The notes under the pieces: generated by a model
Told to the model about the DNA's origin: nothing
The model's input: the letters and a program-made list of their open reading frames with translations, nothing else
The model's database searches: none
Position numbers and translations under genes: made by a program
Shown here: positions 1 to 64,000 of the stretch, piece after piece
Position numbering within the stretch: position 1 is the first letter of the stretch
Layout: each line of letters starts with the position of its first letter
NCBI GenBank assembly: GCA_016125425.1
Contig: WGLT01000012.1
Span: 205,003-269,002, forward strand
Reading direction: 5' to 3'
DNA: 64,000 nt
Source of the DNA: Alphaproteobacteria bacterium
GTDB lineage: Bacteria; Pseudomonadota; Alphaproteobacteria; Caulobacterales; Parvularculaceae

Positions 1-33
1 GCGCTCGTTTTCCTGCTCGTCTTCTTCCTGCTT

Positions 34-2007
34 TTGAGGACGCGCATTATGGGCGGCGGCGAGTCCCGCCCCACGGCGCAGGAGCGCGCGGCGCGAGCGG
101 ATCGGCGCGCCGCCAAGGCGGAAAAGAAGAAAAAGCCTGGCAAAGCCGGAAGGCAGGGCAAGGCCGCGCCGCCAGCGGACTTTTTCCAGCCGGCGGGCGC
201 CGGCGCTGAAATTACGTTTGACGACGAAATGGCGGCGGGCGTGGCCGCGCCGCAAGCCGAACGCCGGGAAGACCATCCCGCGGACGTAAAACGCGAAGCC
301 GGGGAGGCCGAAATTCTGCTTGATCGCGGCGCGGCGGCGGAGACATCCGACGTTCCCGGCGCGCAAGCCCGGGAAGAGGCCGCAGCGCCGACGGCGCAAA
401 GACCCGGGCCTTTTGCGGGTCTTTTCGCGCACAAGCGCCGCGACGAGGACGCGGTCCCGGACGGGGCGCGCGAAGAGGCGCCCGCCGGCGCGGCGGCGCC
501 GCTTGCGCTCCGGGCTCATCCGCTCGCAACCGAACGCCGGAGCGCGCATGTCGAGGAGGACGAGCGCGCGCCGGGCGAAGAAATCGAAAGTGTTCAGGCC
601 GGACCGGACGATAAACTCGCCCGAAAGCAAGCCGAACGCGCGCGCCTCGAGGCCGAAGAGGCGCGCCGGCGCGCGGAAGCGGCGGCGCGCGCCGCCGAAA
701 GGGAGCTCGAATTCGAACGGCGCAAGCTCGCCGCCGCGCAGGAAAGGCGCGAAGCTGAGTTCGTCGACCGCGAGCGCGCGCTCGCCGAGCGCGTCGCCGC
801 GGTGCAAGCGGAAGCGGGCGCCTTGCGGGGCGAGATCGCGCGCGAATTCGAAGACCGTTTCTCCGCGCTCGCCGATCATGTCGAGGCGCGGCTCGCCGCC
901 GCGCAGGGCGAGAGCGGAGAAGCGGCGCGCCTGATCGAAGCGCTTGCGCAACGCATGGAGCAAGGGTTCGCCGAGCTCGCCGGACGGCTCGAAACGCAGC
1001 AGCGCGCCGCGCCTCTTCCCGGCGCCCCGGGCGAGGGACTCGCGCATGAGGGACTTGCGCAACAGATCGCGCGCGAGCGCGACGAAATCGCGGCCGCAAT
1101 CCGGCGACTCTCTGACAAGATCGATCTCATGTCCGGCGCGCCCGCGGATTTGAAATCGTTCCGAGACGAGCTGCGCAGTCTCAAGCGCGCGCTTTCCGAA
1201 CGGGCCTCCGGGCCGACGGCGCCGGCCATCCAGCTGTCCGATCTCGTTCGCAACGTCTTGCCGCCGAACGCCTTCGAATTGCGCGCTCTGCTCGCGAACA
1301 ACCGTCGGGCGGACTGTCTCGTGAAGCTGCAAAATCCGCCGGGGCCCATCGCGATCGACGCGCGCTTTCCGGCCGAGGCGTTCGACCGCCTGCATCAGGC
1401 CGACGAGTCCGAGACGGCGCGCGCGGAGAACGAGTTCCGCCGCACGGCCCTGCGTCATATCGTCGATATCGCCGAACGGCTGATCGTTCCCGGCGAGACC
1501 GCCGAGTCCGCATTGATGTTCCTGCCGTCCGAAAGCATGTATGCGGAGTTTCATGCGCGCTTTCCCGACATCGTGCAGGACAGTTACAGGGCGCGCGTCT
1601 GGATCGTCTCTCCGACGACATTGATGGCGACCTTGCATACGATCCGCGCCGTGCTGCGCGACGCGCAATCGCGCGAGAGCGCCGATCTTATTCACAGCGA
1701 AGCCCAGCACGTTCTCGCCGAGGTCGATGCGCTGCGCCGGCGCGTCATCGCGCTGGAGGAGGATTTCGACAAGGCGCGGCACGACGTGCGCGATCTCGTC
1801 TCCTCGACGGACCAGGTTTATCGGCGGGCGGAGACGATTTCGAATACGCGCCGCCAGCTCGCCGAGGGCGTCTATGACCGCGGCGCGCGCAAGATTCCGC
1901 CAACGGACAAAGCTCAGGAAGAACCGTCGGCGGCGGCGCCCGACGAGGACGACGGCGGTCCGGACCTTTATGAAGACGACCGCCGGCCTGAACATCCGCT
2001 GAGTTAG
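34..2007 (+). CDS. rmuC: DNA recombination protein RmuC homolog (start may be the ATG at 49)
   Basis: Long Glu/Arg/Ala-rich coiled coil followed by RmuC core 'LPPNAFELRALLANNRRADCLVKLQNPPGPIAIDARFPAEAFDRL' and 'LMFLPSESMYAEFHARFPDIV...ARVWIVSPTTLMATLHTIRAVLRD'. Confidence 0.9.
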   Translation: MRTRIMGGGESRPTAQERAARADRRAAKAEKKKKPGKAGRQGKAAPPADFFQPAGAGAEITFDDEMAAGVAAPQAERREDHPADVKREAGEAEILLDRGAAAETSDVPGAQAREEAAAPTAQRPGPFAGLFAHKRRDEDAVPDGAREEAPAGAAAPLALRAHPLATERRSAHVEEDERAPGEEIESVQAGPDDKLARKQAERARLEAEEARRRAEAAARAAERELEFERRKLAAAQERREAEFVDRERALAERVAAVQAEAGALRGEIAREFEDRFSALADHVEARLAAAQGESGEAARLIEALAQRMEQGFAELAGRLETQQRAAPLPGAPGEGLAHEGLAQQIARERDEIAAAIRRLSDKIDLMSGAPADLKSFRDELRSLKRALSERASGPTAPAIQLSDLVRNVLPPNAFELRALLANNRRADCLVKLQNPPGPIAIDARFPAEAFDRLHQADESETARAENEFRRTALRHIVDIAERLIVPGETAESALMFLPSESMYAEFHARFPDIVQDSYRARVWIVSPTTLMATLHTIRAVLRDAQSRESADLIHSEAQHVLAEVDALRRRVIALEEDFDKARHDVRDLVSSTDQVYRRAETISNTRRQLAEGVYDRGARKIPPTDKAQEEPSAAAPDEDDGGPDLYEDDRRPEHPLS

Positions 2008-2398
2008 GGCCGGCTGCGCCGGGCGCAAATTGCGCAATCTGAAAAGCGCCGAATCCGATCGACCCGCCATTTTCTTGAGGTTGCGCCCGATATTGCGCAA
2101 TTCGCGTTTTTCGGAATTGCGCGATTGCGCAGCCTTGAGGAGAGCGCGGCCGCCCGCGTTCGCCCGGAAAGCGTCTCGAGCAGGGCGCGCCGCGCGGTCG
2201 AGGAGCGGGCGCGGCGCCAGATCGCGATTATGGGCGCAATGCGTATTCATGGGCGCATATTACGACGCCCGAAAAGCCGGTTGATAAAGTGTTCGATATC
2301 TATCGAACGTTCCGGCTTAACCAGCCGGAATCGCTACATATTCCGCGCACAACCCATTGGCGAAACGGCGGTCGCCCGGGCGCGGCCGAAGCGGCTGT

Positions 2399-3346
2399 TC
2401 AGACGAGAAACCGGCCGGTGAAATCGTCGAACGCTTTCCAGAATTCGTTGCGGATGACGTCGCGTTCCATCAGGATCTCGTGAAGCGAGTCCTTGAGCAC
2501 AAGGTGTTTGATCAACGGGCTTTGCGCGGCGATGAAAGCGTGATCGCTCGCGTCGATCAGCGCCTCCTTTCCGGCCGAGACGATGAGGATGGGCGTCTTC
2601 AGACGGTCGAAGCGATGCGGCCGGCGAAGGTCCGCGCTCGCTTCGCAGGCCGCCTTGAGCCAGCCGAATGTCGGCTCGCGAATGAGCGCGTCGGGCGCGG
2701 CCTGCTGAAGCGCGAGAAATCGGGCGTAACGCGCCGGGTCGCTCGTCAGCACATTCCCTTCGAATTTCAGCGAATGCTCCTTGACTCCGAGAACGCGCCG
2801 GCCGCGCGCGCCGAGCGCGCTCGCAACGCTTGACACGGTCCAGGCGTAGGCCCGCATCGCGGGGCTTGCGAAAAGCCGCGTCATCGGCGCCGAAAGGACG
2901 GCCGCGGAATAGGCGTCGTAGCCGTCAGCGAGCAGTTCGAGCGCCGGCAGGCCGCCCATGGAGTGGGTGAGAAGAAATAGGGGACCGGAAAAGCGTTTTC
3001 TCGCGACGTCCTCGGTGAAGCGCAAAAGATCGTTTTTGAAGGTCGCGAAGCTGTCGATATGGCCCTTCATCGGATCGGCGAGAAGGCGCTCCGAGCGGCC
3101 CTGGCCGCGCCAGTCCATCGTCGCGACCGAAAGGCCGCGCGCCTGAAGATCGCGCACGACCTCGAAATATTTCTCCATGAATTCGACTCGTCCCGCCATC
3201 AGCACGACGCCGCCGCGAGGCTTTTCGGCGAGGAAAGTCGCCGCCCTCAGGCGCCCGCCCGCGCCCTTGAAATCGAATAATTCGGCGCGTTCCGGGACCG
3301 GGTTCGTCGGAATACGGATGAAATCAGCCACGGCGCGGGCCTTCAA
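2399..3346 (-). CDS. Alpha/beta hydrolase, lysophospholipase (PldB)-like
   Basis: 'VATMDWRGQGRSER', nucleophile elbow 'THSMGGLPALEL', C-terminal 'DSLHEILMERD' histidine motif. Confidence 0.85.
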   Translation of the reverse strand: MKARAVADFIRIPTNPVPERAELFDFKGAGGRLRAATFLAEKPRGGVVLMAGRVEFMEKYFEVVRDLQARGLSVATMDWRGQGRSERLLADPMKGHIDSFATFKNDLLRFTEDVARKRFSGPLFLLTHSMGGLPALELLADGYDAYSAAVLSAPMTRLFASPAMRAYAWTVSSVASALGARGRRVLGVKEHSLKFEGNVLTSDPARYARFLALQQAAPDALIREPTFGWLKAACEASADLRRPHRFDRLKTPILIVSAGKEALIDASDHAFIAAQSPLIKHLVLKDSLHEILMERDVIRNEFWKAFDDFTGRFLV

Positions 3347-3650
3347 GCTGCAAGCGCGCCATCACGCTCATGTCGCCGCCGATGGCGAGGCGTCCTGAAA
3401 GATAGGCGCTGCCGAGCAGGCGTTCGCCTTCAAAAATCCGCAGCAGGGTCTCGCGCGAGCCGCGCCACAGGCACTGGCCGGCGCCGTTCGCATCGAGATC
3501 GGGCGGCGCCTTGCGCAGAATGACGGGCGGCGTTCGGCGTCCGTCGATCCACAAAGCGGGCGCGTCATCGGGTTCGACGCGGATCACGCCGTCGAATCCG
3601 CTCGCAAAGGCGCGCCGCGCCGCTGCAATGATGTCGGCCTCTCCGGTCAA
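3324..3650 (-). CDS. SCP2 sterol-binding-domain-like small protein
   Basis: 108-aa ORF with 'GSAYLSGRLAIGGDMSVMARLQLE' resembling the SCP2 C-terminus; overlaps the start of the downstream hydrolase. Confidence 0.55.
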   Translation of the reverse strand: MTGEADIIAAARRAFASGFDGVIRVEPDDAPALWIDGRRTPPVILRKAPPDLDANGAGQCLWRGSRETLLRIFEGERLLGSAYLSGRLAIGGDMSVMARLQLEGPRRG

Positions 3651-3660
3651 GGGCGGCGTC

Positions 3661-4548
3661 CTATTCGCCGCCCGCGCGCGCGGCGCCGGCCGGTTTGACG
3701 AATTTCAGCGTCATGCGGTCGCTCTCTCCGATCGCGTCATATTTGGCGCGGTCGAAATCCGGATCAACCTGTCCTCCAACGGCGGAGGACCGGCGCGTCG
3801 GGGGCAAGGTCCACACGCCGAAAGGATGGTCCTTCGTATCGGCGGGATTGGCGTTGATTTCGGACGCAGCGACGAATTCGAAGCCGGCGGCCTCTGCAAG
3901 CGCTTTCACGGTCGATGTTTTCACATAGCCGGAAGAGCCCTCGAATCCGGCGGGCGCGTCTTCATCGGCGCGATGTTCGACGACGCCGAGAACGCCGCCA
4001 GGCTTCAACGCCCTGTAGAAAGCCTTGAAGTTGTCGCCAGCCGTTCCCGCATTGAGCCAGTTGTGAACATTGCGGAATGTCAGCACCATGTCAGCCGATC
4101 CCGGCGGAGCGATGTCGCGGCCCGCGCCGAGAACCGTGAAACGGACGTCGCCGTAAACAGCGGGATCGGCGGTCAGCTTGGCGCGCAGCGCATCGACGGA
4201 TTTCCGGCTTGCTTCGCTGGCCTCCGGATCGAGACCGGCGGCGTAATAATGTCCCCGCCCGGCCGCGAGGAAGGGCGCGATAATGTCTGAATACCAGCCG
4301 CCGCCGGGCCACACCTCGACAATCGTCATCGACGGTTCGGCGCCGAAGAACAGCAGCGTTTCTTTCGGGTGGCGATATTGGTCGCGGGCCTTCTCGGCGT
4401 CGGCGCGCTGGTCGCCCGCGATCACCGCGTCGAGGACGGCCGAAGCGCTCTCGGGCTGCGGGTCTGCGGCTTTGGTCTCAGGCTTCCCGCCGCAGGCGGC
4501 GAGGGCGAAGGCGGCGAGGAGCGCGGCTTTTCCAAGCGAAAATCTCAT
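3661..4548 (-). CDS. Predicted SAM-dependent methyltransferase (COG4798-like) with lipoprotein signal peptide
   Basis: N-terminus 'MRFSLGKAALLAAFALAACGGKPE' has a lipobox; 'VEVWPGGGWYSDIIAPFL', 'TFRNVHNWLN', 'ALKPGGVLGVVEHRA' are methyltransferase-like. Confidence 0.75.
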   Translation of the reverse strand: MRFSLGKAALLAAFALAACGGKPETKAADPQPESASAVLDAVIAGDQRADAEKARDQYRHPKETLLFFGAEPSMTIVEVWPGGGWYSDIIAPFLAAGRGHYYAAGLDPEASEASRKSVDALRAKLTADPAVYGDVRFTVLGAGRDIAPPGSADMVLTFRNVHNWLNAGTAGDNFKAFYRALKPGGVLGVVEHRADEDAPAGFEGSSGYVKTSTVKALAEAAGFEFVAASEINANPADTKDHPFGVWTLPPTRRSSAVGGQVDPDFDRAKYDAIGESDRMTLKFVKPAGAARAGGE

Positions 4549-4768
4549 CGGCGTTTCCCCATTTTTGAGCGTTCTGTCCTCCTAGCACGCCTCGCCCCTG
4601 AGGCCACGCCGCGGCGCAGGACAAATCCCGACCTCTCCCGATCTTGAAAGGCGAAAGGGGCTGCTTATCTCAGTTCCGTCGGAGGCCTTCGGCTCCGGCG
4701 CTTTCGCGGCCCGCCGGCCCTTGGCGGCGGTTTCGCACGAACCCTTGCTTCTTGAAGGAGGTTTGCCA

Positions 4769-5230
4769 ATGCGCAGTTTCGATCTCACCCCGCTTTATCG
4801 CAATTCCGTCGGCTTCGACCGGCTGTTCGACCTTCTCGACAGCGCCGGCAAGCTTGACGCCGGCGGCGGTTATCCGCCCTACAATATCGAGCGCCTCGAC
4901 GAAGACAATTACCGCATCACCCTGGCGGTCGCAGGTTTCAGCGAAGACGAGCTCGACATCGAAGTGCAGGAAGACACGCTCACCGTCACCGGCAAGCGCG
5001 CCGAAACGGACGAGCAGAAGACCTATCTTTATCAGGGCATTGCAGGCCGCTCATTCGAGCGCCGCTTCCGCCTCGCCGACCATGTGCGCGTCGAAGGCGC
5101 CTCGCTCGTCAACGGACTGCTTAACATCGAGCTGAAGCGCGAAATCCCGGAGGCTAAAAAGCCCCGCAAGATCGCGATCGGCGGCGAACAGGACAAAGTT
5201 CAGGTTCTGAAGAGTCAGAACGCCGCCTGA
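4769..5230 (+). CDS. Hsp20/alpha-crystallin small heat shock protein (IbpA-like)
   Basis: 'MRSFDLTPLYRNSVGFDRLFDLLD...YPPYNIERLDEDNYRITLAVAGFSEDELDIEVQEDTLTVTGKR'; 'gaaggagg' SD before the ATG at 4769. Confidence 0.93.
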   Translation: MRSFDLTPLYRNSVGFDRLFDLLDSAGKLDAGGGYPPYNIERLDEDNYRITLAVAGFSEDELDIEVQEDTLTVTGKRAETDEQKTYLYQGIAGRSFERRFRLADHVRVEGASLVNGLLNIELKREIPEAKKPRKIAIGGEQDKVQVLKSQNAA

Positions 5231-5258
5231 CGTTCGGACAGACTACGCGTAGCCCGAG

Positions 5259-5298
5259 GCGCGCCCGCCATCCCCTCCCGGCGGGCGCGTTCTTTTTC
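5259..5298 (+). terminator. Rho-independent terminator downstream of hsp20
   Basis: Perfect 9-bp stem gcgcccgcc / ggcgggcgc (5261-5269 / 5280-5288) followed by gttcttttt. Confidence 0.75.
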
Positions 5299-5303
5299 TG
5301 CGG

Positions 5304-6239
5304 TCAGCCCAGCGCAAGGCGCACGGCCTTTCCGGCGCGTTCAATCGCGCCCGCCGCGGCGGAGGAGAAAGCGGTGAAATTGAAGAAGCCGTGGATCTGG
5401 TCCGGGTAATTCACATGTTCGACCGCAACGCCCGCCGATCTCAGTTTTTCGGCGTAGGCGCGGCCCTCGTCGCGCAAGGGGTCGAAGCCGGCCGTCACCA
5501 CATAGGCGGGCGCGAGCCCTTCGGGCGGGTCGTGACGCAGCGGCGAGACGCGCTCTGAGGAAAAGTCGCCGCCATCCGGCATATAGAGTTCGTAGAACCA
5601 CTCCATCATATCTCGGGTCAGGAAATAGCCTTCCGCGAAGTTCCGGCGCGAAGCGGTTTCCTCGCCCATCTGCACGACGGGATAGATGAGAAGCTGAAAA
5701 CTGATTTGCGGGCCGGGCGCGCGCGCAAACTGCCGGGCGGCGAGCGTTGCGAGACAGGCGCCTGCGGAATCGCCGCCGACGGCGAGACGCGCCGGATCGG
5801 CGCCGAAGTCGCTCGCCCGCTCCGCGATGTCGGCGACCGCTGCGACGGCGTCTTCGATCGCCGCGGGAAACGGGGCTTCCGGCGCCAGTCGATAATCGAC
5901 GGAGATGACGCGCATCTCGCCCGCGGCGGCGAGCCGCCGGCAAACGGAGTCATGGGATTCGAGATCGCCGAAAACAAATCCGCCGCCGTGAAAATAGGCG
6001 AGCGTCGGCCGAGCGTCCCCATCCTCGACGTCGTAAATCCGCGCCTTGAGCGGATGTTCGGCGCCCGCAACCTCAAAATCGCGGACGACGTCAAGCTCAG
6101 GGGACGGCAAGATCAGCATGTCGCGGCCGATGGCGCGGCGCTCGCGAAATTCCGCAATGCTCTGCTCGCGGAAGGGCGGCTGTTCGATGCTCGCCATGAG
6201 GTCGAGAAGCTGGCGGATTTTCGGGTCGAGATCTGTCAT
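5304..6239 (-). CDS. Alpha/beta hydrolase, HSL-family esterase
   Basis: 'LAYFHGGGFVFGDLESHD' (HGGG oxyanion hole), 'GGDSAGACLA', 'YPDQIHGFFNF'. Confidence 0.9.
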   Translation of the reverse strand: MTDLDPKIRQLLDLMASIEQPPFREQSIAEFRERRAIGRDMLILPSPELDVVRDFEVAGAEHPLKARIYDVEDGDARPTLAYFHGGGFVFGDLESHDSVCRRLAAAGEMRVISVDYRLAPEAPFPAAIEDAVAAVADIAERASDFGADPARLAVGGDSAGACLATLAARQFARAPGPQISFQLLIYPVVQMGEETASRRNFAEGYFLTRDMMEWFYELYMPDGGDFSSERVSPLRHDPPEGLAPAYVVTAGFDPLRDEGRAYAEKLRSAGVAVEHVNYPDQIHGFFNFTAFSSAAAGAIERAGKAVRLALG

Positions 6240-6287
6240 GGCCGGAATTTCCCCGCTCGGCCGATCCCTGGCAAGCGCGATGCGCAG

Positions 6288-7556
6288 TCAGACGACGAGC
6301 CAGTCGGGCGTTTCTTCGCCGGCGACCATTTCCTCGAATGTCGGACGCCGGCGGATAATCGCCCAGCGCGCGCCGTTGACCAGGACTTCCGGAATGAGCG
6401 GGCGCGAATTGTATTGCGAGGCTTGCGAGGCGCCGTAGGCGCCGGCGGTCATGAACGCGCCGAGTTCGCCCGCGCGCATGACTGGCGTCCGGCGCGCTTT
6501 TGCGAAAACGTCGCTCGACTCGCAGACCGGCCCGACAATGTCATAGACGGCCTCCGGCGCGGCCGGATCCGGTTCGACGACGGGAATGAATTTGTGGAAG
6601 GAGTCATAGAGCGCCGGCCGGATGAGATCGTTCATGCCGGCGTCGACGATAAGGAAGCGCCGGTCTTCGCCCGGCTTGTCGTAGAGAACGCGCGTGACGA
6701 GCACGCCCGCATTGCCGGCGATCATGCGGCCCGGTTCGAAAATCAGCCGGACGCCGAGCGGTGCGGCGATGCGCCGGATCAGCGCAGCGTACTCGTCCGG
6801 ATGCGGCGCCTCGGCGCCGTCGCCATAGGAAATGCCGAGCCCGCCGCCGAGATCGAGCCGCTCGATCGCATGGCCTTCGGCGCGAAGCGCGGCGATCAGA
6901 TCGGCGACGCGCGTGAATGCGGCCTCGAAGGGCGCGAGTTCGGAGATCTGCGAGCCGATGTGAACGTCGACGCCCCGCACGTCGATCCCCGGCAAGGCTG
7001 CGGCCCGCGCATAAAGCTCTCGCGCGCGGCCCCAGGCGACGCCGAACTTGTCGGCGGCCTTGCCGGTCGAGATCTTGTCGTGTCCGCCGGCTCTGACATC
7101 CGGGTTGATGCGAAAGGCGATCGCGGCGCGCGCGCCTTTCGAAACCGCGACTTCGTTCAGCGCCTCGAGTTCGGGCGCCGATTCGACATTGAACTGATAG
7201 ATGCCCTCGGCGAGGGCGAGCGCCATCTCCTCGCGGGTTTTGCCGACGCCGGAAAATACGATCATGTCAGGGCCGACGCCCGCGGCGCGCGCGCGTTTCA
7301 ATTCGCCGCCCGAAACGACGTCGGCGCCGGCGCCTTCGCTGGCGAGAATGCGGATGACGGCGAGATTGGGATTGGCCTTCACTGAAAAGGCGACCAACGC
7401 GTCGAGTCCGGCGAAAGCCTGTTTGAACACTCTTACGTGGCGGCGAAGCGTCGCCTCCGAGTAGCAATAAAAGGGCGAGCCGACCGCTTTGGCGATCGCT
7501 TCAAGGCTCGCATCCTCCGCATGAAGAACGCCGCCGCGATAGGCGAAATGATGCAA
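6288..7556 (-). CDS. lysA: Diaminopimelate decarboxylase
   Basis: 'AFSVKANPNLAVIRILASEGAGADVVSGGEL', 'FGVAWG', 'VDVHIGSQI', 'LDLGGGLGI', 'VGPVCESSDVFAK'. Confidence 0.95.
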   Translation of the reverse strand: MHHFAYRGGVLHAEDASLEAIAKAVGSPFYCYSEATLRRHVRVFKQAFAGLDALVAFSVKANPNLAVIRILASEGAGADVVSGGELKRARAAGVGPDMIVFSGVGKTREEMALALAEGIYQFNVESAPELEALNEVAVSKGARAAIAFRINPDVRAGGHDKISTGKAADKFGVAWGRARELYARAAALPGIDVRGVDVHIGSQISELAPFEAAFTRVADLIAALRAEGHAIERLDLGGGLGISYGDGAEAPHPDEYAALIRRIAAPLGVRLIFEPGRMIAGNAGVLVTRVLYDKPGEDRRFLIVDAGMNDLIRPALYDSFHKFIPVVEPDPAAPEAVYDIVGPVCESSDVFAKARRTPVMRAGELGAFMTAGAYGASQASQYNSRPLIPEVLVNGARWAIIRRRPTFEEMVAGEETPDWLVV

Positions 7557-7564
7557 GGGACGGC

Positions 7565-7675
7565 CTATCCGATGTCAGCGACGGGCGCTGCGCTTTGCGG
7601 CGGGCGCAACGGCGCCTTCTTGCCGCACGCCGACAGGAAGAGGAGCGCGGCTATTGCGATCATTGCGTGTTTCAT
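7565..7675 (-). CDS. lptM: LptM (YifL)-like small lipoprotein, 36 aa
   Basis: My translation: MKHAMIAIAALLFLSACGKKAPLRPPQSAAPVADIG*. Lipobox LSAC followed by GKKAPLRPP; sits between argH and lysA; absent from the supplied ORF track because it is under 60 aa. Confidence 0.8.
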   Translation of the reverse strand: MKHAMIAIAALLFLSACGKKAPLRPPQSAAPVADIG

Positions 7676-7686
7676 CATTCAGCCTC

Positions 7687-9084
7687 TCACAGTTTGCGCC
7701 GCCATTCGGCGATTTGCGCCCGCACATTTTCAGGCGCGGCGCCGCCATAGGACGTGCGTGAGGCGACGGACGCGTCGATCGACAGCACCGAAAAGACGTC
7801 TTCGGTGATGCGCGGTTCGACGGACTGCATCGCTTCAAGGGATAATTCGTCGAGTCGCTCGCCGCGCTTTTCGGCGAGAGCGACGATCGCGCCGGTCGCG
7901 TGATGCGCCTCGCGAAACGGCATGCCGAGCGCGCGCACGAGCCAGTCGGCGAGATCGGTCGCGGTCGAATAGCCGCGCATCGCGGCGGCGCGCATGGCGT
8001 CCTTGTTCATCGTCAGATCGCCGATCATGCCGGTCATCGCCGCGAGCGCGAGGGCGAGATCGTCAAAGGCTGCGAAGGTCGCCGCCTTGTCGTCCTGCAT
8101 GTCCTTCGAATAGGCGAGCGGCAGGCCTTTCATCACCAATAGCAGCGCGTTGAATGCGCCGGCGACGCGTCCGACCTTGGCGCGGCAAAGTTCGGCCGCG
8201 TCCGGATTTCTCTTTTGCGGCATGATCGACGAGCCGGTCGAAAAGGCGTCCGACAGCGCGGCGAAGCCGAAATGCGGCGATGTCCACAGCACGATTTCTT
8301 CCGCAAGCCGCGAGAGATGGGCGGCGCAGATGGAGGCGGCCGCGAGGGCTTCGAGCGCAAAGTCGCGCGAGGAAACGGCGTCGAGCGAATTCGCCATGGG
8401 CCGGGCGAAACCGAGCGCTTTGGCCGTCGCCTCGCGGTCGATGGGGTAGGGCGTGCCGGCGAGCGCGGCCGCGCCGAGAGGCGATTCATTCATGCGCGCG
8501 CGCGCGTCTTCGAACCGCGCGCGGTCGCGCGAGAACATCTCCACGTAAGCGAGGAAATGATGGCCGAGCGTGACCGGCTGGGCGATCTGGAGATGCGTGT
8601 AGCCGGGCGTCACCCAATCCGCATGCGTGTCCGCCTTGTCGACAAGCGCCGTCATCAGATCGGACAGCGCCTTGGCGCATTCCTCGCAGGCGCGGCGCGT
8701 CCAGAGCCGGAAATCGGTCGCGACCTGATCATTGCGCGAGCGGGCGGTGTGAAGCCGCGAAGCGGGCTCGCCGACGAGGTCTTTCAGCCGCGCCTCGATA
8801 TTGAGATGAATGTCTTCGAGGGCGTGCGAGAATTTGAATTCGCCGTTTTCGATCTCCCTGGCGATTTGATCGAGACCGCGCGCGATCGCATCGGCGTCGT
8901 CGCGCGAAATGATCTTTTGCGCAGCGAGCATGGCGGCGTGCGCTTTCGAGCCGGCGATGTCTTCTCGCCAGAGTCTTTTGTCGACGTCGATCGAGGCGTT
9001 GATTTCGCCCATGATCGCGGCGGGGCCCGCGGCGAATCGCCCGCCCCACATTTTGTTTTTGTCGTTTTTGTTCTTATCTGACAT
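7687..9084 (-). CDS. argH: Argininosuccinate lyase
   Basis: '[42 protein letters not shown]', signature '[12 protein letters not shown]'; likely start MSDKNKN near 9084 (ORF extends to 9102). Confidence 0.95.
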
Positions 9085-9115
9085 GCCGTCGGTCTCGACC
9101 AAGGAGGAACGAGGA

Positions 9116-9724
9116 ATGGGCGCGCTGAAATCCCCGAGGCTGTGGCTGTTCGTTTGGGGCGGGCTCGGCGCGCTGGCCGTCCTCTACGTTATCTTCGCGG
9201 CCAGCGTCCAGCCGCACAAGACCGGGAGCGCCGGCCGGCTTCACGATCCTGCCCTTGTGACCGGCGCCATGTCGAAATTCGAATATTCGGTGTCCGGCGT
9301 CAAAGCGCCGGACAATGCGTTTCAGGACGGGAGCGGGACCGCGAGCCTCGACGGCTTCAAGGGCAAGGTCATTCTGGTCAATTTCTGGGCGACCTGGTGC
9401 GCGCCCTGCGTCAAGGAGCTGCCCTCGCTCGACGCGCTGGAGAAAAAGCTCGGCGGAAAGGATTTTCAGGTCGTCGCCATCGCCGCCGATCCGCGCGGTG
9501 CCGACAAGGCGGCGGATTTTCTCGCCAAGCTCGGCGTCCGGAATCTCGGCCATTACGCCGATCCGACGCTCCGGCTCGCCAGCGCCGTCGGCGGCGCGAC
9601 CGTATTGCCGCTCACCATCCTCTATGATCGCGACGGGCGTGAAATCGGCCGTTTGAGAGGCGATGCGGACTGGACGAGCGCGGAAGCGGAGCGTCTCATC
9701 AAAGCGGCGATTGATCGCGATTGA
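9116..9724 (+). CDS. tlpA: TlpA-like membrane-anchored thioredoxin / disulfide reductase
   Basis: N-terminal TM '[23 protein letters not shown]', active site '[17 protein letters not shown]'; faces argH. Confidence 0.85.
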
Positions 9725-9810
9725 CTTGCCTCCGGCGGTCAAACGGGCGAAGACGGCTTTCGCCGCGGGCGCGGGGCGCGTCGCGCGAGGCTGATCTGGG
9801 GAGCACAATC

Positions 9811-11499
9811 ATGCGCATGAAACTGATCCTGCTCGCGGGCGTCGCCGCGATGACGATGGCCGGCTGCGGCAAGAAAGAGGCTGCGGGGAGCGCGCCGGCG
9901 GCCAAGACCGCAGCCGCCGACGTTCAGGGCGCGTCTCCGCTCGACCAGCCGTTCCGGCTCGCCGACGCCAAAGCGGCCGATGTCGACGCGCTGATCGCGC
10001 TCATCGGCGACAAGGCGAAGGTCACCTATGACAGCAAGGCGTTCGATCAAAAGCTCGGCGCGACCGTGCTGACGAATGTGCGGATCGAAGACCGGGCATT
10101 CGACAGGGCGATCAAGGCGCAGGGCGTCTCGATCGACCGGGCCGAGCTTTACGGCGTCGACATGGATGCGATCAACAAGGTCAAGACCGGAACATCCGCG
10201 CCCGACGCGCCGTTTGAGAAAATCTTCGACCAGGTGCGGCTATTCGGGATCAAGCCCGATGCGGAAGACGACGGCGGAAAGGTGACGATCGGCGCGCTCG
10301 AAGTCGATACGCTCCAAATTCGCGACGGCGGCGTTCCGGACAAGGAAGGCGAGGCGGGCAATGTCGCGCGCGCTTTCAATGCGTTTTCGCTCGGCGGGCT
10401 TTATTTCAAGGATATCGAAGCGACCAAGCCGGAGAGCAGCGATAATCCGGCCGGCGGCGCCAATATGTTCAAGGCCGCAGATCTTCGTCTCGTCGGTCTC
10501 GGCGGCGGCAAGCTCGCCGCGATCATCGCCAAGGACGCGGAATATTCGCTCGCGCGTTCGGCGGCGGCGCGCGCGGAGATGGCGCAGAAAATGGGCCCCG
10601 CCGGCGCGCTGCTCACCGGTCCGCTGGCCGGCCTTATCGCGCCCGACAATGCGCGCGTGACGCTGAAATCCTTCACATGGAAAGGCGTCGATCTGTCCGG
10701 GCTCATGGCATACGGCCTCAAAGGCGAAGAGCCGCCGATCACCGCGAAAAATCTCATCGATCTCGGCGTTATCCGGATGACGGACGCCCAGTCTTACATT
10801 TCCGGCCGCAAGGCGTGCCACACCGACGAAACCGCGGTGACGGCCATGCAGTTCACCTGGCTCGCGCCTTCGAAAATCCACATGGAGCAGAAGGGCGGCG
10901 ATTGCGACTACACCGCTTATGTCGATCCGAGCCAAGATAAGACGATCGCCGCGCTCAAGGCCCATGGCCTCGATCGCGTGACGGGTCTTGGCGGCGTTGT
11001 CGACTGGACGTGGGACACATCCAAAGGGAACGCCGGATTGAGCATGGAAGGCGGCGGAAAGACTTTCGCCGAGTTTTCGATGTCGCTCGATCTCATCGGG
11101 ATGGATCTGGCGAAGATCAAGGCGGCGAATGACGCGGGCGAAAAGGACGCCGCCGCGAAGATCGGCGCCTTCAAGGGTTTCGACATGAAGCTCGTCGATC
11201 ACAATCTGCTCGATGCGATCTACGATCTCGCGGCGCTGCAAATGGGCGGTTCGGCGGCCGATCTGAAGCAGTCGACGCCCGCCATGGTGCGCCTGTCGGG
11301 CGCGCAGGCCGCGAGCATGTTTCCCGAAGCGAAGGACTATGTGAATGCAATCGCCGATTTCCTCGGCGAGGGCGGCTCGCTCGAAATCACGGCGCAGCCG
11401 AAACAGCCGGTGTCGCTGGAGACAATCGAAGCGGAAGGCGAGAAAGGTCCGCAGGGCTTGCCGAAGCTGCTCAATCTCAAAGTGACGCGCAAGAAATAG
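9811..11499 (+). CDS. Conserved hypothetical lipoprotein, about 560 aa
   Basis: 'MRMKLILLAGVAAMTMAGCGKKEAAGS' lipobox; uninterrupted coding frame; family not recognised. Confidence 0.75.
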   Translation: MRMKLILLAGVAAMTMAGCGKKEAAGSAPAAKTAAADVQGASPLDQPFRLADAKAADVDALIALIGDKAKVTYDSKAFDQKLGATVLTNVRIEDRAFDRAIKAQGVSIDRAELYGVDMDAINKVKTGTSAPDAPFEKIFDQVRLFGIKPDAEDDGGKVTIGALEVDTLQIRDGGVPDKEGEAGNVARAFNAFSLGGLYFKDIEATKPESSDNPAGGANMFKAADLRLVGLGGGKLAAIIAKDAEYSLARSAAARAEMAQKMGPAGALLTGPLAGLIAPDNARVTLKSFTWKGVDLSGLMAYGLKGEEPPITAKNLIDLGVIRMTDAQSYISGRKACHTDETAVTAMQFTWLAPSKIHMEQKGGDCDYTAYVDPSQDKTIAALKAHGLDRVTGLGGVVDWTWDTSKGNAGLSMEGGGKTFAEFSMSLDLIGMDLAKIKAANDAGEKDAAAKIGAFKGFDMKLVDHNLLDAIYDLAALQMGGSAADLKQSTPAMVRLSGAQAASMFPEAKDYVNAIADFLGEGGSLEITAQPKQPVSLETIEAEGEKGPQGLPKLLNLKVTRKK

Positions 11500-11501
11500 G
11501 T

Positions 11502-12707
11502 TCAGGTGACGGCGCCGCGCCGGGCGTACTCCGGCGCGCGCCATGCTTCGCTTTTGAGCACTTCGGCGAACGCCTCGGCTGCTTCGAAAACATCCGAATA
11601 GGAAAGAAAGAGCGGCGAGAAGCCAAATCGCATCAGATTTGGCGCGCGGAAATCGCCGATGACGCCGCGCGCAATCAACGCCTGCATGATCGGAAAACCG
11701 TTTTCATGCACAAAGGCGATCTGTCCGCCGCGGCGCATGCCAGCCGGCGGGGAAATCGTTTCAAGTCCGAGCGGCTCGCAAATGTCGAGAAAGAGATCGC
11801 CTAGAGCGCGCGCCTTGGCTTCGAGCGTCGGCGGCGCGACGCCTTCGAAGAGATCGAGCGCGGCGTCAAGCGCGGAAAGCGAAAGAACGGGCGGCGTGCC
11901 GGAGGCGAAGCGCGCCGCGTCGGGCGCCGGCCGATAGTCGGTCGAAAAATCGAAAGGCGAGGCGTGTCCCATCCAGCCCGAGAGCGGCTGGGAGAGTGTC
12001 GCCGCCGCTTCGCGCGCGATATAAGCGAAGGCGGGAGCGCCCGGTCCGCCATTCAGGAATTTGTAGCCGCAGCCGACGGCGAAGCGCGCGCCGTTGCGAC
12101 GCAAATCGACGTTGATGAGCCCGGTCGCGTGGCTGAGGTCCCAGATGACTTCCGCGCCCTTGGCGCTCGCTTCCTTTTCGACCGCGCGCATATCGGCGAC
12201 GGCGCCGGATCGATAACTGACGAGGCTGCGAACGAGAACGTCGACGCCTGAAGGGATGGCCGGGGTCTTCAGGCGCACAAGCCGCGCGCCGGCGAGACCG
12301 GCGAGGCCTTCGAGAATATAGCCGTCGGTCGGAAACTCGTCGGCGTCGACGGCCAGAACAGGCGCGCGCCGGCGCGCGATCAAGGCGGATGCGATCTTGA
12401 AGAGATTGACCGAAACGGAGTCGGCGACAATGACTTCGCCAGTGTTTGCGCCGATGAGGCGGGCGATCTTGTCGCCCGCGCGTTTCGGCATATCAAACCA
12501 GCCGGCGTCGTTCCATGAGCGGATGAGTCCCGCGCGCCACTCTATGTCGGCGGTTTGCTGCAAGCGGGCGAGCGCGCGCCGCGGCGGCGGTCCGAGGGAA
12601 TTGCCGTCGAGATAGATGACGCCGGCGGGCAGATCGAATTCGCCGCGAAATTGCGCCAGCGGATCAACAGCGTCGAGCTTTGCGGCGTCTTTGCGCGTTG
12701 CGGCCAT
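11502..12707 (-). CDS. kynU: Kynureninase
   Basis: 'LPAGVIYLDGNSLGPPPRRAL', 'DLSHATGLINVDL', 'CGYKFLNGGPGAPAFAYI', 'PLSGWMGHASPFDF'. Confidence 0.93.
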   Translation of the reverse strand: MAATRKDAAKLDAVDPLAQFRGEFDLPAGVIYLDGNSLGPPPRRALARLQQTADIEWRAGLIRSWNDAGWFDMPKRAGDKIARLIGANTGEVIVADSVSVNLFKIASALIARRRAPVLAVDADEFPTDGYILEGLAGLAGARLVRLKTPAIPSGVDVLVRSLVSYRSGAVADMRAVEKEASAKGAEVIWDLSHATGLINVDLRRNGARFAVGCGYKFLNGGPGAPAFAYIAREAAATLSQPLSGWMGHASPFDFSTDYRPAPDAARFASGTPPVLSLSALDAALDLFEGVAPPTLEAKARALGDLFLDICEPLGLETISPPAGMRRGGQIAFVHENGFPIMQALIARGVIGDFRAPNLMRFGFSPLFLSYSDVFEAAEAFAEVLKSEAWRAPEYARRGAVT

Positions 12708-12715
12708 GCCGGACC

Positions 12716-13873
12716 TCAGGCGGTCTTCCGGATGACGACGGAGCCCGCCGAATAGCCCGCGCCGAAGCCTGAAATGACGCCGATATCGCCGATTTTCAGA
12801 TCGCTGCGATATTTGTGAAAGGCGATGATCGAACCCGCCGACGAGGTGTTGGCGTATTCGTCGAGCACGACCGGCGCCTCCTCGCGCGTCGCGTCGCGCC
12901 CGAGGACTTTCCGCGCAATGAATTCGTTCATGGCGAGGTTCGCCTGATGCAGCCAGAACCGTCTGACGTCGCCGGGCGCGACGCCGAGTTCGTCGAGGTG
13001 GCCGAGGATCATGTCGCCGACCATGGGCACGACATCCTTGAACACCTTGCGCCCCTGCTGGACGAAGAGCTTGTCGGTGAAGGGCGCGCTTTGCGGATCG
13101 GCCGCCTCGCCGGTCTCTCGCTCGCAGCGATTGATGAAGCCCGCATTGTTGCGGATATTGTTCGAGAACTGCGTTTTGAGCCTGGCGCCGAGAATCTCAT
13201 AGGCCTCGCCGCGCGGCGCGCCGTCGGCGCGTTCGAGAATGACAGCGGTCGCGACATCGCCGAAAATGAAATGGCTGTCGCGGTCGCGGAAATTCAGATG
13301 CGCCGAACAGATTTCCGGATTGACCATCAATATGCGCCGCGCGCCGCTGCGGATGAGCCCTGCGCCGGTCTCGACGCCGAAGACGGCGGAGGCGCAGGCG
13401 ACATTCATGTCGAAGGCGAAGCCTTCGATCCCCAGCGCGTGCTGGATTTCGACCGCCATCGCCGGATAGGCGCGCTGCATGTTCGAGGCGGCGCAGATAA
13501 CGCCGTCAATGTCGCGCGCGTCGAGATCGGCCGCTTTCATCGCGTCGCGCGCGGCGGCGACGGCGATTTCGGCGAGGATGGAGATCTCATCGTTCGAACG
13601 CGCGCGAAAACGCGGCGTCATGCGTTCGATGTCGAGAACCCCTTCCTTGTCCATCACATAGCGCGACTTGATGCCCGACGCCTTTTCGATGAATTCGGCC
13701 GAAGAGGGCTGCAAGGGCGCGGTCGCGCCCGATTCGATCTCACGGGCGTGCGCCGCGTTGTAGCGATCGACGAACGCGTTGAAGGCGGCGACCAGCTCGT
13801 CGTTCGAAATCGCATGCGGGGGCGTGAAGAGGCCGGTCGCGATAATGCGCACATCGGGTTTTGTGACGGCCAT
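12716..13873 (-). CDS. Beta-ketoacyl-ACP synthase III (FabH-like)
   Basis: Catalytic Cys 'FDMNVACASAVFGVETG', His 'WLHQANLAMNEFI', Asn 'EYANTSSAGSIIAF'. Confidence 0.85.
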   Translation of the reverse strand: MAVTKPDVRIIATGLFTPPHAISNDELVAAFNAFVDRYNAAHAREIESGATAPLQPSSAEFIEKASGIKSRYVMDKEGVLDIERMTPRFRARSNDEISILAEIAVAAARDAMKAADLDARDIDGVICAASNMQRAYPAMAVEIQHALGIEGFAFDMNVACASAVFGVETGAGLIRSGARRILMVNPEICSAHLNFRDRDSHFIFGDVATAVILERADGAPRGEAYEILGARLKTQFSNNIRNNAGFINRCERETGEAADPQSAPFTDKLFVQQGRKVFKDVVPMVGDMILGHLDELGVAPGDVRRFWLHQANLAMNEFIARKVLGRDATREEAPVVLDEYANTSSAGSIIAFHKYRSDLKIGDIGVISGFGAGYSAGSVVIRKTA

Positions 13874-13876
13874 GGC

Positions 13877-14530
13877 TCAGGCTTTCTTGCGGCTTGACGG
13901 CTTGGCAGCTTGCGCCGCCCGGCGGGCCGTCGCAATCGGCCGGGCGAGTTTTTGCACGGCCTTGTGGCGCGGACAGCGCAGTTCGTGATCGTTCGCCATC
14001 CCCGTCGCCTGCATGAAGGCGTAGACGATGACCGGCCCGCAGAATTTGAAGCCGAGGCTCTTCAGCGCCTTCGCCGCCGCCTCGCTTTCCCTGGTTTTGG
14101 CCGGCGCGGATTTGTGGTTGGCGAGATTGCGCACGATCGGCCGCCCGTCGACGAAGCCCCACAGGAGGCCCGAAAATCCTTCGGGTCGCGTCTCCATCAC
14201 TTTCAGAAAGGCCTTCGCATTGCCGATCGCCGCCTCGATCTTGGTCCGAGAGCGGATGATGCCGTCATCCCGCAAAAGTCTTTCGACTTTTTTCGGCGTG
14301 TAACGCGCGATCCTTTCAGGGTCGAAGCCGTCAAAGGCCCGGCGGAAATTCTCCCGCTTGTAGAGAATCGTCCGCCAGGAGAGCCCCGCCTGAAAGCCGT
14401 CGAGAATGAGTTTTTCGAACAGAGCGCGGTCGTCATATTCCGGCACGCCCCACTCCTCGTCGTGATAGCGACGATAAAGAACGTCATCCGGCGGCGCCCA
14501 GGCGCAGGCTGTGTCGGCTTGTCCGGTCAT
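13877..14530 (-). CDS. tag: DNA-3-methyladenine glycosylase I
   Basis: 'YRRYHDEEWGVPEYDDRALFEKLILDGFQAGLSWRTILYKRENFRRAF', 'KSLGFKFCGPVIVYAFMQATGMANDH'. Confidence 0.93.
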   Translation of the reverse strand: MTGQADTACAWAPPDDVLYRRYHDEEWGVPEYDDRALFEKLILDGFQAGLSWRTILYKRENFRRAFDGFDPERIARYTPKKVERLLRDDGIIRSRTKIEAAIGNAKAFLKVMETRPEGFSGLLWGFVDGRPIVRNLANHKSAPAKTRESEAAAKALKSLGFKFCGPVIVYAFMQATGMANDHELRCPRHKAVQKLARPIATARRAAQAAKPSSRKKA

Positions 14531-14940
14531 CAGATCACATGAAAGAGCGCGAGCAGCCAGTAGATCTCGATGGCGACCTGCACGACGAAAAAGGCGAAAC
14601 GGACCGTCACTGCGTTGGCGCTTGTCGATGCAAGATGCGTCAGCGATTGCAGGATGCGCGCGCCGAGAAAATAATAGGCGAGACCGTCCGTGATCGCCGT
14701 CTGGCTGGTCGCGATCGCGTAGAGAAGAATGACGCCGGCTATGGGCAGATTTTCATAGCAATTGGCGTGCGCGCGCGTCAGCCTTTGCGGATAGCCGGAG
14801 ACGTCATCGCCGAGCGGGCTGAAGGCGTTCGCTTTTTTCTTGCCCGTCATCACCGCGGAAGTCCGGTAGATCGCGAGCAAAAGCAGCAGGAAAATGGTCC
14901 AGGACGCAAAACCGAGCAGGGCGCACGCAGTCGCAGTCAT
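14530..14940 (-). CDS. MAPEG-family membrane protein
   Basis: 'RLTRAHANCYENLPIAGVILLYAIA' MAPEG signature; four hydrophobic segments. Confidence 0.75.
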   Translation of the reverse strand: MTATACALLGFASWTIFLLLLLAIYRTSAVMTGKKKANAFSPLGDDVSGYPQRLTRAHANCYENLPIAGVILLYAIATSQTAITDGLAYYFLGARILQSLTHLASTSANAVTVRFAFFVVQVAIEIYWLLALFHVI

Positions 14941-14970
14941 TGTTCCCTCCGGGATTATTGCGGGCCGAGC

Positions 14971-15804
14971 CTAGACGCGTTCGAGATAGGCGGGAACATG
15001 GATCTGCACAGGCTCGCCTCCGGCGGACAAGGCCGCGCCCGCTTCTTTGGCGCCCGCGAGCCTGTCGAGCCGCACCAGCGCAAGGCCCGCGCCCTTCGCG
15101 CCGGACAGAACTTCGCCGATGATCGTTTCGCCCGCGCGGATTTCAGCGCCCCTGGCGGGCGGCGCGGCGGCGAGAACAAGCTGTAAAGTCCGTTTGCGGA
15201 TTTCGCCCTTGCGTTTCATCCGGCTTGTGACTTCCTGCCCGACAAAGCAGCCTTTCCTGTAGCTGACGCCGTTCAACGCGTCGTAATTGACGTCGAGCAG
15301 GAAAACCTCGTCCGAACCGAAATCCGCGCCGAATTCGGGAACGCCGAGCGCGAGGCGGCGCGCGTCGTAATCGGCGTCGCTCGCATCGGCGATGCTTTCG
15401 ATCGCCGCGCGCGGGCCGATCAGCCTCCGGCCCAGCGCGGAAAGCCGCGGATCGGGGAAAGCGAGGACGCCTTCGGCGGCGCCGGTCTCCTCCCCGTCAA
15501 GCGCGGCGGCGACGGCCCAGTCCCCGAGATTCTCGATCGTCGCTTTCGCGCGCAGACGGTACATGGAGAGCCGTTTGACGAAGGCCTCGGCGGCGTCGGC
15601 GCGAATGTCGAAATAGAATCCGTCGTCGCGCGCCGCGATCATGAAGTCGAAGAGGATCTTTCCCTGCGGCGTCAAAAGCGCGGCGAAGACCGCCCCGCCC
15701 GCGGCGGGAGGGGTCTGCGTGATCACGCCGTCGAGAAAGCCCCGCGCCTCGGGGCCCCGGACGGCGATGACCGCGCGCGAGGCGAGAAGAGCTGTTTTGG
15801 CCAT
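14971..15804 (-). CDS. ygfZ: YgfZ/GcvT-like folate-binding protein
   Basis: 'SYRKGCFVGQEVTSRMKRKGEIRKRTLQLV' (KGCYxGQE signature); likely start MAKTALLASRAVIAV at 15804. Confidence 0.85.
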   Translation of the reverse strand: MAKTALLASRAVIAVRGPEARGFLDGVITQTPPAAGGAVFAALLTPQGKILFDFMIAARDDGFYFDIRADAAEAFVKRLSMYRLRAKATIENLGDWAVAAALDGEETGAAEGVLAFPDPRLSALGRRLIGPRAAIESIADASDADYDARRLALGVPEFGADFGSDEVFLLDVNYDALNGVSYRKGCFVGQEVTSRMKRKGEIRKRTLQLVLAAAPPARGAEIRAGETIIGEVLSGAKGAGLALVRLDRLAGAKEAGAALSAGGEPVQIHVPAYLERV

Positions 15805-15889
15805 GGGCTGCGGATGTAGGCCCGGGAAAAAGACTTGCCAAGGCCGGAAGGTTTGCCGTCCGCCATAAGGCGCCCTAGAACTCGCGGCC

Positions 15890-17218
15890 ATGGCCGAAAC
15901 CTTCGATCTCATTCTGAAAGGCGGAACCGTCGTCAATCATGACGGCGAGGGGCTCCGCGACGTGGGCGTGCGCGCGGGGCGCGTGGCCGCCATCGGCTCG
16001 CTTGCGGGCGCGTCCGCGGGCGATGTCGTCGATTGCGCGGGGCTTCACATTCTGCCGGGCGTCATCGACACCCAGGTGCATTTCCGCGAGCCGGGGCCGA
16101 CCCATAAGGAAGATCTCGAATCCGGCGGGCGCGCGGCGGTGCTCGGCGGCGTCACCGCGGTCTTTGAGATGCCGAACACCAATCCGCTGACGACGACGGC
16201 GGCGGCGATCGAAGACAAGCTGGCCCGCGCGAAAGACCGGATGCAATGCGACCACGCCTTCTATGTCGGCGCGACGCATGAGAATGCGCGGGATCTGCCC
16301 GAGCTTGAAAGATTGCCGGGCGTTTGCGGCGTCAAGATTTTCATGGGCGCCTCGACCGGCGACCTTCTGGTGCCGGACGATGACGGCGTGCGCGATGTGT
16401 TGCGGCATGGGCGCCGGCGCGTCGCCGTTCACTCCGAAGACGAATTCATGCTGCGCGAGGGTAAATCGCGCGCGCGTGCGGGCGACTGGACGTCGCATCC
16501 TGAAGCGCGCTCTGTCGAAGCGGCGGTCTCCTCGACGCGGCGGCTGTTGAAGCTCGCCTATGAAACCGGGCGGCGCATTCACGTGCTGCATGTGTCGACA
16601 GCGGATGAAATTCCGCTCCTCGCCGCGGCCAAGGATATCGCGACCGCCGAGGCGACGCCGCAACATCTCACGCTCGCCGCGCCCGACTGTTACGAGCGCC
16701 TTAAGGGCTATGCGCAGATGAATCCGCCGATCCGCGACGCGCGCCATCGCGAGGGATTGTGGGCGGGCCTTGCGGCCGGCGTCATCGACGTCATCGGCTC
16801 CGACCACGCGCCGCATTCGCGCGAGGAGAAGGAAAAAGCCTATCCCGCTTCGCCCTCCGGCATGCCGGGCGTGCAGACGCTGCTTCCGGTCATGCTCGAT
16901 CACGTCGCGGCGGGGCGGCTGACGCTTGCGAGGCTTGTCGATCTCGTCTGCCACGGGCCGAACCGGATTTTCGGCATTGCGCGGAAGGGCCGCCTCGCCG
17001 TCGGCTATGACGCCGACTTCACCATCGTCGATCTGAAGGCGCGGCGCGAAATCCGCAATGAAGACCAGGCGACGAAATCCGGCTGGACGCCGTTCCACGG
17101 CGTGACCGTCACGGGGTGGCCGAAAGGAACAATCATCCGTGGACGGATGGTTATGTGGGAAGACGAGATTCTCGGACTCGCCGCCGGCGAGCCCCTGCGT
17201 TTCCAGGAGGCGTTGTAG
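15890..17218 (+). CDS. pyrC: Dihydroorotase
   Basis: 'DTQVHFREPGPTHKEDLESGGRAAVLGGVT', 'VIGSDHAPHSREEKEKAYPASPSGMPGVQTLLPVML'. Confidence 0.92.
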   Translation: MAETFDLILKGGTVVNHDGEGLRDVGVRAGRVAAIGSLAGASAGDVVDCAGLHILPGVIDTQVHFREPGPTHKEDLESGGRAAVLGGVTAVFEMPNTNPLTTTAAAIEDKLARAKDRMQCDHAFYVGATHENARDLPELERLPGVCGVKIFMGASTGDLLVPDDDGVRDVLRHGRRRVAVHSEDEFMLREGKSRARAGDWTSHPEARSVEAAVSSTRRLLKLAYETGRRIHVLHVSTADEIPLLAAAKDIATAEATPQHLTLAAPDCYERLKGYAQMNPPIRDARHREGLWAGLAAGVIDVIGSDHAPHSREEKEKAYPASPSGMPGVQTLLPVMLDHVAAGRLTLARLVDLVCHGPNRIFGIARKGRLAVGYDADFTIVDLKARREIRNEDQATKSGWTPFHGVTVTGWPKGTIIRGRMVMWEDEILGLAAGEPLRFQEAL

Positions 17219-17769
17219 TGGAGGTCAAAAGCCTCGCTATCGCGGACGTCAAGCTCATCACGCCGAAGCGCTTTGCGGACGATCGCGGCTATTTCTGCGA
17301 GACCTATAACGAGCGCGCCTTCCAGTCGGCGGAGATCCGCCCGCGCTTCGTTCAGGACAACCAGTCCCTGTCGAGGAAGAAGGGCACGGTGCGCGGCCTT
17401 CACTTCCAGGCGCCGCCGCATGCGCAGGCCAAGCTTGTCCGCGTGCTCAGAGGATCGATCCTCGACGTCGCGGTCGATGCGCGCAAGGCCTCCCCGACTT
17501 TCGGCGAATGGGTCGCCGCGGAGCTGAGCGCGGCGAACGGCGCGCAGCTTTTCGTGCCGGCGGGCTTTCTCCACGGTTTCGTAACGCTCGAACCCGATAC
17601 GGAAGTCGCCTACAAGGTCGACGCCTATTACGACCGTGCGGCGGACGGCGCCGTGAAATGGGACGATCCGGAGCTTGCGATCGACTGGGGAATCGACAGC
17701 GGCGCGGCGATTGTCTCGGAAAAGGACGCTGCGGCCCCGAATTGGGCGGACTTCAAGAGCCCGTTTTAA
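17218..17769 (+). CDS. rfbC: dTDP-4-dehydrorhamnose 3,5-epimerase
   Basis: GTG start overlapping the pyrC stop; 'KRFADDRGYFCETYNERAF', 'QDNQSLSRKKGTVRGLHFQAPPHAQAKLVRVLRGSILDVAVD'. Confidence 0.93.
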   Translation: MEVKSLAIADVKLITPKRFADDRGYFCETYNERAFQSAEIRPRFVQDNQSLSRKKGTVRGLHFQAPPHAQAKLVRVLRGSILDVAVDARKASPTFGEWVAAELSAANGAQLFVPAGFLHGFVTLEPDTEVAYKVDAYYDRAADGAVKWDDPELAIDWGIDSGAAIVSEKDAAAPNWADFKSPF

Positions 17770-17877
17770 CCATTCCGCCCCGCGGGCAGAAAACTTGCAC
17801 GGGCGCGCGCGAAATTCCCGGGCTGGCGCGCCTTGTCCGCCTATAGTACCGGGGGAACGCGCGGAGACGGTTTTTCG

Positions 17878-18945
17878 ATGAAGCTTTTGGTGACAGGCGG
17901 CGCGGGATTCATCGGCTCGGCGGTCGTGCGCATGGGCGTGGCGGCCGGCCATGACATTCTCGTCGTCGACAAGCTCACTTACGCCGCCAATCTCGACAAT
18001 CTCGAGCCCGTGGCGGCCTCGCCGCTCTTTCGCTTCGAAAAGGCCGACATTTGCGACGGGGCGAAAATGCGCGCGCTGTTGCGCGCCTTCCGTCCGGACG
18101 CCGTCATGAATCTCGCGGCGGAGAGCCATGTCGATCGCTCTATCGACGGCCCCGCCGATTTCATCGAGACGAATATCGTCGGAACCTTCCGCCTGCTCGA
18201 GGCGGCGCGGGATTATGCGGCGAGCGGCGAGGCGCCGGCCGGATTCCGATTTCATCACATCTCGACCGACGAGGTGTTCGGCGCGCTCGGCGCGACGGGC
18301 GAATTCGTCGAGACGTCGCCCTATCGTCCGAACTCGCCCTATTCGGCGTCGAAAGCCGCGTCCGACATGCTGGCGCGCGCCTGGGGCGAGACATTCAAGC
18401 TGCCGGTCGTGGTCTCCAACTGCTCGAACAATTACGGGCCCTATCAGTTTCCGGAAAAGCTGATTCCGACCGTCATCGCCTCCGCGCTCGCGGGCCGGCC
18501 CATTCCGGTCTACGGCAAGGGCGAAAACGTGCGCGACTGGCTTTACGTCGACGACCACGCCGAAGCGCTGCTGCTCATCGCCGAACGCGGCGTTCCGGGC
18601 GAGACCTATAATGTCGGCGGGCGCGCCGAGCGCGCCAATATCGATCTTGTACGGATGATCTGCGCGATACTGGACGAGCGCCGGCCGGATGCGCCGAGCC
18701 GGCCGCATGAAAGCCTCATCGCCTTCGTTGCGGACCGGCCCGGCCACGACCTGCGCTATGCGGTCAATTGTTCGAAGATCGAGCGCGAACTGGGATGGCG
18801 CCCGAAGACGCCGCTCGAACAGGGCCTCGCGCGGACGGTCGACTGGTATCTCGAAAACCAGGGCTGGATCGAACGCATCCGCGCGCGCGGTTTCGACGGC
18901 GAAAGGCTGGGGCTCGGGGAGAAGGCGCCGGCGCGCGCGGGCTGA
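17878..18945 (+). CDS. rfbB: dTDP-glucose 4,6-dehydratase
   Basis: '[18 protein letters not shown]', '[27 protein letters not shown]', '[17 protein letters not shown]', '[19 protein letters not shown]'. Confidence 0.95.
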
Positions 18946-18948
18946 GCG

Positions 18949-19806
18949 ATGAAGATTTTGCTTTTCGGCGAGAAAGGCCAGGTCGCGACGGAGATTCGCC
19001 GCCGCGCGGGCGCCGATGCGCGCGCCGTCGGACGCGCCGAATGCGATCTTGCGCAGCCGGGCGCGGCGAGTCGGATCATTGAAGCCTCGCGCGCCGATGT
19101 CGTGATCAACGCCGCCGCCTATACCGCGGTCGACAGGGCGGAAAGCGACGAACGGACGGCTTACGCCGTCAATGCGGACGCGCCGGGCGAAATGGCGAAG
19201 GCCTGCGCCGCGCGCGGCCTGCCCTTTATTCACTTCTCGACCGACTATGTGTTCGACGGCGCGGGCGCGCGGCCTTATCGCGAAAGCGACGAGACGCGGC
19301 CAGTCAATGTCTACGGCGCCTCGAAGCGCGAAGGCGAACGCCTTGTCGCATCGACGGGCGGGGCGTTCGCGATCTTGCGGCTCTCCTGGGTCTTCTCCGC
19401 GCATGGCGCGAATTTCGTCAAAACCATGCTGCGCCTCGGAAAAGAGCGACGCGCGCTGCGCGTCGTCGCCGACCAGCGCGGCAAGCCGACGCCTGCGGGC
19501 GCGGCGGCCGGGGCCGCGCTCGCCGCCGCCGAAGCGCTCGCCGCCGGCCCCGAAAAGGCCGGCCTTTATCATTTCGCGGGCGATGAAGAGACGACATGGG
19601 CCGATTTCGCCGAAACGATTTTCCGCGAGGCGGGCCTCAACGTCGCGGTCGAGCGCATCGCGACGGCGGAATATCCGACGCCGGCGCGCCGTCCGCTTTA
19701 TTCCACGCTCGACACGAGCAAGTTTGAAAAGAGTTTCGCCGTCGCCCCGCCGTCCTGGCGCGCCGCGCTGACAGGCGTCATCGGCGAACTCGGCGCGAAT
19801 GCGTAG
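18949..19806 (+). CDS. rfbD: dTDP-4-dehydrorhamnose reductase
   Basis: 'MKILLFGEKGQVATEI', 'DVVINAAAYTAVDRAESDE', 'FIHFSTDYVFDG', 'NVYGASKREGE'. Confidence 0.95.
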   Translation: MKILLFGEKGQVATEIRRRAGADARAVGRAECDLAQPGAASRIIEASRADVVINAAAYTAVDRAESDERTAYAVNADAPGEMAKACAARGLPFIHFSTDYVFDGAGARPYRESDETRPVNVYGASKREGERLVASTGGAFAILRLSWVFSAHGANFVKTMLRLGKERRALRVVADQRGKPTPAGAAAGAALAAAEALAAGPEKAGLYHFAGDEETTWADFAETIFREAGLNVAVERIATAEYPTPARRPLYSTLDTSKFEKSFAVAPPSWRAALTGVIGELGANA

Positions 19807-19818
19807 GGGGAGAGTCAC

Positions 19819-20691
19819 ATGAAGGGCATCATACTCGCCGGCGGTTCGGGCACGCGCCTGCATCCGATCACGCGGGGCGTCTCGAAACAGCTTCTGCCGA
19901 TCTACGACAAGCCGATGATCTATTATCCGCTGAGCGTTCTGATGCTCGCGGGCATTCGCGACGTTCTGATCATCACGACGCCGGAAGATCAGGCCTCGTT
20001 CCGGCGCCTGCTCGGCGACGGCGGCGAGATCGGCATGCGCTATTCCTACGCCGTGCAGCCGAAACCCGAAGGGCTCGCGCAGGCTTTCATCATCGGCGAG
20101 GAATTCATCGCCGGCGACAAATGCGCGCTTGTCTTGGGGGACAATATTTTTTACGGCCACGGTCTCGCCGACATTCTCGCAGCCTCGGCCAGACTCGATA
20201 AAGGCGCGACGATTTTCGGCTACCAGGTCGCCGATCCGGAGCGCTACGGCGTCATCGAATTCGGCGACGGCGGCAAGGTGATCTCCATCGAGGAAAAGCC
20301 GAAACGGCCGAAATCGCGTTACGCGGCGACAGGCCTTTATTTCTACGACGAGAGCGTGTGCGCGCGCGCGAAAGAGGTCAGGCCGTCTGCGCGCGGCGAG
20401 CTTGAGATCACGACGCTCAACGAAATGTACATGCATGACGGGCTGCTCACGGCGCATCTGCTCGGGCGCGGCTTCGCCTGGCTCGACACCGGCACGCATG
20501 AATCGCTGATCGAGGCGGCGCATTTCGTGAAGACGATCGAAGAGCGGCAGGGCCTCAAGATCGCCTGTCTTGAGGAAATCGCCTTCCGTCGCGGCTATAT
20601 CGACCGGCGCCAGCTCGAAGCGCTCGCCGCGCCGCTCGCAAAGACCGGATACGGACAATATCTCATCGCGCTCGCCGAAGGCCGGAGTTAG
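19819..20691 (+). CDS. rfbA: Glucose-1-phosphate thymidylyltransferase
   Basis: '[57 protein letters not shown]'. Confidence 0.97.
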
Positions 20692-20711
20692 TCCTTTCCG
20701 CGCCCGCCGAT

Positions 20712-21587
20712 TCATTTCTTCAAAATGCGCCCCGCGACGGCGTCGAGTTTCCTGACCATCGCCGGATCGCGCGCGTCGGGCGCCGTGATCACGGCGTGAT
20801 CGAGAACGGTCTCGATCCCGAGCGGCGAGGGCGCGCGCGTCGGACCGAGGCGCTTGGCGACGTCGGCGATGAGACGGCGCGCGGCGGCCGTGTTGGCGCG
20901 CATCACAGAGAGAACATCGGCGACTTCGACCGGCTTTTCATCCGTTCGCCAACAATCATAGTCGGTGACCATGGCGACCGAGGCGTAGGGAAGCTCCGCC
21001 TCGCGGGCGAGTTTGGCTTCCGGCATATTGGTCATGCCGATCACGTCCGCGCCGAAAGCGCGGTAAAGACTGGATTCGGCGCGCGAGGAGAATTGCGGCC
21101 CCTCCATGCATAGATAGGCTCCCTCCGCCGCGAAGGGGATTTTGAGCGCGCCGCAGGACGCGGCGAGCGCCTCGGCGAGCGCCGGGCAGACGGGCCTGGC
21201 CATTGACACATGCGCGACGAAGCCTTCGCCGAAAAAAGAGCTTTCCCGGCGCGTCGTCCTGTCGATGAACTGGTCGACGATGACGAAGCGGCCGGGCGCC
21301 AGCGCCTCGCGCAGCGAGCCGCAGGACGAGACGGAGATGAGATCGGTCGCGCCGGCGCGCTTCAGGGCGTCGATATTGGCGCGATAGTTGATCGCGCCGG
21401 GCGGAAGGCGGTGGCCCTTGCCGTGCCGGGCGAGGAAGAGAATGTCGACGCCGGCGAGCTTGCCCGAGACCAGCGCGTCGGAAGGCGGGCCCCAGGGCGT
21501 TTCGATTTCAAGGCGCTTTGCGCCTTCAAGGGCCTCAATCTCATAGAGCCCCGATCCCCCGATCACGCCGATGACGCGCTTTTCCAT
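20712..21587 (-). CDS. mtnP: S-methyl-5'-thioadenosine phosphorylase
   Basis: 'RVIGVIGGSGLYEIE', 'FLARHGKGHRLPPGAINYRANIDALK', 'CMEGPQFSSRAES', 'IGMTNMPEAKLAREAELPYASVAMVTDYDCW'. Confidence 0.93.
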   Translation of the reverse strand: MEKRVIGVIGGSGLYEIEALEGAKRLEIETPWGPPSDALVSGKLAGVDILFLARHGKGHRLPPGAINYRANIDALKRAGATDLISVSSCGSLREALAPGRFVIVDQFIDRTTRRESSFFGEGFVAHVSMARPVCPALAEALAASCGALKIPFAAEGAYLCMEGPQFSSRAESSLYRAFGADVIGMTNMPEAKLAREAELPYASVAMVTDYDCWRTDEKPVEVADVLSVMRANTAAARRLIADVAKRLGPTRAPSPLGIETVLDHAVITAPDARDPAMVRKLDAVAGRILKK

Positions 21588-21769
21588 GATCTTGCGTCCT
21601 TTGGTCAAAGCGCGGTTCTTAGCGGGTTGCGGCGGGCGGGGCGATAGCCGGCGGCCCGCCTGTGCGCCTGCAATCGCGTTTTGCGGGCGAATTGACTACA
21701 AACGCGGCGGCGGCGGGGTGCGGCGCCCTGACGGCGGACGACGACGGAAAGGCGAGCGGCGAGAAAGAC

Positions 21770-22789
21770 ATGGCGCGCGCGGTCACGGTCATTATCGTGA
21801 ATTTCAATGCGGGCGCGCGCCTTGCCCGCGTCATCGCCCATCTGCGCGCGCAAGTCTTCCAGGATTTCGACGTCATCGTCTTCGACAACGCCTCGAGCGA
21901 CGGATCGGCGGACGGCCTCGAGGCCGGCGCGCTCGATCTGCGCGTGATCAAATCGGCCGAAAATCTCGGCTTTGCGGCCGGCAATAACCGCGCGGCGAGA
22001 GAGGCGGCGGGCGAGTGGATCGCCTTCTTGAACCCCGACGCCTATCCCGAACCCGGCTGGCTCGCCGCGCTGATGAACGCGGCGGCGCGGCATCCGGGGG
22101 TCGACGCTTTCGGCTCGCTTCAGATCGACGCCGGCGATCCGGCGCGCCTCGACGGCGCGGGCGACGCCTATCACGTGTTCGGCCTTCCCTGGCGCGGCGG
22201 CTTCGGCTGGCCGGCCGCGCTCGCGCCCGAAGAAGGAGAATGCTTTGCGCCCTGCGCGGCGGCGGCGCTCTACCGGCGCGCGACCTTCGACGCGCTCGGC
22301 GGGTTCGACGAAAGCTTTTTCTGCTATGGCGAGGATGTCGATCTCGGCTTTCGCCTTCGGCTCGCGGGCGGGCGCGCGGTCGAGGTTCCGGGCGCGCGCG
22401 TCGCGCATGAAGGGTCGGGCGTCACCGGACGGCGCAGCGAATTCACCACCTATCACGGCCATCGCAACCGGATCTGGACTTATTTCAAGAACATGCCGGG
22501 CGCGATCCTCTGGCCGATGCTGCCCTTTCATCTTCTGACGGATGTTTATCTTCTCTTGCGTCTGTCCGCGATCGGCCTTGGCGGGGCGTATCTCAAGGCC
22601 ATGCGCGACGCATGGAAAGACCGCGCGCGCATCTTCGCCGAACGCCGGCGCATTCAGGCGTCGCGGCGCGTCTCGTTCGCCGACCTCGCCCGCGCGCTCT
22701 CCTGGTCGCCCTTCGCCGTGATGCAGCGCGCGCCGGTCATTCGCGCGGTCAAGCCCGCCCCGGCGGCGCAGATGGAGGCGCGCGTCTGA
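21770..22789 (+). CDS. Glycosyltransferase family 2 (rhamnosyltransferase-like)
   Basis: 'VTVIIVNFNAGARLARVIAHLRAQ', 'DASSDGSADGLE'-type repeat 'FDNASSDGSADGLE', 'FAAGNNRAAREAAGEWIAFLNPDA', 'GGFDESFFCYGEDVDLGFRLRLAG'. Confidence 0.9.
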   Translation: MARAVTVIIVNFNAGARLARVIAHLRAQVFQDFDVIVFDNASSDGSADGLEAGALDLRVIKSAENLGFAAGNNRAAREAAGEWIAFLNPDAYPEPGWLAALMNAAARHPGVDAFGSLQIDAGDPARLDGAGDAYHVFGLPWRGGFGWPAALAPEEGECFAPCAAAALYRRATFDALGGFDESFFCYGEDVDLGFRLRLAGGRAVEVPGARVAHEGSGVTGRRSEFTTYHGHRNRIWTYFKNMPGAILWPMLPFHLLTDVYLLLRLSAIGLGGAYLKAMRDAWKDRARIFAERRRIQASRRVSFADLARALSWSPFAVMQRAPVIRAVKPAPAAQMEARV

Positions 22790-22790
22790 C

Positions 22791-23861
22791 ATGAACTCAC
22801 GCTTCTCCATCGCGGTACCCGTCGGCGCCTGGCATGATCTCCTGCCGGCCAATCTCGCGAGCCTTCGCGCGCAGAACGTTCCGGTGAGCGTCGCGCTGCT
22901 CGACGCGTCGGGCGATCCGCGCGTCGTCGAACTCGCCGACCGTCACGGCGATTTCCTCCGCTACCGGCGGCACGGGCCGGACGAGGGGCAATCGGACGCG
23001 ATCCTCGAAGGCTGGGCGAACGCGCCGGGCGATATTCTCGGCTGGCTGAACGCCGACGACGTGCTGATGCCGGGCGCGCTCGGCCTGGCGCTCGAGCAAT
23101 TCGAAGCGAAGTCGGCGCTCGATGTCGTCTACGGACATTCCCTCATCATCGACGAAACGGGGGCGATGACCGGCTATCATTTTGCGGTGGAGCCGCCGAG
23201 CGCGCGCCTCTATGAGGCCGGCATCATCTCGCAGCCTTCCTGTTTTTTCCGCAGAAAGAGCTATGAGCGCGCCGGCGGGCTCGACAGAAGCCTCCATTAC
23301 GTCATGGACTGGGAGCTCTGGATACGGATGATGAAGTCCGGCGCGCGTTTCGGATTCATCGACGCGCCGCTCTCCATGGTTCTGTGGGGCGGAGAGACGA
23401 AGACCGCCTCCTTCAACCGGCGCCGGCGCGAAGAGATCCGCAGCGTTCTTGCGGCGCACGCGCCGGAAGGAAAGCAGGGCGGGGTCTTCCGCGCCTTCGC
23501 GCTTCACACGCTGACGGAGCGCTTGCAGCCGCCGGCCTTGCGAAAGGCGGTCCTGCGCCGGCTTCGCCGCGGGGGCCAGGCGATTTACGGCGTCGGCGCG
23601 GACGGGCGCCTTCAGACACGCGCGAAACTTTTCCTTGCGCATTTTTCGGATGCGCCAAAATCGGGCTTTTCGCTCGAAGTCGACGGCGATCCGCGCGCTT
23701 TGCGCGTCGCAAGCGAGGGCGTCGCGCTCGCCGCCGCTGCGAGAAGGGGCGCGCTCGACGTCGCTCTGGAGCGTCCGCTCGAAGCCGGCCGCCTCGTCGT
23801 GGCGGATATAGCGCTCGCCAGTGACGCGCGCGTCTTTCTCAAACGCTGCGCGTGGATCTGA
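22791..23861 (+). CDS. Glycosyltransferase (GT2-like)
   Basis: 'GQSDAILEGWANAPGDILGWLNADDVLMPGALGLALEQF', 'SCFFRRKSYERAGGLDRSLHYVMDWELWIRM'. Confidence 0.85.
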   Translation: MNSRFSIAVPVGAWHDLLPANLASLRAQNVPVSVALLDASGDPRVVELADRHGDFLRYRRHGPDEGQSDAILEGWANAPGDILGWLNADDVLMPGALGLALEQFEAKSALDVVYGHSLIIDETGAMTGYHFAVEPPSARLYEAGIISQPSCFFRRKSYERAGGLDRSLHYVMDWELWIRMMKSGARFGFIDAPLSMVLWGGETKTASFNRRRREEIRSVLAAHAPEGKQGGVFRAFALHTLTERLQPPALRKAVLRRLRRGGQAIYGVGADGRLQTRAKLFLAHFSDAPKSGFSLEVDGDPRALRVASEGVALAAAARRGALDVALERPLEAGRLVVADIALASDARVFLKRCAWI

Positions 23862-23869
23862 GTCTTTCC

Positions 23870-25003
23870 TCACGCCGCCTGGCCCCCGCTTGCGGTCGCG
23901 CCCGCCACATCGCCCGGCAGATTTGAGGCGCCGCCTTGGTAGGTGAGGACCGAATTGAAGGTTATGGCGTATTTCTTGCCGGTCGCCGCGCCAGTGACGT
24001 TCGAGCCGTTGAGGCGGATCGAGGAGATTAAATCGGCGATGGCGAAGGCGTTGGAGAAGCTCGGCGTTCCCGAGCAGGTGATCGTGTCTGCGGTCGCCTT
24101 GAGCATGTTGGCGCCCTGCACGACGTATAAAGCGCAGGCGTGCGATCCGGATGCATAGACGATACTGCCCGTCAGGCTGACGCGCGCGGCGAGCTCGCCA
24201 TGCACGTCATGGCCGGAAAAGCCGGGCCCGAATTCGCAATTGTCGATCGTGACCCCGCAGCCGTCCGCGCGCACGCCGTGCTTGCAGTATGCTGAGGTGC
24301 TCTGGAAGCGCAGGCCGCTGATCGTCCAGCCGTCGACGAGAACGCCAATGGTGGAGTGCAGGACCGATTCCGTCGCCGACGCATCGAGCACGACATTCGA
24401 GGGCGTTCCCGTATCGCCGACGATGACGGCGCCCGCCCCGCCGATGAGCGGCGCGTTGATGGTGATCGCCTCATCATAGGTCCCGGCCCCGACATGGATC
24501 GTCGCCGTGTAAATGGACAAATCGAGCGCGGAGACGACATCGACCGCCTTCTGGATCGTGGCGAAAGCGCCGGCGGCGGAATCGGAGAGCCCGTCATTGG
24601 CGTCGTTCCCGTCCGTGCGCACGTAATAGTCCCGGTCGGCCGTCAGCTTGTCGCGCCCGCCCGAGATCTGGCTCCACGCCGCGCCGTCATAGATGAGGAG
24701 CCTGTCCGCGTCGGCGACCCAGGCGCGCCAGCCCTCTTTCGGGGAGAGCTGCGACCAGGCTCCGTCGACATAATAGGCGACGGAGAGATCGGTCATCGCG
24801 CCCCAGTCAGCGCCGGTCTTGCCCGCGGGCAGGATATAGCAGTCGCCGTCCGAAGGAGCGCCCGGCTAGGCGGCCGTCGTCGCCGAAACGACCGTGAGCT
24901 GAACGACCGCATCGAGCTTTCTCAGCGATTCATTCACGGTGACATGCTTTTGCGACTGCGCGGCCGCAAGATAGGGAAGCTGAAGTTTGGTCGAGTCGCT
25001 CAT
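23870..25003 (-). pseudogene. DUF2793-like N-terminus plus beta-helix (pectin-lyase-like) protein, interrupted by an in-frame amber codon (TAG at 24866-24868); the ORF track shows only the downstream part, 23870-24796
   Basis: Reading from ATG 25003 (SD 'gaggtg'): MSDSTKLQLPYLAAAQSQKHVTVNESLRKLDAVVQLTVVSATTAA*PGAPSDGDCYILPAGKTGADWGAMTDLSVAYYVDGAWSQLSPKEGWRAWVADADRLLIYDG...; frame is continuous across the stop (25003-24796 = 69 codons). Confidence 0.75.
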
Positions 25004-25060
25004 CGGCACCTCTTCGGTGAAAAATCGAAACCGCCGAAAAGGCTAAGAGCGCGCCGGCGC

Positions 25061-25080
25061 CGTTCGATAACTATCGAACG
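25061..25080. promoter_or_regulatory. Palindrome CGTTCGATA-AC-TATCGAACG upstream of the DUF2793-like gene; candidate operator
   Basis: Perfect 9-bp arms with a 2-bp spacer, 58 bp upstream of ATG 25003; related palindrome at 2291-2308. Confidence 0.5.
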
Positions 25081-25225
25081 CCCCTATGCGGGAATTCGCT
25101 CTGAAGTTGTCGCGCGCGGAGCGAGATCGGGCTGGGCGCGCCGCGGCGATTGGCCGAAATTTTTTCGTCGGCGCGCGCGTTTTCAACTTCAGGTCGCAGA
25201 AATTTGCGACAATGTTTTCGCGTTT

Positions 25226-26107
25226 TCAGCCTTCGAAATAGGCGGCCGGCCGGGAGAGCGGGCGCGAAAGCCGCGCCTCGAACAGGCCGCCGGAGAGCGG
25301 GCGGGGGCGCAATTCATCCGTATCAAGACCAATTGAGGCGGATGTGACGAACAGCCGGTCTTCAGCGAAAGCGACGCTTGTCGGGCGGCGAACCGGAAGA
25401 GGGAGGGTCTCGAGGAGTTCGCCCTCCGGCGAAAAGCGCCGCACGGCTGCGCCGTCCCAGAAGGCGATCCACAAACAGCCTTCGGCGTCGATCTCCATGC
25501 CGTCCGGATAGCCGTCTTGCGGCTCGAACGTCAGAAAAACGCGCTTTTCCCCGAGCGTTTCGCCGTCGGTCTCGGCGACATAGACATTCCGCACGGCGGA
25601 ATCGGTGAGGAAGACGCGCCCGCGGGCGGCGTCAAAAGCCGGGCCGTTCGTCACCTTGAAATGCTCGTCGAGCCGGACTGTCCGCCCTTCCGGCGAAAGC
25701 CGCCACCACGCGCCCGTCGCTTCTTCCTCGCGGTCGTCCATCGTCCCGGCCCAGAAGCCGCCTTTCGGGTCGACCTTGCCGTCATTGAAGCGGTGATGGG
25801 CGATGTGGCCCTCGGGATTGGAGATCGCTTCAAAATGCGCCTCGCCGCGCTCGATCCTCAGCCGCGCAAAGCCGTCCTTGCGCACGCAGACATAGCCGCC
25901 CTTCCGCGCCAGCCCGATCGCGCTCGTCATCCCATGCGCATGAAGGGTCACAATACGCTCCGTTTGCGGATCGTATTCGAAGATCTTCCCGCCCTTGATG
26001 TCGACGAAGACAAGCCGGCGCGTGCGCGGGTCCCATAAGGGGCCTTCGCCGAGAACGGCGCCGACGGGGGCGACGCAACGAACTTCGCCTGAAACGCTCT
26101 CCGTCAT
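25226..26107 (-). CDS. SMP-30/gluconolactonase/LRE family lactonase
   Basis: 'APVGAVLGEGPLWDPRTRRLVFVDIKGGKIFEYDP', 'TNGPAFDAARGRVFLTDSAVRNVYV', 'PDGMEIDAEGCLWIAFWDG'. Confidence 0.9.
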   Translation of the reverse strand: MTESVSGEVRCVAPVGAVLGEGPLWDPRTRRLVFVDIKGGKIFEYDPQTERIVTLHAHGMTSAIGLARKGGYVCVRKDGFARLRIERGEAHFEAISNPEGHIAHHRFNDGKVDPKGGFWAGTMDDREEEATGAWWRLSPEGRTVRLDEHFKVTNGPAFDAARGRVFLTDSAVRNVYVAETDGETLGEKRVFLTFEPQDGYPDGMEIDAEGCLWIAFWDGAAVRRFSPEGELLETLPLPVRRPTSVAFAEDRLFVTSASIGLDTDELRPRPLSGGLFEARLSRPLSRPAAYFEG

Positions 26108-26171
26108 GCGCCAATCCGGATTTCGCGCGGGCGCGCGCCGGCCGGCGAACGCTGCATGAGAACGCGCCCGC

Positions 26172-27116
26172 TCACAGTCGCTCGCCGAGAAGCCGCGCCA
26201 TCTTGTCGATTGCGAGCAGACTGACGCGCTTGACCGCATCGACTGTGTTCGAGCCGTTATGCGAGCCGAAAATGCATCTGTCGAAGCGCCTCAGCGGGGA
26301 GGCGGGCGCGAGCGGTTCGACCTCGAACACGTCAAGGGCGGCCGAATGGACGACGCCGCTCTCAAGACCTTTAAGCAGCGCCCCTTCGGAAATGACCGGC
26401 CCGCGGCCGACATTCACGACGCGCACGCCGTTCTTCAGCTTCGAAAGCAGCGCTTCATTGAACATGCCGCGGGTCTCATTGTTCAGCGGGCAGGTGAATA
26501 TGAGGAAGTCCGCCTCGCCGATGCGCGCCGGCCATTCGGCGCGTTCGACCTCAAGGCCCTCGACGGGTTTGAAAAACGGATCATAGGCGATGACTTTGCA
26601 CCCGCAGGCGAGAATGCGCCGCGCCGTCTGCCGGCCGATATCGCCGAAACCGACGATCGCGACCGTCTTGCCGGACATGCTGACGCCCGCCGGTTTCGGC
26701 CAGAGATTCTTCTCGCGGATCTCCCGGTCGATGCGATAGCTCTCGCGCGCGAGGCCGAGCGCGTAGGCGAGCGCGAGATCGGCGACCTCGCCGCCGAATA
26801 CGCCCGGCGTGTTCTCGACCGGAACGCCGAAATCCTTGAAGGCCGCGAAGTCGACATTGTCGACGCCGACGCCCCATTTGACCGCCGCCTTCAGCCGGCC
26901 CTTGACGCCCGCCGCGACGACGTCGCGCGTCGCCGGATCGTCGCCGATGATCCAGCCGTCATAGAGCGGGATCTCCTTGATCAGCTCCTCGACCGTTTTG
27001 ACCTGGGTCATCTGCGCCGGAACGCATTCGAGCCCTTTTTCGGCGAAGGCCGAGCGGAACGACTCGATCATGCCGAGCATGGGCGGGCAGGTGACGTAGA
27101 TTTTCGGCGCGGTCAT
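26172..27116 (-). CDS. D-isomer-specific 2-hydroxyacid dehydrogenase (phosphoglycerate dehydrogenase-like)
   Basis: 'KTVAIVGFGDIGRQTARRILACGCKVIAYDPF' Rossmann motif; catalytic Arg 'VNVGRGPVI', Glu 'ALDVFEVEPL', His 'FGSHNGSNT'. Confidence 0.9.
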   Translation of the reverse strand: MTAPKIYVTCPPMLGMIESFRSAFAEKGLECVPAQMTQVKTVEELIKEIPLYDGWIIGDDPATRDVVAAGVKGRLKAAVKWGVGVDNVDFAAFKDFGVPVENTPGVFGGEVADLALAYALGLARESYRIDREIREKNLWPKPAGVSMSGKTVAIVGFGDIGRQTARRILACGCKVIAYDPFFKPVEGLEVERAEWPARIGEADFLIFTCPLNNETRGMFNEALLSKLKNGVRVVNVGRGPVISEGALLKGLESGVVHSAALDVFEVEPLAPASPLRRFDRCIFGSHNGSNTVDAVKRVSLLAIDKMARLLGERL

Positions 27117-27121
27117 TCGTT

Positions 27122-27841
27122 TCAGTCCTCGGGAAGCGTTTCGCCGCGCGCCACGCGCATCAGCAGCGATTCAGCGATGAACCAGTCCGACTTCTCGTCG
27201 ATATCGACCGATTCGAGCGCAGGCGTCGCGAACAGGATCGGTTTTTCGCCGATGCGCGCTTTCGTTTTCGCAAAGCTCTCGGCGGTGAACAGATAGCAGA
27301 CGGAGTTCTCTTCGAGATAGGGCGGCAAATCCTGCGTGCGCACAAGATTGTTCGGGTCGTGATTAATGGCCGCGCCTTCAGGCGTATAAAAGCGCGTCTG
27401 ATGCGGCGTCACCGTAAAGAGCGAGTCCGCCTCGCCTTTCTCCAGCGCCGCTTGATAGCGCGCAATCATTTTCCGGATCGTCGCGACGGAAAGAAGCGGG
27501 TTCGTCGTATGCGTCATCAGGTAATAGTCCGACGGCGTGTTTTCGATATCGTCGGCCAGGACGAGATTCATCGAGACGAAATCGCCGCACAGCTCGGGCT
27601 TGCGGTCGCGGATCATCACCTTGCCGTCATAGGCGCCGTCCTTGAGGCCGTTGTCGGCGAGGATGGCGCGCGCGTCCGTGTTGATGACGATGCGGTCGAT
27701 CTCGGGCGTTTCGGCGAGCGTGTCGAGGATCCAGCGAAAAAGCGGTTTGCCCGCGATTTCCCGGAAATTCTTCGAGGTGACGCGCGCGCTGTGCGCTTTC
27801 ATCGGCAAGAGCGCGGTCAGGCTTTTCGATTGATTGATCAC
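27122..27841 (-). CDS. Acylneuraminate cytidylyltransferase-family nucleotidyltransferase (CMP-sugar synthetase-like)
   Basis: 'LLPMKAHSARVTSKNFREIAGKPLFRWILDTLAETPEIDRIVINTDA', 'YLMTHTTNPLLSVATIRKMI'. Confidence 0.85.
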   Translation of the reverse strand: MINQSKSLTALLPMKAHSARVTSKNFREIAGKPLFRWILDTLAETPEIDRIVINTDARAILADNGLKDGAYDGKVMIRDRKPELCGDFVSMNLVLADDIENTPSDYYLMTHTTNPLLSVATIRKMIARYQAALEKGEADSLFTVTPHQTRFYTPEGAAINHDPNNLVRTQDLPPYLEENSVCYLFTAESFAKTKARIGEKPILFATPALESVDIDEKSDWFIAESLLMRVARGETLPED

Positions 27842-27867
27842 GGGGTCTCCTGAATGCGAAGGCGCGC

Positions 27868-28857
27868 CTAACGGCGGGGCTGGGTCGAAGGTTTGGCGAG
27901 CACGGCGGGGCGCTCGCTTTCTGCGCGGCGGGTCGCGCGCCGGCGCTTTGACCGCGGATAATAATAGCTTTCCTTCTGCGCGCGCGAGAGCACGCGGTGC
28001 TCATTATGACCGAGATAAGCGCCCCAGAACTGCGCGAAGCGGAAACCGATGATGCCGGGCGCCTCCTTGAAGAAGCGCCGCTGTGCGATCGCCTCGCTGA
28101 AGTCGTGGAAAACGCCCGCCGAGAAGCAGCGCAGGAAATCGCTGAAATGAAAATGCACTTCCGGAAAGATTTCGCGTAAGGTGAGCGCTTCCCGGTAATA
28201 GCGCCGGCGCGTCTGCGAAAGCGTCTCTTCGTGAATGTGGATGACGGGCGCGTCCGCGACGTAGCCGATCCGTCCGCCCTCTTTCATGATCGCCTTGGCG
28301 AGGACCATGTCTTCGAGGCCGGTGACGTTTTCGTCGAAGCGATGTCTTTCCCAGAGTTCGCGCCGGATCGCCGCATTCGCATTATTGCAGAATGGTTCGG
28401 CCTGCGGAATTTTGTCGGCTTCGCCGAAATAATGCGCAAAAACCTGATGCTCGGAAAAGCGGCTGATCTCATGCCCGGTCTGGCCGCCATAGACATAATC
28501 GGCCGCTCCTTCGATCAGCGGCGCGACAAGATTGGCGAGCCAGCGCTCATGGGCGGGAATGCAATGCGCCGAGATGAAAACCAGATAGTCGCCCGTCGCC
28601 GCGTCGCAGCCCATATTGAGCGAGCGCCCGAAGGTGAATTCCGATTTCTTGATGTGGACGATCCGGCAGCCATGCTTTCGGGCGATGTCGAGCGTGCCGT
28701 CGGTCGAGCCGGAATCGACGAGAATGATCTCGACGCGCGCGCCGCCCGTCTCCTGCCGCTTGCAGGCGGACAGCGCATCGTCGAACCATTTCTCCTCGTT
28801 GAGCGCGCGGAAAATAATGCTGATCGCGCGTCCGGCGGTTTCGCCTTTTGCAGACAT
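27868..28857 (-). CDS. Glycosyltransferase family 2
   Basis: 'ISIIFRALNEEKWFDDALSACKRQETGGARVEIILVDSGSTDGTLDIARKHGCRIVHIKKSEFTFGRSLNMGCDAATGDYLVFISAHCIPA'. Confidence 0.9.
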   Translation of the reverse strand: MSAKGETAGRAISIIFRALNEEKWFDDALSACKRQETGGARVEIILVDSGSTDGTLDIARKHGCRIVHIKKSEFTFGRSLNMGCDAATGDYLVFISAHCIPAHERWLANLVAPLIEGAADYVYGGQTGHEISRFSEHQVFAHYFGEADKIPQAEPFCNNANAAIRRELWERHRFDENVTGLEDMVLAKAIMKEGGRIGYVADAPVIHIHEETLSQTRRRYYREALTLREIFPEVHFHFSDFLRCFSAGVFHDFSEAIAQRRFFKEAPGIIGFRFAQFWGAYLGHNEHRVLSRAQKESYYYPRSKRRRATRRAESERPAVLAKPSTQPRR

Positions 28858-28933
28858 CGAATCGACCCCCGCGCCCGCATGCGACTGTCAGGAGGGCGCT
28901 CCTGTTTCTAGGCGATTTTCGGCCTCGGGCAAA

Positions 28934-30961
28934 TCATCGGGCCCGCCGCGCAAGGGCGAGATAGCGCCGGGCGAGAGCGCCGACCGCGAGGGCGCTCGCC
29001 GCCGCGGCCGCGCTCGCCGCGACGAGCCCGGCCGTCGCATCGAATGCGCCGGCCGCGGCGATGAGGGCGAGGGCGGCGAGGAGCGCTGCGGCGAGTTTGC
29101 GCCGCCTCCGCTTCAGCGCTCCGGCGCTCCAGCGGAGGAATCCCGCAAGCGATCGCGGCGGCAGGGTCGACGGCGCCGGCGCCGACAGCGGGGATTTCGG
29201 AGCCGGCGCGCGCCGCGCCGGCGCGCCGCCGCCGAGCAAGGCAACGAGATCGCCGGGACCGGCCGCCGCGCCCGTTTCGCGCAGCCGTGCGATCTGGCGC
29301 GCGACAAGGCGCGAATGCACAAGGCAGGCGTCGGGGCAGTCGCGCAGAATGCCGGCGAGCTGCTCGGCCTTTTCGGCGGGCGACGAGGACTCGTCGACAA
29401 TGTTCTGAATGAAATCGGTGTAACGCAGGCGCGCGCTGATCTCCTGCATCAGCCGCCAGTTCGGATTGTCGGGCTGGCGCGAATCGGCCGCCTCGAAAAG
29501 CGAATCGATGACGCAATCGAAAGCGAGCTCCGGGCTTTCGCGCACGAGCCGGTCCAGCTGTGGCTTCCAGGTTGCGGTCAGGAACTCGCGGAAGGCCGGA
29601 GCGCCCGCCGCATAGAGCGCATTGCCGTTGATATGGCGCATTTCGCGCGGGCCGAGCGCGTCGCGCCCGCGATAAATGCTGCCGATGATCCAGGGCGCGT
29701 CATCCGTCCTGACGAGGGCCGCGGCGCGGCCGAGCCAGTCGGGTCGGATCGGCGTACAGTCTGTTTCGAGCCAGAGCGCATAGCCCGGCAGATCCTTCAC
29801 TGCGTCGAGCCCGCCGAAAAACATATTGTTCGGTCCGGCGCGCCGGCCCTGCGCGCCGGCGGGCTTTGCGTTGTCGCGCTCGTACAGATCGGCCTCGCCC
29901 TTCAGGCCGAGATTGACATAGCGCGCGCCGGCGAAACAGCGCGCGAAGAAGGCCGAAGCTTTGAGCGCAGCCTCGATCTCGCCCCGCATGGCGGCGGCGG
30001 CGTCATTGTTGAACACGAAAACGAGCACCGGCCGGCGCGCGGGCGGCGCGCCGAGAAACGGAAAGAACGCCGGCTGCGACCACAGCCAGATATTGTCGAG
30101 AATCTGTCCCCGTTCGCCGGCGGTGACCGGAACGACGACCGAGGACAGCGCCGGCCCGCCGAGAAAGGTTTCGAGCGGGCGGAAAGGGAAAATCCCCTGC
30201 GTCGCCAGAACCGAATTTGGATTGGCGTTGAAGATATGCGTTTCGATCTTCTCTCGCAGGAAGTCGTCTCGTAACACGCCGAAGGCCTGCACATGCAGCT
30301 CGCCGTCATGTTCGGCCGGATTCGGCACGTGGAATTCGTCGCCCGGGCGCTGGTAATCGTCGAAAAAATAATTCGGATTGGAAGCGGGCGCCGCGTCAAG
30401 GCGCAGCCGGTTGCCTTCGAGCGCGCTCGCCTCCGTGAGATCGCGGTAGACGAGATCGACGCCGATCAGCGCGATTTCCCGATAGCCGAGCCAGGCGCCG
30501 TAGCGCAGCGCATAGGCGCCCGTCGTCAGTTTTGACTCGTCGGCGCTGCGAAAAAAGGGAGTCTCCCGGAAAGAAAGGCCGTGCGCGGCGCCGCGCGCGC
30601 CGTGCCAGTGCGCGACGAACTCGTCGAGAAAGACAAAGCGCGGATCTTTCGCGGCTTCGGGATGGTGATCGAGATAGCGCCCGGAGACAAACGCCGTCTC
30701 GATGCGCCCTTCGTTCATCAGGCGCCGGATTTCATTGTGATGCGTGTCGATCAGCGCGTCGTCGAGACAGGCGTAGTGCGTAGGCCGCCAGCCGATCCGG
30801 TCCCAATGGCGGTAGGCGGCGTTCATGCCGATCGTATCGGCGCCTTCCAGCGTGCTGAAGTCAAAGCCTCTAAGGCTCGGCCCGTTGCCGATGACGACAA
30901 GCCGCGCCTGCCGCTGCGCCAGGGCCGTTTTGCCGGCGGGGGAGCTGGATGCGAAGACCAT
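28934..30961 (-). CDS. GNGPSL (DUF115/GT42-like) domain protein with a second glycosyltransferase-like domain and C-terminal TM hairpin
   Basis: 'RLVVIGNGPSLRGFDFSTLEGADTIGMNAAYRHWDRIGWRPTHYACLDD', 'YALRYGAWLGYREIALIGVDLVY'; second domain 'ARYVNLGLKGEADLYERDN...LPGYALWLETDCTPIRPDWLGR'; C-terminal 'LAAALLAALALIAAAGAFDATAGLVAASAAAAASALAVGAL'; start at 30961 inferred. Confidence 0.75.
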   Translation of the reverse strand: MVFASSSPAGKTALAQRQARLVVIGNGPSLRGFDFSTLEGADTIGMNAAYRHWDRIGWRPTHYACLDDALIDTHHNEIRRLMNEGRIETAFVSGRYLDHHPEAAKDPRFVFLDEFVAHWHGARGAAHGLSFRETPFFRSADESKLTTGAYALRYGAWLGYREIALIGVDLVYRDLTEASALEGNRLRLDAAPASNPNYFFDDYQRPGDEFHVPNPAEHDGELHVQAFGVLRDDFLREKIETHIFNANPNSVLATQGIFPFRPLETFLGGPALSSVVVPVTAGERGQILDNIWLWSQPAFFPFLGAPPARRPVLVFVFNNDAAAAMRGEIEAALKASAFFARCFAGARYVNLGLKGEADLYERDNAKPAGAQGRRAGPNNMFFGGLDAVKDLPGYALWLETDCTPIRPDWLGRAAALVRTDDAPWIIGSIYRGRDALGPREMRHINGNALYAAGAPAFREFLTATWKPQLDRLVRESPELAFDCVIDSLFEAADSRQPDNPNWRLMQEISARLRYTDFIQNIVDESSSPAEKAEQLAGILRDCPDACLVHSRLVARQIARLRETGAAAGPGDLVALLGGGAPARRAPAPKSPLSAPAPSTLPPRSLAGFLRWSAGALKRRRRKLAAALLAALALIAAAGAFDATAGLVAASAAAAASALAVGALARRYLALARRAR

Positions 30962-30992
30962 CGTTCCTTTCGGGCCGAACGGGCGCGAACAT

Positions 30993-31820
30993 TCAACTGC
31001 GCGCCCGGGCGCCGTCAACCGGCGCCGGTCCGGCGCGGTTCGCCGGACGCGGCTTTTGCGCCGCGCCGCGGGTCTCTGCGGCGTAGGCCTCGAGCGCGTC
31101 GCGGATGGGGCCGTCGAACCGGATCCGGCCCTTGTCGAGCCAGATGCCGCGGCTGCAGTTCTCAATCAGCAGATCGGGGCTGTGCGAGGCGAGAATGAGA
31201 ATGCCCGCCTTGCCGACGAATTCCTGCATGCGTTGCGACGCTTTCTGTTTGAACGCGGCGTCGCCCGCGCTGATCCACTCGTCGAGAATCAGGATCTCAG
31301 GATCGAAGGCGGTGGCGATCGCGAAGCTCAGGCGCATGCGCATGCCCGCCGAATAGGTCTCGACAGGCATGTCGAGGAACCGGCCGAGCTCGGAAAATTC
31401 AGCGATCTGATTGCGCTTTTCTTCGATCTCCTCGCGCGAGCGGCCTGCGGCGAGGCCTTTGAGCGTGATGTTTCGATGCCCCGTCGCTTCCGAACGCATG
31501 CCGAGATTGAGATTGATGAGATTGGTCGCGCGCCCGCGCGTTGCGACATAGCCGGCGTCGGGCGGATATATGCCTGCGAGCACCTGCAGAAGCGTCGTCT
31601 TGCCCGAGCCGTTCTTGCCGATAAGGGCGAGGCGGTCGCCGCCCTTCAGCGTGAAGGTGATGTCGCGCAGCGCCTTGACGGCGAGAATGCGCCCGTCCTT
31701 CCCGAGGATGAGCCGGTCGTCCTCCGTGAAGGGGATCGGATGGGCTTCTGTCTCGCTGGCGCTCGTGCGCTGGTAAAGCGGGAAAGTGAGCGAAACTTTT
31801 TCGGCGTGGATGGAATGCAT
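30993..31820 (-). CDS. ABC transporter ATPase for polysaccharide export (KpsT/Wzt/TagH-like)
   Basis: 'LALIGKNGSGKTTLLQVLAGIYPPDAGYVATRGRATNLINLNLGMRSEATGHRNI', 'YSAGMRMRLSFAIATAFDPEILILDEWISAGDAAF'. Confidence 0.93.
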   Translation of the reverse strand: MHSIHAEKVSLTFPLYQRTSASETEAHPIPFTEDDRLILGKDGRILAVKALRDITFTLKGGDRLALIGKNGSGKTTLLQVLAGIYPPDAGYVATRGRATNLINLNLGMRSEATGHRNITLKGLAAGRSREEIEEKRNQIAEFSELGRFLDMPVETYSAGMRMRLSFAIATAFDPEILILDEWISAGDAAFKQKASQRMQEFVGKAGILILASHSPDLLIENCSRGIWLDKGRIRFDGPIRDALEAYAAETRGAAQKPRPANRAGPAPVDGARARS

Positions 31821-31894
31821 TGGCTACCGGTTACTGCGCCCCGACACAGGATGTCGCCCCTTTTCGCTCCTCGCGCAAGCCGGCACGCCGCGCC

Positions 31895-32833
31895 CTAGAC
31901 CCAGAACGGCAAGCGCCGGCGCATCCGCCAGGCGGCGATGGCGGCGGCGAGCCAGATAACGGCCGAGCTGATCAGCACGACGGCCCAGCTCGAAAGGCGG
32001 GGTTCTGCGCCCATGAGCGGCGCCCTGAAGATCTCAAGAAAATGAGTGAGCGGATTGACGTCGGCGAGCGTTGCGCGAATTCCGCGCATCTCCTCGCGCA
32101 CCCAGAGGATGGGCGTCATGAAAAACAAGACGCGCATGATTGTAGCGACAAGATGGGGAATATCTCGGTACCGCGCCCCGAACAGACCGAGGAAATACTG
32201 AATCGCAACGGCGTCGAGCAGAAAGATAGCGGCGGCTGGAAGCGATAAAAGAGAGAGCCAGGTCGGGCGCCAGCCAAAATAAATCATGACCCCCAGTGCG
32301 ACCAAAAGCTGCAAGGCGACAGTAAACACCGATCGGAAAATGCTCTTATAGACATAAATGGAATAGGGCAGGGTCGTGCTCTTGATCCAGTTGCCCGAAG
32401 CGCTGAAGACCTGACAGCCATCGGTTATATTGCCGACAAGGAATTGGTAGGTTGCGTAGCCAAGCGCCACATAGATGATGAACTGGTGCGCGCCCATTTT
32501 TGCAAACCCTGCGAAGAAAAAGGCGATCGTGCCGACAAAAACCGCGTAGGCGACGAAGATCCACAGAATGCCGAGTACGGACCGGCGATAGCGCTGCTGC
32601 ATCTCGTCCCAGGCGAAGGCCCGCCAGACCTCGCTCATGCCAAGGCCGTCAATGACATCTTCAAACAGAATGGTCGGCCGCGATGCGGCGGCGGAGGAGG
32701 AGACCGCCACGCCGGCGCCAGGCGGCGTGGCTGCAGACGGGGCGGCGCGCGGGATGTCGGCGGCGTTGCTCATTTCCGGCGAACGATTTGATTCTGGATT
32801 AAGTCGGTCTGCATTTCCAATATAATCGCTCAC
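31895..32833 (-). CDS. ABC-2 type polysaccharide export permease (KpsM/TagG-like)
   Basis: 'VWRAFAWDEMQQRYRRSVLGILWIFVAYAVFVGTIAFFF', six hydrophobic segments; GTG start overlaps the upstream stop (GTGA). Confidence 0.88.
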   Translation of the reverse strand: MSDYIGNADRLNPESNRSPEMSNAADIPRAAPSAATPPGAGVAVSSSAAASRPTILFEDVIDGLGMSEVWRAFAWDEMQQRYRRSVLGILWIFVAYAVFVGTIAFFFAGFAKMGAHQFIIYVALGYATYQFLVGNITDGCQVFSASGNWIKSTTLPYSIYVYKSIFRSVFTVALQLLVALGVMIYFGWRPTWLSLLSLPAAAIFLLDAVAIQYFLGLFGARYRDIPHLVATIMRVLFFMTPILWVREEMRGIRATLADVNPLTHFLEIFRAPLMGAEPRLSSWAVVLISSAVIWLAAAIAAWRMRRRLPFWV

Positions 32834-35800
32834 CAGTCGAAATCCTCAGCATAGCCCAGATCTATCAGCGCCTGGCCGTAGCGTTCTTTGAAAACCTCTT
32901 TGATGCGCGGCGTGAAATATTCGCTCCACGGCCCGCTTTCGGGATTGGCCCAAGTGCGCCCCGTATCGGCCCCTGCAATATCCGGAACGCCCAGGAATTC
33001 GGCTATCCTTCTGAGAAACGTTTTGGAGTCCTTGGAAAATTCCTCGATCTTTACGGTCATGACCCGATGATCGTCAAACGGCGCCAGAATCTGGTTCTCA
33101 ATCACATCCTTAGAGATATTGTCGAGCTCGTACAAAAGCCCTTCTTCCTGCGAAAGTTCGCGCAGCACAGGCTGGTCTTCTGCAAGCTTGTCCCACACCC
33201 AACCATGTTGTTCGGTGTAGTGATTGCCCTTGTGGTGGAAATAGTCAGAAACCAGAATCTGTCTTGGATCACGAATAATCCGCAACCCTTTCCAGTCGCC
33301 GGTCGCGCGTTTAATCCGTTCAAGCGAGCGCCGGGTCGCGTTCGAGAAAAGCACAACGTCGCGCCCGCCTTCGTTGAGGCCGGTGAAATCGATATTGCAG
33401 AGGTCGAGCTCATCGCCGCTCCGAAAATGAAATGGCGGGTGCTCGATTTTATATTGGCGAATGCGTGCTCCTGTCGCTTCGGCGATCGTCGTGAATATTT
33501 CGGCCCGAAAAAACCGCGAAGCGCATTTGTGATGGCCGAAGAACACTAGTGTTCCGGGCGCATCAGGAAAACGCAGAGCCCCGATCTGGCGTTCACTGGC
33601 GGCTATGCGCTCGCGAAGACGGGGAATCTCAGCCGTGCGGACGAGGATTTGCTTGTGCAATACTTCGGCGCGCTCCCTGATCCCGGCCAGCTCTTCGTCC
33701 ATCCTCATGAAACCGGCGACTCTCTTTTGGGTCAACATCTCGGCTAACTCCGCGCGCGCATCGGCGGCCGATTTGATCGCGGCTCGCATTTCCGCGTTGA
33801 GGCGGGCCGTCTCCCGGCGGTTCATGTCAAGGTCTACTGATATTCGCCGATTTTCCCGGCGCATCGCTTCAAGTTTTCGGCCCTGCCGGTCCGCCTCTGT
33901 CCGCAGCGCCGCCGTTTCCGCCGAGAGCGCGTTCACATATTGATAGACGCGCAAGGCGAGGTAGAGAACGGCGAAAGCGAGCGCGCCGAACGCGGCGCCG
34001 CCCCAGAGGAGGGCGCGCCAGTCCGCAAGCGACGGCAGCAAGCCGAGACCCGCGATCCCGGCGAGCAGAAGCAGCGACGGGACCGTCCAGATCCGCCGCC
34101 GCCACAGTCCCGCCAATCCGCGCCGCGCGAGGCGCGCGGCGGCGAAGGCGCGCGGCGAGCGACGCATCAGCCATTCGCCGAAGGGCGCATAGAACGGCCG
34201 GCGCGGCGCTCGTTCATGTTGGGGCGCGGCGAGCGCCGGCGGCTTCCTGTGCAAATTCCTGAACAACGAATAATAATCTGCGCGCTCAAAGACCTCGAGA
34301 CGACCGCCTATTGTCGCGTTGTAAATTTTCCGGCCCGCGGATTCATAGGCGATCTTAGCCTGGCGATAGCTGTTTGCGACGCGATCTAGCTTGGGATCCT
34401 TCCACGTCTTGCCTTTGCCGAAATAATCCTTGTGGAAGTGATTGGGATCGTCTGTAGTCGAATAGATCCAGTTGCCTTCCCGCCCGTGCTCTTGCGGAAT
34501 AACGTAGTTGAAATCCATGCCGATCAGATAGACTTCAGTGAATCCCATGAAGAAAGCGAGCTGCATGTTGATATAGGTGACGGTCTGCCCGCAGAATAAC
34601 TCCTTCGTGGCGTCCGTCGAGAAGCGCGGCGCGCAATAGTTGGGGCTTGACTGCAAATAGAAGCCCCAGTTGGCGGGAAAGAAGAAAACATTGCGTCCAG
34701 GCGGATGAAGATCCTTGTAGTTGGCCGGGAAAAATTTGAATGGAACCTTGTAGGCCTTGATGTCTTCGATGTTCTCCTGCATGACGAGGTTATCTTCGAC
34801 GACGAAAAATGTCGGTTTGAAGCCCGTTTCTCTGGTCTTGTAGAAGAATGAATTGACCGCGAACGTATACTCGTTTTTGAGCAGCGAAAGATCATGCTTG
34901 TTGAGGGACGGGCCGTTGCCGATGATGAAACATCGTTTGCCCTTATACGCATTATGAAACTTCGATAGCGCCTGGCGCTCTTCTTCGGAGATATCGACAA
35001 TCTCGCGTTTTGCGTATGCGCCGAGATCGATGTCGTAGTGAGGATATAAGACATTCTCCGGCGTAAAGGGACGGGTCAGGCGTTTGCTCTCCTGCAAGGA
35101 CTCGATGAGCTGCTCGGCGATTTTCGGCGTCGCCGATTTTGCGATTTTTGACTGGCGGAAATCGGACAGCAACGCCTGAAGTCCGATACGGCGCAGGTTG
35201 AGCTCCTCCCGGAAGCGCTCTTTGATGTCTTCCGGCGCGTCGGCGAGCCGCTTGCGGACGCCCTCGATCATGTACAAAGTACGGCGGGCGATGAGCGCTC
35301 TGGCTATTGGCCGGGCCTTCCGGGCCGCCATGAACGCGTCCGCGTCGCGCCATTGCGCGAAGATCGTTTCGATATGCGCTTCGGTGGCGCATTTGCTGAG
35401 CGACCCGCTTCTCTGGCGATAGAAATATATTTCATCGCTGATCTCGCCGACCGATTTGCTAAATTCCAGCGCCTTGAAAGTGAAATAGAGATCCTCGTGC
35501 GGCGCGCGCGCGGGGAAGATCAGACCGTTTTCTTGAATAAGCTTCGTGCGATAAAGCCGGGCCCATGCTACCGACGGCGCAAATACGCCGAGCACTTTCT
35601 CAGCGGGCGAGAGCGCCGGGGATTCTTTCGGCATCTCGTGTTGCGGCAATTCGTCGGTACGGATCGGCTGGGCGACGCCGTCTTCGGAAACGCGGACAAA
35701 ACGGCCCGTAACGACATCAAAATCGCCGCGCTTTTGCTCCGCCCGCAAAGCGCTGACGGCGTTCGGCGAAACGTAATCGTCGCTGTCGACAAAAAGGATA

Positions 35801-38721
35801 AACGCCCCCCGGCAAGCCCTGACGCCGGTGTTTCGCGCCGCGCCGAGACCGGAATTCTCCTGCCGCACCGACATGAAGTTTGGGTGCTTGGCGCAATATT
35901 CGTCGATGATTTTCGACGTTCTGTCCGTGCTGCCGTCATCGACAACGACAACTTCGAAATTTTTGTCATCCTGTGCGACAAGCGAATTGAGGCACTCTTC
36001 GACATACGTTTCGACGTTATAAGCGGGAACAATGACCGAGATCAGCGGCTCGTCCGGCGCAGACCTCGACGCGGCCGCCCGATTGCGAACTGCGAATGCG
36101 GGAGAATTTTCAGCCGGCCGCTTCTTAAGCGTCTCCTCGTAGTCCGCCCGTTCGAAAATCTCCAGCTTGCCGCCTATCGTAGCGTTGTAAATTTTGCGCC
36201 CCACAGCTTCGTAGGCGAGCTTGGCCTCGCGATAATTCATCGCGACGCGGTCAAGCTTCGGGTCTTTCCATGTTTTTCCTTTTCCGAAATAATCCTTGTG
36301 AAAATGATTCGGATCGTCTGTGGTGGAAAGAATGATGTCGCCGTTGCGTTTGTGCTCCTTCGGAATCACATAGTCGAAATCCATCCCGATCAGATAGACT
36401 TCGGTGAAACCGAGAAAGTATGCCAGTTGCAGGTTGATATAGGTGACGGACTGGCCGCAATAAAGAACGCGCGATGCGTCCCGTGAAAATCGCGGGACGC
36501 AGAAATTCGGGCTCGATTTCTCATAAAATCCGCGGTTCATGCGGAAGAAGAACGTGTTCGGCGTTTTCGGGTGAAGCTCCCGATAAATCGTCGGGAAGAA
36601 TTTGTAGGGCGCCTCATATTCGCGAATGCGCTCAATGTTCTCCTTCATCACCGACGTGTCTTCAACAACGTAGAATGTCGGACGGAACCCGGTTTCGTCG
36701 GTCTTGTAGAAGAACGAGTTCACCGCAAAGACGTACTCGTCTTTCAATAGCGACAGATCGTGTTTGTTAAGGGAAGGGCCGTTGCCGATGATGAAGCAGC
36801 GCCGCCCTCTGAATGCGTTATACAGCGCGGCGATCTCTTCGCTGTCCGGATCGGGTGCGTCATAAAGTTCTTTCGCCGGATAATCTCCGAGAGTCGTGAA
36901 TTCGGGCGGAAATACCGGCGCGCCTGGTTCTGACGCCGTGACATCGTCAGCATAGAGCCCGTTGACGGTCAACGCGCGTCCAGACCGATAGAGATCCGGG
37001 TCGCCGAATGAGGACGCGCGTTTGTCGAGATTCCGCTCTATCCGCGCCAGTGACTTATGCGCGCAATTTTTATGAATGTCGTCAGCTGCCGATAGGGACA
37101 TATCGACAGTGCAGCCGTAGTTCTCCCGCAAGTGGGCGAGCACCTTCGCGAGTTCCGCCTCATCCGGTTCGGCAGACGGGTGAAATAGATGCGCATAAAC
37201 GAAATCCGCCACGCGGACTTCTTCCGGGCCGCAGCTGCTGAGCAGCGCGACATCGAGAGCGCGATCCTCGCCGCCATAGCTCGTATATTGTTCAAATCCG
37301 AGCAACCGCAGAAAGGCGTCGCGGCGCATGATGACGACGCCGCCTGTGATCGTTGTCGGCTTTTTCACGCCGTTCTGCCGGCGCAGTCCGTCAAGAGAAT
37401 ATTCGGCTATGACCTCTGCCGCTTCCTTCGGATTCGTGAAATATACATTGGCATAGGGCGAGATCGCCTTGTGCTTCTTGTGACATGAGACGATTTCGTC
37501 GACGAAATTACGGCCGAGCAGCACGTCCGTATCGAGCAGCGCGACGACGGCGTTTTTCGTGAAGTGCTTGACGGCGACATTATAGCCCCAGCCGCGATTG
37601 TATGATCGCGGATTGTAGAGGAACTCATGTCGGACGTATGAGCAAGTCGGCCCAAGCCGGTCGATCTTGGATTCCGTGTCCTGTTCGATCAGGAGGACAT
37701 CAAAAAGATCGCCGTAAAACCGGTCGATCCATGACAGCAGAAAACGGAGGTTGTCGACGCGCGACGGATCGTCATCCGGAAATCTGACGCCAATAATCAA
37801 TGTCGCCAGCTTTTCTTCCGGTTCGAGGCCGGCGGCCTCGAGCGCGCGGAGGCGGTCTTCGGCGGAAAGGACCGCCGGCGTCAATAAAGGGCGCCCGTTC
37901 GGCGCGAAGGGCTTGTCGGCTTGTTCGCTTGGCGCATCGTTCGTGCGCGCGCCGCGAACGCTGCGCGCTCCAAGCCTGAGCCGTTCGGCGAGCTTTTCGT
38001 AAATATAATCGCTTCCGGCTCGCGTGAAATGAATATTGTCGCAGGTATATCGTTGTATCTCAGCCTCGCTCCAGCCGAGAAGATCGATTGTTTTGTCAGG
38101 GCCAAGAGCATCCCGGAACAGCGCGGAATAGTCAGCGGTTATCCCGATATTTCGCGGCCGGCCTCTTGTAAAATCGCCCTCCCAGCCGGGTACGAAGCGG
38201 TTTGAGTTTACGAACAGGAGATTTTCTATTTCGAGAAGTCGCGGCAGGAGACTTTTCTCCGCCATCTCGAGGCCGTACATGTTGATTGTCGGGCACCCTT
38301 CATACTCGACGCCGAGATCCGAATGCAAATGCGCGAGCATTGCTTCTTCAGTGAAGATCTTGTCAAAACCCGCTTTTTTATTATTGACGACTTTGCGCGC
38401 GTATTCGCGCGTATTGAGCCTTTGGTTGCCCAGATTCGCCGGATTTTTGTTGTCATAAAGATCATTGATCGCGCTTGGCTGCGCGCGCGGCGACCATTCG
38501 ACAATGCCCGTCTGCAACACGATGTGGTCGAAGCTTTCCGGACGATATTCTTCCAGCGTTTCCAGAAAGTCGATCGTCGTCGTCCACTTCATCGGGCACA
38601 GGAAAACCGTCGCCTCGACGTCCGGGTGATTCGCCAAACGCGATGTGAAGATGTCGAATGGCGCGGCGCCCCGAGGAATGTGCTGTCCGCGGCTGTCGGC
38701 GTAGATCAGGATTCTTCTCAT
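32830..38721 (-). CDS. 1963-aa multidomain glycan-assembly protein: SGNH-like / GT-A / GNGPSL(DUF115-like) / GT2 / GNGPSL(DUF115-like) / TM hairpin / coiled coil / sulfotransferase-like
   Basis: 'GIVEWSPRAQP' and 'DNIHFTRAGSDYIYEKL'; 'FLYNPRSYNRGWGYNVAVKHFTKNAVVALLDTDVLLGRNF'; 'RRCFIIGNGPSLNKHDLSLLKDEY'; 'LISVIVPAYNVETYVEECLNSLVAQ...ILFVDSDDY'; 'KRCFIIGNGPSLNKHDLSLLKNEY'; 'SLLLLAGIAGLGLLPSLADWRALLWGGAAFGALAFAVLYLAL'; 'TLVFFGHHKCASRFFRAEIF...LRIIRDPRQILVSDYFHH'. Confidence 0.85.
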   Translation of the reverse strand: MRRILIYADSRGQHIPRGAAPFDIFTSRLANHPDVEATVFLCPMKWTTTIDFLETLEEYRPESFDHIVLQTGIVEWSPRAQPSAINDLYDNKNPANLGNQRLNTREYARKVVNNKKAGFDKIFTEEAMLAHLHSDLGVEYEGCPTINMYGLEMAEKSLLPRLLEIENLLFVNSNRFVPGWEGDFTRGRPRNIGITADYSALFRDALGPDKTIDLLGWSEAEIQRYTCDNIHFTRAGSDYIYEKLAERLRLGARSVRGARTNDAPSEQADKPFAPNGRPLLTPAVLSAEDRLRALEAAGLEPEEKLATLIIGVRFPDDDPSRVDNLRFLLSWIDRFYGDLFDVLLIEQDTESKIDRLGPTCSYVRHEFLYNPRSYNRGWGYNVAVKHFTKNAVVALLDTDVLLGRNFVDEIVSCHKKHKAISPYANVYFTNPKEAAEVIAEYSLDGLRRQNGVKKPTTITGGVVIMRRDAFLRLLGFEQYTSYGGEDRALDVALLSSCGPEEVRVADFVYAHLFHPSAEPDEAELAKVLAHLRENYGCTVDMSLSAADDIHKNCAHKSLARIERNLDKRASSFGDPDLYRSGRALTVNGLYADDVTASEPGAPVFPPEFTTLGDYPAKELYDAPDPDSEEIAALYNAFRGRRCFIIGNGPSLNKHDLSLLKDEYVFAVNSFFYKTDETGFRPTFYVVEDTSVMKENIERIREYEAPYKFFPTIYRELHPKTPNTFFFRMNRGFYEKSSPNFCVPRFSRDASRVLYCGQSVTYINLQLAYFLGFTEVYLIGMDFDYVIPKEHKRNGDIILSTTDDPNHFHKDYFGKGKTWKDPKLDRVAMNYREAKLAYEAVGRKIYNATIGGKLEIFERADYEETLKKRPAENSPAFAVRNRAAASRSAPDEPLISVIVPAYNVETYVEECLNSLVAQDDKNFEVVVVDDGSTDRTSKIIDEYCAKHPNFMSVRQENSGLGAARNTGVRACRGAFILFVDSDDYVSPNAVSALRAEQKRGDFDVVTGRFVRVSEDGVAQPIRTDELPQHEMPKESPALSPAEKVLGVFAPSVAWARLYRTKLIQENGLIFPARAPHEDLYFTFKALEFSKSVGEISDEIYFYRQRSGSLSKCATEAHIETIFAQWRDADAFMAARKARPIARALIARRTLYMIEGVRKRLADAPEDIKERFREELNLRRIGLQALLSDFRQSKIAKSATPKIAEQLIESLQESKRLTRPFTPENVLYPHYDIDLGAYAKREIVDISEEERQALSKFHNAYKGKRCFIIGNGPSLNKHDLSLLKNEYTFAVNSFFYKTRETGFKPTFFVVEDNLVMQENIEDIKAYKVPFKFFPANYKDLHPPGRNVFFFPANWGFYLQSSPNYCAPRFSTDATKELFCGQTVTYINMQLAFFMGFTEVYLIGMDFNYVIPQEHGREGNWIYSTTDDPNHFHKDYFGKGKTWKDPKLDRVANSYRQAKIAYESAGRKIYNATIGGRLEVFERADYYSLFRNLHRKPPALAAPQHERAPRRPFYAPFGEWLMRRSPRAFAAARLARRGLAGLWRRRIWTVPSLLLLAGIAGLGLLPSLADWRALLWGGAAFGALAFAVLYLALRVYQYVNALSAETAALRTEADRQGRKLEAMRRENRRISVDLDMNRRETARLNAEMRAAIKSAADARAELAEMLTQKRVAGFMRMDEELAGIRERAEVLHKQILVRTAEIPRLRERIAASERQIGALRFPDAPGTLVFFGHHKCASRFFRAEIFTTIAEATGARIRQYKIEHPPFHFRSGDELDLCNIDFTGLNEGGRDVVLFSNATRRSLERIKRATGDWKGLRIIRDPRQILVSDYFHHKGNHYTEQHGWVWDKLAEDQPVLRELSQEEGLLYELDNISKDVIENQILAPFDDHRVMTVKIEEFSKDSKTFLRRIAEFLGVPDIAGADTGRTWANPESGPWSEYFTPRIKEVFKERYGQALIDLGYAEDFDW

Positions 38722-38732
38722 GTAAGCTTCGC

Positions 38733-39653
38733 CTACCGCATCGTCGCCGTCGTAGTCTCTGATTCGGCGGCGCAGTCGCCTGCTCGGGTTTTGAGCCGGC
38801 AGATTGCGTAAGTCATGCCGTAGGCGACGAAATCATAATCATAACCCGTTTCCGCAATAAACTCCTCGAATGCCTTCAGCTCATGTTCGCGGAAACCGCG
38901 ATAGCCGATGAGTTCGTCAAACACGATCCAGGTTCCCGGCCGGATGAGAGGGTTGAGGGTGTTGAAGATTGTTTTCGTCGACTCGTAGATGTCGCAATCG
39001 ACACGAAGCAGCGAGATCGGCCGATCCCTATTTAGTTCGAGCCATTTCGGCAAGGTTTCGTCGAACCAGCCTTTATAAAGACGAACATTATCAGGCATGT
39101 TGGGAAGAACGCCTTTGACGTCTCCGAATGATCCTTTCAATGCATGGGTCCAGTCGAAAGGAAGTCCTTCAAACGAGTCAAAGCCGTGGATGGTCTCCGA
39201 CGGAAAGATCCTCGCCAGCTCCCTGGTGCTGCCGCCCTTATAGACTCCGAGATCCAGGATCGACCCGCCCAAAGTCATGATTGCCTCTCGCTTCGCTTGA
39301 ATAAAGCGGAATTGGTTCAAGACAAACATGGCCTTCGGCATCGCCGCGTCGACATAATCATACGTATCGGCCGCGGCGCGGCGGTTCTTCTCAGCCAGCA
39401 ATGCGACGAAGCGGTGGTTGCCGGCATAGAAATTCTGGAGGGCCGCATTCGCCTCGGGCGTGCCCAGGTCCCGAATGGCTCTCGCTATGTCAATCCTGAC
39501 GGGAGGAGCATCGTCGGCGTTCGCAGCCGCCGGAGGGCGATTGGAGTGCGCGGCGTCGGCTTTCCGCAACCGCTCAAGCTCTGCAACTGCTTCGCGTGTT
39601 ATGAACGACACGAGCCGTCGAAATTGATTCTTGAAAAACGTTCTGATCATCAC
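38733..39653 (-). CDS. TylF/MycF-family methyltransferase
   Basis: 'ILDLGVYKGGSTRELARIFPSETIHGFDSFEGLPFDWTHALKGSFGDVKGVLPNMPDNVRLYKGWFDETLPKW', 'LRVDCDIYESTKTIFNTLNPLIRPGTWIVFDELIGY'. Confidence 0.85.
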   Translation of the reverse strand: MMIRTFFKNQFRRLVSFITREAVAELERLRKADAAHSNRPPAAANADDAPPVRIDIARAIRDLGTPEANAALQNFYAGNHRFVALLAEKNRRAAADTYDYVDAAMPKAMFVLNQFRFIQAKREAIMTLGGSILDLGVYKGGSTRELARIFPSETIHGFDSFEGLPFDWTHALKGSFGDVKGVLPNMPDNVRLYKGWFDETLPKWLELNRDRPISLLRVDCDIYESTKTIFNTLNPLIRPGTWIVFDELIGYRGFREHELKAFEEFIAETGYDYDFVAYGMTYAICRLKTRAGDCAAESETTTATMR

Positions 39654-39996
39654 CCGCTCGCCCCCGCACCGGATGTTGTGCCTAACGCAGCTCGGCTTTG
39701 CTTGAAAGCCCGAACTAGCGCAGTTGCGGCGGGGAGGCCAGTTTCAGCGGGGCCTTTCTGCGGAATCAGACTTGACGATGCGTCCAAATAAACTCGTCGG
39801 CAATTGCGCAGATCGCCGCCGCGGCGGCCTGAAATCCGGCGGCGGCGCGCCGAATAGGCCTTTCGCTTTGCAAGCGCGTCTTGCCCCGGACGGGAGCGCG
39901 TTAAACTCAATCGGTTAGACTAGCAGACGCGCGCTAAAAACCTTAGGTTTGTCCGCGAACCAGCGCCTGTGCGTTGAAGACGAAGGGCTGAGGGAA

Positions 39997-41050
39997 ATGC
40001 CTCCCAGATCCGCACTCATCACCGGCGTGACCGGTCAGGACGGGGCCTATCTCGCCCGGCTTCTCCTCGAAAAGGGCTATGTCGTCCACGGGGTGAAGCG
40101 CCGGTCGTCGTCGTTCAACACCGAACGGGTGGACGCGCTCTATCTCGACCCGCACGAGCACAAGACCCGCTTTTTCCTGCATTACGGCGACATGACCGAC
40201 GCGACCAATCTGATTCGGCTCGTGCAGGAGACGCAGCCGGACGAAATCTACAATCTCGCCGCCCAGAGCCATGTCGCGGTCAGCTTCGAGACCCCCGAAT
40301 ACACCGCCAACGCCGACGCTCTCGGCGCGCTCCGCCTGCTTGAGGCGATCCGGATTCTCGGGCTTGAGAAGCGGGTGCGTTTTTATCAGGCCTCGACCTC
40401 CGAGCTCTACGGCAAGGTGCAGGAAGTTCCCCAGCGCGAAACGACGCCGTTTTATCCGCGCTCGCCCTATGGCGCGGCGAAGCTTTACGCCTACTGGATC
40501 ACGGTGAATTACCGCGAGGCTTACGGGATGCACGCCTCGAACGGGATCCTGTTCAATCACGAGGGGCCGTTGCGCGGGGAGACTTTCGTCACCCGCAAGA
40601 TCACGCGCGCGGTCGCGGCGATCGAGAAAGGGCTCCAGCAGACCCTGTTCCTCGGCAATCTCGACGCAAGCCGCGACTGGGGCCATGCGCGCGATTATGT
40701 CGAAGGCATGTGGCGGATGCTGCAGCAGGACGAGCCGGACGATTATGTGCTCGCGACCGGCGAGGCGCACACCGTGCGCGAATTCGTCGAGCGCGCCTTC
40801 GCCGAGGTCGGCCGCCGGATCGCCTGGGAAGGGGCCGGCTCTCAGGAGGTCGGGCGCGACGCGAAATCCGGCGCGGCGCTCGTCAAGGTCGATCCGCGTT
40901 ATTATCGTCCGACCGAGGTCGACGCGCTGATCGGCGATCCGGCCAAGGCGCGCGAGAAACTCGGCTGGCGGCACAAGACAAGCTTCGGCGATCTCGTGAA
41001 GGAAATGGTCGCTTCGGATCTGCGCCTGATCGAACGGGAGAAATGGCGAA

Positions 41051-41067
<17 letters not shown>
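39997..41067 (+). CDS. gmd: GDP-mannose 4,6-dehydratase
   Basis: '[41 protein letters not shown]', '[19 protein letters not shown]', '[46 protein letters not shown]'. Confidence 0.97.
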
Positions 41068-42013
<946 letters not shown>

Positions 42014-42019
42014 CGCCGC

Positions 42020-43006
42020 TCAGCGCCGCTCGCCGCGATACGCCTTATACCAATCGACGAATTTCGGAATGCCGACTTCAAGCGGCGTTTTCGGCTCAAA
42101 GCCGTAATCGCCCTTGATGGCGTCGATATCGGCGTAGGTCGCATAGACGTCGCCGGGCTGCATCGGCTCGAAATGCATCACGGCCTTTTCGCCGATCGCC
42201 TGTTCGAGCACGGCGATGAAGCGCATCAGATCGACGGGCCGGTTGTTGCCGATATTGTAGATGCGGTGCGGCGCGGGCCCCGAAAATTTCGGCGCGTTCA
42301 GGGCGACGGCGAGAACGCCGTCGGTGATGTCGTCGATATAGGTGAAATCGCGTTCGAGATCGCCGTTGTTGAAGACCCTGATCGGCTCCCTGGCGAGCAT
42401 TTTCTCCGCAAAGAGCCAATAGGCCATGTCCGGTCGCCCCCAGGGCCCGTAAACGGTGAAAAAGCGCAGGCCGATCGAGGCGAGCCCGTAAAGGCGCGCA
42501 TAGGATTCGCTCATCAATTCGTCCGCGCGTTTCGTCGCGGCGTAGAGCGAGACCGGCTGCTCGACCGGATCGGTCTCTCGATAGGGAACTTTGGTGTTGG
42601 CGCCGTATACGGAGCTTGAGGAGGCGTAAACAAGAAGCGGACGCTTCGGCGCGCGGCGCGCAAGTTCGAGAACGGAAAGGTGTCCGACAAGATTGGAGGA
42701 CGCATAGGCGAAGGGGTTCTCGAGCGAATAGCGCACGCCCGCCTGCGCGGCGAGATGGATGATGACATCCACGTCCCTGGCTTCGGGCAGAGCGGCGAGG
42801 CGCTCGTGGTCGGCGATATCCATTTCGCGGAACTGGAAGCCGGGCGGCCCGGCGAGCCGGTCGAGCCGCGCGCGCTTCAGCGACGGCGCGTAATAATCGT
42901 TGAGATTGTCGACGCCGATCACCGAATGACCGCGTTCGAGCAGCGCCTTCGACGCATGAAAACCGATGAACCCGGCGGCGCCGGTGACCAGAATGCGTTT
43001 CGACAT
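42020..43006 (-). CDS. NAD-dependent sugar-nucleotide epimerase, UDP-glucuronate 4-epimerase-like
   Basis: 'RILVTGAAGFIGFHASKALLERGHSVIGVDNLNDYYAPSLKRARLDRL', 'HLAAQAGVRYSLENPFAYASSNLVGHLSVLE', 'RFFTVYGPWGRPDMA'. Confidence 0.9.
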   Translation of the reverse strand: MSKRILVTGAAGFIGFHASKALLERGHSVIGVDNLNDYYAPSLKRARLDRLAGPPGFQFREMDIADHERLAALPEARDVDVIIHLAAQAGVRYSLENPFAYASSNLVGHLSVLELARRAPKRPLLVYASSSSVYGANTKVPYRETDPVEQPVSLYAATKRADELMSESYARLYGLASIGLRFFTVYGPWGRPDMAYWLFAEKMLAREPIRVFNNGDLERDFTYIDDITDGVLAVALNAPKFSGPAPHRIYNIGNNRPVDLMRFIAVLEQAIGEKAVMHFEPMQPGDVYATYADIDAIKGDYGFEPKTPLEVGIPKFVDWYKAYRGERR

Positions 43007-43103
43007 GTGCGGCTCGGTGCGTCCTTTTCCTGTTTGCGGCCCGCCCGACGGCTGGGGCGGGCCTAGATATCACGCCTGTCTTAACCGGCAATCAGCGCGG
43101 CCG

Positions 43104-44261
43104 TCAGGTCGAGGCCGGCGGCCAGACGCGCATGAATTCGGCGAGCGCGAGCACAATGTGATAACCGGTGCTCGCCGGCATGTCCGTCGCGACCGGCTTT
43201 CCGTCCGCGTCGAAATGATCGCGCCAGCCGCCGGCGCGCGCGCCGGAGAGGTACTCGCTGAAAAACGCCTGGAGGCACCGGACGGCGCGCGCCGGCGCCG
43301 CCGCGTCGCCCGCCTCGCCGATCGCAATATGCGCCTTGATCGCCTCGGTTTGCGGCCAGGCGCGCCGGCTGGCGTCGTCCGGGCGTCCGCTGGGGAACGC
43401 GGTTTGCGGCGCGAATCCGCGCGCGTCGAGAAAGGGCAGGGTCGAGGCGTAGAGGCGCCGCGCCGCGTCAGGAAGCGGGACGTCCGCCGCGCGGGCGTAG
43501 GCGCCGAGCAGCCACGTCCACTCGAATTGATGGCCGGGCTCGATGGTTTCGCCCCGGGCGCCGGAAAGCGGCGTCCAGTCCTCCTCGAAGAACTCGCGCA
43601 GGACGCCATGCGCCGGATCGAGGAATTTTTCTTCGAAAAGGCCGAACAACGCGCGCGCGCGATCGAGATAGCGCGCCTCGCCGCTCGCCGCGTGAAGCGC
43701 GAGCGAGGCTTCGAAGAAATGCATATGCGGGTTTTGCCGCCGCGGCGCGCGCGCAGGAATGGATTCAAGATAGCCGCCGGACGGATGCGCGAGCTTTGCG
43801 TCGATCGCCGCGAGCGTCGCGTCGGCCTCTTCGAGCAAGGCCGGTTCGCCGAGCGCGCGCGCCGCGCAGGCCAGGCCCATCAGGCAGAAGGCGTTGTCGT
43901 AAAGATCGGGTTCGTCGTCGGCGAGGCCGGCGCCGGGCCTGACGATCCGGCCGAAGAGCCGGTCGGCGCGCCGGCACGGGCCGAGCATCGCCGCCACGCC
44001 GCGCCGGACAAGCGCCTCGGCGCGATCCTTTTCCCATCCAAGGCGCGCGGCTTCGGAAAACACATAAGTCTGGCGCGCCTGAACGCGCACGCGGCTTGTC
44101 TCGTCCTCGATCGGCGCGCCGTCGAGGGCGAGGCGCTCGCGAAAGCCGCCGCGCGGGTCGACTCCCTGATCGGCCCACAGCGGAAAGCATGCCTCGAACA
44201 GCCAGTCGCGCGCGCGCCGGGACAACTGGGCCGCTTGTCTTTCGATCATGCGTTCGTTCAT
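43104..44261 (-). CDS. AGE-family epimerase/isomerase
   Basis: 'RVRVQARQTYVFSEAARLGW', 'NPHMHFFEASLALHAASGEARYLDRARALFGLFEEKFLDP', 'EPGHQFEWTWLLGAYARA', 'WPQTEAIKAHIA'. Confidence 0.85.
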   Translation of the reverse strand: MNERMIERQAAQLSRRARDWLFEACFPLWADQGVDPRGGFRERLALDGAPIEDETSRVRVQARQTYVFSEAARLGWEKDRAEALVRRGVAAMLGPCRRADRLFGRIVRPGAGLADDEPDLYDNAFCLMGLACAARALGEPALLEEADATLAAIDAKLAHPSGGYLESIPARAPRRQNPHMHFFEASLALHAASGEARYLDRARALFGLFEEKFLDPAHGVLREFFEEDWTPLSGARGETIEPGHQFEWTWLLGAYARAADVPLPDAARRLYASTLPFLDARGFAPQTAFPSGRPDDASRRAWPQTEAIKAHIAIGEAGDAAAPARAVRCLQAFFSEYLSGARAGGWRDHFDADGKPVATDMPASTGYHIVLALAEFMRVWPPAST

Positions 44262-44395
44262 GCGATTTCGAATGTCTCCTCATTTGAGGCATAGCACAGT
44301 CCCGCCCCGCGCGCGGCGTTTCAGGCGCGTTTGCGGAATGCCCGGGCCCGCGACAAGGCGGCCGTCGCCGCCGCGCGGGCGGCGCCGGCGAGCGA

Positions 44396-45334
44396 TCACG
44401 CTTCGGCCAGTCCCTTGATGAAGTCCGGATCGATCGGGCCGGACAGCTTGACCGCCTTGCGGCCGTGATAGGCGCCGAGTCTGGCCGTCGCCACCGTTTC
44501 CGGACCGCCCGTGGTCGTCGCCGTGAGGTCGAGGCGCTGCAGCGCGTCGGCGCGCAGATCGATGATCTTGCCGATCTCGAGCCGCGACAATTCGCCGATA
44601 TTGGTGATGTAACGGTCGAGCACGACGGCGAGCGGGATCTCCGTCGCAAGCACGTTACGGCGCATTCGTTCAGACCACGAACGGCTGGAGGCGGGGTCGG
44701 GCGCGGCCGCGCGCGCCCTGCGCATCAGACCCGCCTTGTCGAGCAAAGGCGCCGGGAAGGCGATCGTGAGGGCGCCGTCCGCCTTCGCATCGCCGAGCGC
44801 GAGCGCGACCTCGATCGCGAAGACCGACAGCGCCTCGCGGTCCTTCAGCACTTCCTTGGCCGAGCGTCCGCTGCGTTTCTCCACGAAAGGCCGCCCACGG
44901 AAGGAAGGCGCGCGCTTCGCCAACACCTCGCCGAGCGCCGGCGTCAGAAGATCGACGAGGGAAAACGCCATGCCGAAATCCATCGCCGACGGCCTGGCGT
45001 CTTCGGGCGCGATCGAAAGCTCGCCGCCGAGCAGGCGGGCGGTCACCGCGCTCGCAAAAGCCGGGGAAACAATAATCAGCGCCGAGAGCGCGCGCTGTCC
45101 GTCAAGCAGCCAGTAATAAAAGCTCGGCTCGGCGCGGCCTGCGAGAAGATCGGGAAGAGGCGAAAGCCGCGCCGACGCGCTTGCGACAAAATCGCCGGCG
45201 AGCAGATCGCTCGCCGTTTCGCCCGCCGCCTTGCCGATCGCCTCGGCGAAAGGCGCGAGATCGGGGAACGCTTCGGCTTTCGCCGCGTTGGCGCTGATCT
45301 TGCGCGCCAGCACCGAACGTTCTTGCTCAGCCAT
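44396..45334 (-). CDS. FliM/FliN-like flagellar motor switch protein
   Basis: From MAEQERSVLARKISANAAK at 45334; 'RNVLATEIPLAVVLDRYITNIGELSRLEIGKIIDLRADALQRLDL' C-terminal SpoA-like segment; the longer ORF to 46114 overlaps motB and is rejected. Confidence 0.65.
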   Translation of the reverse strand: MAEQERSVLARKISANAAKAEAFPDLAPFAEAIGKAAGETASDLLAGDFVASASARLSPLPDLLAGRAEPSFYYWLLDGQRALSALIIVSPAFASAVTARLLGGELSIAPEDARPSAMDFGMAFSLVDLLTPALGEVLAKRAPSFRGRPFVEKRSGRSAKEVLKDREALSVFAIEVALALGDAKADGALTIAFPAPLLDKAGLMRRARAAAPDPASSRSWSERMRRNVLATEIPLAVVLDRYITNIGELSRLEIGKIIDLRADALQRLDLTATTTGGPETVATARLGAYHGRKAVKLSGPIDPDFIKGLAEA

Positions 45335-45484
45335 CGCCTCGAAGCCTTCCGTCCCCCGCACTTTCAGCGCCGAGATATGCGCCGTCTTGGTTGACGGAGT
45401 GCTAATCCCGGATTTCTTAAGCGCAAATTTACGGCGAGCGATTACCGGTTGCGGCCTTGCGCCGACAGGAGCCGAGAATCGCCC

Positions 45485-46327
45485 GTGCGCCAACCGCATC
45501 CCGTGATCATCAAGCGCGTGAAAAAGGTCACTGGCGGCGGCCATCATGGCGGCGCGTGGAAAGTCGCCTATGCGGACTTCGTGACCGCGATGATGGCGTT
45601 CTTTCTGCTGATGTGGCTTTTGAACGCGACGACCGAAGATCAGCGCAAGGGCATCGCCGACTATTTCAATCCCGCCATCCCGATCAGCCAGGTCTCGGGC
45701 GGCGGAAAAGAGGCGCTGAGCGGGTCCACCATCGCGCCGGACGCCAAGCTTCTCGAGGACGGCTCGCACGGCAAGACGCAGATGCCGGCCGACGAGCAGA
45801 CGCAAGACGAGAAAAAGGAAAAAGCTGACGAAGCCGAGAAGAAAAAGCCGCTGACCGCCGAAGAGAAAGGCCGCCTGCAAGCGGTCGAGCAGGACCTTCT
45901 CAAGCGCGCTCTCGAACAGGATGCGGGCGGGCTCGCCCGTCACATACAGACGCGCATGACGCCGGAAGGTCTCGTTATCGAACTCGTCGAAGTCAACGGA
46001 AGCCCGCTTTTCGAAGTCGGCTCCGCGACGCCTTCGCCGACCATGGTCAAGCTTTTGAAGATCGTCGCCGAATGCGTCGGCACCGTGACGAACAACATCG
46101 CCATCGTCGGCCACACCGACAGCCGCCCCTACGCCGGCAAGGACGGCTACACCAATTGGGAGCTGTCCACGGACCGCGCAAACGCCGCGCGTCGTCTGAT
46201 GGTCGCGGACGGACTTGCGCCCGGACAGGTCGCGGAGGTCGCCGGCAAGGCCGACACCGAACCTTTGACGCCCGATCCGCTCGCGCCGCAGAACCGGCGC
46301 ATCTCCATCACCTTATTGAAAAATTAA
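45485..46327 (+). CDS. motB: Flagellar motor protein MotB (GTG start inferred)
   Basis: 'KKVTGGGHHGGAWKVAYADFVTAMMAFFLLMWLLNATTEDQRKGIADYF', OmpA-like 'IAIVGHTDSRPYAGKDGYTNWELSTDRANAARRLM'. Confidence 0.93.
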   Translation: MRQPHPVIIKRVKKVTGGGHHGGAWKVAYADFVTAMMAFFLLMWLLNATTEDQRKGIADYFNPAIPISQVSGGGKEALSGSTIAPDAKLLEDGSHGKTQMPADEQTQDEKKEKADEAEKKKPLTAEEKGRLQAVEQDLLKRALEQDAGGLARHIQTRMTPEGLVIELVEVNGSPLFEVGSATPSPTMVKLLKIVAECVGTVTNNIAIVGHTDSRPYAGKDGYTNWELSTDRANAARRLMVADGLAPGQVAEVAGKADTEPLTPDPLAPQNRRISITLLKN

Positions 46328-46515
46328 GATGTCGGCGTCGTGCTTTGTTTCACAGGCAAGGGCGAGACAAGACTTCGGATGTCAGAGCGGGCGGATCGCG
46401 GACAATGCGATCTTTCAGATTCAATTAAGGTTAGCCTTATCGTTCTTTTAATTCCTTAAGCGGAGAATGCAGCCGCCTGTACAAGTATCAGTAACGCGGA
46501 AAACGGGTCGTCATC

Positions 46516-47820
46516 ATGGGACTTTCCTCATCTCTCAACGCCGGCGTTCAGGGCCTCAGCGCGAACGCGACGAGACTTGCTACGATTTCTGACAACATCG
46601 CGAACTCGGCGACTTACGGATACAAGCGCGCCGACACCGAGTTCTCGAACATGGTCCTGCAACAGGGCAATGGTACGTATACGGCCGGCGGCGTCCGCGT
46701 GACGACGTACAAGGACGTCTCGGCGCAGGGCACGCTGATCTCGACGCAGAACCCGACGGACATCTCGATCGCCGGGCGCGGCATGCTGCCCGTGACGACG
46801 CTCGCAGGCCTGAGCGCGAGCGGCGCGACGCGCCCGCTCCAGCTCACCTCGACGGGTTCTTTCGCCCCCGACCAGAACGGAAATCTCGTTTCGAAGAACG
46901 GCCTTTATCTGATGGGCTGGCCGGCCAATCCGGACGGGACGATCACCGTTCCGGGGCGCGACAGCGCGGCCGGTCTCGAGCCGATCAATGTGACGAAAAA
47001 CCAGTTCATCGCCGCGCCGACGACCGAGATCAATCTCGGCCTCAATCTGCCGGCCTCCGCGACCGACGCGTCCGGCACGGGCGACCCGTTCGACCTTCCG
47101 GTCGAATATTACGACACGCTCGGTCGCTCGCAGACGCTGACCATCACCTTCACGCCGACCATTCCGGCGAGCGGGTCGAGCAATGCCTGGACGGTCGACA
47201 TCAAGGACAGCGCCGGCAATCCCTCGACCGTCATTGCGACATTCGACGTCACCTTCGACGATACGTCCGGTTCGGGCGGCTCGATCCTCTCGGTCACCGA
47301 CGGCGCCGGCGCGACTTATGATTCGACGACGGGAGCGGTGGCGATCAACGTCGCGTCCGGCCCGATGTCGATCCAGATCGGCAAGCCCGGCGACGGCGGC
47401 CCCCTGACGCAGCTTTCGTCTTCATTCTCGCCGATCAACGTCACCAAGGACGGCGCGCCGATCGGCTCCTTGAGCTCGGTTGCGATCGACGCCCAGGGCC
47501 ATCTCGACGCGATCTACGACAACGGCTTTCGCCGGACCATCTATCAGGTGCCGGTCGCGGACGTTCCGAACATGGACGGTCTGACGGCGCTCGACAATCA
47601 GGCCTTCCAGATCTCGCAGGCGAGCGGCCCGGTCTATTTCTGGGATGCGGGAACGGGTCCGGTGGGCACCACGGTGGGCAATGCGCTTGCGCAGTCGACG
47701 ACCGACATCGCGCAGGAGCTGACCAATCTCATCCAGACGCAACGCGCCTATTCGTCGAACGCCAAAATCATCCAGACGGTCGACGAAATGCTGCAGGAAA
47801 CGACCAACCTGAAACGATAA
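46516..47820 (+). CDS. flgE: Flagellar hook protein FlgE
   Basis: 'MGLSSSLNAGVQGLSANATRLATISDNIANSATYGYKRADTEFSNMV' and C-terminal 'ELTNLIQTQRAYSSNAKIIQTVDEMLQETTNLKR'. Confidence 0.95.
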   Translation: MGLSSSLNAGVQGLSANATRLATISDNIANSATYGYKRADTEFSNMVLQQGNGTYTAGGVRVTTYKDVSAQGTLISTQNPTDISIAGRGMLPVTTLAGLSASGATRPLQLTSTGSFAPDQNGNLVSKNGLYLMGWPANPDGTITVPGRDSAAGLEPINVTKNQFIAAPTTEINLGLNLPASATDASGTGDPFDLPVEYYDTLGRSQTLTITFTPTIPASGSSNAWTVDIKDSAGNPSTVIATFDVTFDDTSGSGGSILSVTDGAGATYDSTTGAVAINVASGPMSIQIGKPGDGGPLTQLSSSFSPINVTKDGAPIGSLSSVAIDAQGHLDAIYDNGFRRTIYQVPVADVPNMDGLTALDNQAFQISQASGPVYFWDAGTGPVGTTVGNALAQSTTDIAQELTNLIQTQRAYSSNAKIIQTVDEMLQETTNLKR

Positions 47821-47857
47821 GCGGCAGGCTGGCGGCAGAAGGCCGCCAGAGTGAGCG

Positions 47858-49315
47858 ATGACGATCACCAACGCCATGGCGAATGCGACGACCGGTCTTT
47901 CCGCGGCCGGAAAGCGCGCCGACATCGTCTCGAACAATATCGCCAACGCCTCGACACCGGGCTATTCGCGGCGCGAAGTCGCCGTCAGCGAGCTGATCTT
48001 GAACGGCGGCGGCGCCGGCGTTTCGGTGGACGGCGTCACGCGCGCGCAGGACGCCGCCCTGACTCGCGAAAAGCGGAACGCGGCCGGCGTCGAAGCGCGC
48101 GACCAGGCGATCGCCTCGGCGTGGAAGGATCTGGATCAGGCGCTCGGCGGGCCGGATGATCCCTTTTCGCTCTTCAATCAGTATCAGGGGCTCGAAACCG
48201 CGCTGAGAAATCTCGGCGACACGCCGGAATCTCTCGCCGGCCAGGCGACGACGCTCGACGCGGCGAAGTCGCTCGCTTCATCCTTCAATCAACTCGCCAA
48301 AAAAACGCAGACAGCCCGCGAAGCCGCCGATGCGACGATTGCGCGCGACGTCGAGCAGGTGAACGCGAATTTGAAGCAGATCGAAAAGCTCAACGCCTCG
48401 ATCAGCAAGGGCGTCGTCTCCGGCGCCGATGTCAGCGCGCTCGAAGACCAGCGCAAATCGCTGATCGATCAGATTTCGGCCATGATTCCCGTTCGCGAGG
48501 TTCCGCGCAGCGACGGGGCTGTCGACATCATGACGAATGAAGGCGTGTTCCTTCTGGCCGGGACGGCGCGCGCCATCCAGTTCACGCAGACGGGCGCGAT
48601 TTCGCCGGATCTGTCGCTCAGCGCCGGAACGCTTTCCGGACTTTCCGTCGACGGCGTCGACATCACGCCCGGCGGCGGCGGCGCGCAAGCCGCGCAACAA
48701 GGCGCCATCGCCGGCCAGTTCGCCATTCGCGACCAGGTGCTCCCGGATTTTCAGGCGAAGATCGACGGGCTCGCCGGCGATCTCATCTCGCGCTTCGACG
48801 GCATCGATTCAACGCTCGCGCCGGGCGAGCCGGGCCTCTTCACCGACGCCGGCGCGCAATACAATCCGGCGAACATCGTCGGCATTTCAGGGCGCATCGC
48901 CGTCAACGCCGCCGTCGATCCTGATCGGGGCGGGGCGCTGTGGCGCCTGCGCGACGGTCTCGGCGCGGCCGCGCCAGGCCCGACGGGCAACGCCGATTTC
49001 GTCCGCACAATGCTGGACTCGATGACGGCGCTGAACGCGGCGCCGACGGGCGCGGGCCTTACCGGGCAGTTCTCCGCGGCGAGCGCGGCGGCGGGCGTTG
49101 CGACCGCGGTCGGCACGACGCGCATGAACGCCGAATCCGCGCTGGCGAGCTCGACGGCGCGCGCCCAGTCGACGGCCGACGCCGAAACGCAGGCGACGGG
49201 CGTCGACACCGATCAGGAGCTGCAAAAGCTTGTGCAAATCCAGCAGGCCTATTCGGCGAACGCGCGTGTCATCCAGATCGCCAAAGACATGCTCGACAAG
49301 TTGATGGAGCTTTGA
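47858..49315 (+). CDS. flgK: Flagellar hook-associated protein 1
   Basis: 'ANATTGLSAAGKRADIVSNNIANASTPGYSRREVAV', C-terminal 'DQELQKLVQIQQAYSANARVIQIAKDMLDKLMEL'. Confidence 0.93.
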   Translation: MTITNAMANATTGLSAAGKRADIVSNNIANASTPGYSRREVAVSELILNGGGAGVSVDGVTRAQDAALTREKRNAAGVEARDQAIASAWKDLDQALGGPDDPFSLFNQYQGLETALRNLGDTPESLAGQATTLDAAKSLASSFNQLAKKTQTAREAADATIARDVEQVNANLKQIEKLNASISKGVVSGADVSALEDQRKSLIDQISAMIPVREVPRSDGAVDIMTNEGVFLLAGTARAIQFTQTGAISPDLSLSAGTLSGLSVDGVDITPGGGGAQAAQQGAIAGQFAIRDQVLPDFQAKIDGLAGDLISRFDGIDSTLAPGEPGLFTDAGAQYNPANIVGISGRIAVNAAVDPDRGGALWRLRDGLGAAAPGPTGNADFVRTMLDSMTALNAAPTGAGLTGQFSAASAAAGVATAVGTTRMNAESALASSTARAQSTADAETQATGVDTDQELQKLVQIQQAYSANARVIQIAKDMLDKLMEL

Positions 49316-49317
49316 AA

Positions 49318-50325
49318 ATGTCGACAGGCGCCGTCCCCGACGTTTTGAAAAACGCGCAGCTCGCGCGGATCGTCTCAGAGTTGAAGTCGCGCCAGGCGGT
49401 GACGAGCCGCGAGGCGGTGACCGGCAAATATGAAGACGTGACCAAGGCGACCGGCGGCGACATCGGCGGCGTCGATCTGATTTCGAAGGCGATCGCCGAC
49501 GCGCAGACCTATCAAACGAGTCTGGCGCTTGCGGCCAATCGCGCCGCGATCACGCAAAACGCCCTGTCGGTGATCAGCGAGGACGGCAGCCGCATTTCGA
49601 CCAATGTGCTTTCGGCGCTTGGAACGGGCGACCAGTCGGGCCTCAGAATATCAGCTGAAGACGCCAAGCAGACGCTCGGCTCCATCTTTTCGGCGCTCAA
49701 TACGGCCGATGGCGGGCGCTCGCTGTTCGGCGGCGACGTGACCGACCAGCCGCCGCTCGGCGACGTCAATCAGCTCCTGTCCGATGTGCGCGGCATCATC
49801 GCCGCCGGTCCGGACGTCGCGACCATCAACGCCGCTCTCGACACCTATTTCAACGACCCGGCGGGCGGGTTCCAGACGACGATCTATCAGGGCGGGACCA
49901 ATGACGCGCCGGGCGTGGAGACCGCCCCGGGCGTGCGCGTGAACGCCTCGACGCGCGCCGACGCCCAGCCTTTCCGCGATCTCATGCGCGGCCTCGCGGT
50001 GATCGCCAATTACGACGCGTTGCCGCCGAGCGCGGCGGGCGACGAAAAATCCCTGCTCCAGTCGAGCGCGACGCTCGCGCATGCCGCCGGCGACGGCCTG
50101 ACCAATCTCAGGGGCCTCATCGGGGTCGCCGAACAGCGCATTTCGACGGCGAAAGACCAGCACGCCGCCGAAGAAACGGCGTTTACGAACATTCTCAACG
50201 ACAAGACGTCGCGCGATCCCTTCGAGGCGGCCGCGTCGCTGCAAAATCTCGATTCGCAATTGCAGGCGTCCTATCTTGTCACCGCGCGCCTGGCGAAAAT
50301 GTCGCTCGCCGATTACCTGGGATAA
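49318..50325 (+). CDS. flgL: Flagellar hook-associated protein 3 (FlgL-like)
   Basis: Directly after flgK; 'MSTGAVPDVLKNAQLARIVSELKSRQAVTSREAVTGKYEDV', C-terminal 'DPFEAAASLQNLDSQLQASYLVTARLAKMSLADYLG'. Confidence 0.82.
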   Translation: MSTGAVPDVLKNAQLARIVSELKSRQAVTSREAVTGKYEDVTKATGGDIGGVDLISKAIADAQTYQTSLALAANRAAITQNALSVISEDGSRISTNVLSALGTGDQSGLRISAEDAKQTLGSIFSALNTADGGRSLFGGDVTDQPPLGDVNQLLSDVRGIIAAGPDVATINAALDTYFNDPAGGFQTTIYQGGTNDAPGVETAPGVRVNASTRADAQPFRDLMRGLAVIANYDALPPSAAGDEKSLLQSSATLAHAAGDGLTNLRGLIGVAEQRISTAKDQHAAEETAFTNILNDKTSRDPFEAAASLQNLDSQLQASYLVTARLAKMSLADYLG

Positions 50326-50328
50326 ACC

Positions 50329-51429
50329 ATGAAACGCCTCGCCCTGTTCTTCGTCGCCCTTCTCGTCGCGCTCATTGCGCCGGCCGAGGCCGAAGTGCGG
50401 CTGAAGGATCTCGTGGACGTCGAAGGCGTTCGCGGCAACGACCTCGTGGGCTACGGCCTCGTCGTCGGCCTCAACGGCACGGGCGACGGCCTGCGCAATT
50501 CGCCTTATACGGAAGAAGCGCTGTCGAGCCTGCTCGAGCGTCTCGGCGTCAACGTGCAGGGCGAGGATTTCCGGCCGAAAAACGTCGCGGCCGTTCTCGT
50601 CACCGCGACCTTGCCGCCTTTCGCGCGCGCGGGCATGCAGATCGACGTCACGGTTTCGGCGATCGGCGACGCCAAGAGCCTCACCGGCGGGACCTTGATC
50701 ATGACGCCGCTCAACGCTCCCGACGGACAGGTTTACGCGGTGGCGCAAGGGCCTGTTCTCGTCAGCGGCTATTCGGCGAAAGGCGAGGCCGCCTCCGTCA
50801 CCGAGGGCGTGCCGACGGCGGGGACGATTCCGAATGGCGGGCGCGTCGAACGCGAATTGCCCTTCGATTTCTCTTCGATGAAATCGATCAAGCTGTCTCT
50901 GCGTTCGCCCGATTTCACGACGGCGGCGCGCATCGAAACCGCGATCAACCGCCAGGTCGGCAAGCCGATCGCGAAAATGCTCGACGCGACGGCGGTCGAA
51001 ATCGCCTATGACCCGCAATTCGTCTCGCCCGCGCATGAAATGAGCGCGATTGAGAATATCGAGGTTCAGCCCGAGCAGGAGGCGCGCGTCGTCGTCGACC
51101 AGCGCTCCGGCACGATCGTTCTCGGCGCCGACGTGCGCATTTCGAGCGTCGCCGTCGCCCAGGGCAACCTTTCGATCAAGATTTCGGAGACGCCGCAGGC
51201 CCTCCAGCCGAATCCGTTCTCCAAGAACGGCGAAACCGTCGTTCTGCCGCGCACCGACATTTCCGTTCAGGACAGCGACAACAAGGTCGCCGTCGTCAGA
51301 GAGAATGTGACGCTCTCCGATCTTGTCGCTGGCCTTAATTCGCTCGGCGTCAGCCCCCGCGAAATGATCGACATCCTCAAGTCCATCAAGGCCGCGGGCG
51401 CCCTGCACGCCGATCTCGTCGTGCAATAG
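50329..51429 (+). CDS. flgI: Flagellar P-ring protein
   Basis: Signal peptide, 'VRLKDLVDVEGVRGNDLVGYGLVVGLNGTGDGLRNSPYTEEALSSLLERLGVN', 'IDVTVSAIGDAKSLTGGTLIMTPLNAPDGQVYAVAQG'. Confidence 0.96.
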   Translation: MKRLALFFVALLVALIAPAEAEVRLKDLVDVEGVRGNDLVGYGLVVGLNGTGDGLRNSPYTEEALSSLLERLGVNVQGEDFRPKNVAAVLVTATLPPFARAGMQIDVTVSAIGDAKSLTGGTLIMTPLNAPDGQVYAVAQGPVLVSGYSAKGEAASVTEGVPTAGTIPNGGRVERELPFDFSSMKSIKLSLRSPDFTTAARIETAINRQVGKPIAKMLDATAVEIAYDPQFVSPAHEMSAIENIEVQPEQEARVVVDQRSGTIVLGADVRISSVAVAQGNLSIKISETPQALQPNPFSKNGETVVLPRTDISVQDSDNKVAVVRENVTLSDLVAGLNSLGVSPREMIDILKSIKAAGALHADLVVQ

Positions 51430-51699
51430 CCGCCAGCCGATTCGGCCGATTCGCACTCAATTGGCGCGTCGCCGTTCCCTCGGGATATCGCCGGGGACCC
51501 CGAGACGGCGGCTCACGGACGCGCGGACCTGGCTTGTTAAGCGCCAATAAAGCCGGCGCGCGCGTTGCCCTTCAACAACACTGAATTGTGAAACCGCCTC
51601 ATCTGCCCAACTAATCTTGCCGGGCGTTTTGACGCAGGGCCGCGTCAAAGGGTAGGGTTTGCATCGAAGGGCAGATTTAGACTTTAGGGGGCCTACACA

Positions 51700-54600
51700 A
51701 TGCTATTATTGACTGCTTCGCGGGCGTCGACCCGCGGCTGGAAAGCTGTTCTGGCGGTCGGCGCATCGGCGGCGGCCTTGACCGCAGTCGGCGTCGCACA
51801 GGCGGATGACGGCGCGCTTTCGGTTCAGGCGGCGGCGCAAGGCGCGGCCGATCAGACGGTCCAGCAAGTTCCGCCCAAGTCGAGCGACGAATCGAACAGG
51901 AAAAAGGGCGATTCCGGCGAGGCCGTGATCGTCACCGGCACGCGTCTCAGAAACAGCGAATTCACAAGCGCGACGCCGGTTCAGGTTCTCGATCCGCAGG
52001 CGGCGCAGCTCCGCGGCCAGTTCGACACAGCCGAATTCATTCAGTCATCTTCGATCGCAGCAGGCTCCGCGCAGATCACATCCGCGATTTCGTCCGCCTT
52101 CGTGACGAATGGCGGGCCCGGCGCGTCGACGATTTCGCTGCGCGGCCTCGGCGCCAACCGCACGCTCGTCCTTCTGAACGGCGAACGCGCCGGACCGGCC
52201 GGCACGCGCGGCGCGGTCAGCGCTTTCGACCTCAATGTGCTGCCGCAATCCATCATTTCGAACGTGCAGATCCTGAAGGACGGCGCATCGTCCGTTTACG
52301 GTTCGGACGCGATCGCCGGCGTCGTCAACATCATCACCAAAAAACATACGGACGGACTGGAAATCGACGGCACGCTCGTTCAGCCCTTCAAAACCGGCGG
52401 CGCCGAATATCGGGGAAGCCTGACCTGGGGCAAGGAATCGGCGCGCGGCCATATTCTGATGGCCGGCGATTTCTACCAGCGCCAGGAGCTGGCGCGCGGT
52501 CAGCGCAAATATCTGAACTGCGGCGAAGAAGGCATCTACAAGCCGGGCACCAAAACGCGCGCCGACACGATCGATCCGCGCACCGGCGTGCCGCAATGTT
52601 CGGACCTGCCCTGGGGCCAGATCTGGATTTATGACCTGCATTACCTCGCTTATTACTACGGCTATACGACGAACCCGTTCTCCAACATTCCGGGGCACGG
52701 CGCGACGCCCGCTGCCGATTTCGGCAAGGTGACGCAGTTCCAGTATGATTATCCGGGGCAGACGCTCGGCAATCTCGGCAATTACATACCGGCCCTTCCG
52801 GCGCCGCGCGACGCCTATGACCTGACGGTTCCGGCGGGCTTCTATCCGGTCGGCTACGACCCGGCGTCTTATTCCGTCTACAATCTGAGCCACCCCTTCG
52901 TGTCGGACGTGACGGTCATTCCGAAAACCACGCGCTACACCGCCTATATGGACGGCTCCTATCAGCTCGGCGACTGGATCGAGGCTTATGGCTCGTTCCT
53001 GTTCAACCGGCGCGAGACCTATCAAAACGGATACCGGCAGTTCTGGACGTTCGGCTATACTTCGGACTTCTTCGGTTTCGGCAATTCGCTTTCTCCCGCG
53101 ACCGGGCCGTATCTAGAAAGCCCGACGGCGGTCACCGACTGGTCCGACAGCTGGCAAAAGGTCGATTATCTGCGCGCCGTGGGCGGTTTCCGCGGCGAGA
53201 TCGACGGCGGCACGTTCCTCCCCGGCTGGCAATGGAACGTTTACGGACAATTCAGCCGCAGCTCGGGCGCGTACTCCGCCCAGCAGATCTACAACGACTC
53301 GATCATGTACCAGTACGATATCGGGTACGGCGCGGGGCCTTGCGAAGGCAAGGTGACGCCAATCAGCCAGAAGAACTGCGTGTCGATCAACTGGTGGGAT
53401 CCGGCGTTCCTCGCCGGCGAGATTCCGCAAAACGTCCGGGATTATCTCTTCGGCGTCGAGACCGGCCATACGGTCTATAAGCAGGCCTATATCGAAGGCG
53501 GCATCAACGGCGACGTCTTCGACCTGCCCGCCGGCAAAGTCTCGGTCGCGCTCGGCGGCGTCTATCGGCACGATTCGATCGACGATATTCCGGGCGACAT
53601 CACATATGCGGTCAATCCGGCTTACGACCCGAGCAGTCCGGTCTGCCAGCCAAGCAGTCCGAGTTACGATCCCACCAACGATATCTGCAAGTCTCACGTC
53701 AACAACGCCTGGGGCAACACAGCCGCCGGCGAGACCAAGGGATCGAGCACGACGAAAGAATTTTACGGCGAGATCGGCATTCCGCTGATCAAGAACGGGC
53801 CGCTGATCCAGTCTTTCGACGTGACGGCCTCGGCGCGCTATACGAATGTCAGCACGGCCGGCGAAGCGGCGACATGGAAGGCGACGGCGAACTGGGCGGT
53901 CAACGATACGATCCGGTTCCGCGGCACCTGGGGCACGTCATTCCGCGCGCCGGCGCTGTTCGAACTCTATCTTGCGGACCAGACAAGCTTTGCGAGCCAG
54001 CGCGCGATCGACCCCTGCATTCAATGGGGAACGAATCTCGCCAACGGCACGATCAGCCAGCAGGTGGCCGACAATTGCGCCGCGCAGGGCGTGTTGCCGA
54101 ACCATTCAGGCTCCGGCATCTCGGCGACGATATTCACCGGCGGCGGTCTCGGCAGACTCGATTCCGAGAGATCGACGGCAAGAACAGGCGGCGTCGTCCT
54201 GACCCCGAATTTCCTGTTCTCCGATCGGACCAAGGTCAGCATCGCGCTCGACTATTTCGATATCCATGTGACGGGCGAGGTGACGCAGCTCGGCGCCGCC
54301 AACATCATTTTTGGATGTCTGTCCTCGCCGACATTCCCAACCGATCCGCTGTGTTCTCTCTATCAGCGCGACCCGGGAACCAATTACAACATCACGACGG
54401 TCGTCGATAATTACATCAATATCGCCGACCAGAAGAACACGGGCGCGGACCTGACCGCCCAGCTCGATCAGGATCTGGGCAAATGGGGCAATCTCACTCT
54501 GTACACGCAGATGACATGGCAGTTTAAGGACACGCGCGCTCTCTTCGCGGATAACGTCCAGAACCTCAATGGCGAGGACGGCGAGCCTTATTGGGACGGC

Positions 54601-54978
54601 AACGCCAACCTCATCTGGAACTACGGTCCGTGGAAGCTGTTCTACGGCGTGCAGTTCATCGGCCGCACGTCGGATCGGGGCGATTACTGGCGCGCGAACG
54701 GAAACCCGGACAATGTCACGGACTCCGTGCATACCGGCCCCTATGCGGTCGATCTTGTCGCTGAGTGGCGCAATTATCAGAGCTTCTCTGTGACGCGGTC
54801 CTTCGGGGACGACAAATACACGGTGACGCTCGGCCTTTCGAATATCTGGAATACGAAGCCGCCGCGCGTGTCGACCATCAACGCCGGCACGATCCCGACC
54901 GTCGGCGTCGTGCCTTACGAGTCGCAGTACGATTATGTCGGAAGGCGGGCCTTCCTCAACGTCAAAGCGCATTTTTAA
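51700..54978 (+). CDS. TonB-dependent receptor
   Basis: Plug motifs 'EAVIVTGTRLRNSEFTSATPVQVLD', 'TISLRGLGANRTLVLLNGERAG', 'ILKDGASSVYGSDAIAGVVNIITKK'; C-terminal beta-barrel ending in 'FLNVKAHF'. Confidence 0.95.
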   Translation: MLLLTASRASTRGWKAVLAVGASAAALTAVGVAQADDGALSVQAAAQGAADQTVQQVPPKSSDESNRKKGDSGEAVIVTGTRLRNSEFTSATPVQVLDPQAAQLRGQFDTAEFIQSSSIAAGSAQITSAISSAFVTNGGPGASTISLRGLGANRTLVLLNGERAGPAGTRGAVSAFDLNVLPQSIISNVQILKDGASSVYGSDAIAGVVNIITKKHTDGLEIDGTLVQPFKTGGAEYRGSLTWGKESARGHILMAGDFYQRQELARGQRKYLNCGEEGIYKPGTKTRADTIDPRTGVPQCSDLPWGQIWIYDLHYLAYYYGYTTNPFSNIPGHGATPAADFGKVTQFQYDYPGQTLGNLGNYIPALPAPRDAYDLTVPAGFYPVGYDPASYSVYNLSHPFVSDVTVIPKTTRYTAYMDGSYQLGDWIEAYGSFLFNRRETYQNGYRQFWTFGYTSDFFGFGNSLSPATGPYLESPTAVTDWSDSWQKVDYLRAVGGFRGEIDGGTFLPGWQWNVYGQFSRSSGAYSAQQIYNDSIMYQYDIGYGAGPCEGKVTPISQKNCVSINWWDPAFLAGEIPQNVRDYLFGVETGHTVYKQAYIEGGINGDVFDLPAGKVSVALGGVYRHDSIDDIPGDITYAVNPAYDPSSPVCQPSSPSYDPTNDICKSHVNNAWGNTAAGETKGSSTTKEFYGEIGIPLIKNGPLIQSFDVTASARYTNVSTAGEAATWKATANWAVNDTIRFRGTWGTSFRAPALFELYLADQTSFASQRAIDPCIQWGTNLANGTISQQVADNCAAQGVLPNHSGSGISATIFTGGGLGRLDSERSTARTGGVVLTPNFLFSDRTKVSIALDYFDIHVTGEVTQLGAANIIFGCLSSPTFPTDPLCSLYQRDPGTNYNITTVVDNYINIADQKNTGADLTAQLDQDLGKWGNLTLYTQMTWQFKDTRALFADNVQNLNGEDGEPYWDGNANLIWNYGPWKLFYGVQFIGRTSDRGDYWRANGNPDNVTDSVHTGPYAVDLVAEWRNYQSFSVTRSFGDDKYTVTLGLSNIWNTKPPRVSTINAGTIPTVGVVPYESQYDYVGRRAFLNVKAHF

Positions 54979-54994
54979 GGGGGCGCAATGCGCG

Positions 54995-55030
54995 AAAGGG
55001 GGCTGCGGGCGTCGCCGCGGCCCCCTTTTC
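54995..55030 (+). terminator. Rho-independent terminator after the TonB-dependent receptor
   Basis: aaagggggc ... gcccccttttc inverted repeat with GC-rich inner stem and a T run. Confidence 0.65.
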
Positions 55031-55090
55031 ATTCGCGCCGCTTGAGGACATTGTTCCGGGGTCCGAACGCCGCCCCCAAACGAGGTGGAG

Positions 55091-55882
55091 ATGCCTGTCG
55101 TCGTCCGAATGAAGCCCGACACGCTGAACGAGGAAAACCGCAAATTCGAACAGCGGCCCTTGAAGCAGCCCCTCTTTATAAATTCGGTTCCGAAAAGCGG
55201 CACGCATCTGCTGCGCAATATCGTGCGCATGTTCGTGCCGGTCGAGCAGCAATATGACGCGCAGTTCATCCAGTTTCCGAATCTGCAAAAGCATCTCGCG
55301 GCGTTCGATCCGACGAAGAATCGCCTGAGCTGGGGGCATCTGCTGTTTTCAGACGCCTCCGTCGTCGAGCTTCAGGGCGTGCGGAAAATCATTCTCTATC
55401 GCGACCCCTATAGCTGGGTGCTCGCGCGGGCGAGATTTTTTCTGTCGGATGAGTTCGAAGGGAACATCGATCTTGTCAAAGGCGGCAAGATCAAGGTCGA
55501 AGAACTGTTGAATATGATGATCCTCGGGGTCTATCAGAAGGTCCCCTCGATGTTCGATCTCTATATTCACAACGCCGTCGCCTGGCTCGGCGCGGTTGAC
55601 GGCGTCGTGCGCTTCGAGGATCTCGTCGCCAATCTCAAACGTCTCGACGATCTCGAAGCCGAGGTTTATTTCCGAAAGCTCTTTGCGGCTTGCGGCATCG
55701 ACCCCGTGCCGGATGATTGGCGCGAACGCGTGCGGATCGGCTCCGATCCGAAACAGAGCGGCACGGCGCGCGAGAATCTCACCGGCGTCGATATCGAAAT
55801 TCCGGACGAGCTTCCGCCGATGCAAAAAAAGCTCGTGGAGTTCGCCGCGCCGGGGCTGCGGAGCATACTCGGCTACGAATAG
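55091..55882 (+). CDS. Sulfotransferase-like protein
   Basis: 'PLFINSVPKSGTHLLRNIVRMF' (PAPS-binding-loop-like PKSGTHLL), 'VRKIILYRDPYSWVLARARFFLSDEF', 'VVRFEDLVANL'. Confidence 0.75.
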   Translation: MPVVVRMKPDTLNEENRKFEQRPLKQPLFINSVPKSGTHLLRNIVRMFVPVEQQYDAQFIQFPNLQKHLAAFDPTKNRLSWGHLLFSDASVVELQGVRKIILYRDPYSWVLARARFFLSDEFEGNIDLVKGGKIKVEELLNMMILGVYQKVPSMFDLYIHNAVAWLGAVDGVVRFEDLVANLKRLDDLEAEVYFRKLFAACGIDPVPDDWRERVRIGSDPKQSGTARENLTGVDIEIPDELPPMQKKLVEFAAPGLRSILGYE

Positions 55883-55891
55883 GCGCGGCGT

Positions 55892-56557
55892 CTATTCCGC
55901 GACGCGGGTTTTCAGCTCCGCGATCAGGGCGTCGATGCCTCTTTCGCCGCCGCCGTTATTGGCGATTACGGATTTGAATTCGCTTTGCTGTTCGATCGCG
56001 AGCCAGACCTGGTCTGCGCCCGCGTCGACGATCGCCAGCTTGCCGTCGCGATCCTTATAGATGCGCCAGTGCACCACGACATCGGCGTAAGGATCGCCGG
56101 GTTTCTGGCCGATGACGCGCGTGTTGACGATCGAATCGCGCGGCGTCCTGTCGACCGAGCCGGTCACTTCGAGGCGCTGGCCGGAATAGTCTTCCAGCGT
56201 CGTCTGATAGACTTGCGTCGCGTATTTCCGGAAGAGCGGGAAGTAGATTTCCTTCTGCGCGTCGGTCATCTGCCTGGCATATTGGCCGAGCACGAACATC
56301 GAAACGCGGCGCATGTCGACATATTTATCGACGAGTTTGGCGATGCCGTCGAAGCGCTCGGCCTTCGTTTTCGCCTCAAAGACGGGATTGGCCTCTTTGA
56401 GGATCGCTCTCATGAAATTTTCGGACGCCTCGTCCGCGCGCGCCGGCGCGGAGAACAGGGCGAGCGCGCCGAGCGCGGCGCCGGCGGCGAGCGCTGCGCG
56501 GCGCGTCACGCGAGGCGAAGCGAACATTCCGGGCGCTCTCAGTCTATTGAATCTCAT
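55892..56557 (-). CDS. mlaC: MlaC-like phospholipid-binding ABC transport component (start uncertain)
   Basis: 'FMRAILKEANPVFEAKTKAERFDGIAKLVDKYVDMRRVSMFVLGQYARQMTDAQKEIYFPLFRKYATQVYQTTLEDYSGQRLEV'. Confidence 0.88.
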   Translation of the reverse strand: MRFNRLRAPGMFASPRVTRRAALAAGAALGALALFSAPARADEASENFMRAILKEANPVFEAKTKAERFDGIAKLVDKYVDMRRVSMFVLGQYARQMTDAQKEIYFPLFRKYATQVYQTTLEDYSGQRLEVTGSVDRTPRDSIVNTRVIGQKPGDPYADVVVHWRIYKDRDGKLAIVDAGADQVWLAIEQQSEFKSVIANNGGGERGIDALIAELKTRVAE

Positions 56558-57359
56558 CCATTTCCTCGTAGTCGCCGATATCGGGAAGGTCTTCATAGCT
56601 CGTCACCCCGTTCGCGATTTCGCGCTTGCGCGCCTGCAGGTAAAAGCTGCGCAAGGAAGCGTAGTAATCGAGCGAGTTCGTCCTGATCTGGTCCAAAGGC
56701 TCGATCAGCGGCTCGCGCGTCGAAACGATTGTCATGCCGAAGCGCGAATAGCGCGCATAGCTCGCCGGGTCGGAGCGGAGCCATGTCAGCGGGTCGGCCG
56801 CATAATCGACGCCGAGGCCGAAACCGTCGCGAATGGTCGTCGGGCCGAACAGCGGCAGGAAAAGGAACGGTCCTGAAGGCACGCCCCAGACGGCGAGGGT
56901 CTGTCCGAAATCCTCCGTATGCGGCGGGATGCCCAGTTTCGCCGCGGGGTCGGCGAAGCCGAACAGGCCGATCGTCGTATTGATGAGGAAACGGGCCGTC
57001 GTCTGTCCGCCGCGCTTGAGATTGCCCTGCAAGAGGTCGTTGAAGAGAACATTCGGCAATTTCACATTGGCGAGGAAATTGGCGATTCCCTTTCGCTCCT
57101 TCTTGAAGGTGACCGCCCGATAGCCGCGTGCGGCCGGCACGAGGATGTTATCGTCAAGAAAGAGATAGCCCTTGAACATCCGGCGATTGAACTTCTCCCA
57201 GGGGTCGACCTCCTTGCCGCTTGTCGTGTCAGTCTGGGCGCGTTTGATGTCCGCGCTTTCGGGCGCCGGCCCGGTCGCGCCGAGCTGCGCCCGCGCCGGC
57301 GCGAGGCCGACGGCGCCCCAGACCGCCAAGGCCGCCGCCGCTAGCTTTATTCCCCTCAT
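56544..57359 (-). CDS. mlaA: MlaA/VacJ family protein
   Basis: 'DPWEKFNRRMFKGYLFLDDNILVPAARGYR', 'RFLINTTIGLFGFADPAAKLGIPPHTEDFGQTLAVWGVPSGPFLFLPLFGPTTIRDGFG'. Confidence 0.93.
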   Translation of the reverse strand: MRGIKLAAAALAVWGAVGLAPARAQLGATGPAPESADIKRAQTDTTSGKEVDPWEKFNRRMFKGYLFLDDNILVPAARGYRAVTFKKERKGIANFLANVKLPNVLFNDLLQGNLKRGGQTTARFLINTTIGLFGFADPAAKLGIPPHTEDFGQTLAVWGVPSGPFLFLPLFGPTTIRDGFGLGVDYAADPLTWLRSDPASYARYSRFGMTIVSTREPLIEPLDQIRTNSLDYYASLRSFYLQARKREIANGVTSYEDLPDIGDYEEMDEIQ

Positions 57360-57490
57360 TGTGCGCTCCGATTTCTCCGCTCAAGCGGCGGGCCTCAAAT
57401 AAGCCTGATCGCGCCATAGCATAAGCCTTTGCTCGAAATCGTGACGAGGCTGGGGCGCGGGCGCCACAGCGCCGGCTGGTCTTGCCGCCC

Positions 57491-57510
57491 ATATAAGGAT
57501 ATGTTTATAT
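57491..57510. promoter_or_regulatory. Palindrome ATATAAGGATATGTTTATAT upstream of the ArsR-methyltransferase-metF-metH operon; candidate SahR/SamR-type operator
   Basis: ATATAA-gg-ATAT-gt-TTATAT symmetry in a GC-rich background, 24 bp before the ATG of the ArsR gene. Confidence 0.6.
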
Positions 57511-57534
57511 CTGCGGAAAACGGCGGCGAATCTC

Positions 57535-58533
57535 ATGAGCCTGGACGCGACCCTGAATCTTTTCCGCGCGATCGGCGAGGAAACGCGTTTGCGCGTCATG
57601 ATCCTGCTGCTGCGCGGCGAACTCACCGTCAGCGAACTCACCCAGATTCTCGGCCAGAGCCAGCCGCGGGTCAGCCGGCATTTGAAGATCCTCGCCGACG
57701 CCGGCCTCGTCGAGCGCTACCGCGAAGGCGCCTGGGTTTTCTACCGCGCGGCGGAAGAGGGGGACGGCGCCTCGGTGGCGGGCGCGGTCCTGGCCGCGCT
57801 CAAATCCTTCGGCGAGGTGGACGACCGCGTCGTCGCGCGCGACCGCGAACGCTTTCGCCAGAGCCGCGAGGCGCGCGCGCGGGCCGCCGCGGCCTATTTC
57901 GAAGCCAATGCGGCGGAATGGGATCGGGTGCGCAAACTGCATCTGCCCGAGCCCGATATAGAACAGCGCATGCGCGCTCTGATCGGCGAGCAGCGGGTCG
58001 GGCTGTTTGTCGATCTCGGCACGGGCACGGGCCGCATGCTGGAGATCTTCGCCGACCGCTTTGAAAGCGGCGTCGGCTTCGACCTGTCGCGCGAGATGCT
58101 GTCGGTCGCGCGCGCCAATCTCGACAGGGCGGGCGTTCACAATGCGCAAGTGCGGCAAGGCGATCTGTTTTCGCTTCCGCTCGAAACCGGCTCGGCCGAC
58201 CTCGTCTGCTTGCATCAGGTCCTGCATTTTCTCGCCGAACCGGGCGCCGCAGTGAAGGAGGCGGCGCGGCTTTTGAAGCCGGGCGGAAGGCTCATCATCT
58301 CCGATTTCGCGCCGCATGAGCTTGAATTCCTGCGCGAGGAGCACGCCCATCGCCGCCTCGGCTTTTCCGATGAAGAGGTCGCGGGCTGGCGGCGCGCGTC
58401 CGGGCTGGATCTGCTCGCCAGCGAAACCTTGTCGCCGCAGTCCGACGACGGAAAGAAACTGACGGTCAAAATCTGGGTGCTCGGCGCGCCGGCGGAAGTG
58501 CGCAGGCTGAAATCGCGCGCGAGCGCCGCTTAG
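57535..58533 (+). CDS. ArsR-family regulator fused to SAM methyltransferase domain (SahR/SamR-like)
   Basis: HTH 'LFRAIGEETRLRVMILLLRGELTVSELTQILGQSQPRVSRHLKILADAGLVERYREGAWVFYR'; methyltransferase 'VDLGTGTGRMLEIFADRF...LKPGGRLIISDFAPHELEFLREEHAHRRLGF'. Confidence 0.9.
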   Translation: MSLDATLNLFRAIGEETRLRVMILLLRGELTVSELTQILGQSQPRVSRHLKILADAGLVERYREGAWVFYRAAEEGDGASVAGAVLAALKSFGEVDDRVVARDRERFRQSREARARAAAAYFEANAAEWDRVRKLHLPEPDIEQRMRALIGEQRVGLFVDLGTGTGRMLEIFADRFESGVGFDLSREMLSVARANLDRAGVHNAQVRQGDLFSLPLETGSADLVCLHQVLHFLAEPGAAVKEAARLLKPGGRLIISDFAPHELEFLREEHAHRRLGFSDEEVAGWRRASGLDLLASETLSPQSDDGKKLTVKIWVLGAPAEVRRLKSRASAA

Positions 58534-58544
58534 GGAGACGAAAA

Positions 58545-64000: not shown

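Follow-up and report, generated by a model that had tools for sequence, protein, structure and literature searches.

What does a run of minus-strand genes that holds both an ABC exporter and a giant multidomain protein ending in a sulfotransferase build, and what would end the chains it makes? The genes lie in the 64,000-nucleotide stretch analysed here (the window), positions 205003-269002 of contig C10 in a 2.87 Mb, 97% complete genome of the family Parvularculaceae, in the same genus as Amphiplicatus metriothermophilus (G006). With moderate confidence, we read them as a polymerase-terminator, ABC-transporter-dependent surface-polysaccharide locus, O-antigen or group-3-capsule-like.

Gene content and setting

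The earlier note described a ten-gene directon. The minus-strand genes, their coordinates, order and families stood (Table 1), but the directon has nine genes, the DUF2793 gene being separate (222 bp away) and broken. The methyltransferase and giant genes are ~11 bp apart, the giant gene and the permease gene share the GTGA overlap already reported, and the later junctions, from permease to lactonase, measure ~74, 31, 76, 26, 5 and 64 bp. For the GNGPSL gene, ATG at 30961 (675 aa) is the more plausible start, because a start at TTG 31165 would put 173 bp of the gene inside the ATPase gene; the lactonase start is placed at ~26107, replacing 26239. At 56%, the GC content of the giant gene lies below the 63-68% measured for flanking gene groups, which would fit a gene that was acquired or is a mosaic. 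Among the other loci compared the TylF-type methyltransferase found no homologue and so looks like a local addition; its probable role is O-methylation of the glycan or of the cap. Rfam and tRNA scans returned no match, and promoter and terminator scans gave chance-level signals only.

Table 1. Features of the locus and its flanks, in window positions
Feature	Position	Strand	Basis or remark
Directon, nine genes	25226-39653	-	families assigned from Pfam and named models
TylF-type methyltransferase, 306 aa	38733..39653	-	Pfam TylF 4.8e-14
Giant protein, 1963 aa, proposed polymerase, ruler and cap	32830..38721	-	domain content
Giant 1-250, SGNH-like domain, possible acetyl esterase/transferase	37972..38721	-	motifs and alpha/beta model
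Giant ~300-530, GT-A glycosyltransferase	37132..37824	-	Foldseek
Giant 626-870, DUF115/GT42-like domain 1	36112..36846	-	Pfam PF01973 (MptE-like/DUF115)
Giant 893-1120, GT2 domain	35362..36045	-	Pfam 1e-41
Giant 1248-1494, DUF115/GT42-like domain 2	34240..34980	-	copy of domain 1
Giant 1510-1595, conserved spine with TM hairpin	33937..34194	-	
Giant 1596-1709, coiled coil (~115 aa), proposed length ruler	33595..33936	-	
Giant 1710-1963, PAPS-type sulfotransferase, proposed cap	32833..33594	-	Pfam, motifs, Foldseek
Wzm-like ABC-2 permease	31895..32833	-	NF050109 196 bits, below its cut-off
Wzt-like ATPase without carbohydrate-binding module	30993..31820	-	NF050108 240 bits, below its cut-off
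GNGPSL protein, GT42-like N-terminal domain and C-terminal hydrophobic hairpin	28934..30961	-	profile/hhalign
GT2 glycosyltransferase, CMP cassette	27868..28857	-	
Cytidylyltransferase, CMP-ulosonate synthetase-like	27122..27841	-	Pfam CTP_transf_3; PDB NeuA 5e-12
D-2-hydroxyacid dehydrogenase, CMP cassette	26172..27116	-	Pfam
SMP-30/gluconolactonase-type lactonase	25226..26107	-	Pfam 2.6e-66
DUF2793 gene (RcGTA fibre family)	23870-25003	-	starts 222 bp downstream of the directon, at 25003
rmlCBDA, dTDP-rhamnose supply, flank	17116..20691	+	
Two GT2 genes, flank	21662..23861	+	homologues near the locus again in relatives
gmd and fcl, GDP-fucose supply, divergent flank	39949..42013	+	
UDP-hexuronate-epimerase-like gene, flank	42020..43006	-	

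The family matches lie far above noise and the same gene set was found again in many genomes, so the locus is more than a chance grouping. Gene-neighbourhood comparison bore out the co-conservation expected of a single module as far as the gene set goes, but not its order, and there is no conserved operon: in Amphiplicatus (locus L033) the same genes run in several transcription directions, with neither the order nor the single-strand layout kept. Genes for dTDP-rhamnose, GDP-fucose and UDP-hexuronate supply do lie nearby, as had been claimed (rmlCBDA, gmd/fcl and the epimerase-like gene). The proposal that the locus is self-contained was not supported, since the genome carries its sugar-phosphate transferases (initiator candidates), APS kinase (PAPS synthesis) and Wzy_C/ligase-family genes (ligase candidates) elsewhere. 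Flagellar genes adjoin the glycan locus (fliN, flgE, flgK, a flagellin-C-domain gene and flgI; window 44396-51429), and in a Marinicaulis genome fliN, flgE and flgK likewise lie beside it (L062:10946-14273).

A giant protein with an exchanged cap

The GT2, GT42/DUF115 and sulfotransferase domains first recognised in the giant protein were all recovered; the analysis adds an SGNH-like domain, a GT-A domain and a second copy of DUF115, as well as the TM hairpin and coil that had been missed. Residues 1-250 carry the motifs ADSRG, QTGIVEWSPR and DNIHFT with no family match and, from these motifs and an alpha/beta model, appear to be an SGNH-like domain. The GT-A domain was detected at fold level only, with no Pfam match; its top Foldseek hits are chondroitin synthases (5e-8 to 4e-7; model pLDDT 62), and a PDB profile search with residues 1-560 found no match. 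The GT2 domain is likewise chondroitin-synthase-like (PDB chondroitin synthase, 8e-32). It sits between the two copies of a duplicated DUF115/GT42 domain (window 34240-36846), which are 70% identical. Profile searches connect the DUF115 domains to GT42 sialyltransferases (E=4.5e-6) and the GNGPSL protein to CstII (GT42; E=1e-5), and hhalign pairs the GNGPSL protein with DUF115 at 99.8% probability; we use GT42-like for both in this sense of profile homology. Judged by sequence, the giant protein combines four glycosyltransferase-type domains with a membrane hairpin and a coiled coil, and the PAPS motifs of its sulfotransferase are intact. The domain content supports the original reading of surface-glycan synthesis and ABC export involving sulfotransferase and GT42/DUF115 domains.

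The coil lies between the polymerase side and the cap, with the TM hairpin at one end and the sulfotransferase at the C-terminal tip. The 3.5-residue periodicity of the window coil was reached by 5 of 500 shuffles, and that of nearly all sister coils by 0-1 of 500, while an AF2 model of the tail places long helices at model positions 64-166 and 172-218 with modest confidence (pLDDT 61, 5 sequences). The sulfotransferase fold was recovered by Foldseek (E=5.8e-5) in agreement with Pfam, and its 5'-PSB and 3'-PB motifs are invariant in five homologues. Where the end of the linker could be placed, linker or coil length ranges from 113 to 251 aa across relatives, and all strict tandem repeats in the linkers (score at least 80) have units of 21 or 42 bp, that is one or two heptads. 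For example, the coil coding sequence of a Hyphomonas locus (L074:3130-3429) holds 7.1 copies of a 42-bp unit with 93% matches; further coil repeats have 42-bp units in G044 and 21-bp units in L065, G050 and L067. At exactly two heptads per unit, the Hyphomonas repeat is a possible way of changing the length of a ruler. It is the variable coil length, the heptad-unit repeats and the long modelled helix that lead us to assign the coil as a putative ruler.

A profile of the spine (the TM hairpin, alignment A3) applied to 149 relatives found the architecture in 17, the match being weak in three (G003, G007, G147); as relatives share ancestry, these counts are not independent events. What follows spine and coil differs. 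A sulfotransferase is present in the window, G030, G044, G050 and L065, a Methyltransf_24 domain in G006, G036, G146, G118, G126, L074 and others, and another methyltransferase in G042 and G034, the three cap types being mutually unrelated; a further three relatives (G022, G046, G100) have the coil but no fused cap. The window and Amphiplicatus giants share 86% identity over 1493 aa, whereas their coils and caps have no homology and the Amphiplicatus cap is a methyltransferase unrelated to the window sulfotransferase. Against the G030 giant, the N-terminal part has no homology and the tail is 63% identical over 320 aa. These alignments show the cap exchanged between relatives, and it looks like an exchangeable part because in a close relative a cap that adds methyl groups sits on an almost identical builder. 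The coil-methyltransferase module is also separable, as both G019 and an Opitutales genome (L119) have it as a protein of its own; it is fused in another Opitutales genome (L122) and a Pseudomonadaceae genome (L125). Such a pattern would follow from polymerase, ruler and cap functions that can be separated, as published for Klebsiella O3, O4, O7 and O12 (PMC11231755). The possibly sulfated, exported glycan of the earlier note survives, with two things added that it lacked: the ruler with its exchangeable cap, and the CMP-sugar logic behind the genes for cytidylyltransferase, dehydrogenase and lactonase.

Predicted CMP-sugar supply and export

The cassette of GT2, cytidylyltransferase and hydroxyacid dehydrogenase, which often includes an SDR and in some cases the lactonase, recurs in Alphaproteobacteria, Gammaproteobacteria, Verrucomicrobia and Planctomycetes, with cytidylyltransferase matches of 49-83% identity; the SDR is missing in the window and in Amphiplicatus. 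A cytidylyltransferase beside three GT42-like domains implies a CMP-activated sugar acid. NeuB was absent from the window's own genome and from all same-genus genomes searched, so a NeuB-type nonulosonic acid supply was rejected; the cytidylyltransferase was also rejected as PseF (58 bits against a cut-off of 206). Cassette, GT42-type transferases and missing NeuB together point to a CMP-activated 2-keto sugar acid other than the NeuB product, and in the literature searched the cytidylyltransferase-dehydrogenase cassette has no direct precedent. In 11 Verrucomicrobial loci the cytidylyltransferase stands beside an HpcH/HpaI aldolase without the dehydrogenase, and aldolase and dehydrogenase are both near it in only one of 80 named loci. 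Two Opitutales loci pair aldolase and cytidylyltransferase directly (L119:5023-8793 and L122:5639-7137), with CysD- and CysN-like genes adjoining the pair in L119. These loci may reach the same CMP-sugar acid, or one like it, by another route, and their product may be sulfated.

Both DUF115 domains and the GNGPSL protein are profile-homologous to GT42 sialyltransferases such as CstII and to Maf flagellin transferases. An alternative reading is a protein-glycosylation locus, for instance one acting on flagellin, whose DUF115 domains would work as Maf does. The DUF115 profile does match a Maf structure (5mu5), weakly (E=0.002), and flagellar genes adjoin the locus both here and in the one Marinicaulis genome. 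We nevertheless hold this to be very improbable: Wzm/Wzt, gmd/fcl and the giants with several glycosyltransferase domains are co-conserved, cytoplasmic flagellin glycosylation needs no exporter, and the genus lacks NeuB for a Maf donor. Unlike CstII and Maf, the window DUF115 domains lie inside a multidomain polymerase, in a genome without NeuB-made nonulosonic acid.

The permease and ATPase are closest to the galactan Wzm/Wzt models (NF050109/NF050108), the best named models and also those of an exporter lacking a carbohydrate-binding module (CBM), though both score well under the curated cut-offs. The window Wzt stops after the NBD and has no C-terminal CBM; the same is true of G006, G042, G030 and G044. 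Among Methyltransf_24-capped loci, G036, G118, G126, G146 and L074 have a C-terminal extension of 150-180 aa on Wzt, assumed from place and size to be a CBM. This association is only a hint, because the counts are small and four of the genomes are close relatives. An ABC-2 permease and ATPase with CMP-sugar genes would also suit a group 2 (Kps-type) capsule locus, yet PF05159 (KpsC/KpsS) is missing from the whole genome and was found in E. coli by the same search, so we reject this possibility as having next to no likelihood, in line with the original judgement.

A candidate polymerase-terminator system

In the mechanism that we propose, unlinked initiators would make a primer on undecaprenyl phosphate, and the chain would grow at the membrane through the glycosyltransferase domains of the giant, the GNGPSL GT42-like enzyme and the GT2 enzymes, drawing on dTDP-rhamnose, GDP-fucose, UDP-hexuronate and a CMP-activated 2-keto sugar acid from the CMP cassette. 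The coiled coil would hold the sulfotransferase at a distance from the domains that polymerise, and a chain would be capped only once it is long enough to reach it, the cap probably being an O-sulfate on the non-reducing end; the TylF-type methyltransferase would probably add a further O-methyl group. Export would follow through Wzm and the CBM-less Wzt, after which the chain would be ligated to lipid A core or kept as a capsule. We infer the terminal sulfate, the ruler function, the direction of growth, the sugar composition and the cell-surface location from sequence. The assignment of a cap draws on unrelated caps being swapped at the same tip position, and the wider context agrees, as the genome has APS kinase, ligase-like and initiator genes and no KpsC/S. 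Counting against the proposal are the Wzt without a cap-reading module, the tail pLDDT of 61, the three uncapped coils, and a domain order, glycosyltransferases first and cap last, that is the reverse of WbdD and WbbB.

The sulfotransferase could instead act inside the repeat unit. The same glycan would then be exported with its repeat units sulfated, the coil serving only as a spacer or oligomerisation arm and chain length depending on how polymerisation balances against export, as it does with CBM-less galactan exporters. A Wzt without a CBM, closest with its permease to the galactan models, suits this alternative, and repeat-unit sulfation is reported for sulfated ABC-exported capsules (PMC11641403). 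We consider it unlikely, if a serious competitor, given that unrelated methyltransferases replace the cap at the same tip position, coils differ in length and carry repeats in heptad units, and a capping enzyme at the tip of a coil is the published terminator arrangement (PMC11231755). An end cap seems the more likely role of the sulfate.

Like WbdD (E. coli O9a / K. pneumoniae O3) and WbbB (K. pneumoniae O12), the giant has a coil parting the capping enzyme from membrane-proximal polymerase modules, is paired with Wzm/Wzt export, and has sister proteins with methyltransferase caps. It differs in its sulfotransferase cap, its C-terminal cap and N-terminal glycosyltransferases, its larger number of glycosyltransferase domains, its TM hairpin in place of an amphipathic helix, and its CBM-less Wzt. 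For that last reason we say that the locus works like a CBM-dependent member of the type, without filing it as a textbook case. In the published plan a coiled-coil ruler carries the terminator at its far end and the glycosyltransferase modules vary in where they sit (PMC11231755), and K. pneumoniae O4 and O7 resemble the window in having modules variably fused or split round a coiled-coil terminator. The O4 terminator is CMP-Kdo-dependent (PMC11231755); in the window, by contrast, the CMP-sugar-type enzymes are GT42/DUF115-like and on the polymerase side, and the cap is a sulfotransferase. The sulfated capsule of Vibrio sp. KMM 8419 (PMC11641403) shares PAPS genes, sulfotransferases, ABC export and rhamnose supply, but its sulfotransferases are reported as separate genes and the word 'coiled' occurs nowhere in that paper.

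Terminating groups described in the literature found are methyl, phosphomethyl and Kdo. A sulfotransferase tied to chain termination has no direct precedent in the literature searched, although an earlier terminator survey may list one. What the window adds to the polymerase-terminator type is the sulfotransferase cap, the TM-hairpin spine and the reversed domain order. With a natural sulfotransferase/methyltransferase swap on polymerases that are otherwise 86% identical, the ruler-terminator model can be put to a direct test beyond the enterics, and the swap hints at interchangeable parts from which sulfate-ended chains of a set length might be made. The NeuB-free CMP cassette points to an undescribed CMP-activated sugar acid. 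Tentatively, we would go further and see a family of assemblers with plug-in ends, made of a membrane spine, a heptad-expandable ruler and sulfotransferase or methyltransferase terminators, in which sulfate would be a new terminating group for ABC-exported polysaccharides and the glycan, with its CMP-activated sugar acid, may be the receptor for the bacterium's own gene-transfer-agent (GTA) fibre.

The GTA of R. capsulatus uses the capsule as its receptor, and capsule and head-spike genes are regulated together there (PMC10218006). The DUF2793 gene, broken here by an in-frame TAG at codon 46 (24866-24868), was rejected as a glycan gene; it belongs to the RcGTA fibre family (PMC10883770) and is probably a GTA fibre gene. 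It is the only DUF2793 in the genome, which also has an RcGTA-type GTA_TIM gene (G000:C10:119901). Of the 20 genomes with both genes, 7 have DUF2793 no more than 20 kb from the cytidylyltransferase, against ~0.24 expected for random placement, the genomes not being independent.
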